IMG/VR virus record: IMGVR_UViG_3300033145_000733 | Location: 1-64,000 of that record | From: a virus | Strand: one strand, 5' to 3' | Length of the DNA: 64,000 nt | In this document: positions 1 through 64,000 of the stretch, piece after piece | Position numbering within the stretch: position 1 is the first letter of the stretch | Layout of the letters: the number at the start of each line of letters is the position of its first letter | Made by a program: the position numbers and the translations under genes | The notes under the pieces: model-generated | Database searches by the model: none | What the model saw: the letters and a program-made list of their open reading frames with translations, nothing else | Told to the model about the DNA's origin: nothing

Positions 1-336
1 TAGGGTATCTACCTCTGCACATAGACGGTCATTACAGCACCTTATTTCAACATCAGTTGGTGTTCGGTTATATGTTTTACCGTCAACTACTTTCGTAGGT
101 CTACAAGTTACGGCATTAATATAATTACCATCTTCTCTTTTTGCACCACAAGACTCAACGATTTGGTCAAGGTCTTTACCCGCCACACCAATCAGTGGTC
201 TACCTTCTTGTACCTCATTGTAACCTGGAGCCTCTACTAAAAATAATACCTTAGACTTATCATGTAATTCTGATGGGACTAGAACTGCATTGATTAGTGG
301 ACAATTATCACATTTACCTTTATAGGCTTTTTCCAC
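1..336 (-). CDS. Type-4 uracil-DNA glycosylase, 3' end outside window
   Basis: Removes uracil from DNA. The 112 residues present carry the family-4 hallmarks: CDNC near residue 9 (the first two [4Fe-4S] ligands), EAPG followed by GRPLIGVAGK (uracil-binding region), and NAVTCRP with the third Cys. A GTG start is chosen because GGAG lies about 10 bases upstream; the ATG ten bases earlier runs into a stop. The C-terminus lies beyond the left edge. The gene is last in the leftward operon and follows a cysteine-knuckle gene by 11 bases. A phage with dUTPase and UDG is probably excluding uracil from its DNA. Confidence 0.88.
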   Translation of the reverse strand, partial: MEKAYKGKCDNCPLINAVLVPSELHDKSKVLFLVEAPGYNEVQEGRPLIGVAGKDLDQIVESCGAKREDGNYINAVTCRPTKVVDGKTYNRTPTDVEIRCCNDRLCAEVDTL

Positions 337-347
337 TTATCATACTC

Positions 348-728
348 CTAAAATAATTTTGACAAATCTTTTATTTCTTTTGTAAAATCTTTCATTTCTG
401 TTGAAAAATCATCTAAATCACATTTCCATTGTGTATTCCATTGTTTATATTCATCGTAAGGTTTCACGTTGTCTCTTATATGTGCTGGTGTGCCATGAAT
501 CATTGCGTCCCTTATTGCCGCATCTTTGATTGCTAGTTGTACTACTTCTTTTACCGCTTGTGATGCTTCTTTATGAGAAAATCCCTCGGCTAGGTGTGCT
601 TCATAGAATGCTTGGCGAGCAGGGTCACTAAATACTTTAGTTGTTGTCCAGCATTCAAATCGTTTTTTACAACCATCACAAATACATTCCCCATCGTGGC
701 ATTTTCCCAATAGTTCCTTATCTTCCAT
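348..728 (-). CDS. Cysteine-knuckle protein, 126 aa
   Basis: Function unknown. Near the N-terminus it has CICDGCKKRFECWTT, that is C-x-C-x2-C-x5-C with the RF-x-C-W-T signature shared by about 22 proteins in this window. After it comes a KVFSDPARQAFYEAH helix resembling KVFAEPMIQALFESY in the knuckle gene ending at 19055, so the two look paralogous beyond the knuckle. The C-terminus is charged and helical. The ribosome site GAGGATAAAAG supports the ATG. It overlaps the upstream gene by 11 bases, which suggests coupled translation. Confidence 0.75.
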   Translation of the reverse strand: MEDKELLGKCHDGECICDGCKKRFECWTTTKVFSDPARQAFYEAHLAEGFSHKEASQAVKEVVQLAIKDAAIRDAMIHGTPAHIRDNVKPYDEYKQWNTQWKCDLDDFSTEMKDFTKEIKDLSKLF

Positions 729-1017
729 CTTTTATCCTCATTACAAGCCTAGTTTCAACTTCACCAGAAGGTGTGGTAAATTTACGTTTCTCAATTTCAT
801 AGGGTATTTTACCCTCACCAAACATATACTTTGCCATGCTTCTCAAATCTTTTATTTTATACTTCTTTACCGTTTCTTTGGGGATACGAATTTCATTTCG
901 TTCAGATAGGCACACAAACCTCAATCTGCACCCATCACATAACTCCTTAGCCTGACCTTGACAGTTAAATCCGTTTTTAAAATCAGCATTACCACCCAGT
1001 CTAATAACTACTTGCAT
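718..1017 (-). CDS. Cysteine-knuckle protein, 99 aa
   Basis: Unknown role. It contains CDGCRLRFVCLSER around residues 27-40 with a further Cys at 19, matching the C-x7-C-x2-C-x5-C arrangement of the knuckle family. The rest is basic, and predicted beta strands near the end (VETRLVMRIK) are unrecognised. No strong ribosome site is visible before the ATG, so the start is less certain than the frame. The stop overlaps the next gene's start by 11 bases. Confidence 0.68.
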   Translation of the reverse strand: MQVVIRLGGNADFKNGFNCQGQAKELCDGCRLRFVCLSERNEIRIPKETVKKYKIKDLRSMAKYMFGEGKIPYEIEKRKFTTPSGEVETRLVMRIKDGR

Positions 1018-1066
1018 ACAATAACCACTGCTATTATTAAAGCCACCATCATTAAAAGTATAAAAC

Positions 1067-1246
1067 TCATTTGATTACACCGTGTTCTGCCAAATAATCT
1101 CTATCATCAAATTCTTCTATTTGTAAATGACATTTGTAGCATGGAACGTTGGTTACATAGATGCACTTTCGTTTAACTACACCCAATATCTTTGGCATCA
1201 TTGAACAACGTACTCCTATGCGGTATAAACAACAAGTTTTTGACAC
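1067..1246 (-). CDS. Small Cys protein resembling a YgiT/MqsA-type zinc finger
   Basis: A 59-residue frame starting at GTG with GGAG eight bases upstream. The C-terminal half reads VTNVPCYKCHLQIEEF, like the VPa..C..CG element of YgiT-type zinc fingers found in MqsA antitoxins, but a helix-turn-helix half is absent. CC and C pairs earlier may add metal ligands. It sits between the RuvB-like gene (stop 3 bases away) and knuckle genes. Family assignment is tentative; the frame itself is well supported by spacing and ribosome site. Confidence 0.55.
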   Translation of the reverse strand: MSKTCCLYRIGVRCSMMPKILGVVKRKCIYVTNVPCYKCHLQIEEFDDRDYLAEHGVIK

Positions 1247-1249
1247 TAG

Positions 1250-2251
1250 CTAACTCCACACTCCTACTGTTTTCCTATCTCCTAAAATTCTACCTTTTGG
1301 TGTCCTTCTTACAAAACCATGAGTTAAGAGGTAGGGTTCTACGGATTCTTCAATCGTAATCTTATCCATACCTGTCATTGCCGACAAATTCTGAATACCA
1401 ATTGCCCTTTCTGAAAGACATCTAATGTATGCTCTATCAGCATTGTCTAAACCATCTTTATCAATCTTCATCCCCTCAAACCACTCGTCTAATTTTTCAG
1501 GGGTTACATTACCATCATTTAAAATTATCCTATCGTATACTCTTTTAAAAAGAAAGAGAGCGATTCTGGCAACTGTCTTACCCCTTTTAGCGACCTCATA
1601 ACTTGTATAATCGGGACAGTTATACTTTAAATTTGTTGCCGCACCCCCAACCATTACTTGTAATTCTTCAACAGAATAAGGTTCTAAAACTAGAGAAACA
1701 AACCTAGAACGTAAAGGTCCACTCAAACTTCCTGCCGTGGTAGTTGCTCCAAGAATGGTCTGTTCACCCCTATCCATTACTGTTAATAGCCATTCCTCAT
1801 CTCTAATTGTATGTATTTCGTCCACGACAACCACTTGAGTTGCGGGTAAATCTTGTTCGTTTTTAATATTCAAAGCAGTCACATAGCTACATTTACCAAT
1901 CATACTTGCAAAAATATTAGCTAATGTTGTTTTACCCAAACCAAAACTGCCGCTAAATAATACATGTTGAACTGGAATTCCATGTTTCTTAGTCGCTTTG
2001 AGAATTGTGCTTAACTCTGATTTTATAGACTCCTGCCCAATAAAACTTTCAAAATCTTTAGGTGAAACAAGCTCGTTCCAACCACGTTTTGTTTTGGAGA
2101 TTCTCGCACCACCTTTTGTGGGTGGTTGTTCAAAACATTCTCTACACATATAAACGCCATGTTGTACTGTAAGTTCACCATTATCTGGATTACCTGGTTT
2201 ACCACATACAGCACACCTGTTAAATAGCTCCTTAAATAAATTTCTAAACAT
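1250..2251 (-). CDS. ruvB-like: RuvB-like Holliday-junction ATPase with N-terminal zinc finger
   Basis: AAA+ branch-migration motor. Walker A GSFGLGKT (residues 101-108), Walker B VVVDEIH (141-147), sensor region GATTTAGSLSGPLRSRF (168-184) with arginine finger, and a winged-helix end with PYLLTHGFVRRTPKGR all follow bacterial RuvB. Unlike RuvB it begins with a four-Cys zinc ribbon, CAVC (13-16) and CREC (36-39). The length (333) matches RuvB including this addition. No RuvA or RuvC is in the window, so it may act with host RuvA or as a dedicated phage clamp or helicase loader. The GGGAGG ribosome site fits the ATG. Confidence 0.9.
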   Translation of the reverse strand: MFRNLFKELFNRCAVCGKPGNPDNGELTVQHGVYMCRECFEQPPTKGGARISKTKRGWNELVSPKDFESFIGQESIKSELSTILKATKKHGIPVQHVLFSGSFGLGKTTLANIFASMIGKCSYVTALNIKNEQDLPATQVVVVDEIHTIRDEEWLLTVMDRGEQTILGATTTAGSLSGPLRSRFVSLVLEPYSVEELQVMVGGAATNLKYNCPDYTSYEVAKRGKTVARIALFLFKRVYDRIILNDGNVTPEKLDEWFEGMKIDKDGLDNADRAYIRCLSERAIGIQNLSAMTGMDKITIEESVEPYLLTHGFVRRTPKGRILGDRKTVGVWS

Positions 2252-2286
2252 GTTCCTCCCACCATTTGCTAATAAAGGGTTTGTCT

Positions 2287-2358
2287 GCGGGGCTATGTTC
2301 CCACAAAATGGTCAACCCACAATCTCACCTACTTCTTCGTTCAATTTCATAGCCCCGC
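2287..2358. repeat. 11-bp perfect inverted repeat with 50-base loop
   Basis: GCGGGGCTATG (2287-2297) is matched exactly by CATAGCCCCGC (2348-2358). It is GC-rich against an AT-rich background. Placed just upstream of the RuvB-like start codon on the transcribed strand, it could be an RNA structure or a protein-binding dyad. There is no T-tract, so it does not look like a standard terminator. Confidence 0.6.
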
Positions 2359-2436
2359 CCGTCTAACTAAACAAATTTATTCATCTTCCCCAACCTTTTT
2401 CAAGTTTAGTAAATACTAACATCTAATAAAGTTTGC

Positions 2437-2457
2437 TTTGAAGCACATTGCTTCAAA
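2437..2457. repeat. Perfect 8-bp hairpin, loop ACATT
   Basis: TTTGAAGC and GCTTCAAA flank a five-base loop ACATT. A second hairpin 47 bases away (2504-2521: TTGAGG, loop ACATTA, CCTCAA) has an almost identical loop, which suggests two related RNA elements rather than chance. Confidence 0.55.
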
Positions 2458-2503
2458 AGCGTAATCCTAATTCCAAATTCTATAAATACTCATTCTTTTT
2501 GCG

Positions 2504-2521
2504 TTGAGGACATTACCTCAA
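2504..2521. repeat. Perfect 6-bp hairpin, loop ACATTA
   Basis: TTGAGG and CCTCAA around ACATTA. It shares its loop with the hairpin at 2437-2457 while the stem sequences differ, the pattern expected when structure and loop are conserved together. Confidence 0.5.
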
Positions 2522-2566
2522 GGCTAAACATTACTTGTCACAAGTTTTTAATCACATTAGGTCATA

Positions 2567-2842
2567 TCATTCCTCCTTCTTTTTAGTTGCTTCTCCAAAC
2601 CAACCTTTAACTATTCTTTCAACTTCAGCCTTTACAGCAGCTTGGTTTTCACCATATATTCCTCTGGAAATTTGAGGTAACGTAATATATCCACGCCAAT
2701 CATTACTACCGTCTCTGTTTGCATCGGTTTTTGAACGGGTACTATTCCACTCATAACCACCAACACAAATTCTATTCAGGTATACAGACTCACCCGTTTG
2801 ATATTTCTCTTTATTCTCAACCCATATAAAGTGTAATTCCAT
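2567..2842 (-). CDS. Hypothetical protein, 91 aa, probably leaderless
   Basis: No family recognised. It contains KTDANRDGSNDWRGYITLP and ends in a KKKEE charged tail. The frame opens further upstream, but those starts lie inside the promoter at 2850-2878. The first usable ATG (MELHFIWV) begins 8 bases downstream of the -10 box, so transcript and reading frame would start together. Confidence 0.6.
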   Translation of the reverse strand: MELHFIWVENKEKYQTGESVYLNRICVGGYEWNSTRSKTDANRDGSNDWRGYITLPQISRGIYGENQAAVKAEVERIVKGWFGEATKKKEE

Positions 2843-2849
2843 CTTCTCC

Positions 2850-2878
2850 ATTATAACATACTCCGTAATGATTGTCAA
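2850..2878 (-). promoter_or_regulatory. Sigma70-type promoter with consensus -35 and -10
   Basis: TTGACA (2878-2873), 17-base spacer ending TATGT, then TATAAT (2855-2850). Drives the 2567 gene and probably the ruvB-like to UDG run. The spacer lacks the GGCTTATGG element of most other promoters in this window but keeps an extended -10 TG. Confidence 0.75.
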
Positions 2879-2890
2879 GTCTTTTTGTGG

Positions 2891-3430
2891 CTAATAATGA
2901 ACATCTGCTGGAACAACATAAAGGTTCTTTTTGGCTAAACCATCATCATTCCACTTGTTTAAAACGTGGTTGAGGTGCTCTGTATTCCTTATTCCCTCAC
3001 CGTCTTGGTCATAGAGCCACACACAAGGTCCAGCATCCTGACCAACTTGATTACAACGAAACTTAAACCAGCTTTCTTCAAATAATTGGTCGTCAGTGTG
3101 TGTAGTGATGTATTCCTTTATCCTAGTAAGATTGTCAATAAATGACTGCTTGGTGTCTTCCATTGCTTCTTTTATCATGGCATTCATCTGTGTGGTATAA
3201 CAATGGAAACGTTCATTACATTCATTACACTTTTCTGTTCCAAAATCACCGCACACCCTCACTGCTTCTGGTAATTCTCCCCAACGCTCAGTTGCAGACC
3301 CACCATCAAAAGTATTAAAGTAATCAAATGGTCTATCATCTCCACATAAGTTCTCTAATACAGTGTGGGCTTCATCTACTGCTTCTTCTTCATCTCCTGC
3401 AAATACAAGTATTTTTATTATCATGTGCAT
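2891..3430 (-). CDS. Cysteine-knuckle protein, 179 aa
   Basis: Internal CNECNERFHCYTTQ near residues 79-92 with Cys also at 71, the C-x7-C-x2-C-x5-C arrangement. The N-terminus (IIKILVFAGDEEEAVDEAHTV) resembles a small ferredoxin-like or regulatory fold, and a WGELPEA segment follows. The second half is helical and ends in VVPADVHY. Ribosome site AGAGG lies five bases before the ATG. Function unknown. Confidence 0.72.
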   Translation of the reverse strand: MHMIIKILVFAGDEEEAVDEAHTVLENLCGDDRPFDYFNTFDGGSATERWGELPEAVRVCGDFGTEKCNECNERFHCYTTQMNAMIKEAMEDTKQSFIDNLTRIKEYITTHTDDQLFEESWFKFRCNQVGQDAGPCVWLYDQDGEGIRNTEHLNHVLNKWNDDGLAKKNLYVVPADVHY

Positions 3431-3439
3431 TTAAACCTC

Positions 3440-3652
3440 TTACCAACCGTAACCACTTACTAATCTGCCCAACGAACCATCAGGTTTCACTCTACGCCAT
3501 GACCAAAAATTAGATAAACCATAAGTACCCCAATATTGACCATCAACCACCTTTACTGGATAACCTTTGGGATGCTGGATAACCTCACCTATTTTCATAG
3601 AGGATTTTCCCATGTGTTCATTAACTAATTCTTTTACCCAATTTTCAATCAT
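3440..3652 (-). CDS. Hypothetical protein, 70 aa
   Basis: Unrecognised. Begins MIENWVKELVNEH and ends with an aromatic-rich segment (YWGTYGLSNFWSWRRV). The ribosome site GGGAGG precedes ATG in the junction GGAGGTTGGTTGATGA, in which the previous gene's TGA overlaps this start. The same junction sequence recurs at the upstream gene pair near 4002. Confidence 0.6.
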   Translation of the reverse strand: MIENWVKELVNEHMGKSSMKIGEVIQHPKGYPVKVVDGQYWGTYGLSNFWSWRRVKPDGSLGRLVSGYGW

Positions 3653-4002
3653 CAACCAACCTCCCCGACAATCATTGGTGGAGTTAAAATAGTAATTATT
3701 TCAGCAAGTGCGTGATTTATGATTTGCGACTGGTGATAACCATAATTAGGTCTAGCTGACTCTTTCCCCTCGCACCACACATATTCAAGTTGCTTCTTAA
3801 TTAACTCAAGCTCTGGTTTTTGGAACTCTACTGGTAGTATCTCAAACTGCCAAGAGAAATATGTCTTTCTGTCTTTATACTCTGTCCCCTCACCATCAAG
3901 AAGTATAAATGCGTACCAATCTGGATTATGCTCGTAGTGGTCAATAATAGTTCCTATTTTACCATCTATTGTTTTTACTCTTTCACCTATATGGTATTTC
4001 AT
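3652..4002 (-). CDS. Hypothetical protein with SH3/KOW-like N-terminus, 116 aa
   Basis: Residues 1-50 (YHIGERVKTIDGKIGTIIDH, then WYAFILLDG) have the small beta-barrel pattern of KOW or SH3-like domains that bind nucleic acid or protein. The rest is helical and unrecognised. The ATG overlaps the TGA of the upstream gene after GGAGG. A TTG codon immediately before is in frame but unnecessary. Confidence 0.6.
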   Translation of the reverse strand: MKYHIGERVKTIDGKIGTIIDHYEHNPDWYAFILLDGEGTEYKDRKTYFSWQFEILPVEFQKPELELIKKQLEYVWCEGKESARPNYGYHQSQIINHALAEIITILTPPMIVGEVG

Positions 4003-4298
4003 CAACCAACCTCCACATATTCCATCATTAGTTGTAGTGCCTCATCATAGCTTTTACATTGCTGTAATCTAGTTTGAAATTCCTGAACTAAGTAGCAACT
4101 TTTTCTCTTTTTCCGTTCAGTGTAACATCTAAATTTACAATGACAATCATCACACCTTTCATCAGTCAATTCAGCCTTTTTAAGAGCTATAATGACTAGT
4201 CCAGCGAGATTAAAAACATTACCATTTTGCTCTGTCAACTTACATTCTGGTTTCATTTCACCTTCTGGTGGATATGGACAATCCTTCCTTGATGCCAT
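4002..4298 (-). CDS. Cysteine-knuckle protein with GNVFNLAG motif, 98 aa
   Basis: Residues 18-43 hold GNVFNLAGLVIIALKKA, reminiscent of a D/NGN-F-hydrophobic motif seen in several phage hypothetical families. CDDCHCKFRCYTERK follows at about 49-63, a knuckle with one extra Cys. The C-terminal helix is QTRLQQCKSYDEALQLMMEY. Its start lies 46 bases inside the end of the upstream methyltransferase gene, an unusually long overlap. Confidence 0.7.
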   Translation of the reverse strand: MASRKDCPYPPEGEMKPECKLTEQNGNVFNLAGLVIIALKKAELTDERCDDCHCKFRCYTERKKRKSCYLVQEFQTRLQQCKSYDEALQLMMEYVEVG

Positions 4299-4738
4299 AC
4301 TCTCGTCTCTATCAAAATTCGCTTCACGAATTCACACCCAATAATACTAGGAGTAGAACGTACATGATACATGACAACGTAGCCACCTATCTTACATACT
4401 CTTGATGCTTCCGCAGTATACTTTTTGAAATGAAGTTTACCTGTTCCATACAACTCTACTGATAAATCATTACTATATGGTGGGTCAAGCACTACTAAAT
4501 CAAATTCATTACCAAACGGCAAATCATGTGCATCACAAACATAATCAGGTTCAACATCAGGATTTATGTCACACCGTACACCGAATTCCGCTTTGCCCCC
4601 AAATGGATGAAGTATTTTATAATCATGCTCATTCATACTAAGCAAGTTTAGAAGTTTCCTCTCAAAGTGCAAAGGAAAACTACCTATGTATTTTGATTTA
4701 CTTGGTCTTGGTAAAACCCACGCCACTGTTTCTATCAT
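4253..4738 (-). CDS. Probable DNA/SAM-dependent methyltransferase (DPPY)
   Basis: VVLDPPYSN at about residues 82-90 is the catalytic motif IV of N6-adenine or N4-cytosine DNA methyltransferases. HPFGGKAEFG (44-53) followed by DINPD (57-61) fits a degenerate SAM-binding motif I/II region. At 161 residues it is short, with little room for a target-recognition domain, so specificity may be loose or the protein may modify something else. It overlaps the next gene by 46 bases. The GATC-rich block at 41.9 kb is one possible target, but nothing in the sequence shows the specificity. Confidence 0.72.
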   Translation of the reverse strand: MIETVAWVLPRPSKSKYIGSFPLHFERKLLNLLSMNEHDYKILHPFGGKAEFGVRCDINPDVEPDYVCDAHDLPFGNEFDLVVLDPPYSNDLSVELYGTGKLHFKKYTAEASRVCKIGGYVVMYHVRSTPSIIGCEFVKRILIETRVWHQGRIVHIHQKVK

Positions 4739-4812
4739 TTGCTTTATCTTGCTACCTCATATCCTAGTTTTTTCAATTGTTTAATGTTTAATGCAGTTTC
4801 AATCACACATGT

Positions 4813-5163
4813 TTACTCATCCCAATTAAACGAATATCTGGTATCCCACCTATAATATTTTAAAGATTTGGTTCGTAAATTATGAATAAGTTTTGGGCAC
4901 AAAACAGTTGCCTTTAATATCACTTGTCTAATACCAGATTGCTCACCATAACTATCACTAATTATACTAATTTTACATTTTGCTTTCTTACCACATTTAG
5001 TACAATACACACTTATTGTGGGAATGGGAACATTAAATTGTATCATTGCTAATTTTGCTTTACGTGTTGCAGAAAATTCCACATCTGGCATAGGATTCGT
5101 ATAACATACAAATCGTTCTACACAAGTTTTACAAGGATATTTTGGGCAATCTTCTTTTTTCAT
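4813..5163 (-). CDS. Cysteine-knuckle protein plus zinc ribbon, 116 aa
   Basis: Begins MKKEDCPKYPCKTCVERF, giving C-x4-C-x2-C-x5-C with CYTN closing the knuckle at residues 6-23. A second CTKCGKKAKC motif near 54-63 looks like a zinc ribbon half. The C-terminus is basic and aromatic (KYYRWDTRYSF). Its start overlaps the stop of the upstream small membrane protein by four bases. Unknown function. Confidence 0.7.
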   Translation of the reverse strand: MKKEDCPKYPCKTCVERFVCYTNPMPDVEFSATRKAKLAMIQFNVPIPTISVYCTKCGKKAKCKISIISDSYGEQSGIRQVILKATVLCPKLIHNLRTKSLKYYRWDTRYSFNWDE

Positions 5164-5357
5164 ACTTTAAATCCTAATGGTTGCTTTTTCTTACTTGCCT
5201 TTGGTTTAACAAAAGTTGGTAAACCACATTCAGGGCAGAAACCACTCTTCTTGATAAGCTCTCTTGATTTAGTTGATCCATAGTTGAACCATAACATCAT
5301 TGCCCAACTGACTATTAAAGTTGTAAAGCTCGCCGTTCCAAATATTATCCAGAACAT
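5160..5357 (-). CDS. Small membrane protein with CPEC motif, 65 aa
   Basis: One N-terminal hydrophobic segment (residues 2-24, FWIIFGTASFTTLIVSWAMM) then a soluble tail with FCPECGLPTF. The single CxxC suggests a dimeric zinc site or a redox pair. Coupled to the following knuckle gene by overlapping stop and start codons. Confidence 0.6.
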   Translation of the reverse strand: MFWIIFGTASFTTLIVSWAMMLWFNYGSTKSRELIKKSGFCPECGLPTFVKPKASKKKQPLGFKV

Positions 5358-5373
5358 CTACTATCCATTTACC

Positions 5374-5829
5374 TTACCTCTCCGTAAAACAACGAAATCT
5401 TGCTTCACATGTGTTACAATTAGAACCAAGTTTAAGTTCAGCAGTCCCACCTGCTAAATTTATCCCATCTACCAGTGCCTTTAATCCAGCTTTGGTTAAA
5501 TCTTTAATTGTGAGTTCTCTGGGAAAAGACTCAACAAAATCTTTACTTTCTTTTAACCCCCAATATGTTGCTTCCCTTGCTCTTTTGATGGCATTTATTT
5601 TGTTAGGTCCAACATCAACAAATTTAGCCTGACAGTAATCGTTTGGTACGGGTACATCGTTGAATAGAATAATAATATCCAAGTGATGCAAGTTCGCCTC
5701 ACCATCTCCTACATGTTTAACAAGAACTGTATCAATGTCAGGTACTTCTTCAGGTGAGGCTATATCATACTCATAGTAAGACCCAACCTGTTTTTTGGTG
5801 CTGATTAGTCTAAGTTTTAATAAATCCAT
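5374..5829 (-). CDS. L7/L12 C-terminal-like domain fused to a C-terminal cysteine knuckle
   Basis: Residues 69-133 follow the ribosomal stalk protein L7/L12 C-terminal domain: KFVDVGPNKINAIKRAREAT, then GLKESKDFVE, matching the GANKVKVIKAVREATGLGL-type core and ending GGTAELKL. In ribosomes that domain recruits translation GTPases. The last 14 residues are CNTCEARFRCFTER, a complete knuckle placed at the very end. The N-terminal 60 residues are unrecognised. The stop of the neighbouring gene overlaps this start. A role at the host ribosome or in mimicking the stalk is possible. Confidence 0.75.
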   Translation of the reverse strand: MDLLKLRLISTKKQVGSYYEYDIASPEEVPDIDTVLVKHVGDGEANLHHLDIIILFNDVPVPNDYCQAKFVDVGPNKINAIKRAREATYWGLKESKDFVESFPRELTIKDLTKAGLKALVDGINLAGGTAELKLGSNCNTCEARFRCFTER

Positions 5830-5996
5830 TCATATGTCTCAATTAACTTTTGTTCTAAACTATCATCTTCTCTATAGTAATTATCTCCTGCTGGATAACA
5901 ATTACCTAACAATTGACACAACCTCAAATCGGGGTGCTTAGTCCAAATGGCTTCCACCGTTTTTAATATCCTTTGTATCCTTTTAGGGTCTCTCAT
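5817..5996 (-). CDS. Small helical protein (W..hPDLRL.QLL), YihD/DUF1040-like
   Basis: The 59 residues read MRDPKRIQRILKTVEAIW, then HPDLRLCQLLGN, a pattern of small uncharacterised proteins resembling YihD. The frame remains open to 6107, but the internal ATG at 5996 has the better ribosome site (AAGGGG) and matches the usual start of such proteins. If the upstream start is used, 37 residues are added. It overlaps the L12-like gene by 13 bases. Confidence 0.6.
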   Translation of the reverse strand: MRDPKRIQRILKTVEAIWTKHPDLRLCQLLGNCYPAGDNYYREDDSLEQKLIETYEWIY

Positions 5997-6100
5997 TCTA
6001 TCCCCTTGCTTATATTTTTTTATCACACCTATGACATTTTGCTCTGATACCAATTTCAAGATCCGAAAAAATGTTGAAGCCAATTTTTGAAAGTTGCCTT

Positions 6101-6283
6101 TTACCATCCTTTTAATTCAATCTTGCCCCTTGCAGAAATTAAAGAGTTATACTTCTCAACATCAACATTATCACATTCCCCAATATGAACCTGATTTACT
6201 ATGGTGGGAATAGTAAACTCAATCTCACCGTCCATAACATCTTCAATGCAGCCCTTGCAAAACTGAACAATCTGAAATTTCAT
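6101..6283 (-). CDS. Hypothetical protein, 60 aa
   Basis: Unrecognised small protein (MKFQIVQFCKGC...). Strong ribosome site AAAGGAGAAACA. A CKGC pair at residues 9-12 and one more Cys at 37 could bind metal but do not follow the knuckle pattern. Confidence 0.55.
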   Translation of the reverse strand: MKFQIVQFCKGCIEDVMDGEIEFTIPTIVNQVHIGECDNVDVEKYNSLISARGKIELKGW

Positions 6284-6293
6284 TGTTTCTCCT

Positions 6294-6536
6294 TTATAAT
6301 TTGTGTCTTTTATGCAAATCTTCCATCATTTTATCGTGAAATATTCGTCTTAAATTCCATATTTCTTTGCTAACAAGCGTAAAATTGCCAAATTCATCAT
6401 TTTCCCAATCTCTGCCACTACTCTTATTACCACAAGTGCATTCTGGTGGTAACATAACTTGCATAGGGAAAAAGCCCCACTCTTTACCACAATCATTACA
6501 TTTGATTTTAACGTATAAATTTGCGTCTATTTCCAT
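6294..6536 (-). CDS. Zinc-ribbon protein, 80 aa, probably leaderless
   Basis: CNDCGKEW (residues 13-20) and CTCGN form a four-Cys ribbon, followed by a basic helix. The frame extends upstream through the -10 box of the promoter at 6543, so the usable start is the ATG seven bases after TATAAT (MEIDANLY), with no room for a ribosome site. Role unknown. Confidence 0.62.
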   Translation of the reverse strand: MEIDANLYVKIKCNDCGKEWGFFPMQVMLPPECTCGNKSSGRDWENDEFGNFTLVSKEIWNLRRIFHDKMMEDLHKRHKL

Positions 6537-6542
6537 TATCTT

Positions 6543-6571
6543 ATTATACCACAAGCCATGATTAAAGTCAA
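6543..6571 (-). promoter_or_regulatory. Promoter of the GGCTTRTGR family
   Basis: TTGACT, 17-base spacer ending GGCTTGTGG, TATAAT. First recognisable promoter upstream of the 6294 gene and the following leftward run. Confidence 0.8.
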
Positions 6572-6580
6572 GTTAATCTG

Positions 6581-6979
6581 TTACCTATCCTTATAGATAC
6601 CAGCCTCACGCAACTGGTTTATATCAAGCTCTGCCTCACGTGTAGTCCAACAGACAAATCGCATTTTACAACCATCACACTGTTCTGGATAATTCTTGCA
6701 CAATATGGGAATTTTCTGCCCTTGTCTCTTGTTATACTGACCATTGCTTTTGGAGCTAGGAGAATGTTCAACTGCTGTAATAATTCGCCCTACCCCATTT
6801 AACGTCAAGCCATCTGTCCTCAAAGCATCAATGTGCTTACAAGTCCTATTTCTGCGTGTATTGAATATCCAACTGGGACAACTACACGAAAATAGCCCAC
6901 TTTCATCTACTTTGATAGTGTAGTGTTTATTCGGGTTTGACTTTGATGGGACTTCTGTCATAAAGTTATACTGTTTCAT
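6581..6979 (-). CDS. SWIM zinc finger plus cysteine knuckle, 132 aa
   Basis: Residues 31-50 have FSCSCPSWIFNTRRNRTCKH, the C-x-C-x(n)-C-x-H ligand set of SWIM fingers, which bind DNA or proteins. A linker rich in S, N and Q is followed by CKNYPEQCDGCKMRFVCWTT (about 94-113), the knuckle with its upstream Cys at x6. The ribosome site AAGGGGGAATAA fits the ATG. The end overlaps the promoter-proximal region of the next gene set. Likely nucleic-acid associated. Confidence 0.75.
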   Translation of the reverse strand: MKQYNFMTEVPSKSNPNKHYTIKVDESGLFSCSCPSWIFNTRRNRTCKHIDALRTDGLTLNGVGRIITAVEHSPSSKSNGQYNKRQGQKIPILCKNYPEQCDGCKMRFVCWTTREAELDINQLREAGIYKDR

Positions 6980-7191
6980 TTATTCCCCCTTAATAAATGT
7001 CCCTTTATTAAATCTATACCTTTGCTGGAACACTCATCAATATATTCACTATATGGAATACTCAATATTTCGCCTTGCGTAAAACACCTGAACCTAAATG
7101 GACACTTCTCACAAGAAATACAACAATGCCAAATTTGGCGACATCTATGATAATCTACATCATAATATGTAATGATAAACCTATCATCCAT
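6976..7191 (-). CDS. Cysteine-knuckle protein, 71 aa
   Basis: CRQIWHCCISCEKCPFRFRC is nearly the whole middle of the protein, five Cys before the final FTQ. CEKCPFRFRC is very close to the CxxCPxRxxC core of WhiB-like [4Fe-4S] proteins. The overlap with the next gene (four bases) and with the RNA ligase gene upstream (eight bases) indicates coupled translation. Confidence 0.72.
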   Translation of the reverse strand: MDDRFIITYYDVDYHRCRQIWHCCISCEKCPFRFRCFTQGEILSIPYSEYIDECSSKGIDLIKGHLLRGNK

Positions 7192-8041
7192 TCTTTAGGT
7201 GTTCCTTGAACATCAAGGCTGTCAAACGACCTATCTGTTTGTTGGCATCAGGAGACTCCTTAATTTCTCCTTTTGCCTCACGCATTACATCTTCTATCAT
7301 CAACTCTATTACTTTACCTGTGTTCTCAATTTTAACTTCAACCCCATCTAATACGTGCTTCAGCCTCTCGTAAGTTACCCACTCATTAGCGATGGCTTTC
7401 GCATCCTCTATCATCTTTATTTTCTCTGGTGAGATAACTTTTCGTGGTGTGGAAGTTTCTCTAAATTCATCTCGCTTGTGTTTTGAAATTACACGACTGC
7501 CATTGTTTAGTGTCACTTCCTCTAATGGTCTAATAACAATTCCCTCTCGCATATGACCGACACCAACTCCATTCCGTATTGCCTGAACAGAGTCAGCATC
7601 ACGTTCCGCATCTAATGCCTCAAGAGTGCATGGTACTTTCTTGTAATGCACAAACTCAAGACCAAGCTCTTTGGTGAACGCCTCAGCTTTGGGAACACTA
7701 AGCCACAAATCTCCTATTTTAACTTCAAAAGATATGAACATGAGACTATCACCATAAGTCTTCCTCATGCCCTGTAATTTACCACCATAAGCTTCACCGT
7801 AAACATGAACACTCTTACCTTTTGGTAGTGCCATATCTTTAAATCGTTTCTTTAAATCTTCTTCATCAAACAAGGTGCAAAACGTTTGGTAATTTGAGCC
7901 ACCAGCAAATAGCCCAATATTTTTGTCAGTCTTATATGATATATGTGCTGATGTGCCATGAATTTTTTCCATAGCATAACACTCTTTATACATCAATATT
8001 TGCTGGTCTTTGTATAGATTATCAATATGTAAATATGCCAT
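7184..8041 (-). CDS. ATP-dependent RNA ligase, T4 Rnl2-like
   Basis: Seals breaks in RNA. Nucleotidyl-transferase motifs are in order: I EKIHGT (Lys26 forms the AMP adduct), GEAYGG (82-87), IIIa FISFEV (102-107), IV EGIVIRP (166-172) and V SKHKRDEF (186-193). The C-terminal 90 residues are helical, as in Rnl2. Length 285 is slightly short of T4 Rnl2. It is embedded in a run of knuckle and zinc-ribbon genes. With RtcB elsewhere in the window it suggests the phage repairs tRNA or mRNA cut by host defence nucleases. Confidence 0.9.
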   Translation of the reverse strand: MAYLHIDNLYKDQQILMYKECYAMEKIHGTSAHISYKTDKNIGLFAGGSNYQTFCTLFDEEDLKKRFKDMALPKGKSVHVYGEAYGGKLQGMRKTYGDSLMFISFEVKIGDLWLSVPKAEAFTKELGLEFVHYKKVPCTLEALDAERDADSVQAIRNGVGVGHMREGIVIRPLEEVTLNNGSRVISKHKRDEFRETSTPRKVISPEKIKMIEDAKAIANEWVTYERLKHVLDGVEVKIENTGKVIELMIEDVMREAKGEIKESPDANKQIGRLTALMFKEHLKNG

Positions 8042-8045
8042 TATT

Positions 8046-8231
8046 TTATGTAACCTCTCTATTTAGGTATTCTCTTGCGTAATTTAGTTTCTTAACCATC
8101 AACCTGGCATTATCTTCACATTCTTTATTACCTTCTAAACCACAATCTGCAACCCAATCCCCATTCTCTTTGGCTATACAAATATGTGTACCATCAGGAT
8201 ATTGTTGATATTCTACCTTATATATCAGCAT
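8046..8231 (-). CDS. Hypothetical protein, 61 aa
   Basis: Unrecognised. DGTHICIAKENGDWVADCGL resembles a short beta hairpin; the C-terminal helix is basic. GGGGAG ribosome site. Overlaps the upstream knuckle gene by 14 bases. Confidence 0.55.
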   Translation of the reverse strand: MLIYKVEYQQYPDGTHICIAKENGDWVADCGLEGNKECEDNARLMVKKLNYAREYLNREVT

Positions 8232-8592
8232 TTAACTCCCCAATTAAAATTCCGTATCTATCTTCTTTGCTTGAACCCTGATTATATCTGCCACACACCT
8301 TACACCTAAATTTAGTGTTGTTTGCTAATTGGTGATATGTAACCTTAAACATGCTCTGACAATGGGGACACCGCATTATTCTACATTCTTTTAATGTAAA
8401 GAAATAAGGTTGTATTGTATGCAATTGCTTTGCCGTTGGGTTATCCATAATCAAGATTGACTCTTTTTTAGTTGTATAACACTGAAATCTTATAGGGCAA
8501 TGGTCACAATCTTCATCACAATAACCATCACCAAGTTCTTCACCACCTAGATAATAACTTACTATTCTCACCCGTTCCCACCCGTTAACCAT
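8218..8592 (-). CDS. Cysteine knuckle plus zinc ribbon, 124 aa
   Basis: CDEDCDHCPIRFQCYTTK (residues 25-42) is a knuckle with Pro and Arg as in WhiB cores. A classic ribbon follows: CPHC near 75-78 and CKVC near 97-100. Both suggest a compact metal protein that may bind nucleic acid. Role unknown. Confidence 0.72.
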   Translation of the reverse strand: MVNGWERVRIVSYYLGGEELGDGYCDEDCDHCPIRFQCYTTKKESILIMDNPTAKQLHTIQPYFFTLKECRIMRCPHCQSMFKVTYHQLANNTKFRCKVCGRYNQGSSKEDRYGILIGELNADI

Positions 8593-8782
8593 TCAATTTC
8601 TCTAATGCCCACAACATTTCTGCACCAGTAGCGGGGCGGATTGTAACACTACCCCCATTAAGGAGTTCTATATTGACCTTGCCCCAATCCCATCTTACCT
8701 TAGTGTCTATCTCGTAGATTGAGGACATCATAGTTTGGCTTTTATCGTAAAAATCGTTACCTATATAAAATAGATTTTTCAT
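8585..8782 (-). CDS. Hypothetical protein, 65 aa
   Basis: Begins MKNLFYIGNDFYDKS; the ATG after GAGGAACGT is preferred over the in-frame GTG 15 bases earlier. It has a small beta-rich composition and a GAEMLWALEKLNG helical end. No family recognised. Confidence 0.58.
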   Translation of the reverse strand: MKNLFYIGNDFYDKSQTMMSSIYEIDTKVRWDWGKVNIELLNGGSVTIRPATGAEMLWALEKLNG

Positions 8783-8800
8783 ACGTTCCTCACACACTGT

Positions 8801-9037
8801 TTATCTGTTTGTGTAACATTTAAACCTATGTTGGCAAGCATCACAATCTGGTAGTTCTATCTCGGTACTAAGTTTAACAGGTTCGGCAATTAACGCATTC
8901 TTATTGTGTGTTCTCTGATATGCCTTACCACCAGATATTGCATAACATTTTTTCGTATATGCTTTGGGTAATAAAATCCATGAGGTTTCAAACCCATTAC
9001 AAACTGGTACTATCCAAACCTCGGCTATTATCTTCAT
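8801..9037 (-). CDS. Protein ending in a cysteine knuckle, 78 aa
   Basis: Residues 65-78 are CDACQHRFKCYTNR, the knuckle forming the extreme C-terminus. The N-terminal part is a beta-rich domain with Cys13 and Cys31. The TAATG overlap with the upstream gene, which also ends in a knuckle, makes a tandem pair of knuckle-terminated proteins. Confidence 0.7.
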   Translation of the reverse strand: MKIIAEVWIVPVCNGFETSWILLPKAYTKKCYAISGGKAYQRTHNKNALIAEPVKLSTEIELPDCDACQHRFKCYTNR

Positions 9038-9357
9038 TATCTCTCAGTGAAGCATTTGAACCTGCTCACGCAGTTTTCGCATTCTCCACTATAATGTATG
9101 GCATTTTCACAGATTTTCTTGACAGGGTAGTAAAAATCTGTACTCCACTCAGCAATCAGTTCTTGACTACTCCTTCCGCTACTGCCACCAGTCTTGTAGA
9201 CACGAACAATATCCTTACCACTATCATCATCGTGGTGACATACAACCTTGGCACCCGTATACCACCCTCTTATGTGACCATTGATACCGCTATCTTTTGA
9301 ACCCATCCTTGTAGCTTCACCACGATTACCTTGAACGTCTGCGTAAAAGTGTGCCAT
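9037..9357 (-). CDS. Protein ending in a cysteine knuckle, 106 aa
   Basis: Unknown N-terminal domain (HFYADVQGNRGEATRMGSK, then HIRGWYTGAKVV) followed by CENCVSRFKCFTER as the last 14 residues, with an upstream Cys at 83. GGGGGATTAA is a good ribosome site. The FTER terminus is identical to that of the L12-like fusion protein. Confidence 0.72.
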   Translation of the reverse strand: MAHFYADVQGNRGEATRMGSKDSGINGHIRGWYTGAKVVCHHDDDSGKDIVRVYKTGGSSGRSSQELIAEWSTDFYYPVKKICENAIHYSGECENCVSRFKCFTER

Positions 9358-9406
9358 TTAATCCCCCACAAAAAATCTGTATATGTTCTTGACAATTCTG
9401 AGATTT

Positions 9407-9754
9407 CTACCCATGTTTTAATCTACTTAGCAAATAATCACTGCCACGCATCATCGGGATAACCTTTGGAGTAGGGGTAATTATACTTACCCCCCAAACA
9501 TCCACATCCCCACCACATTTCGGACACTGAGCAAAGTCAAGCCTTTCACAAAATTCTTCACAAGCTCTAAGCCACTTGCTCTGATTCAGGTCACTAAAAT
9601 ATTCCACAGCCTCCGCAGTGACCCCAAGTGCTGTAGGTATGCCATCTTGGTCTTTGACCATAAACATTACACCTTCCAGTAACCTATCCCCAAAGGGGTA
9701 GCCATCAACAAGTACGTGGTCAATTTTTCCACAACTTTCGCACTCTAGTTCCAT
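9407..9754 (-). CDS. Zinc-binding hypothetical protein, 115 aa
   Basis: CESCGK at the N-terminus and CPKCGG near residue 76 form a probable split zinc ribbon. The central part, GVTAEAVEYFSDLNQSKWLRA, is helical. Function unknown. Good ribosome site GAGGAG; TAATG overlap with the upstream gene. Confidence 0.6.
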   Translation of the reverse strand: MELECESCGKIDHVLVDGYPFGDRLLEGVMFMVKDQDGIPTALGVTAEAVEYFSDLNQSKWLRACEEFCERLDFAQCPKCGGDVDVWGVSIITPTPKVIPMMRGSDYLLSRLKHG

Positions 9755-9936
9755 TACTCTCCTCTTGATTTTATGTACTTATCCCAACATTCGGCACCGA
9801 CCACATCATCATCATAACCCTTTTTTGGCTCATGTTCTTCAATGCTTTCACGTGAGTTGTATTCATGCCCACAGACAGCACATTTTTTACCGCTAAGGCT
9901 TAAAGCAACTGTCAACCAAAATAATGGATGCTCCAT
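9754..9936 (-). CDS. Small zinc-finger protein, 60 aa
   Basis: An N-terminal hydrophobic helix (HPLFWLTVALSLSG), then CAVCGHEYNSRESIEEHEP resembling a C2H2-like finger and a final AECW. AGGAGT ribosome site. Unknown role. Confidence 0.55.
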   Translation of the reverse strand: MEHPLFWLTVALSLSGKKCAVCGHEYNSRESIEEHEPKKGYDDDVVGAECWDKYIKSRGE

Positions 9937-9945
9937 ATATTACTC

Positions 9946-10389
9946 CTAGTTACTAATTGTTCTTAGAAAGTCGCATGAACTTCCTTTTGGCAGTCTAATT
10001 ACAAAACTTGTACCATGTTTTACTAAAAACTCAGCCATACATATATTTTCTTTATAATCTGGAAGCTTTGACGTTATCTCAATTAACTGAGCTAGTTCAT
10101 CTGCATAAATAATCACTACTCTTTCAATGGGTACTTGAAGCATACGAATGCTGCCATCATTAACCTTAATCGCAAACATTATTCCCATACCCCCATGAAC
10201 GCTACCACCCCACCCTAAGAAATTTCCGCCAGCACTACCTTGTAACATCGGTATTTCTTTCAATGCAACTAAGTCATAGGGTGCTGTACCCCATGCTTTC
10301 ACAATCTTCTCTTGCACAACCTTCGTTGCCATACCACAACCACTTAGTAATGTTAAAATCAGCAAAAGTAAAAATAATAATCTCTTCAT
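9946..10389 (-). CDS. Putative lipoprotein, 147 aa
   Basis: Signal peptide MKRLLFLLLLILTLLSGC: basic start, Leu-rich core and lipobox L-S-G-C with Cys18 as the predicted lipidation site. The mature part contains glycine-rich loops (GGNFLGWGGSVHGGMG) and beta strands. A phage lipoprotein in an early-type operon could act in superinfection exclusion or lysis control; the sequence does not decide. The start has only a weak ribosome site. Confidence 0.72.
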   Translation of the reverse strand: MKRLLFLLLLILTLLSGCGMATKVVQEKIVKAWGTAPYDLVALKEIPMLQGSAGGNFLGWGGSVHGGMGIMFAIKVNDGSIRMLQVPIERVVIIYADELAQLIEITSKLPDYKENICMAEFLVKHGTSFVIRLPKGSSCDFLRTISN

Positions 10390-10392
10390 TTT

Positions 10393-10533
10393 TTAATTAT
10401 CACCTAGTAACCCTTTTAACTCTTCCAACCTTGTCTTATCTTGTGGCGACATGGTGATAGAACCAACCTGTTCTATTACCACAAAATACTTTTGATATAT
10501 TGCCACCATTTCTCGCAGAATTTCTTCTTCCAT
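10393..10533 (-). CDS. Small coiled protein, 46 aa
   Basis: Acidic, helical (MEEEILREMVAIYQKYFVVI, then DKTRLEELKGLLGDN). Its ATG overlaps the upstream stop as TAATG, after GGTGGTGG. Below 60 residues but well placed in the gene string. Confidence 0.5.
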   Translation of the reverse strand: MEEEILREMVAIYQKYFVVIEQVGSITMSPQDKTRLEELKGLLGDN

Positions 10534-11021
10534 TACCACCACCTTTTTGCTATTTTTTCATTCCTGTGAAATCTTAGTGGGTCACGCACAAACACTCGGC
10601 TTTCACTGGGTTTTTCATGTTGTGATGTGTAGCATTGAAACCTATCTGGGCAGCTTTCACAGATTGTCAAAACTTCTAAATTAAGTTTTTCTCTTATCTC
10701 CGAATGTGATTTGCCCCTACATTCCTTACAAAGTGGAACAATAAAATTACAAGTATTTACCTCATCAAATGTTAAACGTTCTATCGTGGTGGGGAATAAA
10801 TTTACACCTTTAACCAAACCACAACAAGCACAAAGTACCATCCGTTCACGTTCTCTTTCATTCTTACGGCAAGATGCACATATTGGTTTTATTACAGTTT
10901 TGCCATGCTCCACCATTGTATATGGGCGAACAGTATCATGGACAAAACCACAAATACTACACCAGCCTATCTTGTGCTTAATTGCTTTTTCATTCGTTGG
11001 TATTTGTCCCAATAAAGTCAT
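10533..11021 (-). CDS. Multi zinc-ribbon protein with cysteine knuckle, 162 aa
   Basis: Four metal-type sites in order: CSIC and CASC (about 21-24 and 48-51), CACC (64-67) with CKEC (98-101), and the knuckle CESCPDRFQCYTSQ (119-132). The first two pairs look like HNH-associated or recombination-type ribbons, but no nuclease histidines are evident. The C-terminal tail is basic. Function unknown; nucleic-acid binding likely. Confidence 0.72.
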   Translation of the reverse strand: MTLLGQIPTNEKAIKHKIGWCSICGFVHDTVRPYTMVEHGKTVIKPICASCRKNERERERMVLCACCGLVKGVNLFPTTIERLTFDEVNTCNFIVPLCKECRGKSHSEIREKLNLEVLTICESCPDRFQCYTSQHEKPSESRVFVRDPLRFHRNEKIAKRWW

Positions 11022-11510
11022 TTAACTTCTCACCTTTGTAGTCAAACATTTGAAACGTTTATCACACTTCATACAAATTTCAGTTTCACCAAGCGGTATT
11101 GCCTCAATGGTTACTCTCAAAAATTTACCAGTATTGTGCTTTAATATTTCAGTTATATCCTGAAACTTGTTATAGATTATCATTCCGTAATGGCGTGAGT
11201 CGTCTTTAGGAAACATTGGACAACCAAGATAGTGATATATTTCCATAAGTCTGCCACGTTCATCGCTGTCAACTTCATCTTCATCCTCACCCACAAATCC
11301 TTCAATCTCAACAGGAAGCGTGGCAATAATTTGACTCTCTGCACACAGTTTCTTTATCTTAATTTGTCTTAGTCGTTCTCTAGGTTCTTGAACCAAGTCT
11401 ACCTGTCCATTTTTTATCGTGCCAAGTTTTGACAACTCTTTTTCAAGGGCAGTTATTTCAATATGCATTTCGTTAATCAGTTCAATAGCTTTTTGCCTAG
11501 TTTCGTTCAT
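11022..11510 (-). CDS. Coiled coil with C-terminal cysteine knuckle, 162 aa
   Basis: Residues 1-55 form a heptad-rich coil (AIELINEMHIEITALEKELS). An acidic middle (GEDEDEVDSDERG) follows, and the protein ends CMKCDKRFKCLTTKVRS. The knuckle is again nearly terminal. It lies just downstream of the VWA gene, separated by six bases, so it may be co-expressed with the VWA/MoxR pair. Confidence 0.7.
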   Translation of the reverse strand: MNETRQKAIELINEMHIEITALEKELSKLGTIKNGQVDLVQEPRERLRQIKIKKLCAESQIIATLPVEIEGFVGEDEDEVDSDERGRLMEIYHYLGCPMFPKDDSRHYGMIIYNKFQDITEILKHNTGKFLRVTIEAIPLGETEICMKCDKRFKCLTTKVRS

Positions 11511-11516
11511 TTAGGT

Positions 11517-13220
11517 TTAATCATTCTCCATTATGATTATCTTACCAATCTTGGAACTCCAGCCACCAGTATAGTGATTTGGTGTCATTACCCATATAGT
11601 AGGACATGGTATCTTTTTTGGATAAGTCCCTGCCCCATCTGTGCAGTATATTATCCCATCTACTTTTTGTTTTAGTTTGAACGTTTCGCCATTTCCATTC
11701 TTGTATACCATCTTGTCCACAAACCTGAATACAGGAGTAAAGTCTGTTCCACCATAACCGTAACGCTTTATGCCTTCACTCTTTGGTGGTTTTCTCTTGT
11801 ATGGCTGAACATGGGTAATATCAGCATCACATTCCACATGGGTTAAGCTGATGCCAGCTTTGAACATTGCTCCCATTTCTTTCCAGAACATAGCGAATTC
11901 TTTATCATCAACACTGCCAGAACTATCAGTTGCCACCACAAAATGAGCTTTACGTTCAACTTTGTAGCCTGGAAATACTACAGGAAATCGTCTATTTAGC
12001 CTTTTTCTGGTGCTTACAAAGTGCGAGAATTCACGGAAACCATAAAATCTACGTAATTCAGATTTCCAAGTTATAGTTTTATGTTCAAGACATTCGTCAA
12101 TAAGACCCTTTAACCAACCTGGCATGTATCCCTGAGACTTCTCATTAACCTTATGGACAGCTTTCTTAACCATTTCCTTAATTTTTTCGTGTGCCATTTC
12201 CTTGTTATCACTACCTGCTGCCCACGCTTGATGGTTATCCATTGGCATTGGTATCTTTGTTCCGTTTACATCTACACCACACCCACTACCAGTTTTTGGT
12301 GACTCGGTTTTAGAGGTCTGATCTCCACCACTGCCATCATTACTCTCTTTTTGAGTGTAGCTACCATCACCCTTACCGCTTCCACCACTGCCACTCTGTT
12401 TACCATCACCCTCTTGATTACCTAAACTATTCTTATCTTTTTTACCAGCACCTTCTTGCCCTTGCCCTTCTTGCCCTTGCCCCTGTCCACTGCCATTCTG
12501 CTGACCATCTTGACCCTGACCATCTTGACCCTCTTGACCCATGTTATCTTTTGCCGCTTTTTCCTGTTTACCAGTAATATTACTCCCAATTTCAATTATG
12601 TATTTTGGAATTTTACTCCACAAAATATCATAATAAAGCTCAGAAGCCTTTTCACTTTCAAGAGTAATCTTTTTATCCTCAATCCTAAAATTGTGAATAT
12701 CAAGAGGTTCAAATACATGTGTATCAGGGCTGAGTACCATATTACATACTGGACATTTGGTACGAAACTGACCTGATGATGTTTTCCTCACAAATATATT
12801 ACATTCTGGACACATGCCACCATACGGTAGTCCTTTAATATACTGGTTTATCGCAAGGTCATTTGCCAAATTCCAGATATAATGATTACGGTTCTCTACA
12901 CGTAGTAGGTGCTTATTGAGAATATGAAGTATTTCATGCTCAAGAACAGCTATTTTCTCTTCTGCCGTTAACCCCCATGTTTGTGCGCCAGGATTACTTT
13001 TGTCGTAATCACCACTATTATAGAATTGTCTGTTAATGAATAGATGCGGTTGTAATTCATCACTTATCATCACAGCAAGTGTTGAAATTACTTGCCCCGC
13101 ACCTACAGTAGACTTGCTATCAACGCTGTGTCGCCTAAATTGTTGTAGCAGATGCCCATAAAAATGCTTATGTTGCAATAATAGTTCTATTACTTCTGGC
13201 TCAATTAGTTCTTTTACCAT
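11517..13220 (-). CDS. HExxH metallopeptidase-like and VWA-like protein (DUF2201 type)
   Basis: N-terminal putative zinc peptidase domain with HEILH at 95-99. A zinc ribbon CPEC (137-140) and CPVC (156-159) follows, then a low-complexity G/Q/S linker of about 90 residues (224-312). The C-terminal VWA-like domain has DSSGS at 432-436 as MIDAS and GGTDFTP further on. This architecture matches bacterial DUF2201 proteins, which are encoded beside MoxR AAA+ ATPases; such an ATPase is the next gene upstream. The pair probably forms a chaperone-like remodelling machine. Its phage substrate is unknown. Confidence 0.85.
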   Translation of the reverse strand: MVKELIEPEVIELLLQHKHFYGHLLQQFRRHSVDSKSTVGAGQVISTLAVMISDELQPHLFINRQFYNSGDYDKSNPGAQTWGLTAEEKIAVLEHEILHILNKHLLRVENRNHYIWNLANDLAINQYIKGLPYGGMCPECNIFVRKTSSGQFRTKCPVCNMVLSPDTHVFEPLDIHNFRIEDKKITLESEKASELYYDILWSKIPKYIIEIGSNITGKQEKAAKDNMGQEGQDGQGQDGQQNGSGQGQGQEGQGQEGAGKKDKNSLGNQEGDGKQSGSGGSGKGDGSYTQKESNDGSGGDQTSKTESPKTGSGCGVDVNGTKIPMPMDNHQAWAAGSDNKEMAHEKIKEMVKKAVHKVNEKSQGYMPGWLKGLIDECLEHKTITWKSELRRFYGFREFSHFVSTRKRLNRRFPVVFPGYKVERKAHFVVATDSSGSVDDKEFAMFWKEMGAMFKAGISLTHVECDADITHVQPYKRKPPKSEGIKRYGYGGTDFTPVFRFVDKMVYKNGNGETFKLKQKVDGIIYCTDGAGTYPKKIPCPTIWVMTPNHYTGGWSSKIGKIIIMEND

Positions 13221-13426
13221 TTACTATCCTTTCAGTATTAGGTTGGTTGTTAACATTTCCATTTCAAAGCCACGTGAATTAACTTACCTAATACCGACCT
13301 TTGGGTAAAGTAGAATAAATCTGCCTCTGGAACAGCTAAGCCAACAAAGACTTTTCTTTGTTGGAAGTTCGCCTATAGACTTATAGATACTCTACCCAAT
13401 GTCATACTCCCAAATGTAACTGCCAT
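13221..13426. other. Intergenic region between MoxR and VWA genes
   Basis: About 200 bases with no supported frame. It contains a perfect 10-bp hairpin at 13341-13364, and a wider imperfect pairing of TTGGGTA near 13308 with TACCCAA near 13395. It lies between two genes expected to be expressed together, so it may adjust their ratio through RNA structure or processing. Confidence 0.45.
13341..13364. repeat. Perfect 10-bp hairpin, 4-base loop
   Basis: CCAACAAAGA and TCTTTGTTGG around CTTT. No T-tract follows on either strand, so it is more likely an RNA-processing or translational element than a simple terminator. Confidence 0.55.
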
Positions 13427-14605
13427 TTATCCGATGTCACCCTTTCTTGCGTGCTTTAAAATCATAAACAAATCATCACGTTTAAGCAACAGCCGCTCAT
13501 TCATATCATTGTTTAGAGCAAGGTCTTTAAGCACCGAGAATGCCAAATCTTCTGGTAGAAGTACAAAGAAATCGCCAAGATTACCGAGTTGCTTCTCGTT
13601 ATACTTAGTTGATTTGGCGCCAGTTAAACACTGGTTAATTTCGTCTAGTGTAATTCGTAACAAATCAAATCTAGTATTTCCTTCGCCAGATTCCACCTGT
13701 GACAAAACCCTATCCCTAATCTTGGGGAAACTGTTGAATATTTCAGCCGCTTTAAGTGGTTTGTCCAGTTCGGTTTTAAGAGATTGAATAAAAGCAATAG
13801 CTGCCGTTGGACCAATTACCGTCTCGGCAACCTCTGTCCAGTATTTCTTTGGTATTGTGTTGCCACCCAGAAGTTTGTGTAGAAACTCATAAGAACGTGG
13901 AGATGGCGTAATTTCTACAGGAATATCTATTGCATCATTGCCAAGAAATTTAGTATCTGTAGCAATGAAGTCAATAATATCTTGCAACATCCCATATTCA
14001 CGTGCCCATTTCAACCAATTATCCGTAGTCAAAGTAAATTTCATGTTGACAAACCTATCTAGGAGAGCAGGGTCAATTTCTTCTACGTTATACTCTTGAC
14101 CAGTGCCAGCATCAGTTGATGGTGGATTACAAGCGCATACAATAGCACAATCATCGGGAATTTTATGAGTGTGTATTCTGCGGTCAAGCACAATCTGAAA
14201 TGCCGCTTGTTGCACATCAAGACGACCACGATTAAACTCGTCAAAGAATATGCAACGCTTCTCGCCGTTTGATGGAAACCATGATGGTGCTAACCAAATT
14301 GTCCTACCCACTATCGGTATTCGTGCCTGGTCTTGCTGTTCGCACATCGGACAATAAGCAGTTTTTATGCCAAAACCATATTTAGTTTGACACTTTGGAC
14401 AGTAATATTCTTGTGCTGGCATTCCAATCAAATCACCAACCTCAAGTTGCCCAAGTCTAAGGTCAATAACCTCATAACCTAACGCCTCAAACACTTCTCT
14501 GGTAATCATACTCTTACCAATACCATGTCTGCCCCATAACATCGGGGTTAGGTTGACTTGCGAACACCTTTGTAGTATCAGTTGCACCAGCTCAATGTTT
14601 TCCAT
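13427..14605 (-). CDS. MoxR-type AAA+ ATPase with inserted zinc ribbon
   Basis: Walker A GRHGIGKS (residues 25-32), Walker B CIFFDEFNR (118-126) and a sensor-1 CNPP in a CACNPPS stretch are typical of MoxR ATPases. Between them sits an unusual four-Cys ribbon, CPKC (69-72) and CPMC (85-88). The ATG at 14605 is chosen because GGGAG lies at suitable distance; a GTG nine bases upstream is in frame. It is the first gene after the promoter at 14631 and the partner of the VWA/HExxH protein. Confidence 0.87.
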   Translation of the reverse strand: MENIELVQLILQRCSQVNLTPMLWGRHGIGKSMITREVFEALGYEVIDLRLGQLEVGDLIGMPAQEYYCPKCQTKYGFGIKTAYCPMCEQQDQARIPIVGRTIWLAPSWFPSNGEKRCIFFDEFNRGRLDVQQAAFQIVLDRRIHTHKIPDDCAIVCACNPPSTDAGTGQEYNVEEIDPALLDRFVNMKFTLTTDNWLKWAREYGMLQDIIDFIATDTKFLGNDAIDIPVEITPSPRSYEFLHKLLGGNTIPKKYWTEVAETVIGPTAAIAFIQSLKTELDKPLKAAEIFNSFPKIRDRVLSQVESGEGNTRFDLLRITLDEINQCLTGAKSTKYNEKQLGNLGDFFVLLPEDLAFSVLKDLALNNDMNERLLLKRDDLFMILKHARKGDIG

Positions 14606-14630
14606 AAATATCACTCTCCCACTTTCTTAT

Positions 14631-14659
14631 ATTATACCATAAGCCGTTATTATTGTCAA
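14631..14659 (-). promoter_or_regulatory. Promoter of the GGCTTATGG family
   Basis: TTGACA, spacer of 17 ending GGCTTATGG, TATAAT. Drives the MoxR-VWA operon. It overlaps the last codons of the upstream gene. Confidence 0.85.
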
Positions 14660-15198
14660 GCTTTATCTTCGGCTATTTTAAACCACCCATCAAAGGTTTC
14701 ATCGGTCAACTTTGGAATTTTAGTAAGATTAGCTACTTGTTTTTTTGCTATGTTATTGAACACTCTTATTTGCCCCAAACTAAATGGTCTACTATCAGAC
14801 CTAGACATTATATCAGCAACAAGATGATTAGCCCTAAATCCCAAGTCCAAATCCTTTAGCCGATAACCAAGTTTTCTTGTTGCCACTTGCTCAAATACCT
14901 TATCATCACCAGTGACACAAGCATCAATATAGATACCTGTGGCTAAACTTTTCTGTGGGTCTGATAAAGTTCCAGTTTTCTCTACGTAAGCCATTAAACT
15001 ATCAACTAAACTTCGCATCCAGGGCAAGTGTTGCTTAGTTTCTTCTAACCTATCCCAAAGTGTTTTATTGCCTGGAACAGTGAAAAACTCCTTTAAGCTA
15101 TCTTCTTTATCTTTGCCAGTGAAACCCTCACCAATCGGAACATGGCGTTTAGGTTTACCCATCTTCCAATTTTTAGCTCTCATTTTTATCCGTGTCAC
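14656..15198 (-). CDS. Hypothetical protein, 180 aa
   Basis: Unrecognised helical protein with a basic N-terminus (TRIKMRAKNWKMGKPKRH). GTG start preferred because AAGGA lies four bases upstream; ATG five codons later is the alternative. It overlaps the upstream gene by 26 bases. Its 3' end overlaps the -35 box of the next promoter. Confidence 0.62.
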   Translation of the reverse strand: MTRIKMRAKNWKMGKPKRHVPIGEGFTGKDKEDSLKEFFTVPGNKTLWDRLEETKQHLPWMRSLVDSLMAYVEKTGTLSDPQKSLATGIYIDACVTGDDKVFEQVATRKLGYRLKDLDLGFRANHLVADIMSRSDSRPFSLGQIRVFNNIAKKQVANLTKIPKLTDETFDGWFKIAEDKA

Positions 15199-15556
15199 CT
15201 AATCCTTCTAATCCTTCTAAATCGCCACCCTTTAACAAATTTCCCATCATATCAGTAAATTTACTCAATACTACGGTACTATCAATTCCAGCATTTATAA
15301 TATTAAGCAATAGCATATATTCCAACGCCATTGATACTGATACAGAATTTGGGTCTCCAACCATCACTGCCCCAACAGCAAATTTATTTGCCCTTTCTAC
15401 GATGTATTGAAATAGAATAGGATTTTTATCATGCAAATTCTGTAGTTCGTCATTAAGCCAATTCTTAATAGCCCCTTTCGTAACTTGCTCAGTGAGTATA
15501 TTTAACTGTTTCGTAATTTGCTCTTCGTCAATTTTTGGTAGGTGCTCTAACGTCAT
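15173..15556 (-). CDS. Hypothetical protein, 127 aa
   Basis: Helical (EQITKQLNILTEQVTKGAIK), with a Gly/Leu/Glu-rich tail (LKGGDLEGLEGLGDTD). The ATG at 15556 follows GAGG by eight bases and overlaps the preceding TGA (ATGA); the longer frame would run into the upstream small gene. Function unknown. Confidence 0.6.
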   Translation of the reverse strand: MTLEHLPKIDEEQITKQLNILTEQVTKGAIKNWLNDELQNLHDKNPILFQYIVERANKFAVGAVMVGDPNSVSVSMALEYMLLLNIINAGIDSTVVLSKFTDMMGNLLKGGDLEGLEGLGDTDKNES

Positions 15557-15678
15557 GCTACAATCCTCATTATGCACATTATAAAAGCAAATTGGATACT
15601 TGGGTCACACAGAATTGATAGCCTATTACGACCATTTGTATTAAGACGAGATAAAAAATTAAACACCGTATAAATCAT
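15553..15678 (-). CDS. Small protein, 41 aa
   Basis: MIYTVFNFLSRLNTNGRNRL, then a hydrophobic C-terminal half (IQFAFIMCIMRIVA) that could insert in the membrane. It has an excellent TTGGAGG ribosome site and an ATGA overlap with the next gene, so translation is likely. Confidence 0.5.
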   Translation of the reverse strand: MIYTVFNFLSRLNTNGRNRLSILCDPSIQFAFIMCIMRIVA

Positions 15679-15698
15679 AATACCTCCAACCGAGTCGG

Positions 15699-15757
15699 GT
15701 GGAATGATGCCTTATTAACAGCATCCCCCCAGGGTGTCAACTGGGCATCATTTCCAC
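15699..15757. repeat. Long imperfect inverted repeat
   Basis: GTGGAATGATGCC (15699-15711) pairs with GGCATCATTTCCAC (15744-15757) with one bulged base. The loop holds a smaller CCCCCC/AGGGTG pairing. It lies between the membrane protein stop and the 41-aa gene; no clear T-run follows, so it may be an attenuator or processing site. Confidence 0.5.
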
Positions 15758-15768
15758 TCCGCAACTCC

Positions 15769-16092
15769 CTAATTTGTGCGAAAATATCCTAAAATATCTT
15801 CTTGTAATTTATTCTTTTCCTGCATTTTAGTCATGGCTTGCACTTGTAATGTCTGTGAGTAACTTCGTATTACAATATGAATGATATTGACAAACGCAAG
15901 CACACCATAAATAATACCAACACCTTTCAATGCTGTTATAAATGTCAAGGGAACTGCAATTGATAATGCCGCAACACATAGTACGTTCCACACAAGCATT
16001 AACAATCCAGCAAATGCACAAGCAATACCACCTAGCAATAAAATTGCTAGTAAGATACCAGCCAGCATCACGAACACTTTAGAACCTTTCAT
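15769..16092 (-). CDS. Membrane protein, 107 aa
   Basis: At least two, probably three, transmembrane segments (about 5-28, 33-54, 57-73), then a Gln/Lys-rich cytoplasmic helix. Lies directly downstream of Ku. No family recognised; a holin-like role is conceivable but the tail is unusual. Confidence 0.6.
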   Translation of the reverse strand: MKGSKVFVMLAGILLAILLLGGIACAFAGLLMLVWNVLCVAALSIAVPLTFITALKGVGIIYGVLAFVNIIHIVIRSYSQTLQVQAMTKMQEKNKLQEDILGYFRTN

Positions 16093-16104
16093 ATCAGTTC
16101 CTTT

Positions 16105-16848
16105 CTATTTATTTACTAGTGCCTTTAACGCATCTTCCAAGTTCTGCCGAGGTTCTTGTGTGGTGGCTACTGGAATTACCTCACCAGCGAGCTTCTTTGT
16201 TGCCATCATGTTTAGTGTGTCAAGGTACTTATCTGAATAGTCCTCATGGTTAAATGTTTTAGAATACTTGCCGATAACCTGCGTTATTAGGTCAACCTGC
16301 TCATTAGTGGTTTGAGGTTTCTTCACTTGTGGGGCTGGTTGTATCTCGCTATTCCAGAACATAGTAGAGAGAACCAACCCATCATTTACAAGCCGAATAG
16401 CACATAGATTTTCTCGCTGTGCTATTGCCACCTTTCCAATAGCAACCTTGCCGAGCTTCTTCATACCTTCCAAGAGAAGGTTAAAAGCATTTTCTGCCCC
16501 GACTTCCTGTGGAGAAAGGTAATAGCCAGTATCAAATGTTAGTGTGTCGAGTTCCGTTGCGTCAACAAATCGGTCAATTTCAATATTCTTCGTAGTGGAG
16601 AGTGGAAGACTGGCGAGTTCCTCTTTACTGAAGGTTACTACATTGCCCTTACTTACCTCAAGACCCTTGACAATATCTTCTGTGATAAGTTCCTTGCCGC
16701 AAGCTTTACAGATTTTCTTTCTGCCACCAGCACCCATATCTTCCTTGTGATATTCGTGCAGGTTACTCTTAGCTTCCCTTGCCACATTGTCCAGCTTAAC
16801 AGGAATGAGGAACATTCCGCCGATTGAGATAGACATTTTCCTTGCCAT
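16105..16848 (-). CDS. ku: Ku DNA end-binding protein (bacterial/phage type)
   Basis: Homodimeric ring that threads onto double-strand ends. ISIGGMFLIPVKLD at the start, then DIVKGLEVSKGNVV (58-71), STTKNIEIDRFVD, TGYYLSP and KVAIGKVAIAQRENLCAIR follow the bacterial Ku core closely. A CKAC pair at 47-50 forms a zinc-knuckle half. Length 247 equals the Ku core with almost no basic C-terminal tail, so the LigD-recruiting extension is minimal. A DNA ligase gene lies 2.7 kb upstream in the same direction. The AAAGGAGAATAAA ribosome site is strong. Confidence 0.93.
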   Translation of the reverse strand: MARKMSISIGGMFLIPVKLDNVAREAKSNLHEYHKEDMGAGGRKKICKACGKELITEDIVKGLEVSKGNVVTFSKEELASLPLSTTKNIEIDRFVDATELDTLTFDTGYYLSPQEVGAENAFNLLLEGMKKLGKVAIGKVAIAQRENLCAIRLVNDGLVLSTMFWNSEIQPAPQVKKPQTTNEQVDLITQVIGKYSKTFNHEDYSDKYLDTLNMMATKKLAGEVIPVATTQEPRQNLEDALKALVNK

Positions 16849-16849
16849 T

Positions 16850-17251
16850 TTATTCTCCTTTGTTACCCCTTATCAATTTTTCTATGGCTAGGCAGAGAGC
16901 AAGGGCAGGATTATTTTTATCTTTACCATCAAATGTCTTGCCTTCTTCCACTCCAACAAACGCAATATATTCCTTCTTTTTGTTCCAGTTATTTAATTGA
17001 AACCAACTTAGCTTTGGCACTAGCCACTTAAAGCAGGCATCCAGGGATTGCGTGAAAAGGTCGGAGATAGTTTCGTGGTGATAGTAAGTCCCCACTTCCA
17101 GAACACACTCGCCCAATCCCTTTTCAACAAAAAGCCTAGCTTCCTCAGTAAAAAGTCGCTCAATCCGAATAGAGTCACCGACTTCTACTAGAAAATCAGA
17201 TGGTGGAAATAAAAACTCTGCCAGCTTCTTGTTTAGTTTCTGTTCATCCAT
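16850..17251 (-). CDS. Hypothetical protein, 133 aa
   Basis: Contains ACFKWLVPKLSWFQ, and near the end NNPALALCLAIEKLIRG, an arrangement like phage ABA-sandwich proteins (DUF2591 type). This is a weak resemblance. It sits one base upstream of Ku and is likely co-translated with it. Good GGAG ribosome site. Confidence 0.6.
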   Translation of the reverse strand: MDEQKLNKKLAEFLFPPSDFLVEVGDSIRIERLFTEEARLFVEKGLGECVLEVGTYYHHETISDLFTQSLDACFKWLVPKLSWFQLNNWNKKKEYIAFVGVEEGKTFDGKDKNNPALALCLAIEKLIRGNKGE

Positions 17252-17273
17252 TATTTTTCTCCATCATACTGTT

Positions 17274-17381
17274 TTAATCAACGTAAACAGTAGATTTATC
17301 TTCTTCGTGGCAAACTGGACAACCCTCTGAGAAGCTATGACTATACCAAATTTCACCACATTTACAGATATGCTCATACAT
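17274..17381 (-). CDS. Mini zinc ribbon, 35 aa
   Basis: MYEHICKCGEIWYSHSFSEG then CPVCH: C-x-C and C-x2-C make a minimal rubredoxin-like ribbon. It is the first frame after the promoter at 17406, 25 bases from the -10 box. The composition and placement favour a real gene despite its size. Confidence 0.5.
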   Translation of the reverse strand: MYEHICKCGEIWYSHSFSEGCPVCHEEDKSTVYVD

Positions 17382-17405
17382 AATAGGTTACACCCCCATT
17401 ATCTA

Positions 17406-17434
17406 ATTATACCATAAGCCGTATCAAATGTCAA
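17406..17434 (-). promoter_or_regulatory. Promoter of the GGCTTATGG family
   Basis: TTGACA, 17-base spacer ending GGCTTATGG, TATAAT. Reads into the mini-ribbon gene, the 133-aa gene, Ku and the membrane protein, so Ku is first expressed from this site. The -35 box overlaps the stop of the upstream gene. Confidence 0.87.
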
Positions 17435-18126
17435 GTTTTATTTACTTTTCTCATTTCATAGATAAGTAATAATCTTGCCGTGTGTGAATTGACTCCCTTA
17501 TTATCAAATGTGCGTTTTATTATTATAGTTTGTGGCGTGTCCCATGTATAATTACTGATTGCTTTAGTATCATCGTTGGTGAGTTTCCAAACAGTGCCAC
17601 CAAATCTTGCATACCACACTTGCCTAAATTCGTAACCGAAACCAATTGTGCCCATTTTACGTCTTAAACTTTGAAGTCGCAGTAATTCATCATTACGTTT
17701 CTTATCCGCCATCCTTATTTTAGCTTCTTCTCTTTGGTTGTCAATACTCTTTACTAATGGAGCATTGTAATCGCCATCATCTACATTACCAGTCCAGCAA
17801 TTAAATACACTTTTACAATTATCACAGCAAACATCTAACCCATCGGGAGAGTAGAAGTCACCTACCAATCTTTGCCTACAATCAGGATGAACAATAATGT
17901 TTGGTTCAGGTCGTTCAGTATTATTAAATCCAGCATAACCACGACTATAGCCACCACGACTATTGACTTTTTTCTTACTTTTGTTGGTTAAATGCCAATT
18001 AGATGCACCACAATTGGGGCATTTCATTTTATCCATTATTAAGTGTGAAAAGGCAAATTTCTTTGACGCATCACGTTCAGCCAAAGTAGTAAAATCTTTT
18101 TTGCATCTATTACAGTGAAATTTCAT
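17431..18126 (-). CDS. Zinc ribbon plus divergent cysteine knuckle, 231 aa
   Basis: N-terminal ribbon CNRC (5-8) and CPNC (36-39), a basic G/R/S linker, then CCDNCKSVFNCWTG near 100-113, in which the usual Arg-Phe is Val-Phe. The C-terminal 100 residues (IGFGYEFRQVWYARFGGTVW) look beta-rich and are unrecognised. The stop of the upstream gene overlaps as TAATG. Role unknown. Confidence 0.68.
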   Translation of the reverse strand: MKFHCNRCKKDFTTLAERDASKKFAFSHLIMDKMKCPNCGASNWHLTNKSKKKVNSRGGYSRGYAGFNNTERPEPNIIVHPDCRQRLVGDFYSPDGLDVCCDNCKSVFNCWTGNVDDGDYNAPLVKSIDNQREEAKIRMADKKRNDELLRLQSLRRKMGTIGFGYEFRQVWYARFGGTVWKLTNDDTKAISNYTWDTPQTIIIKRTFDNKGVNSHTARLLLIYEMRKVNKT

Positions 18127-18326
18127 TATGCCAATATAAAGTTCTTATCTTTATCCCTTACACACATTACTCCCGCATCATTGCCCTCACTATCACTGGA
18201 AGCATAAAGTAATACACCATTGCTCAACACAATGATTACTGTGCCACGACACCACCCCTCATTTTCTAATTCACCACTGGTCATTGGTCTTACCTTGACA
18301 ACAGTTTGCCCAACAATATTATCCAA
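18126..18326 (-). CDS. Hypothetical protein, 66 aa
   Basis: TTG start supported by GAGGTGG at correct spacing, 17 bases downstream of the promoter's -10 box. Beta-rich sequence (VKVRPMTSGELENEGW). Unknown. Confidence 0.58.
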   Translation of the reverse strand: MDNIVGQTVVKVRPMTSGELENEGWCRGTVIIVLSNGVLLYASSDSEGNDAGVMCVRDKDKNFILA

Positions 18327-18663
18327 TTTCCACCTCTTTACCTATTATATCATAAGCCACCATTTTTGTCAAGTCTGGATTTACTCCCTTAATTTCAAGA
18401 TACCATTGAATTATTTCACCTAATGTTGGTCTTTCCGATGGTAATGGCATCTTGACTATTTCATCGGCAAAGTTTATTCTAATAGCATCGCCAGTGTAAC
18501 ATCTGAATTTTAATTTACACGTATTGCAAACATCTGTATCTTTGCCCAAACATCTATTATCAAGCAATATTTCATACTCGTCAAATACTAAGATTATCTC
18601 TTTGCCAGGTTTTTCCTTTAATTCCCTGACTTTTATTTTAACATCATTGCCACTATCTTTCAT
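18319..18663 (-). CDS. Cysteine-knuckle protein, 114 aa
   Basis: Central CLGKDTDVCNTCKLKFRCYT (C-x7-C-x2-C-x5-C) after a basic beta-rich domain; the C-terminus is helical (TLGEIIQWYLEIKGVN). AGGAG ribosome site. The next promoter is contained in its 3' end. Confidence 0.7.
   Translation of the reverse strand: MKDSGNDVKIKVRELKEKPGKEIILVFDEYEILLDNRCLGKDTDVCNTCKLKFRCYTGDAIRINFADEIVKMPLPSERPTLGEIIQWYLEIKGVNPDLTKMVAYDIIGKEVEIG
18344..18372 (-). promoter_or_regulatory. Promoter of the GGCTTATGA family
   Basis: TTGACA, 17 bases ending GGCTTATGA, TATAAT, located inside the end of the knuckle gene. Serves the 66-aa gene and the zinc-ribbon/knuckle gene. Confidence 0.82.
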
Positions 18664-18710
18664 CTTAACTACTCCTATCTGTAATTATCACAGTGCCACT
18701 ACTCTCACTA

Positions 18711-19058
18711 TCAACTCCTATGAACCGCACTTATTAAATCGGTAATATGAAGATATACGGCTATGTTATCAGCTTTACCTAGTGGTTGATACGCCTGACC
18801 ACCACCTTTCTCCTTCCGATTTTTTGCCCTACCTCTCTTTTTAATTCTCCATATGTCTTTATTAAGATATTTATTCAGTAGTGATAGGAAAAGTTTGCCT
18901 TCATCATCATTGGTAACATAGAATGACCACTTTGGTATATTTAAATCATCAGTATCATATCTACGTGAAAAGCACTGAAATCTGCCATCACACTTATCAC
19001 ATTTCCTCATTCTAGTGGGGTGTAGTATCTGGCATTTAGATATGTCTTTTTCTTTCAT
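18711..19058 (-). CDS. Cysteine-knuckle protein, 115 aa
   Basis: CQILHPTRMRKCDKCDGRF, then QCFSRR, at residues 9-33. Here Thr of the motif is Ser. A strongly basic middle follows (KKRGRAKNRKEKGGG), suggesting nucleic-acid contact. The start overlaps the end of the upstream gene by four bases. Confidence 0.7.
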   Translation of the reverse strand: MKEKDISKCQILHPTRMRKCDKCDGRFQCFSRRYDTDDLNIPKWSFYVTNDDEGKLFLSLLNKYLNKDIWRIKKRGRAKNRKEKGGGQAYQPLGKADNIAVYLHITDLISAVHRS

Positions 19059-19324
19059 AGGTTTTTATTTCTTAATTGCTCAAAAAATGATTGATTTGAA
19101 TTCCAATCAATGTCACCATCAAACTTCTGGCTGAGAAGACTTTTTATATCTTCTCTGACTCTTTTTAAAGCCCCTTCTATAGAATACTTATATTTCTCAC
19201 CCATGTAACTTTCAAATAAAGCTTGTATCATTGGTTCGGCAAATACTTTTATATTAGTAAAGCATTTAAATCTTTCGGGGCAAGAACTGCACAAACATTT
19301 ACGTTTCATTTTATTGTCCAACAC
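19055..19324 (-). CDS. Cysteine-knuckle protein, paralogue of the 348 gene
   Basis: N-terminal CLCSSCPERFKCFTN (C-x-C-x2-C-x5-C), then KVFAEPMIQALFESYMGEKY, aligning with KVFSDPARQAFYEAHLAEGF in the gene ending at 348. The first Cys is separated by one residue in both. This is the best evidence that knuckle genes duplicate within the phage. Confidence 0.72.
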   Translation of the reverse strand: MLDNKMKRKCLCSSCPERFKCFTNIKVFAEPMIQALFESYMGEKYKYSIEGALKRVREDIKSLLSQKFDGDIDWNSNQSFFEQLRNKNL

Positions 19325-19512
19325 CTAAATCTAAAGGTACATACTTTACATGCCTTTTTAGAGTGTGTATAGAAATTATAATAGTACCTAAGTCCATCAT
19401 GTTCTCTATATTCTTTAACTTTATTCCATATTAAGTTTCGGCATTGCTTTATAATACCATCTGTTGGTATTATTCCCATATTTTCTGTAAACTTAACCTT
19501 TGTTAGTTTCAT
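19306..19512 (-). CDS. Protein ending in a cysteine knuckle, 68 aa
   Basis: Basic, aromatic N-terminal part, then CKVCTFRFRCWTIK as the last 14 residues. Overlaps the upstream ligase gene by four bases and the next knuckle gene by 19, so three knuckle genes follow the DNA ligase in tight succession. Confidence 0.7.
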   Translation of the reverse strand: MKLTKVKFTENMGIIPTDGIIKQCRNLIWNKVKEYREHDGLRYYYNFYTHSKKACKVCTFRFRCWTIK

Positions 19513-20438
19513 TTTACTGTGTCTATATGCTCCACTGTCTTATCAAGGCGAATATCCCTAAATTGTGGATGCCGTAATGAGTTGATGCTACCATCTGGAT
19601 TACGTATTACCCCATTATATTTTACCTTTACCACAATTTTTGGTTCAACATAAGTCTCGTCACCTTTATGCCCTGTCACCATACCACTTAATACAGTGAG
19701 CATAGTTTCCTTCATTACAGTCTTAGACCCAAAGCCACCACCAACATAAGACAATGGAATTATTTCACCATTTACCCTATGCCCAACTAAAACAGAAAGC
19801 ACCTTTGCTCTTTTAGTTCCAGACTGGAAGCCGATGATAACAAAATCACCCTCAGTTTCAAACTTACGCTTTGTCCATTCACGTGTTACGCCATTGATAT
19901 ATTTTGACTCTGGGGTTTTCGCAATAATCCCCTCATATCCACCATCAACTACCATCTGGTATAAATCATCTAACTCTTCTTGGTCGGCAACCATAACACT
20001 AGGAACAAGCACCGCATTTGGAGTGTAGAATTTCAGTTTCTCTAGGAACTCTCTAGTTGCCGCATAATCTAAGTTATTCCAAAGTTGGTGTCCCGCATAC
20101 TTGAGACAGCCAAAAAACCCAAGACTACAATTAGGGTCAAGTTTGTGCCTAGCAAAGTCATAAAAATCTTTACCACCACCCCAAACAAGCTCTGCCAAGA
20201 AAACGCTATCATCTGGAATTTTATCCTCAAGTTCATCGAGAATAGGCATCTCTACTCGTATCCTACCATGCTCTGGCTTATTAGCAAGATAGAGTTTACC
20301 TTTTTGCTTGATAACGTATTGAAACTCCCCATCAAGTTTTATCTCTGCCCGACAAGGGTAGGTGAACCCTTGTCCTTCTATCTCCATGAATGGGAGTCCA
20401 GCATAAAGCGAGCTAGTTTTATCTTGGTATGTTTTCAT
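19509..20438 (-). CDS. ATP-dependent DNA ligase (LigD-ligase/phage type)
   Basis: Seals nicks using ATP. Motif I EIKLDGE (Lys34 is adenylated), motif III AELVW around Glu83, IV GYEGIIAK (167-174), V WTKRK (188-192), then an OB-fold end (SVLVGHRVNGEIIPLSYVGG, with HPQFRDIRL). At 309 residues it is the minimal two-domain form, like the ligase domain of LigD. With Ku downstream in the same direction it could complete a phage-encoded end-joining system. No primase or phosphoesterase domain is present. Confidence 0.92.
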   Translation of the reverse strand: MKTYQDKTSSLYAGLPFMEIEGQGFTYPCRAEIKLDGEFQYVIKQKGKLYLANKPEHGRIRVEMPILDELEDKIPDDSVFLAELVWGGGKDFYDFARHKLDPNCSLGFFGCLKYAGHQLWNNLDYAATREFLEKLKFYTPNAVLVPSVMVADQEELDDLYQMVVDGGYEGIIAKTPESKYINGVTREWTKRKFETEGDFVIIGFQSGTKRAKVLSVLVGHRVNGEIIPLSYVGGGFGSKTVMKETMLTVLSGMVTGHKGDETYVEPKIVVKVKYNGVIRNPDGSINSLRHPQFRDIRLDKTVEHIDTVK

Positions 20439-20443
20439 TTATT

Positions 20444-20593
20444 TTACCTTAATTTTGACATCAGCACGAATGCCCCTTTTTTATTGCAATTACCACAGTG
20501 ATACCTCATTTCTACATCGTAGACATGCCCCTTATCTTCGCTAACAAAGAATTTGTTTCCACATTCACAGCAAGTTCTTTTATGTTTAGCCAC
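20444..20593 (-). CDS. Zinc-ribbon protein, 49 aa
   Basis: CCECGNKFFVSEDKG and later CGNCNKKG make a complete ribbon. GTG start after GGAGAAAG. Located between the ligase and an 84-aa gene. Confidence 0.55.
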   Translation of the reverse strand: MAKHKRTCCECGNKFFVSEDKGHVYDVEMRYHCGNCNKKGAFVLMSKLR

Positions 20594-20605
20594 CTTTCTC
20601 CTGTC

Positions 20606-20860
20606 TCATAGGAAGATTTTATTTAGGTCTTTTTCGTCAATTATATCAATGTTGATTATCTTTTTAGAGTTGCCAACTCTACCACCCTCTCTGGCAACAT
20701 GGTAAGAATTGATTGGGTAGTTATTAAACCAATTCTCAATTACTTGCTCTATTGTCCAGCCATTTGAGTGTCTAGGTTCAAACAAGTATATTTCAGATGT
20801 GGTAACTCTAATAAATGTACCTTCAATTTCACGCTTCTTCTTAACCACTTGTTTCCCCAT
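20606..20860 (-). CDS. Hypothetical protein, 84 aa
   Basis: Basic N-terminus (GKQVVKKKREIEGTFIRV), a WTIEQVIENWFNNYP helix and a charged C-terminus. Overlaps the upstream gene by one base (TAATG). Unrecognised. Confidence 0.55.
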   Translation of the reverse strand: MGKQVVKKKREIEGTFIRVTTSEIYLFEPRHSNGWTIEQVIENWFNNYPINSYHVAREGGRVGNSKKIINIDIIDEKDLNKIFL

Positions 20861-21075
20861 TATACTTTCACACCTACAATTTCTCTTATGCCAAATGTGC
20901 TAAGATGTGGTAATGGTTTATAAATATTACCTGAACAGTTATGCGGTTCTGTTATTTCTATCCTTCTACCAACTATTTCTTTTATGGCATCATTTACGTT
21001 ATCGCCATCAACTGTTATATTCAGATACTCTATCTCTCCACACACTTTACATTTTGTTATTGCTACTAATATCAT
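20860..21075 (-). CDS. Hypothetical protein with CxxC, 71 aa
   Basis: CKVCGE at residues 9-14 plus HNC near 47 suggest a metal site. AAGGTGG ribosome site. It is next after RtcB in the operon. Function unknown. Confidence 0.55.
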   Translation of the reverse strand: MILVAITKCKVCGEIEYLNITVDGDNVNDAIKEIVGRRIEITEPHNCSGNIYKPLPHLSTFGIREIVGVKV

Positions 21076-21103
21076 TTTGCCACCTTATCTTTCTCTTTAC
21101 GCA

Positions 21104-22267
21104 TTATCCACCCGCCTTAAAGTTATACACTGGCTTCATAAAGAACTCAATGTCCACCGTCTCCCCGATAGCCCCAATAATTTCATCTTTATCTTTGTAT
21201 GCCATCGGTGCTTCATCTATAGTATTTTGTGTTGCGGTGGTAGTATAAACACCTTCCATTTCCTTTATAAACTCGTCAAGGTCTAATCTCTTTTTAGCTT
21301 GGCTTCTGGACATTACCCTTCCTGCTCCGTGTGGTGCTGATAAGTTCCATTTATTGCTACCTTTGCCAACACCTATCATTACACCATCACGCATATTGAA
21401 AGGAATAACTAAACGTTCTCCTAGATGTGCCGACACTGCTCCCTTACGGATAATCTTGTCATCAAAGTTGATATAGTTATGGACTGTTTCAATGCCTCTC
21501 ATATCAAAATCAGTTTTCGCTTCGAAGAAATTGAAAATTAACAGTCCCGCCATCACTTGTCTGTTCAAACTAGCATATTCTTGGGCTATTTTCATATCAT
21601 CAAGATACTCTTTGCCACCCATGTCCATAGGTAGATACTCCAAATCCTTGTAAGCATCTGCCCCCAAAAACATTCTCTTGAGCAGTTCTTTAGCTTTGTT
21701 TTGGTGATATGTTGCAACTCGTAACCCGAAATTCCTGCTACCAGAATGTATTAAGAGCCAATATTGTCCATTATCATCTTGGTCAATCTCAATGAAATGA
21801 TTACCACCACCAAGTGTGCCAATAGAACCTATTACCTTGCTTTCATCTTGTTTCAGGTCATTAGCAAGTGCCAATACTTTTTTACGAAAGTTATCATCAA
21901 ACATATCTTGGGGTTTTGCTTGGTTTGCCATCCGCCCACTGGTGCTTCTAATGTTAAAGCCACTTGGAATGTGTGTTCTTATAAAATGGTCTAGGTGTTC
22001 AAAATTAACGGTTGTTACATCAAGTGGGTAAGCATTTACGCCACAACCAATGTCCACACCTACCACATTCGGTATAACATAATCATTCATCTTCATAGTA
22101 AAACCAATGCAACTACCAGCACCAGCATGAGCATCTGCCATAATTGCTATATGTGTCTTAGCAAACGCAGGATGATTGAGAAACGAGTAAATTTGGCTAA
22201 CAGTTGTCTCGTCAAGGTTATCAATCATTATTATTGCCGTATTGTATTTACCTTTAATTGTATACAT
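21104..22267 (-). CDS. rtcB: RtcB RNA ligase (3'-phosphate type)
   Basis: Joins RNA 2',3'-cyclic or 3'-phosphate ends to 5'-OH using GTP. Metal ligands: DAHAG (45-49), DIGCGV with Cys75, GGGNHF (153-158), HSGSR (174-178). The guanylylated His is His313 in APHGAGR. At 387 residues it is a compact phage-like RtcB. No archease gene is seen. It forms a complementary pair with the Rnl2-like ligase, which needs 5'-phosphate and 3'-OH ends. The TAATG junction couples it to the upstream knuckle gene. Confidence 0.94.
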   Translation of the reverse strand: MYTIKGKYNTAIIMIDNLDETTVSQIYSFLNHPAFAKTHIAIMADAHAGAGSCIGFTMKMNDYVIPNVVGVDIGCGVNAYPLDVTTVNFEHLDHFIRTHIPSGFNIRSTSGRMANQAKPQDMFDDNFRKKVLALANDLKQDESKVIGSIGTLGGGNHFIEIDQDDNGQYWLLIHSGSRNFGLRVATYHQNKAKELLKRMFLGADAYKDLEYLPMDMGGKEYLDDMKIAQEYASLNRQVMAGLLIFNFFEAKTDFDMRGIETVHNYINFDDKIIRKGAVSAHLGERLVIPFNMRDGVMIGVGKGSNKWNLSAPHGAGRVMSRSQAKKRLDLDEFIKEMEGVYTTTATQNTIDEAPMAYKDKDEIIGAIGETVDIEFFMKPVYNFKAGG

Positions 22268-22425
22268 TATCTCTCACTCTCTATCAATATTTTGATAGGC
22301 GGTGCCCACAATTGTTGCCATTCACCATCTTCAAGTAGCAGTGCCTCACCTTGCAACAAAGTATAACACTTAAAACGAACTATACACTTATTACACATGG
22401 TATCACAGCTTGCCTGCCGTAACAC
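22267..22425 (-). CDS. Cysteine-knuckle protein, 52 aa
   Basis: CDTMCNKCIVRFKCYT (C-x3-C-x2-C-x5-C) at residues 7-22, then an acidic tail with WQQLWAPPIK. GTG start after GGGAGAAG. The IVRFKCYT segment is identical to that of the broken frame at 39.2 kb. It is coupled to RtcB by TAATG. Confidence 0.62.
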   Translation of the reverse strand: MLRQASCDTMCNKCIVRFKCYTLLQGEALLLEDGEWQQLWAPPIKILIESER

Positions 22426-22471
22426 CTTCTCCCTTTACCTTTGCCGTACCACTTTAATGTTCTTTGCATTT

Positions 22472-22828
22472 TTAATCATCCCACCCTAATTCTGCGTGCC
22501 TCTTACCATGATGTTTGTCACAAAGCCATTTAATATCAAGAGGTTTAGTATAATCATCGTGATGCCTCATACCCATCTCTGTGCAATTAGGTATTTCACA
22601 TTCTTGAGCAATGGGATATACTCTGCGTGCCTGTAATTGAGCATCAGCTTTCATTTTTTCTATGTAATCTATCTCTGCTGGAGCTTTACCACGAGCCACA
22701 ATGTCCTGCAATTTATTATAAGCCACTAGCAAATCAATTATTATTTTTGGTTCTTTCTCCGCCACAAGAGCATCCAATAGGTTATTGTTTACGGTCTCTA
22801 ATCTTTTATCCTTTGGTTTTCTGCCCAA
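22472..22828 (-). CDS. HNH-like/zinc-finger phage protein, 118 aa
   Basis: C-terminal [17 protein letters not shown], then [16 protein letters not shown]-x5-C and C-x2-H-H plus a conserved His-rich end resemble inactive HNH-type zinc proteins of phages. The N-terminus [11 protein letters not shown] starts at a TTG after GAGG; an earlier in-frame TTG lacks a ribosome site. Possibly a terminase-associated or DNA-binding factor. Confidence 0.62.
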
Positions 22829-22873
22829 ATTAACCTCTACAAACGTTGCCAAAAACTATCATTTTATTTTTAT

Positions 22874-23137
22874 TTAGCTTCGGGAAAATTGCCAACTATG
22901 CGTTTTTATATCAGTTTTTTCTCGGTTTTTCTTGTCTGATTTACCAGTTTTAGCTTCAAGTTTATCGTATTTATGTGGCATTTCTCTTGGTTTTCCAAAT
23001 CTTTTTTCGTTGCCACACAAAATACACTTCAAATATGGTGAAGTATATGCCTTATCCTGTTCCCAAGTCATAGTCCCATTAAGGCATCTTGGACAAGCAT
23101 ACGCAACAAAACCTTTACATACGTGTCTTATTTCCAC
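22874..23137 (-). CDS. Zinc-ribbon protein with basic tail, 87 aa
   Basis: CPRCLNGTMTW and CILCGNEKRF form a ribbon; the C-terminus is very basic (KTGKSDKKNREKTDIK). GTG start behind GAGGAAGAA. Likely nucleic-acid binding. Confidence 0.58.
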   Translation of the reverse strand: MEIRHVCKGFVAYACPRCLNGTMTWEQDKAYTSPYLKCILCGNEKRFGKPREMPHKYDKLEAKTGKSDKKNREKTDIKTHSWQFSRS

Positions 23138-23445
23138 TCTTCTTCCTCAGCCTTTCTTTCTCTAATTGCTTGGCAGGTGGGGCAAACACTACCTAATATT
23201 TCTATATGAGACTCCGATTGAATGTCAGTAAATATTTCAACCAGACTGCCCTCAATTACACTCTCAAACTGTTTGCCGCAGTCTAAACACTTAAACACAA
23301 AATTTTTCCGCAACCCATACTCCTCTAATACAGCATTATGGATATTTTGTTTTATGTCACCTGGCAGGTCAACATAACTCATTTGATATTCTTGCTCTGC
23401 CACTTCATCTTCACGTTTTTCAACCTGTTCTCTACTTGCTCGCAT
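23128..23445 (-). CDS. Zinc-ribbon protein, 105 aa
   Basis: CLDCGKQF and CPTCQAIRE pairs in the C-terminal half; acidic helical N-terminus. The ATG at 23445 follows GGGGA; an in-frame TTG 15 bases earlier is less likely. Overlaps both neighbours by about 10-14 bases. Confidence 0.6.
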   Translation of the reverse strand: MRASREQVEKREDEVAEQEYQMSYVDLPGDIKQNIHNAVLEEYGLRKNFVFKCLDCGKQFESVIEGSLVEIFTDIQSESHIEILGSVCPTCQAIRERKAEEEEWK

Positions 23446-23605
23446 GGCTAATCCCCACAATCTCCAAACGCATTAACTTTAGTTGAGCATACCGTGTTGC
23501 CCAATCATAGAGTATATCATCTTCATAGACAAGTTCTTCATCTACTCCGATTTCATTGGCAAACTCGGTAATTTTTTCCTCTAGGAAACGTTTCATCAAT
23601 CCCAT
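23432..23605 (-). CDS. Small protein, 57 aa
   Basis: Acidic helical (MKRFLEEKITEFANEIGVDE). First gene after the promoter at 23627 with GAGG eight bases before ATG. Unknown. Confidence 0.58.
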   Translation of the reverse strand: MGLMKRFLEEKITEFANEIGVDEELVYEDDILYDWATRYAQLKLMRLEIVGISHASK

Positions 23606-23626
23606 ATCACATACCTCACTATCTAT

Positions 23627-23655
23627 ATTATACCATGAGCCGTTGTAAATGTCAA
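23627..23655 (-). promoter_or_regulatory. Promoter of the GGCTCATGG family
   Basis: TTGACA, 17 bases ending GGCTCATGG, TATAAT. Heads the operon that includes RtcB and continues toward the DNA ligase, since no other promoter of this type is seen before 18.4 kb. Confidence 0.85.
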
Positions 23656-24008
23656 CTTTCTATGATATTACCTCTTGAGAATAATTTCGTCAGGGCTTCC
23701 CCACGTTTTATTTCATTCCGTACATCTGCCGCTGTTAGTCTATTAACGTATTGGAACTGGTAGCCATCATTTATGTCAAGATGAACAAGTTCCACTGGTT
23801 TTAATGACAGCACTATATAACATGCTCTGCCATCAGCTACACTAAAGTATAGTTCCTTTCCAGCTTCGGGACACTTGCTATTCTGTTTGGCATAGTCCTT
23901 AATTTTCTGGACATATGCCTCAGCACGTTTTTCATACCCTTGCCAGTCCGATGTAATAGCAGGTTTATTGATGCCTTGAATACCACCATATATTTTAGCC
24001 ACAACCAT
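23652..24008 (-). CDS. Hypothetical protein, 118 aa
   Basis: Unrecognised. ELYFSVADGRACYIVLSLK suggests beta strands; the C-terminus is helical. Its stop overlaps the -35 box of the following promoter. Start with a weak GAGGATAA ribosome site. Confidence 0.55.
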   Translation of the reverse strand: MVVAKIYGGIQGINKPAITSDWQGYEKRAEAYVQKIKDYAKQNSKCPEAGKELYFSVADGRACYIVLSLKPVELVHLDINDGYQFQYVNRLTAADVRNEIKRGEALTKLFSRGNIIES

Positions 24009-24072
24009 TTATCCTCATTGGAGGTTCACCTGCCAAATTTATCATTGTGTCAACGCCAGGTATTTCAGTCAT
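23995..24072 (-). CDS. Possible 25-aa leader-like peptide
   Basis: MTEIPGVDTMINLAGEPPMR is followed by INGCG. The ATG overlaps the upstream TGA and the stop falls 14 bases inside the next gene. It may be a coupling peptide. Evidence is only position and overlap. Confidence 0.25.
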   Translation of the reverse strand: MTEIPGVDTMINLAGEPPMRINGCG

Positions 24073-24244
24073 TTTTATCCACCTTCTTCCCTAGTTTCTC
24101 CAATGCCGGTAGTAATATCTCTATTCCCTCTATAAATCTGGGTGTGTTTGACTCAAGGAAGCCCCACAAGCGGAACAGCAGGTCTACCTTTCTATCATCA
24201 CTGAGGTTTGACACTCTGTAAAATAGTTTTTCATTATCGGTCAT
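24065..24244 (-). CDS. Small helical protein, 59 aa
   Basis: MTDNEKLFYRVSNLSDDRKV, then LLFRLWGFLES and a basic end. Preceded by GGAGGACATA. Unknown. Confidence 0.5.
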   Translation of the reverse strand: MTDNEKLFYRVSNLSDDRKVDLLFRLWGFLESNTPRFIEGIEILLPALEKLGKKVDKND

Positions 24245-24342
24245 TATGTCCTCCCTATACTCCTAAACAATTTACTTACTGTAGCCATGCCCAGCCTCTT
24301 CTCCTTCCCTTCCTCGTTTATCATGCTACACCTCTCCTTCAT
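24244..24342 (-). CDS. Small basic protein, 32 aa
   Basis: MKERCSMINEEGKEKRLGMA, then VSKLFRSIGRT. ATGA overlap with the upstream stop and TAATG overlap with the next start. A second ATG six codons in has a better ribosome site (GGAGAGG). Confidence 0.35.
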   Translation of the reverse strand: MKERCSMINEEGKEKRLGMATVSKLFRSIGRT

Positions 24343-24686
24343 CTTACCTCACAAGTCCAGGCATCATAGTAAATTGTGTTCTCTAGCATAGCCTGTCTTG
24401 CTTTCTCAATCGGAAGTCCGAGTTCAGCCAGTATCTTTGCTGTTCCGTTTGGTCCTTCGCCACCATACCCACAATTACACCCTGATAATATAATAGCACC
24501 GTTAGTGCCAAAAATCATACAGTTGTAGTCAACAAGGTAGGTAACGCCGTTCTCTGTTATGTGTTCAGAAAAAAGCTCTTTTTCAGACACTACCATGTGA
24601 GTTATTTTGCCGATGCTGTTCTTGTGTTCGTTCCAGAACTTTAGGCTATCACGTGTTACACCGTATCCACTATCTTTTAGATACAC
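24339..24686 (-). CDS. Hypothetical protein, 115 aa
   Basis: Gly/Cys-rich middle (SGCNCGYGGEGPNGTAKILA), then a helical end. GTG start after GGGGGAAATC preferred; an in-frame TTG four codons earlier is possible. Resembles no family I can name. Confidence 0.55.
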   Translation of the reverse strand: MYLKDSGYGVTRDSLKFWNEHKNSIGKITHMVVSEKELFSEHITENGVTYLVDYNCMIFGTNGAIILSGCNCGYGGEGPNGTAKILAELGLPIEKARQAMLENTIYYDAWTCEVR

Positions 24687-24849
24687 GATTTCCCCCAACT
24701 TCTTTCATCTTATCGCCACGTTCTTTAACGTAGCTTGCTGGAACTTCACCAGCACAATACCTATCAAAAGCTCTTAGGTATGCCAATAAACGATGCTCTT
24801 TGATAATAGCTTTTCGCCCACAGCCTCTAGCTCCTTTTGCCAATGACAT
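24670..24849 (-). CDS. Small basic helical protein, 59 aa
   Basis: HRLLAYLRAFDRYCAGEVP then SYVKERGDKM; strongly helical. GGAG ribosome site and a TAATG overlap with the upstream gene. Could bind DNA; no motif proves it. Confidence 0.5.
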   Translation of the reverse strand: MSLAKGARGCGRKAIIKEHRLLAYLRAFDRYCAGEVPASYVKERGDKMKEVGGNRVSKR

Positions 24850-25151
24850 TATTTACTCCTTAGTTTTTGTGCCTCTGCTAATGAAGCTTGAACATTAACT
24901 CTTTTTACCAGTTCAGATACTACCTCTCTTGGCACTTTACCCTGCTCGGTTAGTTTAATTAAGTCAATCAGAACATAAGCTGTCCTAGTTATAGTGCCTC
25001 TTACACCACCGATACCGAGTTTGCCTGCTTCTCTTACCTTAGCAACCCACTCGTTTACTTGCTCATTATCAATAGCATTGAGTGCCCGATTTTCAGTCGG
25101 TTTTGACCTGCCGAGTTCATATTTATGTTCTTTAGATTTGCTCAATGGCAT
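24849..25151 (-). CDS. Hypothetical helical protein, 100 aa
   Basis: Basic N-terminus, then GIGGVRGTITRTAYVLIDLI and a helical end. First gene after the promoter at 25182. Unknown function. Confidence 0.56.
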   Translation of the reverse strand: MPLSKSKEHKYELGRSKPTENRALNAIDNEQVNEWVAKVREAGKLGIGGVRGTITRTAYVLIDLIKLTEQGKVPREVVSELVKRVNVQASLAEAQKLRSK

Positions 25152-25181
25152 ATCCTTTCAGGTCTAACCTTTACTATCTAT

Positions 25182-25210
25182 ATTCTACCACAAGCCACGA
25201 TTTATGTCAA
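25182..25210 (-). promoter_or_regulatory. Promoter of the GGCTTGTGG family
   Basis: TTGACA, 17 bases ending GGCTTGTGG, TAGAAT. One mismatch in the -10 box predicts a weaker member. Confidence 0.75.
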
Positions 25211-25211
25211 G

Positions 25212-25505
25212 CTATACTGTCCCGCCAAAGATTACACTTCCACCCATGCTGTCTCCCTTATGAACACAGGCTTCCTTGCATTGCTCAACGAACTCGGCAG
25301 GGAACTCATAATCAACTGCACCCATAAATTTATTCAAGTGCATGAAATAGCACCCTTTCGTGTTCAGTATGCCCTTGTTGCTATCCTTGCGGATAATGCC
25401 GATACTCTTGTCCGACTGGATATTAAGGTCGCCATTCTCATCTGCAAAGACGACAAAATCTTGAGCCTTACGCATTTTACCAAGCTTACCCCATACTTGC
25501 TTCAT
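25212..25505 (-). CDS. Hypothetical protein, 97 aa
   Basis: DFVVFADENGDLNIQSDKSI and a later FVEQCKEACVHKGD segment; single Cys residues are scattered. AAAGGAG ribosome site. Unrecognised. Confidence 0.55.
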   Translation of the reverse strand: MKQVWGKLGKMRKAQDFVVFADENGDLNIQSDKSIGIIRKDSNKGILNTKGCYFMHLNKFMGAVDYEFPAEFVEQCKEACVHKGDSMGGSVIFGGTV

Positions 25506-25517
25506 TGCCGTTCTCCT

Positions 25518-25766
25518 TTATACTTTAGTCAGGAATGTCGGATGAACCTTCCATCGCATGCCACTATCAGCAAGGATACCGACAGTCTTTATATTTATTT
25601 TGGTTATTTTACCTTTGATAATGCCACGATACCCCGCATCAAACTGAACTTTGTTTCCTATCTTGAATGAAACAGTGAGCCTCTGTTCAATAATCTTGTT
25701 AAATTCGTGAAGTTCTGATGTGGTTGCCCCATTGATTGTGCGTAAGAAATCAGCTAAATTAGCCAC
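25518..25766 (-). CDS. KOW/SH3-like small protein, 82 aa
   Basis: Helical start (LADFLRTINGATTSELHEFN), then FKIGNKVQFDAGYRGIIKGK, a beta-barrel pattern like KOW domains. GTG start overlapping the previous stop. Possibly RNA or protein binding. Confidence 0.57.
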   Translation of the reverse strand: MANLADFLRTINGATTSELHEFNKIIEQRLTVSFKIGNKVQFDAGYRGIIKGKITKINIKTVGILADSGMRWKVHPTFLTKV

Positions 25767-25926
25767 TTTTCACTCTCCTTATTCGTTCCCTTTTATTTAA
25801 TTTACGATGTATGTTCTTGGCTTCCTTCTGGATAGACTCAACTGTTCTACCCGAAGCTAGTGCCACTCTACCCACCACCGCACCTGTAACATCGCATATT
25901 ATTTGCCTTGCTGTCTTTAGTTTCAT
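25759..25926 (-). CDS. Small basic protein, 55 aa
   Basis: MKLKTARQIICDVTGAVVGR, then a highly basic C-terminal helix (KLNKRERIRRVKSG). GGAGG ribosome site. Overlaps neighbours by a few bases. Likely nucleic-acid binding. Confidence 0.52.
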   Translation of the reverse strand: MKLKTARQIICDVTGAVVGRVALASGRTVESIQKEAKNIHRKLNKRERIRRVKSG

Positions 25927-26057
25927 CTTTCCTCCTGTGGTGTTGCCAATGGTATAATCTCATTTAAACAATTAGGGCATAGTTCTAACCCCAAGAAAAT
26001 TATTACCTCTCCGCATATAGGACAAACATAAACTTTCACTGCCATCTCACCATCCAT
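25923..26057 (-). CDS. Mini zinc ribbon, 44 aa
   Basis: CPICGEVIIFLGLELCPNC: a complete two-knuckle zinc ribbon. ATG after TTGAGGTGAG; the TGA overlaps the next ATG. Confidence 0.55.
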   Translation of the reverse strand: MDGEMAVKVYVCPICGEVIIFLGLELCPNCLNEIIPLATPQEER

Positions 26058-26079
26058 CTCACCTCAACTCCTTTTGCCT

Positions 26080-26277
26080 TCATAACTTTGGTGTCTCAAT
26101 TTCCGTATGTTTTTTGATTACTTTGCATATCTCGCCATATACGACAATAGCATCAGGGTATTTATCAACTATTGCCTCTGCCGCTAGTTTATTGTCACAG
26201 GCATCAAGAGCGAGGTATTCTCGCTTATCCTCATATGTGCCTTCGGACACAAGGTGAAACACTATGTACTTAGCCAT
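26080..26277 (-). CDS. Hypothetical protein, 65 aa
   Basis: MAKYIVFHLVSEGTYEDKRE. ATG after GGGGGAAG; longer in-frame starts lie inside the upstream gene. Small alpha/beta fold likely, unrecognised. Confidence 0.52.
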   Translation of the reverse strand: MAKYIVFHLVSEGTYEDKREYLALDACDNKLAAEAIVDKYPDAIVVYGEICKVIKKHTEIETPKL

Positions 26278-26440
26278 CATCTTCCCCCATTGACTCAAGC
26301 GTTAGCCTGGCTATCCTCTTGAGGTCGTCAACGTCACACACATCAACCATTCCTACGTGGGTGGAACTTTGCCTCACAGAATGGTCTGCTATTCGCTTTA
26401 GAGATTTGATAGCTAGTTCAAGTTTAGCCGTTTTATTCAT
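26270..26440 (-). CDS. Small helical protein, 56 aa
   Basis: MNKTAKLELAIKSLKRIADH and a second helix ending SMGEDDG. GAGG ribosome site upstream of this ATG. Unknown. Confidence 0.5.
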   Translation of the reverse strand: MNKTAKLELAIKSLKRIADHSVRQSSTHVGMVDVCDVDDLKRIARLTLESMGEDDG

Positions 26441-26603
26441 CTTCCTCACCCTCAAAGCAGTAAATTACTGCCAATGGACTCATGTGGTCATAGATTTTAA
26501 TTTCGGTAATGGTAAACGTTGGATGTTGGCTTTTCCAGTCAAGTATAGCTTGGAAAAGCGATGGTAAATTAACACTTTTAATTCGGGCTTCGTATATTAT
26601 CAT
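26433..26603 (-). CDS. Hypothetical protein, 56 aa
   Basis: MIIYEARIKSVNLPSLFQAI, then DWKSQHPTFTITEIKIYDH and an acidic end. GGAG upstream. Small alpha/beta protein, unrecognised. Confidence 0.5.
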   Translation of the reverse strand: MIIYEARIKSVNLPSLFQAILDWKSQHPTFTITEIKIYDHMSPLAVIYCFEGEEDE

Positions 26604-26620
26604 AGTTTATTTCTCCATTT

Positions 26621-27532
26621 TTAGTCCACATTACCTTGTGCCGACCACGACCCTAATGCTCTATTCTCAAATGCCTGAAATATGATGGGGTTATCACTGG
26701 TGGATAGTTTTAGCATAGGATGGTCGCCACGACCACCCCACTGAGTTTGATGCCGTACCTGTCCACTTACCCAAATGCTATCACCAATTTGCATTCCCCT
26801 TGTTGCTATATGAAGATTGCCACCAATGTTCTTATTTGGTAAGATAAACTTCTGCTCCATTGCCCGATACATGAATTTGTTTAGTCTATTTTCTGGAATA
26901 GGTTTGTCATCAACTAGCAAGAATATTGGCGGTTCACTTGCTTCAACAAAGAACCACTCGCCTTGCCGTTGATAGTTATCATCTTTTATTTCCTTCGGCT
27001 TCAGCATCTCAAATGCTTCCACAATGGTAATGGCTGGTTCAGGAAGCTGACAGAGGAAGAAATTGTTGCCATCCATTGATGATAGGTAATATTTACCCCA
27101 ATGCTCAATTATGGCTGCTTCGGGTCTACGTTCAGTTCTTTCGTAGAAGCCTTCCTGTTCCTGCTCAATCAAAGCATTATACTCAGCCACGCTGATACCA
27201 TTCTTACCAGCAAAATCAGTGTAGCCTATAATGTCATATCTCTGTTTATCGTGTGCCACAAGGTTTATGGTTTTGTGTGCAACATTAGCAGAGATTAGTG
27301 CCGAGAATGGTATTTGGATAGTGGCGTGACGAAAACAAGCACCTTGATGCTGGCTGGTAGTGGGACTATACTTGTCAGCGTTCAGAAGAAAGCCCCAATC
27401 CATTCTTACCAGTAACGGAAAGTGTCTGCCGTAAGAGTAGAGAGTATCATCCTCTATTAACATATTACTTGCTTCCCCTCTGGTTGCCCCCTTTACAAAC
27501 TTGTCAATTAGAGTACGTTGTGACTGTCCCAT
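26621..27532 (-). CDS. Conserved phage protein of unknown function, 303 aa
   Basis: MGQSQRTLIDKFVKGATRGE, then SYGRHFPLLVR and HATIQIPFSAL: a pattern seen in phage early proteins without known role. The C-terminus RHQTQWGGRGDHPM suggests a beta-rich fold. First gene after the promoter at 27577, AGGAGG ribosome site. Confidence 0.65.
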   Translation of the reverse strand: MGQSQRTLIDKFVKGATRGEASNMLIEDDTLYSYGRHFPLLVRMDWGFLLNADKYSPTTSQHQGACFRHATIQIPFSALISANVAHKTINLVAHDKQRYDIIGYTDFAGKNGISVAEYNALIEQEQEGFYERTERRPEAAIIEHWGKYYLSSMDGNNFFLCQLPEPAITIVEAFEMLKPKEIKDDNYQRQGEWFFVEASEPPIFLLVDDKPIPENRLNKFMYRAMEQKFILPNKNIGGNLHIATRGMQIGDSIWVSGQVRHQTQWGGRGDHPMLKLSTSDNPIIFQAFENRALGSWSAQGNVD

Positions 27533-27576
27533 TTTATATTTGCCCTCCTGTTTAAATAATTCTTAACCACTATCTA

Positions 27577-27605
27577 ATTATATCATAAGCCACAAGATTT
27601 GTCAA
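27577..27605 (-). promoter_or_regulatory. Promoter of the GGCTTATGA family
   Basis: TTGACA, 17 bases ending GGCTTATGA, TATAAT. Its -35 box lies at the end of the coiled-coil gene. Confidence 0.85.
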
Positions 27606-27811
27606 GTTTGTGCTTTCCTGTCATATTTTTTGGTGGCGTTCAAATCCTTCAACGTGTTACATATAATGCCTCGTTCACGTTTAAGCCTTGCTTGCTCTTC
27701 CGCTAACACCTTAAAGTTCCATTTATTTCTAGCCACCTTTGATTGCACCGATGCCAGCTTATCTTCAAGAGTAGCTATCACGGCATCATAAGCCTTTTTC
27801 TTGATGTTCAT
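27602..27811 (-). CDS. Coiled-coil protein, 69 aa
   Basis: Almost entirely heptad-patterned and basic (KAYDAVIATLEDKLASVQSK). It follows the GHKL/peptidase gene by two bases, so it may be a partner of it. Confidence 0.58.
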   Translation of the reverse strand: MNIKKKAYDAVIATLEDKLASVQSKVARNKWNFKVLAEEQARLKRERGIICNTLKDLNATKKYDRKAQT

Positions 27812-27813
27812 TC

Positions 27814-29199
27814 CTAACTCCTTAACCCATAATTTAGTCCCACATTTTTGGCTTTACTTCTCTCTATCATCAGTGATAAACCGAGAGAGGCTATTACATC
27901 TGTTAGGTCGTTCTCAAATTCTCTAGTATGGTCAGTATGCCCGCAACTACCATGAACATATTCATGTAGTAGTGTGCCTACAAACTTACCCATATCCAAA
28001 TCTTTTATGGTTTGGTGACACACACCAGCTACGCCATCAACAAAGAAACCTGTCTGGTCAAAGTTAAAAAGCCTAGTTTCGTTTTTCTTTTCCATGTCTA
28101 CGAATATTTTAACAGGATATGTCTTGAGTCCTGCTTCGCCAGCAATTTCATCGGAAATCCTTTTGCCCCTGTTGAAAAATTCCTGTTGGCTGACTGTGAG
28201 TTTGTTAAATGGTATAATCCTCTTTTTATCCTTTATTACTTCGCTGGACAGTGGCATGATGCGCTGTAAAGAATACCACAAATTCCACGGCAATTCTAAC
28301 ACTGCCCAATTCTTTTCCATTGCCGTAAGGTTAATCTTTGGGTCGTGACAGGATAAGCATACCTTGTTGCCATATAGCTCTTTTATTACTTTAAGCCAGG
28401 TATTCTTACGTGGACTAAATGTTACGTCAAATTCAGCAGGAGTGATTGCACCAGTTTCCTTATTTGCCATAACCAAGATATGATTGATAATGCTGATATT
28501 GGTGGTGCAAGATAAAGCCGTAGCAATACAATTCTTAATTTGATTGCTACCAATTGCCGCTCTGTCCCTGTTCACTAATTCTTTTTTATTAAAGTTATAT
28601 CCGTACAAGGCATCAATCTCAGTTACCGCCAAACCGTTCACATAGATGATGCCAGGCATATCTAATATCTCCGAACCAGCTATGTCTGAGCCAACAATCT
28701 TATCAATTACTTTCATAGGATTTAGTTTCAAGAACAGATTACGTGCCGAGTCTATTTCTTCTTCTGAACATTCAATACAAACAGAAGTCCCTAACGTTTT
28801 AGTTTGGCTATCTTCTATATCTATGGTCAGCAAATTCTCCTGCCAAGTATCATCATACTGGATAGAAAAATTATATTGCTTGCCAAGAGAGACTATGCTC
28901 ACTTGCCTATCCTCACGTGCTAGGACAAGACAGCCAATTTTTACTCCCTCACCAAATTGCCCTATGGTATTAGAGTCATTGCGCTTAGAACTTTTGCCAA
29001 TGATAAAGTCAGATAACTTGAGTCCACAGCCACCATCTGTCACTACCCATTTCTCTTTCACATCGGCATCCAGACAGGGATTTATGCTTAGTTCTTTGCC
29101 AGTGTCAAGTCCATTCTGGATTATCTCCCGAATGGCATCCTTGACAGTCCAGTTAGCGCAATAATTACTTTCAATAGTTAGAGTTCTTCGTTCAGCCAT
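27814..29199 (-). CDS. GHKL ATPase fused to HExxH metallopeptidase-like domain
   Basis: The N-terminal domain has the three GHKL nucleotide motifs: N-box REIIQNGLD (24-32), DGGCG (55-59) and GQFGEGVKIG (80-89), as in Hsp90, MutL and MORC. An S5-like middle follows, a CLSC pair lies at 281-284, then LLHEYVHGSCGH near 411-421 with HEYVH (412-416) and His421 as zinc ligands. The result resembles an ATP-gated protease or a chaperone with a zincin tail. Length 461. The substrate is unknown; host-defence or host-takeover roles are possible. GAGGAG ribosome site. Confidence 0.85.
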   Translation of the reverse strand: MAERRTLTIESNYCANWTVKDAIREIIQNGLDTGKELSINPCLDADVKEKWVVTDGGCGLKLSDFIIGKSSKRNDSNTIGQFGEGVKIGCLVLAREDRQVSIVSLGKQYNFSIQYDDTWQENLLTIDIEDSQTKTLGTSVCIECSEEEIDSARNLFLKLNPMKVIDKIVGSDIAGSEILDMPGIIYVNGLAVTEIDALYGYNFNKKELVNRDRAAIGSNQIKNCIATALSCTTNISIINHILVMANKETGAITPAEFDVTFSPRKNTWLKVIKELYGNKVCLSCHDPKINLTAMEKNWAVLELPWNLWYSLQRIMPLSSEVIKDKKRIIPFNKLTVSQQEFFNRGKRISDEIAGEAGLKTYPVKIFVDMEKKNETRLFNFDQTGFFVDGVAGVCHQTIKDLDMGKFVGTLLHEYVHGSCGHTDHTREFENDLTDVIASLGLSLMIERSKAKNVGLNYGLRS

Positions 29200-29401
29200 T
29201 TTGTGACTCCTCTCTTTTTGCCTGTTCTTCGTATGTCATGCCCATTAAGTATCGTTCAATCATGTCTGCCGAGTGGTTGTAGCCGCTAGCCGTACCAATC
29301 CCTAATCCAGCCCCAAACTCAGAATTAGCCCCATTACCCCAATCTTTTTCGCTCATTGCCATGTTACGTAATATTCTGACTAATTCAGCCGCATCAACCA
29401 T
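29192..29401 (-). CDS. Hypothetical protein, 69 aa
   Basis: Gly/Ala-rich middle (GANSEFGAGLGIGTASGYNH) between helices. Overlaps the GHKL gene by eight bases. Unknown. Confidence 0.52.
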   Translation of the reverse strand: MVDAAELVRILRNMAMSEKDWGNGANSEFGAGLGIGTASGYNHSADMIERYLMGMTYEEQAKREESQNG

Positions 29402-29404
29402 CTC

Positions 29405-29932
29405 CTACTCCGTTCCTTCCCACTCCACGTGCCGTTCTATGTTCACAACACAAGGCGTTATATATTCACTTTTAGGTATTAACCAATATCGTTCCTTGCC
29501 GTCACTCTTTCTTCTGGCAAGAACTCCAACCATTCCTGCTGGAACTTTCTCGTGCCAGTCTCCCCACGCAGTCGTGACAACAAAATTGTTCACGTTCAGC
29601 GCATCAAACAACTGTTGCCGTTTTACTAGGGACTCCTCTGGTTTCAGTTCAACACCGAAATACTTCTCGTATCTATCTGGATGCCAGTTTCGCATACTCT
29701 CTAATGCTTGTTTATAACTATCTTTGAATAGCAAGGGGAAAGCAACTGCCACCAAACACCAGTCACAATCTTCTTCATACCAGCCTGACTCAATCCACAG
29801 TTCCTCTGGCATCATTTCCAGTATTCTTTGTGTAACGTGTATGCCACCGTGACTTGGTGTTGAATATGATACAATGCCACACGCTATCTTCTCTGAACTA
29901 TCTGCCTTTCCCCAAGGTGTCTGTGTTCCCAT
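29405..29932 (-). CDS. DUF7007-like protein, 175 aa
   Basis: TPWGKADSSEKIACGIVSYS then TPSHGGIHV matches the DUF7007 pattern (aPWG...GI..vsTpsHGGi). The rest includes DCDWCLVAVAFP and a helical C-terminus. Such proteins occur on plasmids and phages. ATG at 29932 chosen after GAGGGG; a longer start overlaps the upstream gene. Confidence 0.68.
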   Translation of the reverse strand: MGTQTPWGKADSSEKIACGIVSYSTPSHGGIHVTQRILEMMPEELWIESGWYEEDCDWCLVAVAFPLLFKDSYKQALESMRNWHPDRYEKYFGVELKPEESLVKRQQLFDALNVNNFVVTTAWGDWHEKVPAGMVGVLARRKSDGKERYWLIPKSEYITPCVVNIERHVEWEGTE

Positions 29933-30261
29933 TATATTGCCCCTCCCCATTGTGCTAACCAGTCTTTCAGCACAGCCACATCTTTTACCATTGGCGTTCC
30001 GAAATACATATCCCTCTCAATGCCGAGTCCCATAATCTTTACACTCTGCATTTCAGCCAGAGAGAAGCTACCGAGTTCCTTTTCATGCCCATCAACCAAT
30101 CCGAAGAATTCATCTTCGCCATCATACTCAAAGGCATACCATGTCCAGCTTGAGCAGGGATGGAAAAACTTGGCTATTATTTTTCGCTCTCCCATTGGTT
30201 GCCCATCAGTGTCTCCTATCTTTGGGAATTGCCTGATTATTTCCTTAGTTAATAATTTCAT
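29932..30261 (-). CDS. DUF2958 protein, 109 aa
   Basis: MKLLTKEIIRQFPKIGDTDG, KFFHPCSSWTWYAFEYDG and IERDMYFG are signature stretches of DUF2958, common on plasmids and phages beside anti-restriction and DUF7007-type genes. Function unknown. GAGG ribosome site. Confidence 0.8.
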   Translation of the reverse strand: MKLLTKEIIRQFPKIGDTDGQPMGERKIIAKFFHPCSSWTWYAFEYDGEDEFFGLVDGHEKELGSFSLAEMQSVKIMGLGIERDMYFGTPMVKDVAVLKDWLAQWGGAI

Positions 30262-30422
30262 TTAGTTGCCTCCTTTGGTTCATATCCAAGTGCTCTAATT
30301 GCCGCACCAATGTGGTCAAGAGCATCTGCCACCATACTACCATGTATGGTATCCGCCGTCTCGGCTTCTTCCATCAACAGTGTGTAGGCTTTTTGTAACG
30401 ATGCTATTATCTCTTTATTCAT
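30258..30422 (-). CDS. Small helical protein, 54 aa
   Basis: MNKEIIASLQKAYTLLMEEA, then DALDHIGAAIRALGYEP. GGAGAACGGC before ATG; ATGA overlap with DUF2958. First gene after the promoter at 30461. Confidence 0.55.
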   Translation of the reverse strand: MNKEIIASLQKAYTLLMEEAETADTIHGSMVADALDHIGAAIRALGYEPKEATK

Positions 30423-30460
30423 GCCGTTCTCCTTTCAGAAACATAATCTCTCCCATTCTT

Positions 30461-30489
30461 ATTATACCATAAGCCGTGTTCAGTGTCAA
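30461..30489 (-). promoter_or_regulatory. Promoter of the GGCTTATGG family
   Basis: TTGACA, 17 bases ending GGCTTATGG, TATAAT. Overlaps the last codon of the upstream gene. Drives DUF2958, DUF7007 and the GHKL-peptidase operon. Confidence 0.87.
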
Positions 30490-30635
30490 CTGTTCTGTTT
30501 TAGCCTAAAGAACGCAGTAAAGCATCTTGGCACTGAGGTCTTAAAAGCCTTACGATATGCTACTTTATTAGATTTAATGCCCGCATCCTTTCGTGAACAG
30601 TAGCTTCTCTCTGGGCACACGGTACATTTATCCAT
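30486..30635 (-). CDS. Variant cysteine-knuckle protein, 49 aa
   Basis: CTVCPERSYCSRK: C-x2-C-x5-C with Pro and Arg, but Phe is replaced by Ser and no T follows. A divergent member of the knuckle set or an independent Fe-S type site. TAATG overlap with the upstream gene. Confidence 0.5.
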   Translation of the reverse strand: MDKCTVCPERSYCSRKDAGIKSNKVAYRKAFKTSVPRCFTAFFRLKQNS

Positions 30636-30811
30636 TATACCGCCTCTCGTTCTGCTATATTAGCAGCCTTATTCAGAACCTCCGCTATTTTTCGGGCTTC
30701 GGTTGGTTCTATGTTACCATTCCACACACTTAGCCGTACCAAATTATCATTGGTTATAGCTATATAGCCCCAAGAACCATTGTTGTATAACAGCCTCTTA
30801 AAATCACCCAT
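30635..30811 (-). CDS. Hypothetical protein, 58 aa
   Basis: MGDFKRLLYNNGSWGYIAIT, then a helix with EARKIAEVLNKAANIAE. The ATG at 30811 follows GAGGTGG; the longer frame would overlap the next gene. Confidence 0.52.
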   Translation of the reverse strand: MGDFKRLLYNNGSWGYIAITNDNLVRLSVWNGNIEPTEARKIAEVLNKAANIAEREAV

Positions 30812-31274
30812 ATACCACCTCACCAAATAAGCAACACTGGAGAAATACATCGCCAGTAGTTGCATCATCGTTCTCGGCTATCCAGTCACCGAAATGTCTT
30901 GGATACTTCTCCGCCATTATTTTCACTCCACGCTGGATTGCCTCTATGGTAAGGTTTTTGTGCTCGGCTTCCTCATCCTCAAGGTCACTGAACTCTATGT
31001 AGCCACCTTTGAATGGTAGTTCAAGGTGAGCAAACTCAATGCCCAAATCTTCTTTTGTTTGTGGTATTGCCTTTACCCCATCATGACTTGGGTTATCGGC
31101 ACCAATGTTATCCCTTCCGTAACAAATAGGGCTAATCAAGATTCTACCACACTTCGGGCATTTGTTTGGATAGTGTAACTTCTCAATCCAATACCAGTAA
31201 TTGCTACCACCCTCAAGGGCATTACACAGCAGGTCTTGTATTCTTTCGTCTGGCATTTCCATTTCTACCTTCAT
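30804..31274 (-). CDS. Conserved phage protein (EGGSNYWY), 156 aa
   Basis: DLLCNALEGGSNYWYWIEKL is characteristic of a phage hypothetical family; a CPKCGRI site follows and HDGVKAIP later. Function unknown. AGGCAAACTAA start region. Confidence 0.65.
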   Translation of the reverse strand: MKVEMEMPDERIQDLLCNALEGGSNYWYWIEKLHYPNKCPKCGRILISPICYGRDNIGADNPSHDGVKAIPQTKEDLGIEFAHLELPFKGGYIEFSDLEDEEAEHKNLTIEAIQRGVKIMAEKYPRHFGDWIAENDDATTGDVFLQCCLFGEVVYG

Positions 31275-31294
31275 TTAGTTTGCCTCCTTATTTT

Positions 31295-31978
31295 TTATAC
31301 TATTGCCAAATACCTGTTATAACCGTATGATATGAAACTTGCCCTGTGATTACAGATGTTGCCGAATGACTCAATGTACTCTGACATACAACGCCCATAC
31401 TTGTATGCTAAAGACTTTGGGTTTCTCGTTGCCTGACTCTTGTATGGGTCAATAATTACCATAATGATTATTGAGTTTGGTAAGATGCCCTTTATGAAGT
31501 TTACTAGCTCTGGAGTTTGAGCCTCTACAAAAGCCCCATTTATGTATACCAAAGAACGATTATTAGAAGGCTTTATCTTACGTACCCATCTTTCGGCATT
31601 ACCAAACATATTGACCGCTTTAATACCAAGCCTGACAGTGTAGTTCTCAATCCACTTGTACTTTGAGGCATCATTGGTATTGATGAACACTCTAAGAGGA
31701 TGGCTATGGTCTATCACCGCTTTTGTATCTCTAGCCACCACTCCAACTCCCTTTACTATTGCCTCTAACCCTTCAGCGTAGAGCAGATACAAGTCGTCAA
31801 AATGCCACATACGTGATAGTATCTTTGTTATTAGCGGCATCTTAGTCTCACTACCTTCTGGCATTATCAACAATGGGGTGAAGTGTGGTTTGGCTTCTAC
31901 CATTGCTCTCTGTTGAACAGCCCCACCAGCTCCAAATACTAGATTAAGTATTTTGAATGATGTCTCTAGAACTGCCAT
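31295..31978 (-). CDS. Hypothetical protein, 227 aa
   Basis: Begins MAVLETSFKILNLVFGAGGA. A region SRMWHFDDLYLLYAEGLEA and a C-terminal alpha/beta part suggest a globular enzyme-like fold, but no motif is recognised. ATG after GGAAGG; it overlaps the upstream stop by 35 bases. Confidence 0.58.
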   Translation of the reverse strand: MAVLETSFKILNLVFGAGGAVQQRAMVEAKPHFTPLLIMPEGSETKMPLITKILSRMWHFDDLYLLYAEGLEAIVKGVGVVARDTKAVIDHSHPLRVFINTNDASKYKWIENYTVRLGIKAVNMFGNAERWVRKIKPSNNRSLVYINGAFVEAQTPELVNFIKGILPNSIIIMVIIDPYKSQATRNPKSLAYKYGRCMSEYIESFGNICNHRASFISYGYNRYLAIV

Positions 31979-32330
31979 ACTCTTTAACCTTCCTGCTATG
32001 AATTTGGCTGTATAACGCTTTAACAGGGTAGCCATTCGGTAATATACCTCTTCCCTGCAACAGTTCAACTATCTCACGACCTGTTTTGCCCTCTTCCCTA
32101 AGACTGTCTATCTCTTGCCAGGGCAGGTCACTTGTGCAAACTCGCTTTGTATTCTTAGCCTTCAGCATCTTAGGTTTGGTTTTATTTGCCAGAACTGGAT
32201 TAGTAGTGAACACGGATGGTTCTGCCATGTTGTCTATCCTGAAACATATCCTCTGAGCCGTCAATACCTTTGTGTTCAAATCAAAACTAGCACCACCATC
32301 CCCTGAGCCAATGATTTCCATAATTTGCAT
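31944..32330 (-). CDS. Hypothetical protein, 128 aa
   Basis: N-terminus MQIMEIIGSGDGGASFDLNT; C-terminal helix-turn-helix-like segment (LREEGKTGREIVELLQGRG) could bind DNA. AGGAGG ribosome site supports this ATG rather than the longer frame. Confidence 0.58.
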   Translation of the reverse strand: MQIMEIIGSGDGGASFDLNTKVLTAQRICFRIDNMAEPSVFTTNPVLANKTKPKMLKAKNTKRVCTSDLPWQEIDSLREEGKTGREIVELLQGRGILPNGYPVKALYSQIHSRKVKEYGSSRDIIQNT

Positions 32331-32343
32331 TTTCTGCCTCCTT

Positions 32344-32535
32344 TTATTTTTGGTGATAATATATTTGCCATACTTCCCATAGACAGTTATTATACTTGTC
32401 ATTATACCAATATGCTTGCTGTTCCAGTTCTGCCACCTTGTGTTCATAGATAGTTGAGGTTAAAAGATAGCCGCCAAGACCACCCAATATAATTCCAATG
32501 GTATAGGCTAACAACATAACAACAGCTTTTTTCAT
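32344..32535 (-). CDS. Small membrane protein, 63 aa
   Basis: MKKAVVMLLAYTIGIILGGL is a membrane anchor, followed by a coil (HKVAELEQQAYWYNDKYNN). Resembles i-spanin-like or Rz-like topologies but has no lysis neighbours. AAGGAGG ribosome site. Confidence 0.55.
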   Translation of the reverse strand: MKKAVVMLLAYTIGIILGGLGGYLLTSTIYEHKVAELEQQAYWYNDKYNNCLWEVWQIYYHQK

Positions 32536-32633
32536 GTTTGCCTCCTTAGTAAAAAATATAATTGTTTTGCCAGAGTTGCGGCTTTCTTCAAGCAATCACC
32601 ATGATAAAATGTTTCAGAATAACGGATACCCAT
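32532..32633 (-). CDS. Small basic protein, 33 aa
   Basis: MGIRYSETFYHGDCLKKAAT, then LAKQLYFLLRRQT. AGGAGG ribosome site and an ATGA overlap with the membrane protein gene. Confidence 0.42.
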   Translation of the reverse strand: MGIRYSETFYHGDCLKKAATLAKQLYFLLRRQT

Positions 32634-32638
32634 GATTG

Positions 32639-32833
32639 TTAGCCTCCTCTGTTTTGTAATTCTTTCCTTGACCTGGCTAATCCACCCGAATTATTCTTTG
32701 ATGCAGGTGTGGCTTTTGTTGGGAATGGGTCTGGATATTCCCACCAATAATACGGTTTGTTATCATTGTCTTGTGCCTGTCTTTCCCTGTTTTCCTTTGC
32801 CTTTTGTAAGTCCTCACACATTACGTTAGCCAT
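32639..32833 (-). CDS. Hypothetical protein, 64 aa
   Basis: Acidic/basic mixed helix, then YYWWEYPDPFPTKATP and a basic tail. Unrecognised. Confidence 0.48.
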   Translation of the reverse strand: MANVMCEDLQKAKENRERQAQDNDNKPYYWWEYPDPFPTKATPASKNNSGGLARSRKELQNRGG

Positions 32834-32836
32834 ACT

Positions 32837-33148
32837 TTATGCTCCCATCCTTTGTTCGGCTGCACACATAGCTTCCGTATCGTTCCACTCATTCGTAGCC
32901 TCTTCATCTTCTTCATATAGCGTATGGGCTATCGTTGATGCTTTGCTTTCATCAGTGCCGATTGGTAGTTCAGTCCAGTTCATTATGCCATTTGAGTCAG
33001 TATGTTTAATATTGAAGCTCACTTTAAAATCAGACTCATCATCTTCTGCCTGATACCAATGTCTGACGATACAGATTTCTACTTTGCCTTCACTCTTTGT
33101 GAAGAAGATTTGGCGAGTGTCTGGAAAATCAAATCCACAATCCCTCAT
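32837..33148 (-). CDS. Hypothetical protein, 103 aa
   Basis: MRDCGFDFPDTRQIFFTKSE, an acidic beta-rich protein. The ATG at 33148 has GAAGGAGG; the longer frame has none. Confidence 0.55.
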   Translation of the reverse strand: MRDCGFDFPDTRQIFFTKSEGKVEICIVRHWYQAEDDESDFKVSFNIKHTDSNGIMNWTELPIGTDESKASTIAHTLYEEDEEATNEWNDTEAMCAAEQRMGA

Positions 33149-33149
33149 G

Positions 33150-33290
33150 TTAGCCTCCTTCGCATTGCTGGCAATCCAGTTCATTGTATAAATCCCTAAG
33201 TGCCTCACCCTCTTCCTCTGTGAGAATTGGTGCGGCTTCCAGCTTTTGTATGCTGGCTTTGATAGATTGCTTATGTGTTATGTTTTCCAT
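33150..33290 (-). CDS. Small protein, 46 aa
   Basis: MENITHKQSIKASIQKLEAA, acidic middle, ends CQQCEGG. Placed between well-supported genes. Confidence 0.45.
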   Translation of the reverse strand: MENITHKQSIKASIQKLEAAPILTEEEGEALRDLYNELDCQQCEGG

Positions 33291-33293
33291 ACT

Positions 33294-33620
33294 TTATGCC
33301 CCCTCATTTTCTGAGTCTAAATATTCCTGTGCCCCTGGTGTTATAGTCCTGTTAATGATGGTGACATGTGCCCTGTCTACCCCACCAAGCAGAGTGGCGA
33401 GAGTCTCAGCACATATAGCTAACTTGCCAACTTCACGCTCCATCCACTCTGGTATCAGCTCCAACATGGAAGTATCATTATCTGAAAGAGCCTTGTGGAG
33501 TTGTTTATCATAGTCTTGTAGCCTACCTTGAACTTCGTAGGTAGCAATCCTGGCACACCGTAGCATTGCTTCATAGTCTAGTGTTGCCTCTTGGAATGAT
33601 AAGTCATTATTTGTTTTCAT
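33294..33620 (-). CDS. Hypothetical helical protein, 108 aa
   Basis: Helical throughout (QEATLDYEAMLRCARIATYE). AGGAGG ribosome site. Unrecognised. Confidence 0.55.
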   Translation of the reverse strand: MKTNNDLSFQEATLDYEAMLRCARIATYEVQGRLQDYDKQLHKALSDNDTSMLELIPEWMEREVGKLAICAETLATLLGGVDRAHVTIINRTITPGAQEYLDSENEGA

Positions 33621-33629
33621 TTTGCCTCC

Positions 33630-33821
33630 TTATATTATTTTAGTTACTTTAATTACCTCAAAACTATCAGTAACATACTCGCCATCTTTTACAGGGTCAC
33701 AATCACTGGCTCGTTCTGTGGCTTCCTGTTCTGACTCCGCACCGATTACCACGGCTTCCATCTCTACCCGCCACCTTACACTGTAAACGCCCCCACTACT
33801 ACCAATAGCTGTAATAACCAT
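33630..33821 (-). CDS. Hypothetical protein, 63 aa
   Basis: Beta-alpha-beta pattern (VYSVRWRVEMEAVVIGAESE), with some resemblance to DpnD/PcfM-like small phage proteins. AGGAGGTGG ribosome site. Confidence 0.48.
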   Translation of the reverse strand: MVITAIGSSGGVYSVRWRVEMEAVVIGAESEQEATERASDCDPVKDGEYVTDSFEVIKVTKII

Positions 33822-34417
33822 TAGCCACCTCCTTTCTTATTTTCTTTCAGTACCACTTTAATTCTTTTAATTACGGCAGTTATCTGTTTTCTGTCTAACA
33901 AACCACCTAACTGCCTGTAAAATTTTCGTGGGTCTTTGGCTACATCCTGCATTTTCTGTTTAATCTTAGTTGGCAATTCAACGTAGTCAAAATCATCTGC
34001 ATATCTATAATCACGAAACGAATAAGCATTATCAATTGCCCACACTCTACCACTTGGCTTAACCAGCCAGTTACCACCATGTCTATCAGTGTTGCAAATA
34101 AGATAATCAAACATTTCCAGTAGTGGCGGTTGGGGTTGGCATGGACGTTTGCCACGCACCCATTTCATAGCAGAGACTACTTCGCCATCCACCAAGTGAA
34201 GTATGGTAGATGGGACTAAGCCTAATCCAAGCATTTCGTTGATAATGTATGCCGCTCTTTCGTGGTATGGAGAATGGCTCTCATCATTATCTCCTGTTGG
34301 CGACACACCTTTCAGCCACACAGGAATACCATCAATTTTACCCTTTCTGCCCCTGAACAAAGCTGTTGGTGTGCCAGGTGTTGGTTTTACTGTTTGCAAC
34401 ACTGTTTGTGCAACCAT
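33821..34417 (-). CDS. PI3/4-kinase-like or HipA-like protein kinase, 198 aa
   Basis: Lys36 in PVWLKG (ATP contact), CNTDRHGGNWLV with the catalytic D-R-H-x-x-N at 111-116, then AIDNAYSF with the metal-binding Asp129. This arrangement occurs in PI3/4-kinase-like and HipA-type kinases, which phosphorylate proteins rather than lipids in bacteria. At 198 residues it is a minimal catalytic core. Substrate unknown; a phage kinase could modify host translation or transcription factors. AGGAGG ribosome site. Confidence 0.78.
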   Translation of the reverse strand: MVAQTVLQTVKPTPGTPTALFRGRKGKIDGIPVWLKGVSPTGDNDESHSPYHERAAYIINEMLGLGLVPSTILHLVDGEVVSAMKWVRGKRPCQPQPPLLEMFDYLICNTDRHGGNWLVKPSGRVWAIDNAYSFRDYRYADDFDYVELPTKIKQKMQDVAKDPRKFYRQLGGLLDRKQITAVIKRIKVVLKENKKGGG

Positions 34418-34678
34418 TTAGCCTCCTATGTATTCAAATTTACTTTGCTTGCCCAATGCAGTTGCTCGTAGATGCTTAATGGCATTGCACAAAGTAATTT
34501 TGTCCGTTTTACCCACTGCCACATGAAACCAATGGTTTGCTGAGAATGAACCTATTCGGACATACGAACCCTTACCATCTTTGGCTGGAGAACCATCAAT
34601 TCCCCACTCAAAAACCTGCTTCTCGCCACCATCCCAATAACCTTGAACTGGGTGCGGCAACGTTTGTCTTAACTTCAT
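34418..34678 (-). CDS. Hypothetical protein, 86 aa
   Basis: Beta-rich with WHFHV-like strands (SFSANHWFHVAVGKTDKITL). AAAGGAG ribosome site. Next to the kinase; may be its partner. Unrecognised. Confidence 0.5.
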   Translation of the reverse strand: MKLRQTLPHPVQGYWDGGEKQVFEWGIDGSPAKDGKGSYVRIGSFSANHWFHVAVGKTDKITLCNAIKHLRATALGKQSKFEYIGG

Positions 34679-34806
34679 TTGCCTTCTCCTTTCTTAGTAC
34701 AGATACCGTTGGCGTTGAAATACTCATCACTGTATGGGCAACCATCACAGTCCTGTACTATTATACCGTCTATCTGGCATATCTCCTCATCAGTGTCATT
34801 CTTCAT
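34675..34806 (-). CDS. Small Cys protein, 43 aa
   Basis: CQIDGIIVQDCDGCPYSDEY followed by FNANGIC: the spacing C-x9-C-x2-C is knuckle-like, but the RF-x-C part is missing and the last Cys lies nine residues on. A distant relative of the knuckle family at most. GGAGGTGGCATCT precedes the ATG. Confidence 0.48.
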   Translation of the reverse strand: MKNDTDEEICQIDGIIVQDCDGCPYSDEYFNANGICTKKGEGK

Positions 34807-35240
34807 TAGATGCCACCTCCTTTCATAACCTTTGTAGTAGTAATTTTATTTTTGCCCCTAACTACCTTGATACTGAAGCCCCTGTCAAATTCCGTTATTG
34901 GAATATACTTATGGTTATTTGAACGATGCCGTTTAAAGAACATATCAACACGGAAGCGAACAGGAACGCCATATTTACTTAGTGCTTCACGCCACTTCAA
35001 AACTTCATCCAAACCTTTGGCTATGTCTTTACTGTCAATGTAGAAAACATCTTCGCCATTCTCAGTACCTTTGCAGTCACACAACCAGATAGTGCCATCA
35101 CGCTTGTCTATCGTCAGAGTATCTATTTCTCTGGCAATACGGTAAGCTACGTTACCTTTATCTTTCTGGCTTCTGACTTCATCCTGCTCTTGGCGAGTTG
35201 CTTCCTCATTCCTTAGAGCTTTGAATTCTGCCTCATTCAT
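34806..35240 (-). CDS. PD-(D/E)xK-like nuclease-fold protein, 144 aa
   Basis: IWLCDCKGTENGEDVFYIDS could represent the strand-D...xK core of Holliday-junction-resolvase-like nucleases, followed by a helix with W and a basic C-terminus (RGKNKITTTKVMKGGG). This is a weak, shape-based match; the exact acidic-Lys pair is uncertain. Confidence 0.5.
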   Translation of the reverse strand: MNEAEFKALRNEEATRQEQDEVRSQKDKGNVAYRIAREIDTLTIDKRDGTIWLCDCKGTENGEDVFYIDSKDIAKGLDEVLKWREALSKYGVPVRFRVDMFFKRHRSNNHKYIPITEFDRGFSIKVVRGKNKITTTKVMKGGGI

Positions 35241-35248
35241 AATCTACC

Positions 35249-35653
35249 TCATTTCGCCGCTGGAATTAGTTTACCAGAGTTTATCTCAACGCCGTAGAGC
35301 TTCTCTGGATTATCGGCTTTCTTCAAGAACATCCTTACTGATTTTGGGGTTTTGTAAGCCTTGATGGTAATTGCTGTGCCTTCCTCTTTTACTTGATACG
35401 GCGTAACATGAACTACCACACCAGTAAAAACTCTAGGCTCGGCACGAAACAGATGCTTATGCTCAACACAATGAGGGCAGAGCTGAAACTCTTGTAGTGG
35501 CGTTAATCCTCTCGTTGTGCAGAAACATCTGCGATGCCTAATCCACCCCTCATAGTCATAACGGATGTCGGCTGTGTCCTTTTCTCCACGAGACGGGCAA
35601 ACTTTCTCAAAGTAGAAGCCGTCACAGTGGAACTTTTCCTGTTTCTTCGCCAT
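35249..35653 (-). CDS. Zinc-binding hypothetical protein, 134 aa
   Basis: Two Cys clusters, CFC near 43-45 and CPHCVEHKH near 59-67, with further Cys at 10 and 19. The first gene of the leftward arm after the promoter at 35689. AAAGGAG ribosome site. Function unknown. Confidence 0.6.
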   Translation of the reverse strand: MAKKQEKFHCDGFYFEKVCPSRGEKDTADIRYDYEGWIRHRRCFCTTRGLTPLQEFQLCPHCVEHKHLFRAEPRVFTGVVVHVTPYQVKEEGTAITIKAYKTPKSVRMFLKKADNPEKLYGVEINSGKLIPAAK

Positions 35654-35688
35654 TTCGTCTCCTTTCCATAGTATGACCCACTATTACG

Positions 35689-35717
35689 ATCGTATCATAT
35701 GCCGAGATGATAGTCAA
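35689..35717 (-). promoter_or_regulatory. Leftward promoter, GGCATATGA spacer, weak -10
   Basis: TTGACT, 17 bases ending GGCATATGA, TACGAT. Both boxes are off consensus, so it may need an activator. It is the entry promoter of the leftward arm. Confidence 0.65.
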
Positions 35718-35863
35718 GTGTTTTGTCTGGCGAGATCTAGTAAAGTGGCTCTGTTCTGCAACACGGCATAGGCTTAAAAATTGTGGTGGGTGGGCTTGGT
35801 CTCGGCATTCCCCCATACCTACCTATATATACAAGGCAACATATGTAACGAACAGTAGACAAC

Positions 35864-35963
35864 GGCTTCAGAGAATTTAATATGAAGTGGCTTCAGAGAA
35901 TAAGTAGAATGATTAACGGCTTCAGAGAATAACGGGTAGTATTTGATAGTGGCTTCAGAGAAT
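35864..35963. repeat. Four direct repeats GGCTTCAGAGAAT
   Basis: Identical 13-base copies start at 35864, 35889, 35918 and 35951, so the distances are 25, 29 and 33 bases, rising by four each time. A degenerate fifth copy (TGTTCAGAGAGAAAT) lies near 35991. Iteron-like; likely binds a phage initiator or repressor. Confidence 0.75.
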
Positions 35964-36066
35964 ACTACTTGAACAGTAGTGTACATTCCATGTTCAGAGA
36001 GAAATTCAAAGTTGCCTCTTCGTATGGTGTATTGTAAATTGCTTTACGTAGTGTAGTGTATATAGT

Positions 36067-36393
36067 GGTATATTTGCCTGGGGAACGAAGCAAAGTATAA
36101 AGCCACCCCGCAACGATTGTTCTGGCTCATTTGCCAGCTATGTTGAGCATGGCGTTATTGCCTAGTATAGTGTAGTATTTGGAAGATGAGGCAAATATTT
36201 TGAACGTAGTTGCCTTTTTAAACGGCTCTCAACGAACCTCTGCTGTTCAGGTTAGTGGCACTATTGCCATGTTTTTTACCATGCTATACGGCTTTATTGC
36301 CTAAGGCTTTATTGCCGTTAACCTCTAAAGATACGCACTACAGCCTTTGGTATGCCGTAACCACACTATGCTATTAGTAATGGTATTATTGCC
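36067..36393. repeat. Seven GG(C/T)NNNWTTGCC elements
   Basis: Copies start at 36067, 36124, 36151, 36257, 36290, 36305 and 36382, all on the + strand. Several are followed by CA or CT and preceded by TG. The ends GGC...GCC make a short dyad. Three more lie at 37219-37327. Consistent with operator or origin binding sites. Confidence 0.65.
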
Positions 36394-36458
36394 GTATATT
36401 TGGATATGGCGTTTTTTCTTGACCGTGGAAACTACCATAATATAGCCACAAATAAATG

Positions 36459-36487
36459 TTGACAACGTAAAAGGCTTGTGGTATAAA
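36459..36487 (+). promoter_or_regulatory. Rightward promoter 1, GGCTTGTGG family
   Basis: TTGACA, 17 bases ending GGCTTGTGG, TATAAA. First of two tandem promoters for the rightward arm. Confidence 0.8.
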
Positions 36488-36492
36488 ACTAC

Positions 36493-36521
36493 TTGACTTT
36501 CCAACGGGCATGTGGTAAGAT
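36493..36521 (+). promoter_or_regulatory. Rightward promoter 2, GGCATGTGG family
   Basis: TTGACT, 17 bases ending GGCATGTGG, TAAGAT. Starts six bases after promoter 1's -10 box, so polymerase cannot occupy both at once. Confidence 0.7.
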
Positions 36522-36553
36522 CTAGGTAGACTAAAAAAAGGAGGTTAAAACCG

Positions 36554-36814
36554 ATGCGCAAGGCAAAAGACCGAGCAAGAGCAAAGTCGGGCATCATCTT
36601 CCGAGACGGCAGCTATGTCAGCAAGGAAGAATGGTATGCGGCACATCCGACACGTGAGATGAGGCTACAGCAACAGGTAAGCGTAGATGAGGCGGTAGCT
36701 GAGATGGTGGCTACCAAACCCAACGCCCCATACTTCTGTGCGAAGTGCAATTGTCGCCACATCAAAGGTAAAGTGTATAACAGTCATTTAGTGTACGCTA
36801 AGAAGGAGGCATAA
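36554..36814 (+). CDS. Small basic protein with CxxC-x-C motif, 86 aa
   Basis: Basic N-terminus (RKAKDRARAKSG), then a YVSKEEWYAAHPTREMR helix and CAKCNCRH near 62-69, a possible zinc site. First gene of the rightward arm with GGAGG ribosome site. Unknown; a regulator is plausible. Confidence 0.6.
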   Translation: MRKAKDRARAKSGIIFRDGSYVSKEEWYAAHPTREMRLQQQVSVDEAVAEMVATKPNAPYFCAKCNCRHIKGKVYNSHLVYAKKEA

Positions 36815-36815
36815 C

Positions 36816-37037
36816 TTGTATACCAGAAATAACTACAAGACCAAAAAGGCACTCAAGGAAGCTGTGGTGACTGGCGAAAAGGTTACCATCTTTCAACCTG
36901 GTGGCATGTTTGACCCACCTGAGAACAAGTCTGACTTCACTGGCACCGCATTTTGTGAAGGTCCACACTATCCTGCGCCCCATACCTGGTATGCTGAGGT
37001 TACGATGCAGAACGGCATTGTGACCAAAGTTAAATAG
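36816..37037 (+). CDS. Hypothetical protein, 73 aa
   Basis: TTG start 7 bases after GGAGG. Sequence YKTKKALKEAVVTGEKVTIF and then a Pro-rich segment. Resembles no known family. Confidence 0.55.
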   Translation: MYTRNNYKTKKALKEAVVTGEKVTIFQPGGMFDPPENKSDFTGTAFCEGPHYPAPHTWYAEVTMQNGIVTKVK

Positions 37038-37120
37038 TGGGGCTATTAACTTTCATTGTCTTTGCAGGGGTTTTCATTGGAATAGCGGCAAGAAAGGGGG
37101 TGGTTACAGGCTACAAGTAA
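37037..37120 (+). CDS. Possible 27-aa membrane peptide
   Basis: MGLLTFIVFAGVFIGIAARK then GVVTGYK: one hydrophobic span. TAGTG overlap with the previous stop suggests re-initiation; no separate ribosome site. Confidence 0.35.
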   Translation: MGLLTFIVFAGVFIGIAARKGVVTGYK

Positions 37121-37157
37121 CTTGGTAAACAGTTAAGATTAAAATTTATAAACTGAG

Positions 37158-37182
37158 GAAAGCGGGGCATGGCTCCGCTTTC
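37158..37182 (+). terminator. GC-rich hairpin, probable terminator
   Basis: GAAAGCGGGGC pairs with GCTCCGCTTTC (one G-T pair) around a three-base loop ATG, followed by TTCGTATTCT. The T-run is broken, so efficiency is uncertain. It closes the first rightward mini-operon. Confidence 0.58.
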
Positions 37183-37218
37183 TTCGTATTCTAGTTAATG
37201 GCTGCTGTTCAGTATCAT

Positions 37219-37327
37219 GGCTCTATTGCCAGATGGGTAAGGTCTGTTCTATAAGTTTTGCCACAATAGCTGTTCTGGCTTTTTTGCCAAAGATCTAAAC
37301 AGTTTGTGCTGTTCTGGCTTTTTTGCC
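37219..37327. repeat. Three further GGCNNNWTTGCC elements
   Basis: Copies at 37219, 37277 and 37316; the last two are identical GGCTTTTTTGCC and both follow TGTTCT. They extend the family beyond the first rightward genes. Confidence 0.6.
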
Positions 37328-37337
37328 ACAATAGCTT

Positions 37338-37628
37338 GACATAACGATGGCTCACTTTACATAATAACCTAAGTGCGACACAAAATTTTTATGTCAAGTA
37401 AATTTGCTTTACATAACGATTTTAGTCTCAGATTATGTAAACTACGGAATTTTTACTTAACATAACAAGTTGACATAAGAACATTAGTGCGCTCCAATAG
37501 TGGGACGTACTAATGCTATTATGTAAAGTAATTTCGTGCGTGGATTATGTAAAGCTAGTCTCACTGGTACGTACTAAAGGGTATTATGTAAAGCTGGATA
37601 GTGCGCTGGTATAAAACTTTACTATGTA
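37338..37628. repeat. Array of about eleven ACATAA / TTATGT sites
   Basis: Sites of the form (C)TT(T/G)ACATAA(C) occur on both strands. The last four (from 37519, 37544, 37584 and 37622) are in the same orientation. Two of them are part of a longer repeat in which ACGTACTAA lies 10-13 bases upstream of ATTATGTAAAG (37505 and 37569). Four more sites lie beyond the 37895 gene. Likely operator, partition or origin sites for the protein encoded between. Confidence 0.65.
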
Positions 37629-37660
37629 AAAATATATTTTGCAATTCGGTCAATTAGGGG

Positions 37661-37689
37661 TTGACAAATGGTAGATTTTAGTATAGTAT
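37661..37689 (+). promoter_or_regulatory. Promoter upstream of the 230-aa gene
   Basis: TTGACA, 17 bases, TAGTAT. The spacer lacks GGCTTATGG and ends in AGTA. It lies next to the ACATAA array, so the gene may control itself. Confidence 0.6.
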
Positions 37690-37829
37690 AGTGGTAGGGT
37701 AAAAAAAAAACTTCGGGGGGTTGACCATGAAATAAGAAAAACGGTAAGCGATAAACCATAAAATAAGTCGCACAAAGCTATTAGCGGAAACACTAAAATC
37801 AGTTTGCTATGCTGATACTAAGCTAGAAT

Positions 37830-37860
37830 TGATAACTCTAGGTGCTAAAAAAAGTTATCA
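37830..37860. repeat. 8-bp inverted repeat before the 230-aa gene
   Basis: TGATAACT (37830-37837) and AGTTATCA (37853-37860), 15-base gap. Possible operator or leader hairpin. Confidence 0.45.
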
Positions 37861-37894
37861 CAGTAAAATAAAATAATGGGAGTATAAAAACATA

Positions 37895-38587
37895 ATGGTT
37901 GACACCACAACGAAAACTGGAATTTCACCCTCGACACTGGGGAGAGAGAGAAAACGCTATTTTGAGCTTTCACAGCTTGACGGGGTAACCAAAAAACAGA
38001 TAGAAGCTCAGATGAAAGTTGACGCTAAAAGGTACGCTAAAAAGCTCAACAAGGAAATCAGCTTCGAGGACTACAAACTGGATATTGAAACTCTACCACA
38101 GCGAACCAATAGCGGAAAGCGTGAACATGACAAGGTAGAGAGAGACGCCCTAATCGTTGAAACTCAACACCTTAACGCCCCAATAAACTTGGCTATCCTA
38201 TCCGATAGGGGAGAGGTGGAATTATCTAATGCTGACAAGGTAATTGCATTTAACGAGTTAGGAAAACACGGTAACATCTTAACCACACACCTTGTATCAG
38301 CTTTTGACAAGGTTGGAGCAATGACCATGCTACACGCACCACAGTCATTATTGTGTGTGCATATTGCAGGGTGGGAAGACGGTAGTAAAAACCTACGCTT
38401 TCAATACGCACCTAGAAAACTACCCATAACAAAACGGTCAGGATATAGAGATGATAGCTTTATCGCACCAATATTCGAGATAGCACCAAAACCACCTAAA
38501 GGAAAACAGAAAAAAGAGGTGGTAACAGACACGGAAAACACGGTCACGGAAGTGGAAAACACGGTCACGGAAAACACGGAAAACTAA
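37895..38587 (+). CDS. Protein of unknown function between repeat arrays, 230 aa
   Basis: N-terminus TKTGISPSTLGRERKRYFEL and later helices look like a DNA-related fold; a KLPITKRSGYRDDSF segment is beta-rich. The C-terminus repeats TENTV/VENTV units, encoded by near-perfect direct DNA repeats. Because ACATAA-type sites lie on both sides (37338-37628 and 38891-38981), it is the natural candidate for the binding protein. It lacks a recognised ParB, Rep or HTH motif. Confidence 0.6.
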   Translation: MVDTTTKTGISPSTLGRERKRYFELSQLDGVTKKQIEAQMKVDAKRYAKKLNKEISFEDYKLDIETLPQRTNSGKREHDKVERDALIVETQHLNAPINLAILSDRGEVELSNADKVIAFNELGKHGNILTTHLVSAFDKVGAMTMLHAPQSLLCVHIAGWEDGSKNLRFQYAPRKLPITKRSGYRDDSFIAPIFEIAPKPPKGKQKKEVVTDTENTVTEVENTVTENTEN

Positions 38588-38604
38588 AATTTTAACTGAT
38601 AGTC

Positions 38605-38635
38605 TACTAGTCTTAACAGTATAACATAAGACTAG
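38605..38635. repeat. 10-bp perfect inverted repeat
   Basis: ACTAGTCTTA and TAAGACTAGT around an 11-base loop, between the 230-aa gene and the next. No T-run follows; may be an operator or a hairpin in the intercistronic RNA. Confidence 0.5.
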
Positions 38636-38652
38636 TAAGGGAGGTTAACATA

Positions 38653-38790
38653 ATGTGCGAAAACTGCAAAATTCCAAATTGTCCGATACTTAACAAGTCA
38701 GAGTGTCCGATAAACAAACTATGCAAACAGCTTGATGATGCGACAGCCGAATTACTGGCGGAAGCTGACAAGCTGACAAGTGGTAAGTAA
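38653..38790 (+). CDS. Small Cys-rich protein, 45 aa
   Basis: CENCKIPNCPILNKSECPIN then C: five spaced Cys, like a compact zinc or Fe-S module but not the RF-x-C knuckle. Helical C-terminus. Strong GGGAGG ribosome site. Confidence 0.55.
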   Translation: MCENCKIPNCPILNKSECPINKLCKQLDDATAELLAEADKLTSGK

Positions 38791-38919
38791 ATGCTAGATT
38801 TAAAATGTGAGAACTATACTACGGCGGAAGCAAATAGACTAATGGTAGAAAAACAAGAGAATATAGAAAACTACCCCATTGACCCCGAACTTGACATAAC
38901 CTGGAAGTTTAGTAATTGA
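38791..38919 (+). CDS. Small acidic protein, 42 aa
   Basis: MLDLKCENYTTAEANRLMVE. Starts directly after the preceding TAA. Its last codons contain two ACATAA-type sites. Confidence 0.45.
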   Translation: MLDLKCENYTTAEANRLMVEKQENIENYPIDPELDITWKFSN

Positions 38920-38981
38920 CATAACATGGGGATGCTTTACTTTACATAAAGTTATCCCCATACCCCCGCCCACTTTACATA
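38891..38981. repeat. Four ACATAA sites and an 8-bp dyad
   Basis: TTGACATAAC at 38891 and 38917, TTTACATAAAG at 38941 and TTTACATAAC at 38974, plus ATGGGGAT (38926) and ATCCCCAT (38954) as a dyad enclosing one of them. TTATCCCCA is one base off a DnaA box, which may be coincidence. Confidence 0.6.
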
Positions 38982-39090
38982 ACAAAAAGGGGCGTCTAAG
39001 CCAGCATCGCTACGTTGTGTTGGATCTATTAGGCTAGAATATTTTTGAGAGTTGCCTCCAGTTTATGCTAAGAATAGTTGGTGGGGGGGC

Positions 39091-39119
39091 TTGACAATAC
39101 CACATGTATATGATATAAT
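39091..39119 (+). promoter_or_regulatory. Promoter before the broken knuckle gene
   Basis: TTGACA, 17 bases ending TATATGA, TATAAT. All three parts at consensus; the spacer lacks GGC. It may serve the genes up to the tmRNA. Confidence 0.75.
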
Positions 39120-39139
39120 ATATATATAGAGGTACAAGT

Positions 39140-39300
39140 ATGAGAAAGACTCTGTATGTTATATTGGGTGCAAGTACTCTTTACCTTGTCATGGACATTG
39201 TGATGAATGTATCGTGCGGTTTAAGTGTTATACTACAAAAAGTTTGGGGTTAGATATTACTGAGAAAGAGATGGGGCTTATAAATGAAAACAATTTATAG
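39140..39300 (+). pseudogene. Cysteine-knuckle gene out of frame with its start
   Basis: ATG at 39140 follows AGAGG at good spacing, but its frame stops after 37 residues. The knuckle CHGHCDECIVRFKCYTTK is encoded in the frame one base back, which runs open from 39130 to 39300 and has no ATG, GTG or TTG before the Cys. A -1 shift, an unusual start (ATT) or a one-base sequence or assembly error would restore it. The segment CIVRFKCYT is identical to the knuckle gene at 22267. Confidence 0.5.
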
Positions 39301-39694
39301 TACTGGGGCTTTTGGAGAGCCATATAGGATTGAAGTAAGTAATGATTTGCTGAATGAAGTCATCTTTGCTCAAGAACAACTTAATACTATGCGGTGGGAG
39401 TGTGAGGTCTATTTGCCCGTACCCATCGTTCCATTGAATGTTGATAAACATCTTAATGCTGAGATAGTAGTAAGAAAAAATTCAGTTTATATTTGCATGG
39501 AAGGTCCAGATGGAAAGGAACTAATGTTAGATGACAAAGACTTACTTGACATACCTGATGTGTACGTTAGTAGAGATTTTGAATTTTCGCTATCAGACCA
39601 TGTTTTTAGCTTAACGTCACGTGACATAGACATGATTGCTACTTGGAAAGCACTTAAACAGAGAAAGTTTGAGGATTCTAATAAAGTATATTAA
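39284..39694 (+). CDS. Hypothetical protein, 136 aa
   Basis: Beta-rich (TGAFGEPYRIEVSNDLLNEV), with no Cys motif. Starts within the end of the knuckle frame. Unrecognised. Confidence 0.55.
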   Translation: MKTIYSTGAFGEPYRIEVSNDLLNEVIFAQEQLNTMRWECEVYLPVPIVPLNVDKHLNAEIVVRKNSVYICMEGPDGKELMLDDKDLLDIPDVYVSRDFEFSLSDHVFSLTSRDIDMIATWKALKQRKFEDSNKVY

Positions 39695-39770
39695 ATATTT
39701 TTGTGTTTGTGCGTAGTTTAAAGTGGTCTGCCAGGTATGTTTTCATTAGTGATCTAATAGGGGAGATATT

Positions 39771-39890
39771 ATGAAAATAAGATTATACAGTAATCCCAAT
39801 GGTACAGGATGGTTAGGTTGGGTTGACAACTGTAAGAATCAAGTAGTAGCGTTTATTCGTCTTGATGGTTCTTTAGTTTTTGAGTGGTAG
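39771..39890 (+). CDS. Small protein, 39 aa
   Basis: MKIRLYSNPNGTGWLGWVDN. GGGGAGATATT ribosome site. Unknown. Confidence 0.48.
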   Translation: MKIRLYSNPNGTGWLGWVDNCKNQVVAFIRLDGSLVFEW

Positions 39891-39918
39891 GTAGTTTTTA
39901 ACTGGTATAGGAGTTGTA

Positions 39919-40131
39919 ATGTTATACATAGTAGGAAAAGTAAATCCTGAGAATTATTTAGAGTGGGAATTTATGGGTATATTCTCAACAGAAGAATCGG
40001 CGGTTAAAAATTGCATAACTTGGGAACACTTTGTAGGTCCAGTAGATTTGGATGTAGCTCTTCCACAAGAACAAATTTTGTGGGAAGGTGCTTATTACCC
40101 AATAGCTGATAAGTACTACGAAGAGAATTAA
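39919..40131 (+). CDS. Hypothetical protein, 70 aa
   Basis: MLYIVGKVNPENYLEWEFMG and IFSTEESAVKNC: a small alpha/beta protein of the kind seen in phages. AGGAG ribosome site. Ends two bases before the tmRNA. Confidence 0.55.
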   Translation: MLYIVGKVNPENYLEWEFMGIFSTEESAVKNCITWEHFVGPVDLDVALPQEQILWEGAYYPIADKYYEEN

Positions 40132-40133
40132 AT

Positions 40134-40469
40134 GGGGGCGCGTGGTTTCGACAGGGTTACTATAAACACATAAGCAGGTAGTCTTTAGTGAGTAGACTAT
40201 AAACAGCACCAAAAAATAAGTGCAAAACTTAAATTATTCGTAGTTCTAAAAGAAGGACTACTCTTCCTCGATGATGCTCCTGTTACGGTTCTTGGGGAAG
40301 ACTGTTTAGTAACAGAAAAACCTGGTACACCTCTAACAGTATAAACTAGAGATGCGCTCAACGTTGAAATTGTTGTTTGATAAACGTTGCTAAGAAATAA
40401 ACTAATATACCTGTAGAAAATGTGCTAAAGGTTATTCTGGACGGGGAGTTCGACCCTCCCCCGCCTCCA
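40134..40469 (+). ncRNA. ssrA: tmRNA (transfer-messenger RNA)
   Basis: 5' end GGGGGCGCGTGGTTTCGACA is the conserved tmRNA start; 3' end has T-arm GGGAG-TTCGACC-CTCCC and acceptor strand CGCCTCC that pairs with GGGGGCG. CCA is not encoded. GCAGGTAGTC and TAGACTA near 40175-40200 fit pseudoknot 1. The tag is unclear: after AATAAGT, GCA at 40222 opens a 40-codon frame ending TAA at 40342, beginning AKLKLFVVLK and ending GTPLTV; another frame gives QNLNYS then TAG. A hairpin (GTAGTTCT...AGGACTAC) follows. It rescues stalled ribosomes and tags their products. Confidence 0.92.
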
Positions 40470-40497
40470 CATTATTATATAAAAAAATTATAAAAAA

Positions 40498-40545
40498 ATG
40501 AGTTCAATATAATAAAATGAGTTCAATATAATAAAATGAGTTCAA
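40498..40545 (+). repeat. 19-bp tandem repeat carrying three ATG codons
   Basis: ATGAGTTCAATATAATAAA occurs twice, followed by a third partial copy ATGAGTTCAA that is the start of the next gene. The first two ATG frames stop after MSSI. They act as mini-ORFs in front of the true start. Confidence 0.7.
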
Positions 40546-40838
40546 GACATATAATAGTTAGAGATGGTTTAGGTAATTATCATTATTCATTCTGGTGTGA
40601 TTCAAATAGTTGTGCTGATTGTATGTTAAGATTTCAGTGCTTCACGTCTCGCTCAGGGTCAATAACGGCAATATTTCCAACAGATGTTATAGATGAAAGA
40701 GTGAAAGAATTAAGAAACAAGTGTTGGAGGTTGAGAGATGGAAGTTCAATCACTAGAAGTATCCACCCAGAAAATTTTACCAAGGGGAACTCTTCCAAGA
40801 AGGGTTGGGTTGGCACCAGGTTATACACAAAACTGTAG
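40536..40838 (+). CDS. Cysteine-knuckle protein, 100 aa
   Basis: CDSNSCADCMLRFQCFTSR at residues 21-39. Starts at the third ATG of the tandem repeat and lacks a ribosome site. Its last third overlaps the next gene by 101 bases in another frame, so the true end may lie earlier if there is an indel. Confidence 0.62.
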   Translation: MSSRHIIVRDGLGNYHYSFWCDSNSCADCMLRFQCFTSRSGSITAIFPTDVIDERVKELRNKCWRLRDGSSITRSIHPENFTKGNSSKKGWVGTRLYTKL

Positions 40839-40965
40839 CATGGGGTGTGATTCGTGCTACCTTAAATTTTTATGCTTCACTACACGTGGAGAGATTATAT
40901 TAAGTTACAACTATTTAAAGGAGTATCAAAGGGATAAGGCGAAGAGGCAGGGACATTTAAAATAA
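40738..40965 (+). CDS. Cysteine-knuckle protein, 75 aa
   Basis: CSMGCDSCYLKFLCFTTRGE near 33-52. The ATG is supported by GGAGGTTGAGAG. Overlaps the preceding knuckle gene; both frames encode knuckles. Confidence 0.66.
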   Translation: MEVQSLEVSTQKILPRGTLPRRVGLAPGYTQNCSMGCDSCYLKFLCFTTRGEIILSYNYLKEYQRDKAKRQGHLK

Positions 40966-41042
40966 AAATACCACTTACTAAAAATACCACATATAAAGCG
41001 GATTATTCCGCTAAATTAGTGGGAGAACAGGTCGGGGGACCA

Positions 41043-41393
41043 ATGAACAAACCATACCATGTTTACAGCAACGCACCCAAGTGTTCTGGTTGTGGAAGAC
41101 CTATGGTTTATTTATACACTCATGTAGCTTCTAATAGAACTGTTTGGAAATGTAGAGATTGTGATATTAGAGAAGAAGTAACTAATGGTTTTCCAGAAGA
41201 TGATGAAGGCGACCCTAATAAATCGTTCATAAGCATTTTTTCATCTGTTTATGAGTATAGTAGTTTGCCTGGAGATAATTATGAATATAGAAGAACTAGA
41301 GAAAATTATTTCAGGTTACAAGATAACCAAACCAAAATATCGGGGAGAGGAGGTGGAGAACAAATCTCTACCCTTTATGCTCTCCACGTTTAG
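41043..41393 (+). CDS. Zinc-ribbon protein, 116 aa
   Basis: CSGCGRPMVYLY and CRDCDIREEV form a ribbon. ATG after GGGGGACCA; the longer frame lacks a site. Its last 113 bases overlap the next gene. Confidence 0.6.
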   Translation: MNKPYHVYSNAPKCSGCGRPMVYLYTHVASNRTVWKCRDCDIREEVTNGFPEDDEGDPNKSFISIFSSVYEYSSLPGDNYEYRRTRENYFRLQDNQTKISGRGGGEQISTLYALHV

Positions 41394-41889
41394 AGAATTA
41401 ATACAAAATGAAATTCCACCTACGCAAGAAGAATTTATTAATACTTTCAAAGTTAAGTATCCTGATGTAAATTATAAAGGAATTGTATCAAGATTAAAAA
41501 GAGCTTATTTATCCTATGTAAGAGAATATCATCTTGGGTACTTGTTTAAAAAACATTTTAAGAAAGTTATATACGATGAGAAATTAGATATAAACGGTGT
41601 TGATTATGTAATCTATTATCGTGGAATTAAGTTTAATATCCATGCTTATGTTAACACAGAAAATGGTAAGTATTGGAGAGAAGTAAAAAATAAAAGACAC
41701 AAATTTCGTGGTGAGCATCTAGATATACCTATGAACTTAGATAAAGGGAAACGGCGTGGTAAGTTTATACTTTATACTGATGACAACGTTCGCAAACTAA
41801 AAGACGAAATGGGTAAAATTGCCGACAAAAAACATGTTTTAAAAGTTTGTGACATTCCTCAAAATAATTTACACTCAATCCTGACATAA
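41281..41889 (+). CDS. Hypothetical protein, 202 aa
   Basis: MNIEELEKIISGYKITKPKY, later DYVIYYRGIKFNIHAYVNTE and KNKRHKFRGEHLDIP; charged and alpha/beta. I do not recognise the family; a nuclease or modification fold is possible but unsupported. GGAG ribosome site. Confidence 0.6.
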   Translation: MNIEELEKIISGYKITKPKYRGEEVENKSLPFMLSTFRELIQNEIPPTQEEFINTFKVKYPDVNYKGIVSRLKRAYLSYVREYHLGYLFKKHFKKVIYDEKLDINGVDYVIYYRGIKFNIHAYVNTENGKYWREVKNKRHKFRGEHLDIPMNLDKGKRRGKFILYTDDNVRKLKDEMGKIADKKHVLKVCDIPQNNLHSILT

Positions 41890-41909
41890 TTTTAACCATT
41901 GAAAAAAGT

Positions 41910-41970
41910 GATCTTAATAGGATCGATCTTAGATCTGATCAATAGATCTTAATAGATCTGATCCTTGATC
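41910..41970. repeat. Cluster of nine GATC sites in 61 bases
   Basis: GATC at 41910, 41921, 41925, 41932, 41937, 41945, 41955, 41960 and 41967, many in AGATCTGATC repeats. Chance expectation is about one per 256 bases. Non-coding, just before a gene with GGAG ribosome site. Confidence 0.7.
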
Positions 41971-41999
41971 CGAAACGAAAAATAATTTAGGAGTGGACA

Positions 42000-42212
42000 G
42001 TGGAGGACAAACAGAAAATAATCAAAGCTTTGAGAAAGCATCGTAGAGAAATTACCAATATTATTGACGGTTTTGTACAATTGGACGAGACGGATGATAG
42101 GAAATTTAACAGGGTACTTGCTAATGAGATTGTATTTACTTTGTTCGGGTTTATTGATACTTTGGTAAACACAGAAATTGATATTCATAACTTTATGAAG
42201 GGGAGAGGATAA
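42000..42212 (+). CDS. Small helical protein, 70 aa
   Basis: GTG start after GGAG; MEDKQKIIKALRKHRREITN and a second helix. Possibly four-helix; unrecognised. It lies 29 bases after the GATC cluster. Confidence 0.55.
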   Translation: MEDKQKIIKALRKHRREITNIIDGFVQLDETDDRKFNRVLANEIVFTLFGFIDTLVNTEIDIHNFMKGRG

Positions 42213-42484
42213 TGGCTTGTTATTTGAAGAAACATTTAAAAGAAGAGCACGCAAACATGCGAGACCCTAGATATGAGAGTATTGTATTTACGTGTCCAGT
42301 ATTTGGTGGAGCGCAAATTTGCATGTGGTGTTGTTTGCACGTTCGTGACGTGGCAAACCCACTTAGTAGAAATTATGCTACAGACCATAATGCAAACTAT
42401 GCTATTAAAGCAACAGAGGTTTCTGGTAGAGAACTTGATAGTATTTGGGAAACTTGTGCTCGTTGTCATAATGCACAGGCTTGA
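42212..42484 (+). CDS. Cys-rich protein, 90 aa
   Basis: CPVFGGAQICMWCCLHVRD and CARCHNAQA contain HNH-like or zinc pairs. GGGGAGAGG ribosome site. Its end overlaps the -35 box of the promoter at 42481. Role unknown. Confidence 0.58.
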   Translation: MACYLKKHLKEEHANMRDPRYESIVFTCPVFGGAQICMWCCLHVRDVANPLSRNYATDHNANYAIKATEVSGRELDSIWETCARCHNAQA

Positions 42485-42509
42485 CAATTAACAGTTAGTG
42501 TGGTATAAT
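42481..42509 (+). promoter_or_regulatory. Promoter overlapping the next gene's first ATG
   Basis: TTGACA, 17 bases ending TGTGG, TATAAT. An in-frame ATG (42508) lies within the -10 box and cannot be used from this promoter. Likely drives the protease and nucleotide genes. Confidence 0.78.
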
Positions 42510-42537
42510 GGAAATAGACAAGTTGAAAAGAGAAGTT

Positions 42538-42711
42538 ATGCAGTTGAGGGACAAAACTGCTGAATTGGTGTCTCCTGGTTTTTCTTATTATGAACAAGAA
42601 CTTATTAGGAGAGTTTTAAAGGCTGTGTTACCTCAAATGAGCAGTAATAGTGATATTAGCACAGCTAAGGGTATTTTAAAGAAAACGGAGTGGTTGGATG
42701 ATGGAACATGA
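42538..42711 (+). CDS. Hypothetical protein, 57 aa
   Basis: Helical, MQLRDKTAELVSPGFSYYEQ. The frame opens at 42508, but this ATG is the first downstream of the transcription start and has AGAGAAG nearby. Uncertain start. Confidence 0.5.
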   Translation: MQLRDKTAELVSPGFSYYEQELIRRVLKAVLPQMSSNSDISTAKGILKKTEWLDDGT

Positions 42712-43303
42712 ATCATGTCTAGGAATTACAATTGATTCGGAGTTTGAGAGAAGAAATCTTAGACTAAGCAGGGTGATATTGTTGTCTGGGGAAATAGATA
42801 TTGGAGCAGCTCATGAGTTTGTTGAAGACATTAAAATGCTGTTGTTAGATGACTCTAATGAACCAATAACTATAATTATTTCTTCACCTGGTGGTAATGT
42901 TTTTAGTGGTGTTGCCATCATTAGGGCAATTAGAGAAGCGCAGAGTAGAGGAATAAAGATTATAGGTGATGTTTATGGGCAGGCAATGTCAATGGCATTT
43001 TTTATTTTACAATGTTGCGATGAAAGAAGAATGGGTAGTTTATGTACTTTGATGGCTCATGGTATAACCACAGGTTTTATTGGTGATATGAGAAATGTTG
43101 AAGCGGAGCAGAAGTTGCTTACTTCTTGGCAACGTGAGATAGCTCAACTTATCTCCAATCGTTGCACTTCTTATGATACTGAGTATACTGAGTCTGGTTA
43201 CTGGTTTGCTATCTTGAAAGATAACACTCCTCAATTTTATGATAGTCACGAAGCTAAAGAAATGGGGTTGATTGATATAGTTAATGATGATAATAAAAAC
43301 TAA
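42698..43303 (+). CDS. ClpP-like serine protease, 201 aa
   Basis: SPGGNVFSGV (63-72) oxyanion loop, GQAMSMAF with Ser98 as nucleophile, and MAHGITTG with His121 give a ClpP/crotonase-fold protease. It may act as a phage prohead protease, although it is 8 kb from the terminase, or as a ClpP-like degradation subunit. ATG after GGAGTGG. Overlaps the dUTPase gene by 20 bases. Confidence 0.82.
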   Translation: MMEHESCLGITIDSEFERRNLRLSRVILLSGEIDIGAAHEFVEDIKMLLLDDSNEPITIIISSPGGNVFSGVAIIRAIREAQSRGIKIIGDVYGQAMSMAFFILQCCDERRMGSLCTLMAHGITTGFIGDMRNVEAEQKLLTSWQREIAQLISNRCTSYDTEYTESGYWFAILKDNTPQFYDSHEAKEMGLIDIVNDDNKN

Positions 43304-43715
43304 AAAAATACACCAAAAAGCAATAGTTCCAAAGATAGCCACCGAAGGTTCAGCCTGTTTTGACCTGTACGCCTGTGAGAATTTTGTCTTGGGTAATGGT
43401 TATTTTCGCAAAGTTAGAACTGGTCTTATTTTTGAAATACCGAAAGGTTGGCATGTAAAGTTATACAATAGGAGTGGTATGGCAGCTAGGGGTATTATAA
43501 TTCCCAACGCACCTGGTATTATAGATTCAGATTATAGGGGGGAAATTATTGTGATGCTCTATGGTCTGTTTATGAAGAAGCAAGAAATATTTCAGGTTGG
43601 TAATAGGATAGCTCAGGGAGAGCTAATAAAAGGAGAGTCTGTGGCGTTTGATGTTGTATCTAAATTGTCAGATACGGAACGTGGTTCTGGTGGTTTTAGT
43701 TCAACAGGAAAATAA
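43284..43715 (+). CDS. dut: dUTPase
   Basis: Hydrolyses dUTP to dUMP. Five motifs present: SACFDLYA (23-30), NRSGMAARG (62-70), GIIDSDYRGEI (78-88), GNRIAQGEL, RGSGGFSSTG (133-142). The 143-residue length is normal for the trimeric enzyme. Complements the UDG in keeping uracil out of DNA. Confidence 0.93.
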   Translation: MMIIKTKKIHQKAIVPKIATEGSACFDLYACENFVLGNGYFRKVRTGLIFEIPKGWHVKLYNRSGMAARGIIIPNAPGIIDSDYRGEIIVMLYGLFMKKQEIFQVGNRIAQGELIKGESVAFDVVSKLSDTERGSGGFSSTGK

Positions 43716-43741
43716 TCCACGAGTTATAAGGTGAGGAGATT

Positions 43742-44212
43742 ATGGTAAAGGATTATGAGGTTTATTTAGCTGGAAGAATAGCTAATCTTAGTTATGATGA
43801 TGCTGTATCTGAAAGAGACGAGATTACTAAAAAGTTAAATAGTGTCGGTATAAAATGTCGGACTCCGTTGAGGGGTAAGCAACATTTAAAGAATGAGTTA
43901 AAAATTACAGCAAACGCTTTTAAAGATGGTTTGTCCATACAAGAAGTTATCCAGAGGGACATAAGTGATGTGAACAAGGTTGATGCTGTATTGATTATGA
44001 CTGGTGATGACGCTAGTTGGGGGACTGCTGGAGAATTCTATTATGCTACCTGGATTTCTAAAACACCAACGTTAGTAATAGCGAAGAATCATATTGGTGG
44101 ATGGATGGAGCATTATGCAACCAGAATTGTACCAGACTTTGATAGTGCGGTGAAGGTGTTGCTACACTGGAAGAAATATTGGAATGGTGGTGGTGTGTAC
44201 GATACGAGGTAA
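43742..44212 (+). CDS. Nucleoside 2-deoxyribosyltransferase-like protein, 156 aa
   Basis: VYLAGRIANLSYDDAVSERD at the start, later GDDASWGTAGEFYYATW: the pattern of nucleoside deoxyribosyltransferase-like domains, which move deoxyribose between bases. The Glu in AGEF would be the nucleophile. Fits a nucleotide-metabolism role beside dUTPase. Confidence 0.7.
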   Translation: MVKDYEVYLAGRIANLSYDDAVSERDEITKKLNSVGIKCRTPLRGKQHLKNELKITANAFKDGLSIQEVIQRDISDVNKVDAVLIMTGDDASWGTAGEFYYATWISKTPTLVIAKNHIGGWMEHYATRIVPDFDSAVKVLLHWKKYWNGGGVYDTR

Positions 44213-44218
44213 TAAAAA

Positions 44219-45028
44219 ATGGCAACATATAACTTAGTAGAGTTAAGAGAATTAATTAAAGCATTGTCCTTTAATGATAATGGTAAAGTAGTGCTCAACA
44301 TTGGCAAGGTTGGTGATGATGAGTACCAAATAATGTATGTCACAGAAGATGGTGATACAATTGTATCTTGCATGTTGCCAGAGGTTACTGTAACGCAATT
44401 GCAAGAGTTACTGTCTAGGGTTACTGAGTTTTCTTCTGATACTGGTACTGCTACGGGTGGTACGCAGACAACATTGGTTGACACACTTAAGAATTGGGAA
44501 GTGAACATGTGGCAAGGTGCTATTCTGGAGGTGTACAGTGTAGCTGATAATGTTTACTACCTAAGCACAATAGCAAGCAACACTGCCAATACAATAACTT
44601 TTGCTGCTTTACCAGCAGGTAAGTTAGTTGCTAGTGGTAACCCATATGCTGTTAGACTTACCATAGGTTCAATTGACATCCTTAAATGGGGTGGTACTGC
44701 ACTTACTGGTAGAGATATTTCATTAGACATTGCTAAGATTGGTGATGATACTTACACAACACCTGCTCACACAAAAATTACAGCGGCAAATACAACAACT
44801 ACAGCTTTAGCTGTTAACGCTAATAGGATTTATGCTTTACTACAGAACTATAGCGATGCCGATATTAGTATTAAATTTGGGGCTAATGCGGTAGCTGGTG
44901 AAGGTTTTGTGATAAGACCTAATGGTAGTTATGAAATGAGTAAGAAGTTGGGCAATTTGTATGCTGGAGCTATTAACTGCATTAGTGTAGCTGGTGGCAA
45001 GACCTTACTTGTAACGGAGGGTGTATAA
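44219..45028 (+). CDS. Virion structural protein, 269 aa
   Basis: Thr/Ala/Gly-rich beta protein (SSDTGTATGGTQTTLVDTLK). The end AGAINCISVAGGKTLLVTEGV resembles tail or decoration proteins. The first gene of the structural run. Exact virion part unknown. Confidence 0.65.
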   Translation: MATYNLVELRELIKALSFNDNGKVVLNIGKVGDDEYQIMYVTEDGDTIVSCMLPEVTVTQLQELLSRVTEFSSDTGTATGGTQTTLVDTLKNWEVNMWQGAILEVYSVADNVYYLSTIASNTANTITFAALPAGKLVASGNPYAVRLTIGSIDILKWGGTALTGRDISLDIAKIGDDTYTTPAHTKITAANTTTTALAVNANRIYALLQNYSDADISIKFGANAVAGEGFVIRPNGSYEMSKKLGNLYAGAINCISVAGGKTLLVTEGV

Positions 45029-45486
45029 TGTTGAACAATCCATTTGATGGTGCAGATTTACAAGCTTTAGGTGAGGTTATTGAAACCAAATTAAACCAAA
45101 TCTGGAACTATTCTTTTTCTACTGTAAAATTAGCGACTCCCATTCCTCCAGTTGAATTGACATCTGATAATGTCGCCTTAGAATGGGGAGTATATAGTTC
45201 CAATATAATTGCTGCTGATGAAATAGCCGAAGGATTCGTTATTGTAGCGGGGGCTGTTGCAAATCCTGATGATAATGGGAATTATTATATAGAATTCTAT
45301 TATGGGGCTGAGGATACACCATGTACTAGTTTTGGATTCACCAAGACTAATCCATTTCAAGCGTCACTGTGGAGACCATTAAAAACTGAGATAATCCCTG
45401 CGAATTCAAGAGTGAGAGCTAGGTTAAGACATTCTGCTGGTAATGAAGCGACTTGTCTTGTAGGAGTATATTATCAGACAGTCTAA
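45028..45486 (+). CDS. Virion structural protein, 152 aa
   Basis: Beta-rich with FGFTKTNPFQASLWRPLKTE and NSRVRARLRHSAGNEATCLV, typical of jelly-roll decoration or fibre proteins. The GGAGGGTGTATA preceding its ATG is copied before the 45577 gene. Confidence 0.62.
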   Translation: MLNNPFDGADLQALGEVIETKLNQIWNYSFSTVKLATPIPPVELTSDNVALEWGVYSSNIIAADEIAEGFVIVAGAVANPDDNGNYYIEFYYGAEDTPCTSFGFTKTNPFQASLWRPLKTEIIPANSRVRARLRHSAGNEATCLVGVYYQTV

Positions 45487-45501
45487 AGATATTACAAAGG
45501 A

Positions 45502-45566
45502 GATACTGACATTGAAGCCCCAGGTGATGGTAAGAGAATTTGGGTTACTGATTTGTTTATAGAGTG
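45502..45566 (+). pseudogene. 65-bp gene fragment copied from the 46960 gene
   Basis: 63 of 65 bases match 47008-47072, encoding DIEAPGDGKRIWVTDLFIE in the parent gene. Here it lies in a non-coding gap and ends in TGA. A second junction copy, GAGGGTGTATAATGTT, flanks it (45017 and 45566). Evidence for recombination or domain shuffling among virion genes. Confidence 0.85.
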
Positions 45567-45576
45567 AGGGTGTATA

Positions 45577-46941
45577 ATGTTACGTAATACATATGATGAT
45601 ACAGGCTTACAAGGCAAGGTAGATAACGTAAGTGATGACCTTGGAGATAAGGGAGTAGGTAATGATACTATTACTCGTGTTCAAGCGATTATAGATGACC
45701 TTGCCAATGGCACAGATGGTTTGGGAGCTTTAAAAGCTTTAATTGATGTGTTACCAACAGTTATGCGTGGAACAGATAATGCTGCACTCGTGTCTGATGC
45801 AGGTAATTTCACAAGCGGTAGGGCAGTAACAGCTACATTACGAGTATCACCTAATGGGGATAACAGTGATGGTGAAACATGGTCAACCGCATATAATGAA
45901 ATTCAGACAGCGTTAAATGCTGCTAGTACAGATGTTAATGCGTTAACTTTAATATTAATAGCCCCCAAAACTGGTAATGTTCATTATGACATCAACACCG
46001 CAGGTGATCCAACTTGGTCAGCTAATGTAATTCTTAAGGGGTCACACAGAACGTGGGTTAAGATTATGAACGATAATGTTGGGGCAACTTCAATAATGAA
46101 ACTAACTGGGTATGCCAGTCTTAATGACCTTAACTTTAATCTTGGAGAGTCTAACAATGGTGTTATTTTTACCAAGGGAGCATTTAGAGCAGGGCACTTG
46201 CAGTTTGTCGGTGAAAATTTGACTGGGGCAATAACTAGAACTGCTTTGCACATGGATGGTGCTTCTCCAATTAAGCATGGTAAGTTATCAGATATTCACT
46301 TTCTTGGTGCTGGTGGAACTCATATGATTGCTATGCTATTTGATAATTGTGTACGTTCAGAAGTTTCACATATAAGGGCGCATCAGTGTTTGACAGGTGC
46401 TCAGTTTGTAAATTCAAGCGATAGTAACTATCTTATTGATATAGATCTTGGTGATTGTGCTGTTGGTCTTGATATTGATTCTGGTGATGTTCAGCACTTT
46501 ACAAATATAACTTTTCATGATTGTGCTTTAAATGTAGATGATGTTACAAGGAATCATGTTTGGATGGGTATACATGGTCAGTTTCCTGTTACCGTTGAAC
46601 CAGTAACAATACCAGATTATACTGGTGTAGTAGTATCAGCAGGGGAGGATGCTTATGGTTCTGATACAGAGTTACGTGCTGCTGGTACAGCCAAACCATT
46701 CAAGATTTTAGGGTATAGGTTTGAACCATCAGAAGAGAAGAAGTTTATGATACGATTTTCAGCTAACGCTGGAGCACCATACTTTGATATGGCTTTAATT
46801 GAAGTTAAGAAGAATAAAGCTCAAGGAGCTTCAGAGGGAACAGATTTCATATTTAATGCTGGTACTAGAATATCCGCAAGTGCTGGTTGTGAAGTCGCAG
46901 GCAAGTCTGTTCAAATCTGGTTGGAGATACAGGAGATATAA
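45577..46941 (+). CDS. Tail fibre or tailspike-like protein, 454 aa
   Basis: N-terminal coil (LQGKVDNVSDDLGDKGVGND), then a region with beta-helix repeats (about 85-330: TLRVSPNGDNSDGETWSTAY and short N/D-rich turns) like pectate-lyase-type tailspikes, and a C-terminal jelly-roll-like part (EEKKFMIRFSANAGAPYFDM). Probably recognises or depolymerises host surface glycan. GAGGG ribosome site. Confidence 0.75.
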   Translation: MLRNTYDDTGLQGKVDNVSDDLGDKGVGNDTITRVQAIIDDLANGTDGLGALKALIDVLPTVMRGTDNAALVSDAGNFTSGRAVTATLRVSPNGDNSDGETWSTAYNEIQTALNAASTDVNALTLILIAPKTGNVHYDINTAGDPTWSANVILKGSHRTWVKIMNDNVGATSIMKLTGYASLNDLNFNLGESNNGVIFTKGAFRAGHLQFVGENLTGAITRTALHMDGASPIKHGKLSDIHFLGAGGTHMIAMLFDNCVRSEVSHIRAHQCLTGAQFVNSSDSNYLIDIDLGDCAVGLDIDSGDVQHFTNITFHDCALNVDDVTRNHVWMGIHGQFPVTVEPVTIPDYTGVVVSAGEDAYGSDTELRAAGTAKPFKILGYRFEPSEEKKFMIRFSANAGAPYFDMALIEVKKNKAQGASEGTDFIFNAGTRISASAGCEVAGKSVQIWLEIQEI

Positions 46942-46959
46942 TGATACGAGGTAAAAATA

Positions 46960-47265
46960 ATGAATAGATTTGGATGGGGTTCAACCCCCCTAATACACAT
47001 ATTAACTGATATTGACATTGAAGCCCCAGGTGATGGTAAGAGAATTTGGGTTACTGATTTGTTTATAGAATGTGGAGCAAACACAACATTACAGTTAAAA
47101 GAAGTTGGTGGTGATTTTATAACACCATCAGCTAGTAAAATTGACCACACGTTTGCCGCACCGATAAAGTGTGCAACTAATACTGGCATTAGCGTAGAAA
47201 AAACTGGTATTGGGTTGGCTGTCATTATTATTGGTTACTATATTGAAGGAGCAACCCACAACTAA
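46960..47265 (+). CDS. Small virion protein (jelly-roll-like), 101 aa
   Basis: LIHILTDIDIEAPGDGKRIW, then VTDLFIECGANTTLQLKEV. Beta-rich; the parent of the fragment at 45502. Possible fibre tip or decoration. It ends one base inside the endonuclease gene. Confidence 0.65.
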   Translation: MNRFGWGSTPLIHILTDIDIEAPGDGKRIWVTDLFIECGANTTLQLKEVGGDFITPSASKIDHTFAAPIKCATNTGISVEKTGIGLAVIIIGYYIEGATHN

Positions 47266-48008
47266 TGAGAGTAGCAGTTGATTATGATGCTTTAGTAGGT
47301 TACTATACTTCTGGTAAAAGTTTATTGGACGTTGCTGGTATCATTGGTTGTTGCTCAAATACCGTTACTAATAGGTTGCGTAAGTGTGGTATTGGTATTA
47401 GAACATTATCTGAGGCTCAAATTATTCGTAGACATAGAAGTGTTTCTATAAATAGTAGTTTGTTGTGTGTGTTGGATGGGTTATTGTTGGGTGACGGCAA
47501 TTTATCGTCTCCTAGAGGTAATCAAGCTGTTTACCATCAAGATAGTAGCGAGAAAGAATTTATAGATTATGTTTCTAGTGTTTTAAGTAATAGCGGTTAT
47601 TTGGCTACTAAATATGATTATGATAGGTTTGACAAACGTACAAAGAAGATGTATCATTCTTATTCGTTAAACTCCATTTTTACGGTGGAGTTACAGAAAC
47701 AATATGATAGATGGTATAAAAATGGTATTAAAATTGTCCCGCTAGATCTATTAATAACACCTGTAGTATTGATGCTGTGGTATCTTAGTGATGGTTACAA
47801 AGATAGAAGATGTCATAATATAGTTATTGCTACAGATTCATTTAAGAAGGAAGAGGTTGAAAGTCTTGTATATAGGTTTTCATTGATTGGTATTCCTTCA
47901 CATAGACAAGAAAATAATAGAATAAGAGTAAATGCTGATGGGTACGATACGTTTATGTCTTATATTGGAGGATGCCCAATTGGATGTTATAGACACAAAT
48001 TTTCCTAA
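47265..48008 (+). CDS. LAGLIDADG-family homing endonuclease
   Basis: LLCVLDGLLLGDGNLS (residues 66-81) and LMLWYLSDGYKD near 169-180 are the two LAGLIDADG helices in one chain. An N-terminal helix-turn-helix (SLLDVAGIIGCCSNTVTNRL) may aid DNA binding. It is free-standing, not inside an intron or intein. Sits directly before the reductase gene and overlaps it, a common target location. Length 247. Confidence 0.85.
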   Translation: MRVAVDYDALVGYYTSGKSLLDVAGIIGCCSNTVTNRLRKCGIGIRTLSEAQIIRRHRSVSINSSLLCVLDGLLLGDGNLSSPRGNQAVYHQDSSEKEFIDYVSSVLSNSGYLATKYDYDRFDKRTKKMYHSYSLNSIFTVELQKQYDRWYKNGIKIVPLDLLITPVVLMLWYLSDGYKDRRCHNIVIATDSFKKEEVESLVYRFSLIGIPSHRQENNRIRVNADGYDTFMSYIGGCPIGCYRHKFS

Positions 48009-50049
48009 ACGAGTCATTAAGCGTGATGGCAGGATTACTAAGTATAATTCTGATAAGATAGTTCTTGCGGTTACTAAGGCTATGGAGTCTATTGGTAAGA
48101 TTGATGATGAAGTTGCGTTAAGCATTGCTACTGTTGTTACTGATAACTTGAATGGTAATGGTGAGTTATCAGTAGAAGAAATTCAAGATAAGGTTGAAGA
48201 TGCTCTCATCCAGCTAGGCAATGTTAAACTAGCTAAGACTTATATATTATACAGGGCGAAAAGAGCAGAGGTTCGTGGTTTTAGAGAGGCTATCGGTATC
48301 GAAGAAGATGCTCTCAAATTGGGTGTCAATGCTTTAGCTTTGTTGGATAGAAGATACTTAAAAAGTTTTGACGGAAAAAAAGAAACACCATCACAAATGT
48401 TTCATAGGGTGGCTAATAACGTAGCGTCTGTGGAGAAGTCATTTGGTGGTAGTTCTGATTACTGGGGCAAGATATTTTATAATTTAATGGCTAATCAGAT
48501 ATTTCTACCAAACACACCATGTTTAGCTAATGCTGGTAACGTCAATTTAAATTATTTGTTTGCTTGTTATGCGTTTGAAGTTGGTGATTCTATGGAAGAC
48601 ATATTACAAACAGCTAAGGATTGTGGTATGGTTCAAAAGACTGGTGGTGGTGTTGGTCTTAATTTGTCCAAGCTAAGACCTTGTGGTGATAGGGTTAACA
48701 CTACTGAGGGTGTAGCTAGTGGACCTATTGATTTTATGAGAATTTATGATACAATAAGTGATGTTATTAAGCAAGGTGGTATCAGGCGTGGTGGTAATTT
48801 GGGATTATTGTTGGTTAATCATCCAGATATAATTGATTTTATTAAGTGTAAAAATGATGAAACGAGATTAAATAATTTTAATATTTCAGTTGCTATCACT
48901 GATGAGTTTATGCGTTGTGTGAATACTGGTAGCGATTTTTCTTTGGTTAACCCCACTGATGGAAAAGTTGTTCAAAGTGTTAATTCTAGGCATCTATTTC
49001 GCTTTATTGCTGAATCTGCTTGGCGAAATGGTGAGCCTGGTTTTGTTTTTTGGGACAGAATAGAAGAGGATAATCCTACACCAAAACAAGGACACTTGAT
49101 AAAGAACTTATGTGGTGAGCAGGATTTATTACCTTATGAGGCTTGTGTTCTGGGGTCAATAAATTTAGTAAAGTTTGTTGAAGATGGGCAGATTGTATAT
49201 AACTCTTTAAGAAAGGTTGTTCATCATTCTGTTAGGTTTCTTGATGATGTTATTACTGCGTCTAGTTATCCACTAGAGGCAATACGTAATAAAGTACTGT
49301 CAAACAGGAAAATAGGGTTGGGTGTCATGGGGTTTGCTAATTTGTTGTTTATGCTTGGTATTCCATATGATTCTGATGAGGCTGAGGTGGTAGCTGAAGA
49401 AGTGATGGAGTTCATAAACGTGGAAGCGAGAAAAGCTTCAGCTCACTTGGCTGAAGATCGTGGTAGTTTTTTAAGTATTGATGAGTCTGTTATAAACCAA
49501 CCACAAAGAAATGCCTCCATTACCACCATAGCTCCCACAGGTAGTATAAGTATCATAGCAGAAACATCTAGTGGTATTGAACCTATTTTTGCAGTGGTTT
49601 ATCAAAAGACTAATATCTTGGAGGATACTACATTTTTTGAGGTGAATCCTGTTTTTGAGAGGGTTGCTAAACAAGAGGGTTGGTACTCACCGTCAATAAT
49701 TAACAAGATTATCAGAAATGGTGGTAAGGTAACAGGACTTTCAGAAGTACCAGAAAAATGGCAGAAAATTTTTAGGACCGCATTGGAGGTTTCACCTGAG
49801 TGGCATGTTAAAATGCAATCTGCTTTTCAACGTCATGTTAATAACTCAATATCAAAAACTGTAAATCTATCGTATGATGCCACAGTTGAGGACGTTGAAC
49901 GAGTTATTAAGCTTGCGTATGACACGAAGCTCAAAGGACTTACGGTGTTTCGTAATCAAAGTAGGGCAAAACAGGTTTTAGAAACATTGTGTGTAGAGTG
50001 TGATGATGGTGTTTGTTCTATTCCTGATCCAGCGGTTAAGTTGGTGTAA
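47980..50049 (+). CDS. nrdJ: Ribonucleotide reductase, class II (NrdJ-like)
   Basis: Reduces ribonucleotides to deoxy forms using adenosylcobalamin. An ATP-cone starts PKRVIKRDGRITKYNSDKIV; the core has NTPCLANAGN, KTGGGVGLNLSKLRP, GGIRRGGNLG and NLCGEQDLLPYEAC with the radical Cys; the end CVECDDGVCS is a redox pair. The absence of a small subunit gene and the NrdJ-like sequence favour class II. A TTG start with GGAGG 8 bases before is chosen; the HEG stop lies 29 bases inside. About 689 residues. Confidence 0.88.
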   Translation: MDVIDTNFPKRVIKRDGRITKYNSDKIVLAVTKAMESIGKIDDEVALSIATVVTDNLNGNGELSVEEIQDKVEDALIQLGNVKLAKTYILYRAKRAEVRGFREAIGIEEDALKLGVNALALLDRRYLKSFDGKKETPSQMFHRVANNVASVEKSFGGSSDYWGKIFYNLMANQIFLPNTPCLANAGNVNLNYLFACYAFEVGDSMEDILQTAKDCGMVQKTGGGVGLNLSKLRPCGDRVNTTEGVASGPIDFMRIYDTISDVIKQGGIRRGGNLGLLLVNHPDIIDFIKCKNDETRLNNFNISVAITDEFMRCVNTGSDFSLVNPTDGKVVQSVNSRHLFRFIAESAWRNGEPGFVFWDRIEEDNPTPKQGHLIKNLCGEQDLLPYEACVLGSINLVKFVEDGQIVYNSLRKVVHHSVRFLDDVITASSYPLEAIRNKVLSNRKIGLGVMGFANLLFMLGIPYDSDEAEVVAEEVMEFINVEARKASAHLAEDRGSFLSIDESVINQPQRNASITTIAPTGSISIIAETSSGIEPIFAVVYQKTNILEDTTFFEVNPVFERVAKQEGWYSPSIINKIIRNGGKVTGLSEVPEKWQKIFRTALEVSPEWHVKMQSAFQRHVNNSISKTVNLSYDATVEDVERVIKLAYDTKLKGLTVFRNQSRAKQVLETLCVECDDGVCSIPDPAVKLV

Positions 50050-50051
50050 AT

Positions 50052-50336
50052 ATGACTTTTAGGTGTGCTATATGTGAAACTAGAGTTTATCATCCCAATC
50101 GTTATTTTTGTTTTAGTTGCTACAGCAAATTTGTAGATGCTATTCGTGCTAAAGAAGAATGGACAAAGTTTATTGTTAGTGAAGAGTCAAAGAGACGAAG
50201 AAGGGAAAAAAGAGATTCTGTGTTAGTTTACTTGGGTAACAAGTGGGATATTGACACTGGGGGAAATCTTATTCGCAAGGAAGGCTTTCAGTATGGGCAG
50301 GAAAAGAAAAGGACAAGAAGTTCAAGAGAAAATTGA
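50052..50336 (+). CDS. Zinc-ribbon protein, 94 aa
   Basis: CAICETRVYHPNRYFCFSCY is a four-Cys ribbon, then a basic helical end. Between the reductase and terminase small-subunit-like gene. Role unknown. Confidence 0.6.
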   Translation: MTFRCAICETRVYHPNRYFCFSCYSKFVDAIRAKEEWTKFIVSEESKRRRREKRDSVLVYLGNKWDIDTGGNLIRKEGFQYGQEKKRTRSSREN

Positions 50337-50853
50337 GAAGTATCTAGAGGAGTATGAACTTGATGAGTTGAACCAAGCTAATGATATGGCAGCTCTAACT
50401 CATATGTGCCAACTGGAAGTTAATGTTGAGCAAATTCAAGAGGCTCTCAGCAAGATAAAAGATCCTCTTGAGGATTCTAAGAAAATTAGAGAGCTTCAGA
50501 GTGCGTTACGTGATGCTAATCAGAATTGGGTGACACTTCAGCAAGAACTTGGTATTAGCAGGAAAAAGAGACAAAGTGATAGTGATGAGTCTCCATTACA
50601 ATATGTTGAAAGACTTCAAGAACTTGGTAAGAAGTTTATAAGTAGCAGATTAAAGAAATTGGTGTGCTCTAAGTGTGGACAGGTTTTAGGTAAGTATATG
50701 TTTTATGTCACGGATAAGGGTGAGAAGGGGTCATTGGAAAGTGATATTAAACCAATTGAACCTTATAAATTTACAGTTCGTCACGAGTGTTGGAAGTGTG
50801 GTGAGATAACTGAGGTTTCAAACGAAGAATTTGAGCTGGCGGTGCAGGAATGA
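50293..50853 (+). CDS. Terminase small subunit-like / packaging factor, 186 aa
   Basis: Basic start (MGRKRKGQEVQEKIEKYLEE), a coil, and a C-terminal ribbon CSKCGQ with CWKCGE. Position directly before TerL and helical composition suggest a packaging role; the sequence itself is not typical TerS. ATG after AAGGAAGG. Confidence 0.58.
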   Translation: MGRKRKGQEVQEKIEKYLEEYELDELNQANDMAALTHMCQLEVNVEQIQEALSKIKDPLEDSKKIRELQSALRDANQNWVTLQQELGISRKKRQSDSDESPLQYVERLQELGKKFISSRLKKLVCSKCGQVLGKYMFYVTDKGEKGSLESDIKPIEPYKFTVRHECWKCGEITEVSNEEFELAVQE

Positions 50854-52445
50854 AGGAAAAGGTAACACTTAGCGAAGGTGACCTTGCTGTATTGGAAATA
50901 GTTGAAGACCCAGTTATGTTCAGCGAGTTTATTAGGAGCGTTGAGGATGATGTTGATAATGGCGGTTATGGTTGGCATTATGATAACTATCAAAGAAAAA
51001 TGTTAATTGATAGTTCAAATTATATCAGTATAGCTACTGGTAGAACCACTGGTAAGACGGCTAGTATGGAGACAAAGATTATTCACGATGCGGTCTCAAA
51101 TAAATATAAGAGAGCAAGTGCTAATGAGATATTATTAGTGGTTCAGAATAAGTCACAGTTAGAACCCGTATTTTTGCGTCTTATTAACTTTTTTAGGAGG
51201 CATCCTCTGTTGACCTACTTTATTGATAGGTTAAGTGTCAACATGTCAAGTCACGAAATAAGATTGTTAAATGGTTGTTTAATAAGGTGTAGAATTGTTG
51301 GTTCTACAGCAGACAGCAATGTTATCGGGTTACATGTCCCATGTATATATGTTGATGAGGGTCAGGTTTTTAATTATACAGCATGGAATAGTCTTATGCA
51401 GTGCCTAACGACATGGGACGATGGTTTTAATTTGTGGGTCAGTGGTGTACCAAATGGTTTACGTGAGAAAAATGTTCTTTATGAGTGTGACCAAGTAGAC
51501 CAAAAATTTTCACGTCATAATATCTCAAGGATAAGTAGTATTAGATACACAAAGCAACAGCATGAAACAGACCTTAAACAGTATGGTGGTGAGAATGGTG
51601 ATGATTATATTCATTTAGTTCTTGGAGAACACGGTTCACCAGCTTTTTCTGTGTTTGATAGAAAGTTAATGAGAATAGAGGATTATCCTGTTGCGGTGTT
51701 TGTGTTAAATAATATATCTTTAGACCAGCACAATGGTCAGTTTAATGAGCTTCTAAGATTACCAGACCTTCCTTCTGATATTAAGAGTAAGCATGACCTA
51801 ATAGTGGCTGGAATAGATGCTGGTTTCTCTAATGACCCAACTGTTATCACTATTTTATGGAGAGAAAAAGTAACTTTAGTGTGGAGAATATTTGCTCGCA
51901 TAGAGTTAAGGAGAATAAAGTACCCTATACAGGCTAAGATAATTGATTGGTTAGATACTATTTATAGGTTTAATATGATAACCGTTGATGCTGGACATTC
52001 TGGTTTGGCGTTGTGTCAAATATTACAGGATGATAGCGGGGAATTTAAAGCCAAGAATTTTGAAAAGAGATTGATTCCTGTTGACTTTCAAGCTAGTGTT
52101 GTTGTTGGCTATGATGAAGATGATAAAGAGGTAAAGGATAGGGTTAGAAAGTTTACAATTCAAACATTACAAACGTGGAGTCAGAATGACCAAATAATTG
52201 CGTTTACTACCCAGGATGATGATATGATTACTGAGCTAGAGAGGGTTGGTTTTACCAGAGACATGCTTGGTCAGCCAAAGTTCTTTGTCTATTCACCGCA
52301 AGGTGGTCAGAGGGGTGAAGACCATTTACTAGCTTCTCTTTTGACGTGGGTATATGGGTATTATTACAGATACTATTCCCCAGAAAAACCAAATGCTAAA
52401 GGTAAATATAGTGATTTAGCTCGTGGTGGATGGAATGTTCGGTAG
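50850..52445 (+). CDS. terL: Terminase large subunit
   Basis: Packages DNA into heads. ATPase: Walker A GRTTGKT (64-70), Walker B CIYVDEGQ with Asp169-Glu170. Nuclease: GIDAGFSNDPT (321-331), ITVDAGHSG and GEDHLLAS supply the acidic metal ligands. Length 531. Overlaps the preceding gene by four bases. The marker gene for a tailed phage. Confidence 0.95.
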   Translation: MKEKVTLSEGDLAVLEIVEDPVMFSEFIRSVEDDVDNGGYGWHYDNYQRKMLIDSSNYISIATGRTTGKTASMETKIIHDAVSNKYKRASANEILLVVQNKSQLEPVFLRLINFFRRHPLLTYFIDRLSVNMSSHEIRLLNGCLIRCRIVGSTADSNVIGLHVPCIYVDEGQVFNYTAWNSLMQCLTTWDDGFNLWVSGVPNGLREKNVLYECDQVDQKFSRHNISRISSIRYTKQQHETDLKQYGGENGDDYIHLVLGEHGSPAFSVFDRKLMRIEDYPVAVFVLNNISLDQHNGQFNELLRLPDLPSDIKSKHDLIVAGIDAGFSNDPTVITILWREKVTLVWRIFARIELRRIKYPIQAKIIDWLDTIYRFNMITVDAGHSGLALCQILQDDSGEFKAKNFEKRLIPVDFQASVVVGYDEDDKEVKDRVRKFTIQTLQTWSQNDQIIAFTTQDDDMITELERVGFTRDMLGQPKFFVYSPQGGQRGEDHLLASLLTWVYGYYYRYYSPEKPNAKGKYSDLARGGWNVR

Positions 52446-52457
52446 TGGAGATTTATA

Positions 52458-54317
52458 ATGAGAAAAAATGTTAGTACTGGAAAGTTAAAACCAGGTAAGC
52501 TGGTCAAGGCATCGGTTAATGTTCTAACAGACCCGTCACAGACTGGTTTGAGATTCACTGAAGAGGTGGATAGAATGGAGTTGCCGAAGGAGTATCACAA
52601 GTTGATAAAGACTTGTAGGTTCTTCTACAAACGTGACCCAATTGCTGGTACTGTTTTGAATAAGATGGTTGATTGTGCCATTACCCCACTATCAAATAGA
52701 AAATCAGAGTGTAGCGATGAAGAGTATGAGGTATATAATGCTTTGACCGAGATGCTCCAAGAGTTCTTTAGGAACGTGTGCCTAGAGTATCTGTTATCTG
52801 GTTTAGTTGTTCCACATTATGAGTGGGTCAGGGTCAAGGGTAGTGATCTTTCTCAGAAATTAAATTCTAGACGTAGAGTAAATGTTCCTGATAATATTTG
52901 GTTTAGAGACCCTGCAACGCTTACCGTTAAGAATTCTGTCATACCAAATAAGAAATATTATTATGTTGATGTTGATGCGAGAACTATATCTTTTGTCAAG
53001 AATAAGGGTAAGTATCCTGATGGTACAGTTGATAAGGAAATGTATGAGGAGATGGTAAAGAATTACCCCGCATTTGTGGCTGCTATTCAGAAAATGAAGG
53101 GTACTAAAATGCAGATTAAATTGGAAGACATTAGACCAATTCTTGCCAAGACTCTTCCAGAAGATAATTATCCAGTACCATATATGGAGAATGCTATTGA
53201 GTCATTGGTTCATAAGAGAAACTTGAGGAAAATGGATTATGCTATTGCTGCCAGAGTGGTATCAGCTATTCAAATGATTAAGTTGGGTAATGATGAATTT
53301 CCATGTACTGATGAGTCTGATTTTGACCATATAAAGAATCAAATGAATTATAGGACTTCTACAGGTTATCAAGAACGAGTGTATCAATTGTTTGCAAATC
53401 ACACTCTTGAGATTGAGTGGGTATATCCTAACACAGAAGCTATGCTAAACACTGAGAAGTATCGTGCCGTTGAGGATGATATAATTGCTGCTTTTGGGTT
53501 TCCTAGAACATTGATTACTGGTGAAACTCTAAGGTCTAATGTTCAAGGTGGTTCTGATTTTGCGGCATTCTCTCCTATTGCTACTATGGAAACCATAAGA
53601 GATAGGTTACTTGAGTGGACTAAAGGGTTGTATAAGGAAATTAGGGACAAAAATGACCACATTAAAAATTATCCTTCACCACAATTTACACCAATGAGAC
53701 TTTACAAGTTAACTGACCTTAATGATATTGGTGAATCATTGTACAAAGAAGGTAATATCTCAAGAACATCAAGACAAGAGCAAGTTGGTCTTGATTTTGA
53801 GACTGAAATTGAGAGAAAGGTTCAAGAAGAGAAAGAAATGAAGGCTAAGGGAGTTCCTGATGCTCCACAATTACCGTTCTCTTCTCCTAAGATTGGCAAC
53901 CCTAACCAAAATGTAAACAATCCTACTGATAAGAAAGAGAAAGAGGCAGAACTTGACATCAGTGCGGCTTTAGCATCACTATCACCAGAGCAAATTGCAG
54001 AGCATTACAAACCATTGGAAGATTTTGCATATCTTATTCATCATGTTGAGGTTGATGAAAAAGGAAAAGAGATACTACATCATTGTTTACTTTATGACCA
54101 TATAGCCAATATGTATGTTCAATCACATCTTGTAATAAAGGATGGTATGGTATATATGAATGGTAAGAAGGCTGAAGAAGGTAGATACCATGTAATCTCT
54201 GGTTTAGAACCAGAGCAGGAGGTGGTATGGAGTGATGAAGAAGCTACTGACGCTGATATTAAACCAAAGCAAATGCACAGTGGTATGACTAAAAAGGAAA
54301 AGTCAAAGGAGTGGTAA
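52458..54317 (+). CDS. Portal protein, 619 aa
   Basis: Follows TerL. YHKLIKTCRFFYKRDPIAGT, IPNKKYYYVDVD and AFGFPRTLITGETLRSNVQG are portal-like stretches of the clip and crown. The C-terminal 100 residues are charged and may be an extension. GGAG ribosome site. Forms the DNA entry ring. Confidence 0.87.
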   Translation: MRKNVSTGKLKPGKLVKASVNVLTDPSQTGLRFTEEVDRMELPKEYHKLIKTCRFFYKRDPIAGTVLNKMVDCAITPLSNRKSECSDEEYEVYNALTEMLQEFFRNVCLEYLLSGLVVPHYEWVRVKGSDLSQKLNSRRRVNVPDNIWFRDPATLTVKNSVIPNKKYYYVDVDARTISFVKNKGKYPDGTVDKEMYEEMVKNYPAFVAAIQKMKGTKMQIKLEDIRPILAKTLPEDNYPVPYMENAIESLVHKRNLRKMDYAIAARVVSAIQMIKLGNDEFPCTDESDFDHIKNQMNYRTSTGYQERVYQLFANHTLEIEWVYPNTEAMLNTEKYRAVEDDIIAAFGFPRTLITGETLRSNVQGGSDFAAFSPIATMETIRDRLLEWTKGLYKEIRDKNDHIKNYPSPQFTPMRLYKLTDLNDIGESLYKEGNISRTSRQEQVGLDFETEIERKVQEEKEMKAKGVPDAPQLPFSSPKIGNPNQNVNNPTDKKEKEAELDISAALASLSPEQIAEHYKPLEDFAYLIHHVEVDEKGKEILHHCLLYDHIANMYVQSHLVIKDGMVYMNGKKAEEGRYHVISGLEPEQEVVWSDEEATDADIKPKQMHSGMTKKEKSKEW

Positions 54318-55022
54318 GTGATAATTTATCCTGATAATTGGAGTACAATCGGTGCAATTGTTGGTGTATCTCAAGTAGAGGATACCATTGAGCAGGTAAC
54401 CAAGGACGTACCGTGTTGCGCCTTGTCGCTTTCTGGTGGTGTTGATTCTGCTTTATTGCTTTATTATATGAGCAAGCATAACACACAAGTTAGAGCTTAT
54501 ACTATTGGTTATTCAGAAAATCATCCTGATGTTATTTATGCCAGGAAGATATGTAAGCAATTTGATAATGTTAAGCATGTTGTACATATACCGAAATCAA
54601 AGGTGGAAACAGTGGGATGTGATTTGGATGGTGACGAAGCTGTGAGAGAATTTTACAAGTTCGTTGGTAGTTTTGAGGAGTCTATCGTAACTGGTGATGG
54701 TATTGATGAATTTATGTGTGGTTATTATAAGCACCAACAGGACAAAACTGATGAAACGTACTATAAGTGCATTAGAGAGCTTTTTTCCATTCAACTAGAA
54801 CCGTTAAACAGAAACTCTGGTGGTGTTTTAGTATATTTACCGTATTTGGATGATAGGTTATTGCGGTTATTAGTAATGATACCTACTAGTGAAAAGGTTG
54901 ACATTGATAATAGGAAGAAGATAATAATTAGTATTGCTAAGGATAAATTACCCAGTTCTATTGTGTATAGAAGGAAGTACGGTTTTTGTAATGCTCTTAA
55001 TGATATACGGGAAAGTAAATAA
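54318..55022 (+). CDS. Asparagine-synthase-like PP-loop amidotransferase
   Basis: SLSGGVDSALL (37-47) is the ATP-pyrophosphatase loop, and TGDGIDEFMCGY the second AsnB motif. Lacks the N-terminal glutaminase, so ammonia must come from a partner. Similar proteins (WbpG type) make amidino or amide groups on surface sugars. GTG start after AAGGAG. First gene of the sugar cluster. Confidence 0.82.
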   Translation: MIIYPDNWSTIGAIVGVSQVEDTIEQVTKDVPCCALSLSGGVDSALLLYYMSKHNTQVRAYTIGYSENHPDVIYARKICKQFDNVKHVVHIPKSKVETVGCDLDGDEAVREFYKFVGSFEESIVTGDGIDEFMCGYYKHQQDKTDETYYKCIRELFSIQLEPLNRNSGGVLVYLPYLDDRLLRLLVMIPTSEKVDIDNRKKIIISIAKDKLPSSIVYRRKYGFCNALNDIRESK

Positions 55023-56230
55023 TGGCTCTAAAAAGATATTCTGGTGCTGTGTATGATAAAGAAGAAGTGCTGAAGATGTTTTCAGCAATCCTAGATGGTT
55101 GGTGGACTGGTGGTAAGTACACTAAGGAGTTCCAAGACGAGTTTGCCAAACTTTTTAGTGTGAAGTATGCGCTAGCTTGTAACTCTGGTTCGTCTGCTAA
55201 TTTACTAGCTGTTAGTGCTTTAGAGTTGGACAAAGGAAGTGAGGTTATAACACCACTTTGTACGTTTCCAACAACACTCAATCCAATAATACAGTGTGGT
55301 CTTATTCCAGTTTTTGTGGATGTTGATGATACTTTTAATATAAATACTAAACTTCTGGAGCAAGCAGTCTCCGAGAAGACACGACTTATAATGATTCCCC
55401 ACACTATGGGCAATCCTTGTTATATGGATGATATTATGAATATTTGTTCTAAGTATAACTTGAGGTTAATAGAGGATTGTTGTGATGCTATAGGAGCAAA
55501 GTATAATAATAAGTACGTGTCGTCATTTGGTGATTTAGCAACCTTTAGTTTTTATCCTGCCCATCATATGACTACTGGTGAAGGTGGAATGGTAGTCACT
55601 AATGATGATGATTTAGCCAAGAAAGTTAGAAGTTATCGTGATTGGGGCAGAATGTGTAACTGTGATCCTTGTTTAGAGATGACTAAACAGGATTATATTT
55701 GTGCCGAGAGGAGAAATTTTGCCATAGACGGTGTACCATATGATAAACGATATGCTTATGGTTGTATAGGCTACAACCTTAAAATGACGGAGATTCAAGC
55801 TGCTATGGGTATTGCTCAAATGCACAAACTTAGTGAATTTATTAAGAAAAGAAACGAAAATTATAGTACGCTATTGGAGTGTCTTAGTCACACCAAGTGG
55901 TTACGTTTCCCTGTTACCAATGGAGAACCATCTTGGTTTGTGTTTCCTATATGGATTGCTGATGGAGCACCGTTCAGGAGAGATCAAGTAGTAGAGTATT
56001 TAGAGGAACATGAGATACAGACTAGACCAATATTTGCTGGTAATGTTTTGAAACAACCAGCGTATAAGGATATACAGTGTAGAGTGGTAGGAAATACTTG
56101 GTGGTCGGATAAGTTATTCCATGACTCTTTCTTTGTTGGTGTTTATCCTGGGTTGAGCAAGAATGATGTACAGTATATTGGAGACGTGTTAAATGATATT
56201 GATAACGGGCGGGCTAGGTTTTCTAGGTAG
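55022..56230 (+). CDS. rfbH-like: RfbH-type PLP/[2Fe-2S] sugar 3-dehydrase
   Basis: DegT/DnrJ fold. The PLP-binding Lys is replaced by His in SFYPAHHMTTGEGG (His181/182), the mark of 3-dehydrases such as RfbH and E1, which remove the 3-OH of a 4-keto-6-deoxy sugar. Cys154, Cys212 and Cys214 reproduce the C-x57-C-x-C spacing of the E1 [2Fe-2S] site; Cys217 or Cys227 could be the fourth. Length 402. Product: a 3,6-dideoxyhexose intermediate. Confidence 0.83.
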   Translation: MALKRYSGAVYDKEEVLKMFSAILDGWWTGGKYTKEFQDEFAKLFSVKYALACNSGSSANLLAVSALELDKGSEVITPLCTFPTTLNPIIQCGLIPVFVDVDDTFNINTKLLEQAVSEKTRLIMIPHTMGNPCYMDDIMNICSKYNLRLIEDCCDAIGAKYNNKYVSSFGDLATFSFYPAHHMTTGEGGMVVTNDDDLAKKVRSYRDWGRMCNCDPCLEMTKQDYICAERRNFAIDGVPYDKRYAYGCIGYNLKMTEIQAAMGIAQMHKLSEFIKKRNENYSTLLECLSHTKWLRFPVTNGEPSWFVFPIWIADGAPFRRDQVVEYLEEHEIQTRPIFAGNVLKQPAYKDIQCRVVGNTWWSDKLFHDSFFVGVYPGLSKNDVQYIGDVLNDIDNGRARFSR

Positions 56231-57125
56231 TAATTTAGCTGAGAATTTGGTAAAGGATAATCACCAAGTTGTATTGGTGACAAGAAGTGACAAAAAATTG
56301 GGCAACATTAGCAATATTGTTAATGATGTGATTGTTGAATACGGAGATGTTACTGATGATAAATGGTTGACCAAGGTAATATTAACATATAAACCGTCTA
56401 TTATTTTTCACTTTGCGGGACAACTTACTTCCTACGAATCTTTTGATTATCCGCTTTATGACGTTGATGTAAACTGTAAGTCTACTTTAACCATATTAGA
56501 AGCTATGAGGTGGTTACCCGACCCATGTCGTCTAGTTTTAGGCAGTACTTTTTGGGTTATTGGTAAACCTGATACCCTTCCTATAAATGAAAATACTCCT
56601 TGCAATCCGCAGAATATTTATGCGGCTAATAGGTTGGCTAGTGAGAACTATTGTAAGATATACAATAGGGTTTATGGTTTAGATGCGGTAACTATTAGGT
56701 TAACCAACACGTTTGGTATTAGGGAACAGCATGACAGCAAAAAGAAAGCTGCTCTTAATTATTTGCTATATAGAGGGTTGAAGGGTGAGGTGGTTACCAT
56801 ATACAGTGATGGCAATTTTTTTAGAGATTATATTTATGTTTCTGATGTTGTAACAGCAGCAAGGAGTGTCATGGACAACGGGAAAGCTGGTGAATGCTAT
56901 TTTGTTGGTACTGGAGTGAAGACGTGGTTTTATGACATTGGTGAGTGGATAAAAGAGTTAACAGGGTGCAAAATTGAGTATATTGAACCACCAGATTACC
57001 ACAAAAGAATTGACGTGGGTAGTATTGTAATTGATAATCAGAAACTTAAAAATCTTGGATGGGATTGGGAGGTAACAGTCAAAGATGGACTTAAACTTAC
57101 TTTAGAGTCTTATGAGGTATTGTAG
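56193..57125 (+). CDS. Extended SDR nucleotide-sugar epimerase/reductase, YxxxR variant
   Basis: GGLGFLGSN (6-14) is the NAD-binding glycine motif. The catalytic Tyr143 lies in IYAANRLASE, so the usual YxxxK is YAANR: Lys is replaced by Arg147. The cluster suggests abequose or paratose-type reductase. Overlaps RfbH by 38 bases. Activity is uncertain. Confidence 0.75.
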   Translation: MILITGGLGFLGSNLAENLVKDNHQVVLVTRSDKKLGNISNIVNDVIVEYGDVTDDKWLTKVILTYKPSIIFHFAGQLTSYESFDYPLYDVDVNCKSTLTILEAMRWLPDPCRLVLGSTFWVIGKPDTLPINENTPCNPQNIYAANRLASENYCKIYNRVYGLDAVTIRLTNTFGIREQHDSKKKAALNYLLYRGLKGEVVTIYSDGNFFRDYIYVSDVVTAARSVMDNGKAGECYFVGTGVKTWFYDIGEWIKELTGCKIEYIEPPDYHKRIDVGSIVIDNQKLKNLGWDWEVTVKDGLKLTLESYEVL

Positions 57126-58043
57126 ATGAAAATATGTGTTACTGGTGGTGCTGGTTTCATAGGTGCTAATTTTGTTAAGTTTTTGCGTGACAAGTATAGT
57201 GATTTAGACATTACTGTTATTGATAAGCTGACCTATGCTTCTAATATAGAAAACTTGGATGGGCTTGATGTAAGACTTGTTGAGGAAGATATTTGTGACC
57301 TAAAACCGATACACTTTGATAGTTTTGATGTGGTTTACCATTTTGCTGCTGAATCACATGTTGATAGAAGTATCCTATATCCACAGCTCTTTTTAAGGAG
57401 TAATGTTCTAGGGACGGTTAATTTGTTGTCTTTGTGCAAAACAATTGGAGTTGGTAGGTTTGTTTATATCAGTACTGATGAAGTATACGGGTCTGTTGAC
57501 CGTTCAAGTAGAGAAGCTGATATACTTGACCCGTCATCTGCTTATTCCGCTAGTAAGGTGGCGGCTGAGTGTTTTTGTAATGCTTATCATAAAACTTTTG
57601 ATATTCCAATAGTTGTCACAAGGAGTTCCAATAATTTTGGTCCTTATCAGCACCTAGAAAAGTTAATTCCTATTGTTATTACCAATGCTATAAGTGATAA
57701 TAAGATACCGATACACGGTACGGGTGGGTATATTAGAGATTGGATTTATGTGATGGATAATTGCGAGGGTATAGAGTTCGTTGGTAGAAATGGCATTTTA
57801 GGTGAGGCGTATAATATTGGTGGTGGAAACCAGTTAACTAATTTAGAAATCACTGATAAAATATTAAATATATTGGGCAAACCAATGACACTGGTAGAGT
57901 TTGTAACCGATAGACCAGGACAAGATAACGAATATAATTTAGACTGTTGGAAAGTTGCCAAGTTGGGGTGGAAACCTAAATACGATTTTGATCAGGCTTT
58001 AGAAATTACTGTTGGGTGGTATAAAAAACAATGGAAAAGGTAG
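57126..58043 (+). CDS. rmlB-like: Nucleotide-sugar 4,6-dehydratase (RmlB-like)
   Basis: GGAGFIGANF (7-16) binds NAD. STDEVYG near 116-122 (Thr117, Asp118, Glu119 catalytic) and YSASK (Tyr140, Lys144) are intact; RSSNNFGPYQ is typical of RmlB. Makes a 4-keto-6-deoxy sugar, the substrate for RfbH. The end overlaps the glycosyltransferase gene by 13 bases. Confidence 0.88.
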   Translation: MKICVTGGAGFIGANFVKFLRDKYSDLDITVIDKLTYASNIENLDGLDVRLVEEDICDLKPIHFDSFDVVYHFAAESHVDRSILYPQLFLRSNVLGTVNLLSLCKTIGVGRFVYISTDEVYGSVDRSSREADILDPSSAYSASKVAAECFCNAYHKTFDIPIVVTRSSNNFGPYQHLEKLIPIVITNAISDNKIPIHGTGGYIRDWIYVMDNCEGIEFVGRNGILGEAYNIGGGNQLTNLEITDKILNILGKPMTLVEFVTDRPGQDNEYNLDCWKVAKLGWKPKYDFDQALEITVGWYKKQWKR

Positions 58044-58846
58044 TTATAGCAATACCCACTTTTAACAATATCAAATATACAAAACTAGCTCTTGCCTCCA
58101 TAAAATGTTCTTTTCAGCATGAGGTTCTAGTTATTGATAATGGGTCTATGGATGACACTGTTACTTGGTTAATTGATAACAATGTTAATCATATAGCCTA
58201 CAAGGAAAATAGAGGATTCTCGTATGCTTATAACGAGGCAATGGATTATGCTTTTAGTTCAGATGCTTTTTTATTATTCGCAGCTAATGATATTGTGTTT
58301 TATCCAAATAGTATAGATCACATGGTTCAAGCATTGCTTGAGTCAGGGTTTGAAATATTGTGTGGGCATGAAATTTTAAATAAGACAATCGTTGAGGCAG
58401 AGAATGCTAATCTTCTACTGGAAGAGTTTCCTTATCAATTATCTTTTGATAAGAAAGAGTATGATTCCCTGCAATATAGTGCTGGTGGGATGAATCACAG
58501 TTGCATTGTTAGACAAAAATCTTCGTTTGATACAGTTGGGTATTATGATGTTAATTTTTATCCTGCTTATTTTGAAGATAATGACTATGCTCGGAGATGT
58601 AATTTATTAAATGTAAAATATGGGACAGTAGCTTCTGCTATGTTTGAGCATTTTTGGAGTAGGTCTATTTATGAGGGTGGTGTTCAAGCGTTAAACAATA
58701 GGAGATTTCCCAAGAATAAAGAGTACTATGTTAAAAAGTGGGGTGGTGGTGTTGGTGAGGAACAGTATGAAATACCGTTTAATTCACAAGGTATAAAAAT
58801 CTCATCCAGAGAACATGAATTAAAGGTTTTAATGGGTTTAATGTGA
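58031..58846 (+). CDS. Family 2 glycosyltransferase
   Basis: VVIAIPTFNNIKYTKLALAS start, DNGSMDDT and later FEDNDYARR match GT2 (A fold). The second acidic motif is AANDIVF instead of DxD, so metal binding may differ. 271 residues. Probably transfers the sugar made by the preceding genes. Confidence 0.85.
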   Translation: MEKVVIAIPTFNNIKYTKLALASIKCSFQHEVLVIDNGSMDDTVTWLIDNNVNHIAYKENRGFSYAYNEAMDYAFSSDAFLLFAANDIVFYPNSIDHMVQALLESGFEILCGHEILNKTIVEAENANLLLEEFPYQLSFDKKEYDSLQYSAGGMNHSCIVRQKSSFDTVGYYDVNFYPAYFEDNDYARRCNLLNVKYGTVASAMFEHFWSRSIYEGGVQALNNRRFPKNKEYYVKKWGGGVGEEQYEIPFNSQGIKISSREHELKVLMGLM

Positions 58847-59499
58847 GAGATGTAAGAGAGTTTAAGGACATTCATAAGGGTGAGCGATGCTTTGTAATAG
58901 GTACTGGTCCATCTTTGAATAGTACTAATTTTGGGTTACTAAAAGATGAGATTACTTTTGGTGTAAATACTTTATATGTTGGACTTGACCGTTTTAAGAT
59001 AAAACCTCGTTATTGGGGTATTTCTGATCCGCAAATAATGACTGGACATTACACGCAGGTTTCTAAATTGGATACAACTATATTCTTAGCACATAACGCC
59101 CACAAAATCTACGCTAGTAATCCGACTCGGTATAAGTCACACCAAGAACCTGTTTTACTCCGTTCATATGGTAAGTTTTCCATTGACCTGACAAAAGGGG
59201 TTGCTTGTGGGATGACTGTTGTTTATGATATTGGTTTACAGGTCGCTTATTATATGGGTTTTGATGTGGTTTATCTTTTGGGTGTTGATGCTGATTATAG
59301 TGGTCCAAAGTCACACTTTTATGATAATCCCGATAAGCGGGGTAAGGGGATACCTAGTGCTCGTTCACTTCAGTCATATGGAGCAGCTAAGGTAGCTTTT
59401 GAAAAAGATGGAAGGGAAATAATAAACTGTACAGTTGGTGGTAAGTTAGAAGTATTTAAGCGAAGAAAATTGGAAGATGTAATAAATGAGAAACATTGA
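58843..59499 (+). CDS. MptE/DUF115-like glycan protein, copy 1
   Basis: FKDIHKGERCFVIGTGPSLN (6-25), ISDPQ and GMTVVYDIGLQVAYYMGFD near 120-140, GVDADYSG. This pattern belongs to MptE-like/DUF115 proteins, some of which act in flagellin or surface glycosylation; the GTGPSL loop also resembles sialyltransferase GT42. Starts at GTG. Confidence 0.8.
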   Translation: MRDVREFKDIHKGERCFVIGTGPSLNSTNFGLLKDEITFGVNTLYVGLDRFKIKPRYWGISDPQIMTGHYTQVSKLDTTIFLAHNAHKIYASNPTRYKSHQEPVLLRSYGKFSIDLTKGVACGMTVVYDIGLQVAYYMGFDVVYLLGVDADYSGPKSHFYDNPDKRGKGIPSARSLQSYGAAKVAFEKDGREIINCTVGGKLEVFKRRKLEDVINEKH

Positions 59500-61672
59500 A
59501 GATTTTAAAGATATACATAAAGGTGAGCGTTGTTTTATTGTAGGTACGGGTCCATCTCTAAATAGAACCAATCTTGCATTGCTAAAGGATGAGATTGTTT
59601 TTGGTGTGAATGGTTTGCATATTGGATTAGAGAAGTTTCAAATAAAACCTCGTTATTGGGGGTTTTCTGACCCCCGTACAATTAAAAGTCACCACAACCA
59701 GGTTTTTCCACTACCTACCACTGTATTTGTGGCAGTTGGAGCACGTGAGTGGTATTTAGACAACTTACCAAAGTTCAAAGAGTTCAACAATGATCCTGTT
59801 GTACTTGCGGCGATAAGACGACCAACATTAGTACCATTTTCTACTGATATTACTAAAGGAGTTACTTGTGGGAGAACAGTAGTCTATGATGTCTGCCTCC
59901 AAGTAGCGTATTACATGGGGTTCAGTAAAGTTTATTTGTTGGGTTGTGATTGCGATTATTCTGACCATTCCAATACTCACTTTTATCATGATCCATCTCA
60001 AGCGGATATTGCTGATGTGGCTGAATCATTACAACCTAAACGGCTTTTCGCTTATCAAAACGCCAAAGAAGCGTTTGAGGCTGATAAGAGGGAAATAATA
60101 AACTGTACAGTTGGTGGTAAGTTAGAAATTTTTAAACGTGAAAGATTAGAGGATGTAATGAAAACTGATGTTGTAGTAAGAGAAAATAGGGAAAAGAATT
60201 TTTTTGTGGTCATAGCGAATAGGAATAGGTTTAAACTTACGTCTGATTGTATTAAGTCTCTTTATCAAGGTGACTATCCTAACTTTCAAGTGATTGTTGT
60301 TGATGATGCTTCTACTGATAAGAGTCCTGATTTGATTTCTGAGCATTTTCCGCAGGTAGAGCTGATTAGAAATACCACATGTCTTGAGTTTTGCAAAACG
60401 TTCAACGTTGGTATTAGGAGAGCTTTAGAAAGGGGAGCCGATTATGTATTTGTTTTGTCCAATGATACGTTAGACTTTTCTAAAAACTATATTAGTAGGG
60501 TGATAGAGACGTTTGAAAAGGATGATGAGATAGGTTTAGTTGGTTCTAAAGTATTATTTGAAAATGGAACAGTAAGATGGGGTGGTGAAAGCAAGGTGAC
60601 ACTGCACTGTCGCTTCGATACCCCAGACTGTGGTTATGTAATCAGGAGAGAAGTGCTAGAACAGGTGGGTCTGTTTGATGAAGATTATATAAGGTATTTT
60701 GAACTTTTAGACTATATTTTAAGATTAAGAAATGCTGGTTATAAGACTCAATATGTTGATGATATTAGTTTTGTACACGTTGGTCAGAAGACTGTTTCTA
60801 GAGTAAGTTATTCTTTTCACTACTACCGTGTGCGGGCTACGTATGTCTTTGTTAAGCAGTGGTTCAATGATGAGTCTGAATCGTGGAAAGATGCCGAGAG
60901 AGATGCAGTAATACAGGTAAATTACAAGCTTTTGAACGATGCTCCCGAAGAGTCGAAGGCTGTGATTGCTAAAGCAATAGAGGATGGTAGGAAAGCAGGA
61001 CAACGGTACGCTGCTGACTTTAATTTCCGAGTTAATGATGGTGAAATAAGGTTTTATCAAATATTGCAAATTAGTCCTCACCTTGATAAGTATTTGGATG
61101 GGAGCATTGATGAGTATGAAAAATTGAAAGACGAAATTGGTACACCAAAGAAAGTATTGGAGTTGGGGTGTGGTATAGGAAGAAGCTCAATATTCTTAAA
61201 GAATATGCTTAACTTGACCGCTAAATTTTATTTAGCAGATTTTGATTCTAATGAATACTACAAAGAGGGTAGGAAAAAAGAGTTTCTTGGGTATGTCAAA
61301 GAACCAGTTCCGTTCAACAGTTTAGAAGTCACGAAAAGGTTTTGTATTGACAATAACCTAGAAAATTTAGAGTTGGTGGACTTGGCAACGGACAATATAA
61401 AAGAATTGAGTGATGTAGATTTAGTTTACTCGTTTAACGCAGTTGGCTACCATTGGTCAATTGAGGATGCTGTAAGGAAGTATGACTTAGAAAACATAAC
61501 TACGAAAGATGTAAAATTTATATTTGGAGTTAGGAATAAACGAAGTAAGAAGGGAGTTCCTGTTGGGGGAGCTAGTTATGAGGAACAGGCAAGTATAATT
61601 GATTCACTATATTTGGATAAGATAATAAGCGGCGATGGTATCCAAGATTATTGGGTATACAGGAAAAGATAG
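59486..61672 (+). CDS. Triple fusion: DUF115-like, GT2, methyltransferase, 728 aa
   Basis: Residues 1-220 copy the neighbours (FKDIHKGERCFIVGTGPSLN). About 230-440 is a GT2 domain (VVIANRNRF, VDDASTDKS). About 545-728 is a SAM methyltransferase with VLELGCGIGRSS. One chain therefore recognises, glycosylates and methylates. Overlaps copy 1 by 14 bases. Confidence 0.88.
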   Translation: MRNIEDFKDIHKGERCFIVGTGPSLNRTNLALLKDEIVFGVNGLHIGLEKFQIKPRYWGFSDPRTIKSHHNQVFPLPTTVFVAVGAREWYLDNLPKFKEFNNDPVVLAAIRRPTLVPFSTDITKGVTCGRTVVYDVCLQVAYYMGFSKVYLLGCDCDYSDHSNTHFYHDPSQADIADVAESLQPKRLFAYQNAKEAFEADKREIINCTVGGKLEIFKRERLEDVMKTDVVVRENREKNFFVVIANRNRFKLTSDCIKSLYQGDYPNFQVIVVDDASTDKSPDLISEHFPQVELIRNTTCLEFCKTFNVGIRRALERGADYVFVLSNDTLDFSKNYISRVIETFEKDDEIGLVGSKVLFENGTVRWGGESKVTLHCRFDTPDCGYVIRREVLEQVGLFDEDYIRYFELLDYILRLRNAGYKTQYVDDISFVHVGQKTVSRVSYSFHYYRVRATYVFVKQWFNDESESWKDAERDAVIQVNYKLLNDAPEESKAVIAKAIEDGRKAGQRYAADFNFRVNDGEIRFYQILQISPHLDKYLDGSIDEYEKLKDEIGTPKKVLELGCGIGRSSIFLKNMLNLTAKFYLADFDSNEYYKEGRKKEFLGYVKEPVPFNSLEVTKRFCIDNNLENLELVDLATDNIKELSDVDLVYSFNAVGYHWSIEDAVRKYDLENITTKDVKFIFGVRNKRSKKGVPVGGASYEEQASIIDSLYLDKIISGDGIQDYWVYRKR

Positions 61673-61674
61673 AG

Positions 61675-62439
61675 ATGAGAGGCATTAAAAAATTTAAAAA
61701 CATCCACAAGGGTGAAAGATGTGTTATCATCGGGACAGGTCCATCTCTTGTTGACACAAATTTTGACCTAATTAAAGATGAAATTTTGTTTGGTTGTAAC
61801 TCGTTGTTCAGAGGGTATAAGGATTTTGGCATTTCTTGTCGTTATTATGGTGTATCGGACGGTCTTACCATGTCACGTCCGCATGTTAGAGGGCTATTGT
61901 CTCTTGATACTACTTTGTTTCTAACTGTTACTGCTTATGATTATTGTTTTAACAACCCAAACATGTGTGTTTGGCGTAGTGATAAGGTAATATCAAATAG
62001 TCGAGATAGGAGAGATTTGGAAGAGGTGTCAAAAATTAAACCACCAAAAAATTTAGTGAAGATAGGTGTTGCAATTAAAAAACCACCATACTTCTCTAAG
62101 GATTTATCTGATGGTGGTGGTATGGGTGGAACTGTTGTTTTTGATATTAGCTTACAAGTTGCTTATTATATGGGATTTAGCGAGGTTTATCTAATAGGTT
62201 GTGATAGTGATTATTCTCTTCCATTTCATTTTGATGGGTCACCACCTGATCGCTTTATTAATAACAAGATATTTGACCTCACATTACCATTTCTTGCTTA
62301 TACCCAAGCTAAGGAAGCTTTTGAAGAGCGTGGTGATAAGGTAATTAATTGCACTGTTGGTGGTAAGCTAGAGATCTTTGAACGTAAAAGCTTAGAGGAA
62401 GTTTTTGGAGGTACAGATGAGTTCAGACAGAATACTTAA
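61675..62439 (+). CDS. MptE/DUF115-like glycan protein, copy 3
   Basis: MRGIKKFKNIHKGERCVIIG, TGPSL, and GTVVFDISLQVAYYMGFSEV; GCDSDYS near the end. ATG at 61675, three bases after the previous stop; an earlier in-frame ATG overlaps it. Paralogue of the two preceding copies. Confidence 0.82.
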   Translation: MRGIKKFKNIHKGERCVIIGTGPSLVDTNFDLIKDEILFGCNSLFRGYKDFGISCRYYGVSDGLTMSRPHVRGLLSLDTTLFLTVTAYDYCFNNPNMCVWRSDKVISNSRDRRDLEEVSKIKPPKNLVKIGVAIKKPPYFSKDLSDGGGMGGTVVFDISLQVAYYMGFSEVYLIGCDSDYSLPFHFDGSPPDRFINNKIFDLTLPFLAYTQAKEAFEERGDKVINCTVGGKLEIFERKSLEEVFGGTDEFRQNT

Positions 62440-63415
62440 TATAGGAATTCTTGGTTTTGGTTACATGGGGCAAATTAGGAAGAAGTATTTGGATAGTAAT
62501 CCCAACTGCTCAGTTACGGCTATTTTCCATACTGAGAAGCTTATTGGAAAGTTCACATATTATGATAAGTGGGAAGACCTAGTTGATGACCCGTCTATAG
62601 ATGCCATCTTTGTTTGTCTACCTAATTTTCTTACCAAAGACGTAGTTATAAGGGGAATGCAAGCGGGAAAACACGTTTTTGCTGAGAAACCACCAGGTTG
62701 TTCGTCTACTGATGTATTAGAAATGATTGAAGTAGAGAAACAAACAACCAAGAAATTGAAATTTGGATTTTGTTTGCGTTACCATCCTGCTATTGTTGAG
62801 GCAAAGAGATTAGTTGATTCTGGAGATTTTGGCAATATATTGTGGTTACGTGGGAGATACGGTAAGAGCGTAGATAAAGATTTTACTTCATCATGGCGTG
62901 CTGACAGAAACTATGCAGGTGGTGGTATATTGTTGGATCAAGGTATGCACATGCTAGACTTGTTTTTGATGTTATGTGGTGATTTTCAAGAAGTGAAATC
63001 CTTTGTATCTAATTGTTATTGGAAAGGTGATGTAGAGGACAATGTTTTTGCTATTTTGCGTAATAATGATGGGCAAGTTGCTTCCTTACATTCAACTATA
63101 ACACAGTGGAGATATTTATTTTCATTGGAGATATTTCTTAGTAAAGGTTATATAATAGTAAATGGGTTGTTGTCCAAGTCTGGTAGGTATGGTAAAGAGA
63201 GGTTAACTTGGTCAGTTAATCGCACTCCTCCTCCGATGGCTTCACATCATTCCTCTGTAGAAACTACTTTTAGTACTGACCCATCGTGGGAACTTGAAGT
63301 GCATGAGTTTATTGGGGCTATTATGAATGATACTCCTATATTGGTTGGTACTACCGCAGATGCTCTTAGAGTAATGGTTGCTGTAGACAGGATTTATGAT
63401 AATGATAAAACATAA
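62417..63415 (+). CDS. Gfo/Idh/MocA-family oxidoreductase
   Basis: NIGILGFGYMGQI (NAD loop), VFVCLPNFL, HVFAEKPP (EKP motif), LLDQGMHMLDL. NAD-dependent sugar dehydrogenase. ATG after GGAGG is preferred. 332 residues. Overlaps copy 3 by 23 bases. Confidence 0.88.
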   Translation: MSSDRILNIGILGFGYMGQIRKKYLDSNPNCSVTAIFHTEKLIGKFTYYDKWEDLVDDPSIDAIFVCLPNFLTKDVVIRGMQAGKHVFAEKPPGCSSTDVLEMIEVEKQTTKKLKFGFCLRYHPAIVEAKRLVDSGDFGNILWLRGRYGKSVDKDFTSSWRADRNYAGGGILLDQGMHMLDLFLMLCGDFQEVKSFVSNCYWKGDVEDNVFAILRNNDGQVASLHSTITQWRYLFSLEIFLSKGYIIVNGLLSKSGRYGKERLTWSVNRTPPPMASHHSSVETTFSTDPSWELEVHEFIGAIMNDTPILVGTTADALRVMVAVDRIYDNDKT

Positions 63416-64000
63416 GATTTTAGTTTCACCAACTACGTTCAACAGTGAACCATTAAATCTTTTGGGTGATTACGAGATTATTAGAAACCCATTTGGAAGG
63501 GTAATGACATCTAGTGAGGTTATTGAGTTAGGTAGTGATTGCATAGGCATAGTTGCTGGTATTGAGACGCTTAACTCCGCTGTTTTGCATTCTCTTTCCT
63601 CATTACGTTGCATAAGTCGTTGCGGTGTTGGTGTTGATAATGTTGATCTAATAAAAGCAAAGGAATTAGGAGTAATTGTAGTAAACACACCAGACGCTCC
63701 CACCCAAGCGGTGGCTGAGTTGACGGTTGGGCTTATTCTGACTTTCCTGCGCCATGTGGCAGAAGCAGATACGGCTATTCGTGCAGGTAGATGGGTACAA
63801 CCTGTGGGAAGACTTCTGGGTAAGCAAAAGTTGGGTATTGTTGGTTGTGGCAGAATTGGCAGTGCTGTTGCTGATTTAATTAAACCTTTTGGTACTGAAT
63901 TACTGGGTTACGATTCTAATGTAAACAAACACCCGACAATACAATTGGTCTCGCTAGATGAGTTATTACAAGAAGTAGATATTGTATCTTTACATTTTCC
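63402..64000 (+). CDS. D-isomer 2-hydroxyacid dehydrogenase, 3' end outside window
   Basis: SRCGVGVDNVDL, AVAELTVGLIL, and GIVGCGRIGSAVADLI (Rossmann loop) are SerA-like. The C-terminal part is missing at the right edge. Its start overlaps the Gfo gene. May oxidise or reduce an acid used in the sugar pathway. Confidence 0.85.
   Translation, partial: MIKHKILVSPTTFNSEPLNLLGDYEIIRNPFGRVMTSSEVIELGSDCIGIVAGIETLNSAVLHSLSSLRCISRCGVGVDNVDLIKAKELGVIVVNTPDAPTQAVAELTVGLILTFLRHVAEADTAIRAGRWVQPVGRLLGKQKLGIVGCGRIGSAVADLIKPFGTELLGYDSNVNKHPTIQLVSLDELLQEVDIVSLHF

What the first reader, a model, noticed from the sequence alone, without database searches (positions are those of the whole stretch)
16105..20438. 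Phage-encoded Ku plus ATP-dependent DNA ligase: a possible two-gene end-joining system
Ku (16105) has almost no C-terminal tail, and a minimal ligase (19509) with all adenylation motifs lies upstream in the same direction. Mycobacteriophages Omega and Corndog carry Ku but use host LigD. Here both parts are on the phage, possibly for genome circularisation.
Basis: partly seen in the sequence, partly recalled or inferred. Interest (0 to 1): 0.78.

Follow-up and report, generated by a model that had tools for sequence, protein, structure and literature searches.

The report
Phage-borne Ku and DNA ligase pair
A previously undescribed group of large environmental phages carries, side by side, the two proteins that bacteria use to glue broken DNA ends together (Ku and an ATP-dependent DNA ligase), so these viruses may bring their own complete break-repair kit instead of borrowing half of it from the host.

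Summary
A true bacterial-type Ku (16105-16848, -) and a minimal ATP-dependent DNA ligase (19509-20438, -) lie in one co-directional gene run, about 2.7 kb apart. The pair is not an accident of this contig. Four related phages carry both genes in the same order, under purifying selection. A fifth co-linear complete relative keeps the flanking genes but lacks Ku, this ligase and any other recognisable DNA ligase. The ligase is therefore dispensable for replication in the group and was gained or lost together with Ku. One correction: Ku lacks only the extended basic tail and keeps the conserved 'minimal' C-terminal segment known to stimulate ligation. No LigD polymerase domain was found in the three genomes searched. 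Repair of breaks in phage DNA is more likely. Phage Ku is known from mycobacteriophages that are thought to use host LigD; a phage carrying both parts was not found in the isolate collection or papers searched. I call it a new variant of a known kind. Ku-ligase cooperation is inferred; nothing biochemical is shown.

The parts
16105..16848 (-). Ku, 247 aa: full bacterial Ku core plus minimal C-terminal segment, no extended tail
   Evidence: PF02735 E=4.5e-38; TIGR02772 199.8 bits, cut-off 150; orthologues 79, 64 and 57% identical; dN/dS 0.08-0.17
19509..20438 (-). Minimal ATP-dependent DNA ligase, 309 aa: nucleotidyltransferase plus OB-fold only
   Evidence: PF01068, PF04679; best NCBIfam match TIGR02779 NHEJ_ligase_lig, 87.5 bits, below its 227.75 cut-off; orthologues 86, 58 and 56% identical
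17431..18126 (-). gp231: Cys-rich protein found between ligase and Ku in all four Ku-bearing genomes and not found in Ku-less G020; candidate third component, function unknown
   Evidence: Alignment A8, 41-50% identity; co-occurrence
18319..18663 (-). gp114: Cys-motif protein between ligase and gp231 in all four; a relative exists in Ku-less G020, so not specific to the pair
18711..19512 (-). Three small Cys-motif ORFs (19306-19512, 19055-19324, 18711-19058) that overlap each other and the ligase stop; content varies between relatives
18126..18326 (-). 66-aa ORF between gp114 and gp231, without the Cys motif
16850..17251 (-). 133-aa ORF directly before Ku; no counterpart found in the relatives, so not part of the conserved unit
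15769..16092 (-). 107-aa probable membrane protein directly after Ku; recognisable relatives in G001 and G021
11517..15577 (-). Conserved downstream flank (134 aa, 180 aa, AAA ATPase, VWA/DUF2201 protein) shared with Ku-less G020; marks the syntenic site
21104..22267 (-). RtcB RNA ligase, upstream flank shared with Ku-less G020; no match in Ku-bearing G021
   Evidence: PF01139 E=2.7e-67

Best explanation
The two genes are an accessory, phage-borne version of bacterial two-component non-homologous end joining. Inferred mechanism: Ku homodimers thread onto broken DNA ends, shield them and hold two ends together. The Ku core and its retained minimal C-terminal segment contact the small ligase directly, with no LigD polymerase domain involved, and the ligase seals ligatable ends. 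The most likely use is rescue of double-strand breaks in phage DNA (host nucleases, collapsed forks, damage before a second copy is present for RecA), not a compulsory genome-circularisation step. Shown here: identity of both proteins, intact catalytic core, conserved linkage, joint presence and absence, purifying selection, no LigD polymerase domain found. Inferred: physical interaction, stimulation of the ligase, and the biological occasion.
For: Ku passes the Ku_bact equivalog cut-off and the ligase's best curated family is the NHEJ LIG domain. Ligase and Ku are co-directional, with mostly overlapping or closely spaced genes between. Both occur in the same order in G001, G002 and G021. Co-linear circular relative G020 (TerL 71%, PolA 52%) keeps the genes on both sides but has no Ku, no ATP ligase and no NAD ligase, so neither gene is needed for replication or packaging in the group. 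No LigD primase-polymerase domain in G000-G002, with controls ringing. dN/dS 0.08-0.17 for Ku, 0.09 for ligase in the one unsaturated pair. For M. tuberculosis, Ku without its extended tail still stimulates ligation and Ku core binds the isolated LIG domain (PMC9638933). The phage also carries RNA repair enzymes RtcB and an Rnl2-like ligase, which fits a repair or counter-defence lifestyle.
Against: The ligase is below the TIGR02779 cut-off and its best solved-structure matches by sequence are archaeal-type replicative ligases. Linkage could reflect general early-gene clustering; only one gain or loss event is visible. Between the genes lie up to seven small ORFs, and gp231 could be the real partner of either protein. 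Ku's synapsis hairpin (GLVN in M. tuberculosis Ku) is changed to GG-x-F-L with one extra residue in all four phages. Host unknown, so host LigD or LigA cannot be excluded as partner.
Confidence: 0.55

Rival explanations
1. Genome circularisation: Ku and ligase join the two ends of the injected linear genome, as proposed for mycobacteriophages Omega and Corndog.
For: Phage Ku is implicated in circularisation of genomes with 4-base 3' extensions (PMC3706429, PMC4351075). A virus with its own ligase would not depend on host LigD.
Against: G002, G021 and G020 end in overlaps of 193 (imperfect), 114 and 127 bp. Contigs break at different points of one circular map, and every break is spanned by another genome, so no fixed end is visible. 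RecA is encoded. G020 lacks both genes yet has the same map.
Confidence: 0.15
2. Two unrelated neighbours: the ligase serves replication or nick repair, as in many large phages, while Ku only protects ends (as Mu Gam does) or works with host LigD or LigA.
For: ATP-dependent ligases are common in jumbo phages (PMC7824862). Mu Gam protects ends (PMC1378119) and is reported to promote end joining with E. coli ligase (cited in PMC8136500). Closest solved structures by sequence are replicative-type.
Against: Both genes are present in four genomes and absent in the fifth; G020 replicates without any recognisable DNA ligase. Ku keeps the segment that in bacteria stimulates ligation.
Confidence: 0.22
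3. A larger complex in which gp231 (and perhaps other Cys-motif proteins) is the bridging or recruiting factor between Ku and the ligase.
For: gp231 lies between ligase and Ku in all four Ku-bearing genomes and no match is found in Ku-less G020.
Against: gp231 is the least conserved of the block (41-50% identity). Many Cys-motif proteins are scattered over these genomes.
Confidence: 0.08

Closest known systems
Bacterial two-component NHEJ (Ku + LigD)
   Same: Bacterial-type Ku with core and minimal C-terminal segment; partner ATP-dependent ligase encoded nearby
   Different: Ligase is LIG-only and far below LigD or NHEJ_ligase cut-offs; no polymerase domain found; no extended Ku tail; altered synapsis hairpin; carried by phages
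Mycobacteriophage Ku (Omega gp206, Corndog gp87; clusters J and O)
   Same: Ku encoded by a tailed phage
Phage Mu Gam
   Same: Phage-encoded Ku-fold end binder used with a ligase
   Different: The window protein matches the Ku family and no Gam family in Pfam; it brings its own ligase
Stand-alone bacterial LIG-only ligases (LigC type, e.g. Rhizobium plasmid ligase L070:5693-6757)
   Same: Ligase and OB domains without polymerase; can sit next to Ku genes
   Different: About 24% identity; the Rhizobium locus also has full LigD

Membership tests
Bacterial Ku (TIGR02772 / PF02735) | Scores above curated family cut-off over the full core | tested here: met
   199.8 bits against 150; PF02735 131.5 against 25
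Bacterial Ku (TIGR02772 / PF02735) | Minimal C-terminal segment after the core | tested here: met
   D239 and L244 invariant in nine Ku
Bacterial Ku (TIGR02772 / PF02735) | Extended basic C-terminal tail (variable, not strictly defining) | tested here: not met
   Protein ends directly after the minimal segment
Bacterial Ku (TIGR02772 / PF02735) | Homodimer that threads onto DNA ends | not testable with these tools
   AlphaFold model too poor (pLDDT 45)
LigD / NHEJ ligase | LIG domain above NHEJ ligase cut-off | tested here: not met
   Best match is TIGR02779 but 87.5 against 227.75 bits
LigD / NHEJ ligase | Primase-polymerase domain, fused or separate | tested here: not met
   PF21686 absent from G000-G002; B. 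subtilis control rings; G000 is a fragment
ATP-dependent DNA ligase | Motifs I, III, IV, V, VI and OB-fold | tested here: met
   motif Ia divergent
Mycobacteriophage-type NHEJ circularisation | Linear genome with short fixed cohesive ends | tested here: inconclusive
   Circular maps with different break points argue against it; virion ends not sequenced
Mycobacteriophage-type NHEJ circularisation | Use of host LigD | not testable with these tools
   Host unknown; no related Ku or ligase found by the pattern scan of genome contigs
Mu Gam | Match to Gam family | tested here: not met
   Pfam scan returned only Ku

The most novel reading that the evidence does not exclude
A self-sufficient viral end-joining machine of a distinct architecture: Ku without extended tail and with a redesigned synapsis hairpin, a LIG-only ligase and a Cys-rich third protein (gp231), working without any polymerase domain to re-join phage DNA cut by host defences.
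Probability: 0.2. Interest if true: 0.8.

Novelty: new variant of a known kind. Interest (0 to 1): 0.58.

Why it matters
It would be a virus-borne end-joining kit with both parts present, and possibly the smallest natural Ku-ligase pair. It would show how a polymerase-free ligase can be served by Ku's core and minimal tail, a point debated for bacterial NHEJ. If it repairs cuts made by restriction or CRISPR nucleases, it would be an error-prone counter-defence and a source of illegitimate recombination in large phages. A compact Ku-ligase pair could also be a useful laboratory end-joining tool.

Tried and rejected
AlphaFold2 of ligase (pLDDT 33) and Ku (pLDDT 45) from 3-row alignments: unusable, so no fold search was made. 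Search for bacterial relatives and a host: no related Ku or ligase among 84,980 species genomes by pattern scan; no tRNA, no Rfam hit. TerL has almost no relative among phage isolates, one 23% match, so packaging type could not be read from TerL kinship. Thirteen further TerL-bearing contigs gave no Ku or ligase but most are short fragments, and even the 71-kb one need not reach the locus, so this is uninformative. Fecal 'Bacteriophage sp.' MT838252 with Ku is a GC-rich fragment that also encodes an Fpg-like protein, probably bacterial contamination. PADLOC: no defence-system match. NAD ligase as a replacement: none in G000, G001, G002, G020 or G013. A ligase family tree was not built: about 22-24% identity to LigD-type sequences is too low.

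Full report
Observation. The window is 64 kb of a 66.5-kb virus record. The Ku protein (247 aa) covers the whole Pfam Ku domain and passes NCBI's equivalog cut-off for bacterial Ku (199.8 against 150 bits). The ligase (309 aa) has the C-terminal part of the adenylation domain and the OB-fold above their Pfam cut-offs. Motifs I, III, IIIa, IV, V and VI can be read in the alignments; motif Ia is divergent. Its best curated family is the NHEJ ligase domain TIGR02779, but at 87.5 bits against a cut-off of 227.75, so I do not file it as LigD. By profile its best solved relatives are archaeal-type ligases.

Correction to the observation. Alignment with three bacterial plasmid Ku proteins and two mycobacteriophage Ku proteins shows that the phage Ku is not tail-less. 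It stops right after the conserved minimal C-terminal segment (PRQNLEDALKALVNK), in which D239 and L244 are identical in all nine sequences. Only the extended basic tail is missing. In M. tuberculosis the minimal segment is sufficient to stimulate ligation, and Ku core binds and stimulates the isolated ligase domain (PMC9638933). A Ku of this shape with a ligase lacking the polymerase domain is therefore a workable combination. A second difference: residues 12-15 of M. tuberculosis Ku (GLVN), the hairpin needed for end synapsis (PMC12784962), are GLVx in nearly all bacterial and mycobacteriophage proteins aligned, but GG-x-F-L, one residue longer, in all four phages of this group. Its meaning is unknown.

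Relatives. Ku finds two related viral contigs, G001 (148 kb) and G002 (153 kb); a second query adds G021 (134 kb). All three carry the ligase upstream of Ku on the same strand. [quoted passage not shown] Identities to the window are 79, 64 and 57% for Ku and 86, 58 and 56% for the ligase. dN/dS is 0.08-0.17 for Ku and 0.09 for the one ligase pair that is not saturated. Genes between ligase and Ku mostly overlap or are closely spaced, the widest gaps being about 180-220 bp, which suggests but does not prove joint transcription.

A natural comparison. G020 (149 kb) was reached through RtcB. It is co-linear with G001 over structural and replication genes (TerL 71%, PolA 52%) and keeps RtcB on one side and the 134-aa/180-aa/AAA/VWA genes on the other. 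Between them it has no Ku, no ligase and no gp231; whole-genome searches find no Ku, no ATP ligase and no NAD ligase. The ligase is thus not essential for replication in this group, and Ku, ligase and gp231 appear to come or go together. This is at most one or two evolutionary events, so it is suggestive, not statistical proof. Finding the ligase within five genes upstream of Ku by chance in one roughly 250-gene genome would be about 2%, and the four genomes are not independent.

Polymerase and other repair genes. No LigD primase-polymerase domain was found in G000, G001 or G002, while the B. subtilis control rings. Besides Ku and ligase the phages encode RecA, family A DNA polymerase, DnaB helicase, a DnaG-like primase, a PD-(D/E)XK nuclease, RtcB and an Rnl2-like RNA ligase. 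Homologous recombination is therefore available to them.

Circularisation. Omega-type phages have 4-base 3' extensions, and Ku is thought to help circularise the genome (PMC3706429, PMC4351075). Here G002 ends overlap by 193 bp with two mismatches, G020 by 127 bp exactly and G021 by 114 bp exactly. In G001 coordinates the contigs break near 0, between 42 and 54 kb, between 67 and 71 kb, and between 26 and 33 kb, and each break is spanned by another genome, including the window's own contig across the G001 break. This is what circularly permuted or circular DNA gives. It speaks against a shared fixed end, though circles formed from cohesive ends could assemble the same way, so it is not decisive. 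I therefore rank break repair above circularisation.

Known or new. Among 50,697 phage records, Ku is found in mycobacteriophages and one GC-rich, probably bacterial fragment. A survey reported 11 Ku-bearing phages without requiring a ligase (PMC8136500), and a Ku phylogeny lists 11 viral Ku, ten from mycobacterial phages and one from a Streptomyces phage (PMC11936186). I found no paper describing a phage with both parts, but only open-access text was searched. The host is unknown.

Verdict. A real, conserved, phage-borne Ku-ligase pair; most likely a minimal end-joining system for phage DNA breaks. It works like bacterial NHEJ by inference; the Ku is a member of the bacterial Ku family, the ligase is not shown to be a member of LigD.

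Noticed in passing
window 348-728, 718-1017, 2891-3430, 4002-4298, 5374-5829, 8218-8592, 10533-11510, 17431-19512 and others; G001, G002, G020, G021: A short motif C-x2-C-x2-R-F-x-C-[WYF]-T recurs in many different small proteins: 18 in the window contig, 30, 41, 26 and 53 in G001, G002, G021 and G020 (expected about 0.1 per genome in shuffled proteins). In G020, 31 of 53 carry it at the very C-terminus in long tandem gene runs. Ten sampled proteins have no PHROG match and no Pfam family above its cut-off. It may be a metal-binding tag or docking motif; a genome-wide repeated tag of this kind is unexplained and may be more novel than the finding itself.
   Followed up: partly
G001 7674-10427 and 146192-147625: Intein-like insertions (read by eye) in the VWA protein and in a Cys-motif protein of G001; absent from the window and G002 copies.
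   Followed up: no
window 7184-8041 and 21104-22267: An Rnl2-like RNA ligase and RtcB in the same phage: two different RNA end-joining enzymes besides the DNA ligase. RtcB of G001 is split into two ORFs (16660-17208, 17220-17846).
   Followed up: partly
window 11517-14614: AAA ATPase plus VWA/DUF2201 pair (MoxR-VWA-like) conserved in all five genomes; no PADLOC match.
   Followed up: partly
window 55022-61672 region and G001 42-54 kb: Sugar and glycosyltransferase genes (aminotransferase, sialyltransferase-like, glycosyltransferases) sit soon after terminase and portal; content differs between relatives.
   Followed up: no

What the first reader, a model, noticed from the sequence alone, without database searches (positions are those of the whole stretch)
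54318..64000. Phage-encoded sugar synthesis and transfer cluster directly after the portal
RmlB-like, RfbH-like, SDR, amidotransferase, GT2, three DUF115-like proteins, Gfo/Idh and 2-hydroxyacid dehydrogenase form one rightward run. It could make a 3,6-dideoxy or amidated sugar and attach it to capsid or tail proteins, or alter the host surface.
Basis: partly seen in the sequence, partly recalled or inferred. Interest (0 to 1): 0.72.

Follow-up and report, generated by a model that had tools for sequence, protein, structure and literature searches.

The report
Swappable sugar cassette in phage genomes
Right behind its portal gene this uncultured phage carries a large set of genes for making and attaching unusual sugars, and its relatives carry completely different sugar sets at exactly the same spot, as if these phages could change a sugar coat the way bacteria change their O-antigens.

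Summary
The cluster is real. Ten same-strand genes, abutting or overlapping, start on the base after the portal stop (54318), run past the window end and continue to the end of the 66.5-kb record (DHQ-synthase-like, FGGY kinase). One enzyme is a genuine RfbH/E1-type C3-dehydrase; the nearest relative adds RmlA, favouring a dTDP-linked 3,6-dideoxy sugar. The DUF115 fold is Maf-like (Z 16.1 to a flagellin glycosyltransferase).

The larger result comes from relatives. In this uncultured lineage (about 150 kb) the gap between portal and the next head-module gene holds a 4-13 kb sugar cassette in all nine loci with both edges sequenced. There are at least seven types: dTDP-deoxyhexose, GDP-fucose-like, Kdo, nonulosonate/heptose, CDP-glycerol-transferase-like with sulfation genes. 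Phages with about 90% identical portals share no cassette gene at 45% identity, while one type recurs in distant portals. No cassette protein is a multi-pass membrane protein, and a conserved GT-B enzyme sits beside the capsid genes in eight of nine loci.

Best reading, inferred and not shown: an exchangeable virion-glycosylation locus. Host-envelope modification is the main rival.

The parts
50850..52445 (+). terminase large subunit (left flank, conserved; named by position and conservation)
   Evidence: 70-88% identical across the lineage; no Pfam match
52458..54317 (+). portal protein (left edge of the cassette site), with a C-terminal extension of about 110 aa shared only with G008
   Evidence: PHROG portal 7e-07; alignment A1; extension
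54318..55022 (+). lone PP-loop amide synthetase domain (Asn_synthase C-terminal domain, no glutaminase half)
   Evidence: Pfam PF00733 2.6e-23; 44% identical to the first cassette gene of G008
55022..56230 (+). RfbH/E1-type NDP-4-keto-6-deoxyhexose C3-dehydrase
   Evidence: NCBIfam RfbH 474.7 bits over cut-off 423; 3bcx 3e-105 with YPAHH motif; Cys154-X57-Cys212-X-Cys214
56193..57125 (+). extended SDR, UDP-glucose 4-epimerase-like
   Evidence: Pfam PF01370 1e-47; nearest solved 4zrm 1.5e-37
57126..58043 (+). RmlB-like NDP-glucose 4,6-dehydratase
   Evidence: TIGR01181 351.8 bits, cut-off 365.1; 64-74% identical in G001, G003, G005
58031..58846 (+). GT2 glycosyltransferase
   Evidence: Pfam PF00535 1.6e-13; 80% in G001, 41% in G005
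58843..59499 (+). DUF115 protein 1, Maf-like fold
   Evidence: PF01973 5e-11; AlphaFold model pLDDT 84; 5mu5 Z 16.1
59486..61672 (+). DUF115 protein 2 fused to GT2 and a methyltransferase-like C-terminus
   Evidence: PF01973 4.6e-15, PF00535 7e-17; weak methyltransferase match
61651..62439 (+). DUF115 protein 3 (true start probably the ATG at 61675)
   Evidence: PF01973 1.9e-12; alignment A4
62405..63415 (+). Gfo/Idh/MocA oxidoreductase
   Evidence: PF22725 1e-25, PF01408 4e-17; sugar and inositol dehydrogenase relatives
63396..64000 (+). 2-hydroxyacid dehydrogenase, cut by the window end (302 aa in the record, to 64304); DHQ-synthase-like (to 65373) and FGGY kinase (to the record end, 66524) follow
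   Evidence: PF02826/PF00389; L010 = record 62300-66524

Best explanation
This is one version ('type A') of an exchangeable glycan cassette fixed between the portal gene and the rest of the head module in an uncultured tailed-phage lineage of about 150 kb. The cassette genes, probably co-expressed with the late structural genes because they abut the portal gene and each other, build activated sugars in the host cytoplasm: here probably a dTDP-linked 3,6-dideoxyhexose (RmlB-like, RfbH-like, SDR; RmlA from the host or, in G001, from the cassette) and a second polyhydroxy building block (Gfo/Idh, hydroxyacid dehydrogenase, DHQ-synthase-like, FGGY kinase). Maf-like DUF115 enzymes and GT2 enzymes then attach the sugars directly to a phage structural protein before or during assembly; in most members a conserved GT-B enzyme beside the capsid genes probably takes part. 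Relatives replace the whole cassette by recombination, giving virions with different sugar coats. Shown: the cassette, its fixed site, whole-pathway exchange, enzyme families, Maf-like fold, absence of membrane polymer machinery. Inferred: the exact sugars, the virion as acceptor, and the benefit (masking or display on the particle).
For: Same site with both edges in nine of nine loci, none empty. Portals 89% and capsid candidates 90% identical in G005/G002 with no shared cassette gene at 45% identity; G002/G014 portals 69% identical with 11 of 12 genes shared; cassette types scattered on the portal tree. DUF115 model: Maf flagellin glycosyltransferase first, Z 16.1; Maf enzymes O-glycosylate proteins and one accepts CMP-Kdo (PMC11339370), and type E has Kdo genes plus three DUF115 genes. 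No multi-pass membrane protein among 140 cassette ORFs, no flippase- or polymerase-sized one in G005. Conserved GT-B enzyme in the head module, with homologues between portal and capsid genes of phage S-CBS4 and behind the capsid gene of Mae-JY09.
Against: No virion, host or glycan has been seen. Soluble transferases could also act on LPS core or other cytoplasmic acceptors. DUF115 genes occur only in types A and E. Maf N- and C-terminal domains are missing, and the archaeal pterin enzyme has a similar fold (Z 12.7). The DUF115 relatives with known donors use CMP-sugars, and no CMP-sugar gene was seen in the sequenced part of type A. G008 lacks the first GT-B gene.
Confidence: 0.55

Rival explanations
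1. Host-envelope modification: the cassette makes sugars that phage or host transferases add to the infected cell's LPS, teichoic acid or capsule, for example to block super-infection, and exchange of cassettes follows host surface types. Pelagimyophage authors read their variable glycosyltransferase island in this way.
For: Many cassette enzymes are those of O-antigen, LPS core (Kdo, heptose) and teichoic acid synthesis; precedent reading in PMC7029224 and LPS clusters in cyanophages (PMC3037559).
Against: No flippase, polymerase, ligase or other multi-pass membrane protein in any cassette or, of matching size, in the 148-kb G005 genome; the genes sit inside the head module and abut the portal gene; Maf-like transferases.
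Confidence: 0.27
2. DNA glycosylation: the transferases decorate hypermodified phage DNA.
For: Phage transferases that modify DNA with diverse glycans are known (reference in PMC12619734); short thymidylate-synthase-family genes in G008 and G017.
Against: No thymidylate-synthase/hydroxymethylase family gene in G000, G002, G005 or G013 (G000 and G002 are fragments); cassette is in the head module, not near replication genes; Maf-like fold.
Confidence: 0.06
3. Filler DNA or assembly artefact: the clusters are non-functional cargo for headful packaging, or contigs wrongly joined to bacterial polysaccharide loci.
For: Stuffer DNA was proposed for cyanophage LPS clusters (PMC3037559); all members are metagenomic contigs.
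Against: Open frames are intact and overlapping; no empty site among nine; the same types recur in separate contigs at about 45-88% protein identity; both phage flanks lie on the same contig in nine cases.
Confidence: 0.05

Closest known systems
Pelagimyophage 'host recognition cluster' (PMC7029224)
   Same: Large variable island within the structural region of related phages, rich in glycosyltransferases and deoxysugar genes
   Different: There the island includes tail fibre genes, is about 45 kb and lies between VrlC and gp14 of T4-like phages; here no tail fibre gene was recognised, the site is portal to head gene, and whole nucleotide-sugar pathways are exchanged
LPS gene clusters of cyanophages P-SSM2, S-SSM7, S-SM2 (PMC3037559) and sugar clusters of Synechococcus phages S-H68, RB11-B
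   Same: Long phage-borne runs of nucleotide-sugar and transferase genes, in S-H68 and RB11-B with an RfbH-type protein about 33% identical to this one
   Different: Placed near hli03/phoH and tRNAs or near tail/baseplate genes, not between portal and head genes; no Maf-like protein noticed
Virion glycosylation of mycobacteriophages (Freeman et al. 2023, cited in PMC12619734; the paper itself was not available)
   Same: Phage-encoded transferases expected to act on capsid or tail proteins
   Different: There glycans were shown experimentally; here not. No exchange of whole pathways at one site was found described in the papers read
Maf flagellin glycosyltransferases (PF01973; 5mu5)
   Same: Fold of the DUF115 domain; expected cytoplasmic O-glycosylation of a self-assembling protein; in type E next to Kdo-pathway genes
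   Different: Single domain of 218-304 aa or fused to GT2, without the Maf N- and C-terminal domains; acceptor unknown
Bacterial O-antigen/capsule loci
   Same: Conserved flanks with exchangeable sugar pathways between them
   Different: No Wzx/Wzy or other membrane export proteins; located in a phage head module
PHROG 2170 capsid-neighbouring GT-B enzymes (phages S-CBS4, Mae-JY09, TJE1)
   Same: Homologues of the conserved GT-B gene next to the cassette; in TJE1 also near nucleotide-sugar genes
   Different: 23-30% identity; no large exchangeable cassette seen in those records

Membership tests
RfbH/E1 NDP-4-keto-6-deoxyhexose 3-dehydrase | score above the curated family cut-off | tested here: met
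   NF011936 474.7 bits against 423
RfbH/E1 NDP-4-keto-6-deoxyhexose 3-dehydrase | His in place of the PLP-binding Lys | tested here: met
   SFYPAHH aligned with the same motif in 3bcx
RfbH/E1 NDP-4-keto-6-deoxyhexose 3-dehydrase | iron-sulfur cysteines C-X57-C-X-C-X7-C (pattern from own knowledge) | tested here: inconclusive
   first three at the right spacing (154, 212, 214), the fourth displaced (217 or 227)
RfbH/E1 NDP-4-keto-6-deoxyhexose 3-dehydrase | CDP-linked substrate and partner reductase | not testable with these tools
   neighbouring dehydratase is RmlB-like and G001 has RmlA, which suggests dTDP; no reductase gene seen in the cassette
RmlB dTDP-glucose 4,6-dehydratase | score above the curated equivalog cut-off | tested here: not met
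   TIGR01181 351.8 against 365.1 bits; best model by far, so 'RmlB-like'
Maf / PF01973 glycosyltransferases | PF01973 domain above the gathering score | tested here: met
   43.1, 56.2 and 47.8 bits against 34.6
Maf / PF01973 glycosyltransferases | Maf central-domain fold | tested here: met
   5mu5 Z 16.1, rmsd 3.1, 193 residues aligned
Maf / PF01973 glycosyltransferases | three-domain Maf architecture with N- and C-terminal domains | tested here: not met
   218-, 262-aa single-domain proteins and one GT2 fusion; hence Maf-like, not Maf
Maf / PF01973 glycosyltransferases | transfer of a nonulosonate-type sugar to protein Ser/Thr | not testable with these tools
   needs an assay
Virion glycosylation systems | transferases encoded in the virion gene module | tested here: met
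   cassette and GT-B gene lie between portal and capsid candidate
Virion glycosylation systems | glycan on a virion protein | not testable with these tools
   no virion available
O-antigen/capsule locus | conserved flanks with exchanged sugar pathways | tested here: met
O-antigen/capsule locus | membrane flippase/polymerase or ABC exporter | tested here: not met
   no multi-pass membrane protein among 140 cassette ORFs by hydropathy scan
Pelagimyophage host recognition cluster | tail fibre genes inside the variable island | tested here: inconclusive
   no tail-fibre family matched among the cassette proteins scanned, but about ten ORFs have no family match

The most novel reading that the evidence does not exclude
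A phage 'serotype locus': one lineage keeps its replication and virion genes but exchanges complete glycan pathways (dTDP-3,6-dideoxy, GDP-fucose-like, Kdo, nonulosonate/heptose, CDP-glycerol-transferase-like with PAPS and sulfotransferase) between portal and capsid genes, so that virions carry different, in some cases sulfated, sugar coats, attached in part by a Maf-like mechanism.
Probability: 0.45. Interest if true: 0.85.

Novelty: new variant of a known kind. Interest (0 to 1): 0.68.

Why it matters
Phage sugar clusters are usually read as host-surface modifiers or as filler. Here the fixed place in the head module, exchange of whole pathways, lack of membrane polymer machinery and Maf-like transferases point to the particle itself. 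If true, phages diversify a sugar coat in an antigen-like way, which raises the question of what selects it (predators, host defences, adsorption to surfaces) and offers naturally matched sets of sugar pathways and protein transferases. The comparison makes the question 'virion or host?' directly testable.

Tried and rejected
Cultured relatives: terminase gave none, portal only Bacillus phage G at 20.6%, capsid candidate only Microcystis phage MaeS at 26.6%, DUF115 none. Host: portal and capsid profiles against one genome for each of 84,980 species found no relative, so the host is unknown. Capsid structure prediction failed (pLDDT 31); the name rests on position, size and conservation, and comparison with the S-CBS4 capsid and portal gave nothing usable. 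DHQ-synthase-like gene as 2-deoxy-scyllo-inosose or valiolone synthase: the nearest solved proteins are plain 3-dehydroquinate synthases, product left open. Pterin-enzyme (MptE) reading of DUF115: disfavoured by context and the better Maf match, not excluded by assay. A 2.6-kb unannotated 'Salmonella phage' record with a 44% RfbH match may be host DNA and was not used. Paper searches gave nothing closer.
Full report
OBSERVATION. The window is bases 1-64000 of a 66,524-base virus record. From 54318 to the record end there is one rightward run of twelve genes, ten of them starting in the window. The first starts on the base after the portal stop codon and each next gene abuts or overlaps the one before (0 to -101 nt), so joint transcription with the portal gene is likely. 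Families: a lone PP-loop amide synthetase domain; an RfbH protein above the curated cut-off; an extended SDR; an RmlB-like dehydratase just under its cut-off; a GT2; three PF01973 (DUF115/MptE-like) proteins, the second fused to a GT2 and to a weak methyltransferase-like end; Gfo/Idh; a 2-hydroxyacid dehydrogenase; and beyond the window a DHQ-synthase-like protein and an FGGY kinase.

CHEMISTRY. The RfbH protein aligns to the E1 enzyme 3bcx (E 3e-105) with the SFYPAHH motif, His in place of the PLP lysine, and keeps Cys-X57-Cys-X-Cys of the iron-sulfur motif, the fourth cysteine being displaced. It should be a C3-dehydrase and not an aminotransferase. Next to it is an RmlB-like dehydratase (the CDP-glucose dehydratase model scores only 98 bits), and in the closest relative, G001, an RmlA-like gene stands where this phage has the PP-loop gene. 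A dTDP-linked 3,6-dideoxyhexose is the best guess; classical E1 works on CDP sugars with a dedicated reductase, which is not seen here. The second half (Gfo/Idh, hydroxyacid dehydrogenase, DHQ-synthase-like, FGGY kinase) looks like the route to another polyhydroxy building block of unknown identity. These products are inferences.

THE SITE IN RELATIVES. Portal, GT-B and capsid-candidate searches of IMG/VR found about 20 related contigs, five of them 134-153 kb long. The layout is constant: ribonucleotide reductase, terminase, portal, CASSETTE, a 150-170-aa gene, a GT-B glycosyltransferase (PF00534; 46-73% identical), three further genes, the probable major capsid protein (76-91% identical), and further on a second GT-B enzyme. 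Nine loci have both edges (G002, G005, G008, G010, G011, G013, G014, G017, L040). All nine hold a cassette, 4.0 to 13.3 kb, with every called gene on the + strand; no empty site was seen. Homology ends in the portal tail and resumes at the ATG of the next conserved gene. G008 lacks the first GT-B enzyme. G010 and G017 are essentially identical here and may be one phage seen twice; in G017 the locus is joined across the ends of the contig.

THE CASSETTES. A: G000 (this window) and G001. B: G005, with RmlA-, RmlD- and RmlB-like genes, GT2s, radical SAM, methyltransferase, Gfo/Idh, acetyltransferase, DegT. C: G003, RmlA, RmlB, CDP-glycerol phosphotransferase-like, cytidylyltransferase. D: G002, G004, G008, G014 and L044, with GDP-fucose-synthase- and Gmd-like genes and C-methyltransferase, FkbM or DegT genes. 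E: G006, G007, G012, KdsD-like isomerase, transferase, nucleotidyltransferase; G012 also has a KdsC-like phosphatase, a CMP-sugar cytidylyltransferase, Kdo-8-P synthase and three DUF115 proteins. F: G009, G010/G017, G011, L040, CDP-glycerol phosphotransferase-like, nucleotidyltransferase-acetyltransferase, class III aminotransferase, methyltransferases, and in G010/G017 APS kinase and sulfotransferase. G: G013, NeuB-like synthase, cytidylyltransferase, phosphatase, HldE-like protein, two transketolase halves, radical SAMs. G015 is partial and not typed. Products are assigned by family and untested; several types are known only in part.

EXCHANGE. G005 and G002 have 89% identical portals and 90% identical capsid candidates but share no cassette gene at 45% identity; G002 and G014 have 69% identical portals and share 11 of 12 cassette genes. 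On a portal tree of 17 rows, types D, E and F are each scattered; ten changes are needed for eight states, and type D clusters no better than shuffled labels (217 of 500 shuffles as low). Several inner branches are weak, so only the scattering is claimed, not the exact history. Single genes move too: the PP-loop gene together with a portal extension links G000 with G008, DUF115 genes link types A and E, and the KdsC-like gene links E and G.

FUNCTION. The DUF115 domain was modelled (pLDDT 84). Its best structural match is the Maf flagellin glycosyltransferase (5mu5, Z 16.1 over 193 residues), ahead of an archaeal pterin enzyme (12.7) and the sialyltransferase CstII (11.8); the sequence profile finds CstII weakly (E 0.002). 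Maf enzymes O-glycosylate flagellin Ser/Thr, and one accepts CMP-Neu5Ac and CMP-Kdo (PMC11339370), which fits type E, where Kdo genes and three DUF115 genes share a cassette. A simple hydropathy scan finds no multi-pass membrane protein among 140 cassette ORFs and no flippase- or polymerase-sized one in the 148-kb G005 record, so no lipid-linked polymer export system is evident. Homologues of the conserved GT-B enzyme sit between portal and capsid genes in Synechococcus phage S-CBS4 and just behind the capsid gene in Microcystis phage Mae-JY09. Together this favours cytoplasmic glycosylation of a virion protein over host-envelope modification, by my estimate about two to one. Cytoplasmic transfer to LPS core cannot be excluded. 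DNA glycosylation is unlikely.

COMPARISON AND NOVELTY. Long phage sugar clusters are known in cyanophages, where they were called LPS genes or possible stuffer DNA (PMC3037559), and in pelagimyophages in a variable island with tail fibres, read as host-surface change (PMC7029224). Virion glycosylation is known in mycobacteriophages (cited in PMC12619734). What I did not find described in the open-licence papers searched is exchange of complete, unrelated nucleotide-sugar pathways at one fixed site between portal and capsid genes, with Maf-like transferases. I rate it a new variant of a known kind.

LIMITS. All members are metagenomic contigs without a known host or a seen virion. Terminase and capsid names rest on position and conservation; gene calls follow simple ORF rules and some starts are probably too early; sugar products are predictions; the literature search was limited to open full texts.

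Noticed in passing
window 47265-48008: LAGLIDADG homing endonuclease gene (PF03161) overlapping the start of the ribonucleotide reductase gene; not seen at this place in G005 or G002.
   Followed up: partly
window 44219-46941: Three ORFs (269, 152 and 454 aa, no Pfam match) inserted between genes that are neighbours in G005 and G002; the last looks by eye like a right-handed beta-helix. A possible exchangeable surface or tail protein and candidate acceptor or receptor binder.
   Followed up: partly
window about 53980-54317 and the G008 portal C-terminus: A portal C-terminal extension of about 110 aa shared only by G000 and G008, the two phages whose cassettes begin with the PP-loop gene: extension and gene seem to travel together.
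   Followed up: partly
relative G017 (L033 about 6700-15800): A second 9-kb insertion downstream of the capsid candidate, with large proteins of 520, 811 and 716 aa that look like tail or surface proteins.
   Followed up: no
L046/L047 and L050: Unrelated viral contigs with homologues of the conserved GT-B enzyme near structural-looking genes, in L047 downstream of a DegT aminotransferase, in L050 after methyltransferase- and radical-SAM-like genes.
   Followed up: no
relative G010 (L023 11660-13194) and G017: Phage-borne adenylylsulfate kinase (fused to a nucleotidyltransferase-like domain) followed by a sulfotransferase in a sugar cassette: a possible sulfated phage glycan.
   Followed up: partly
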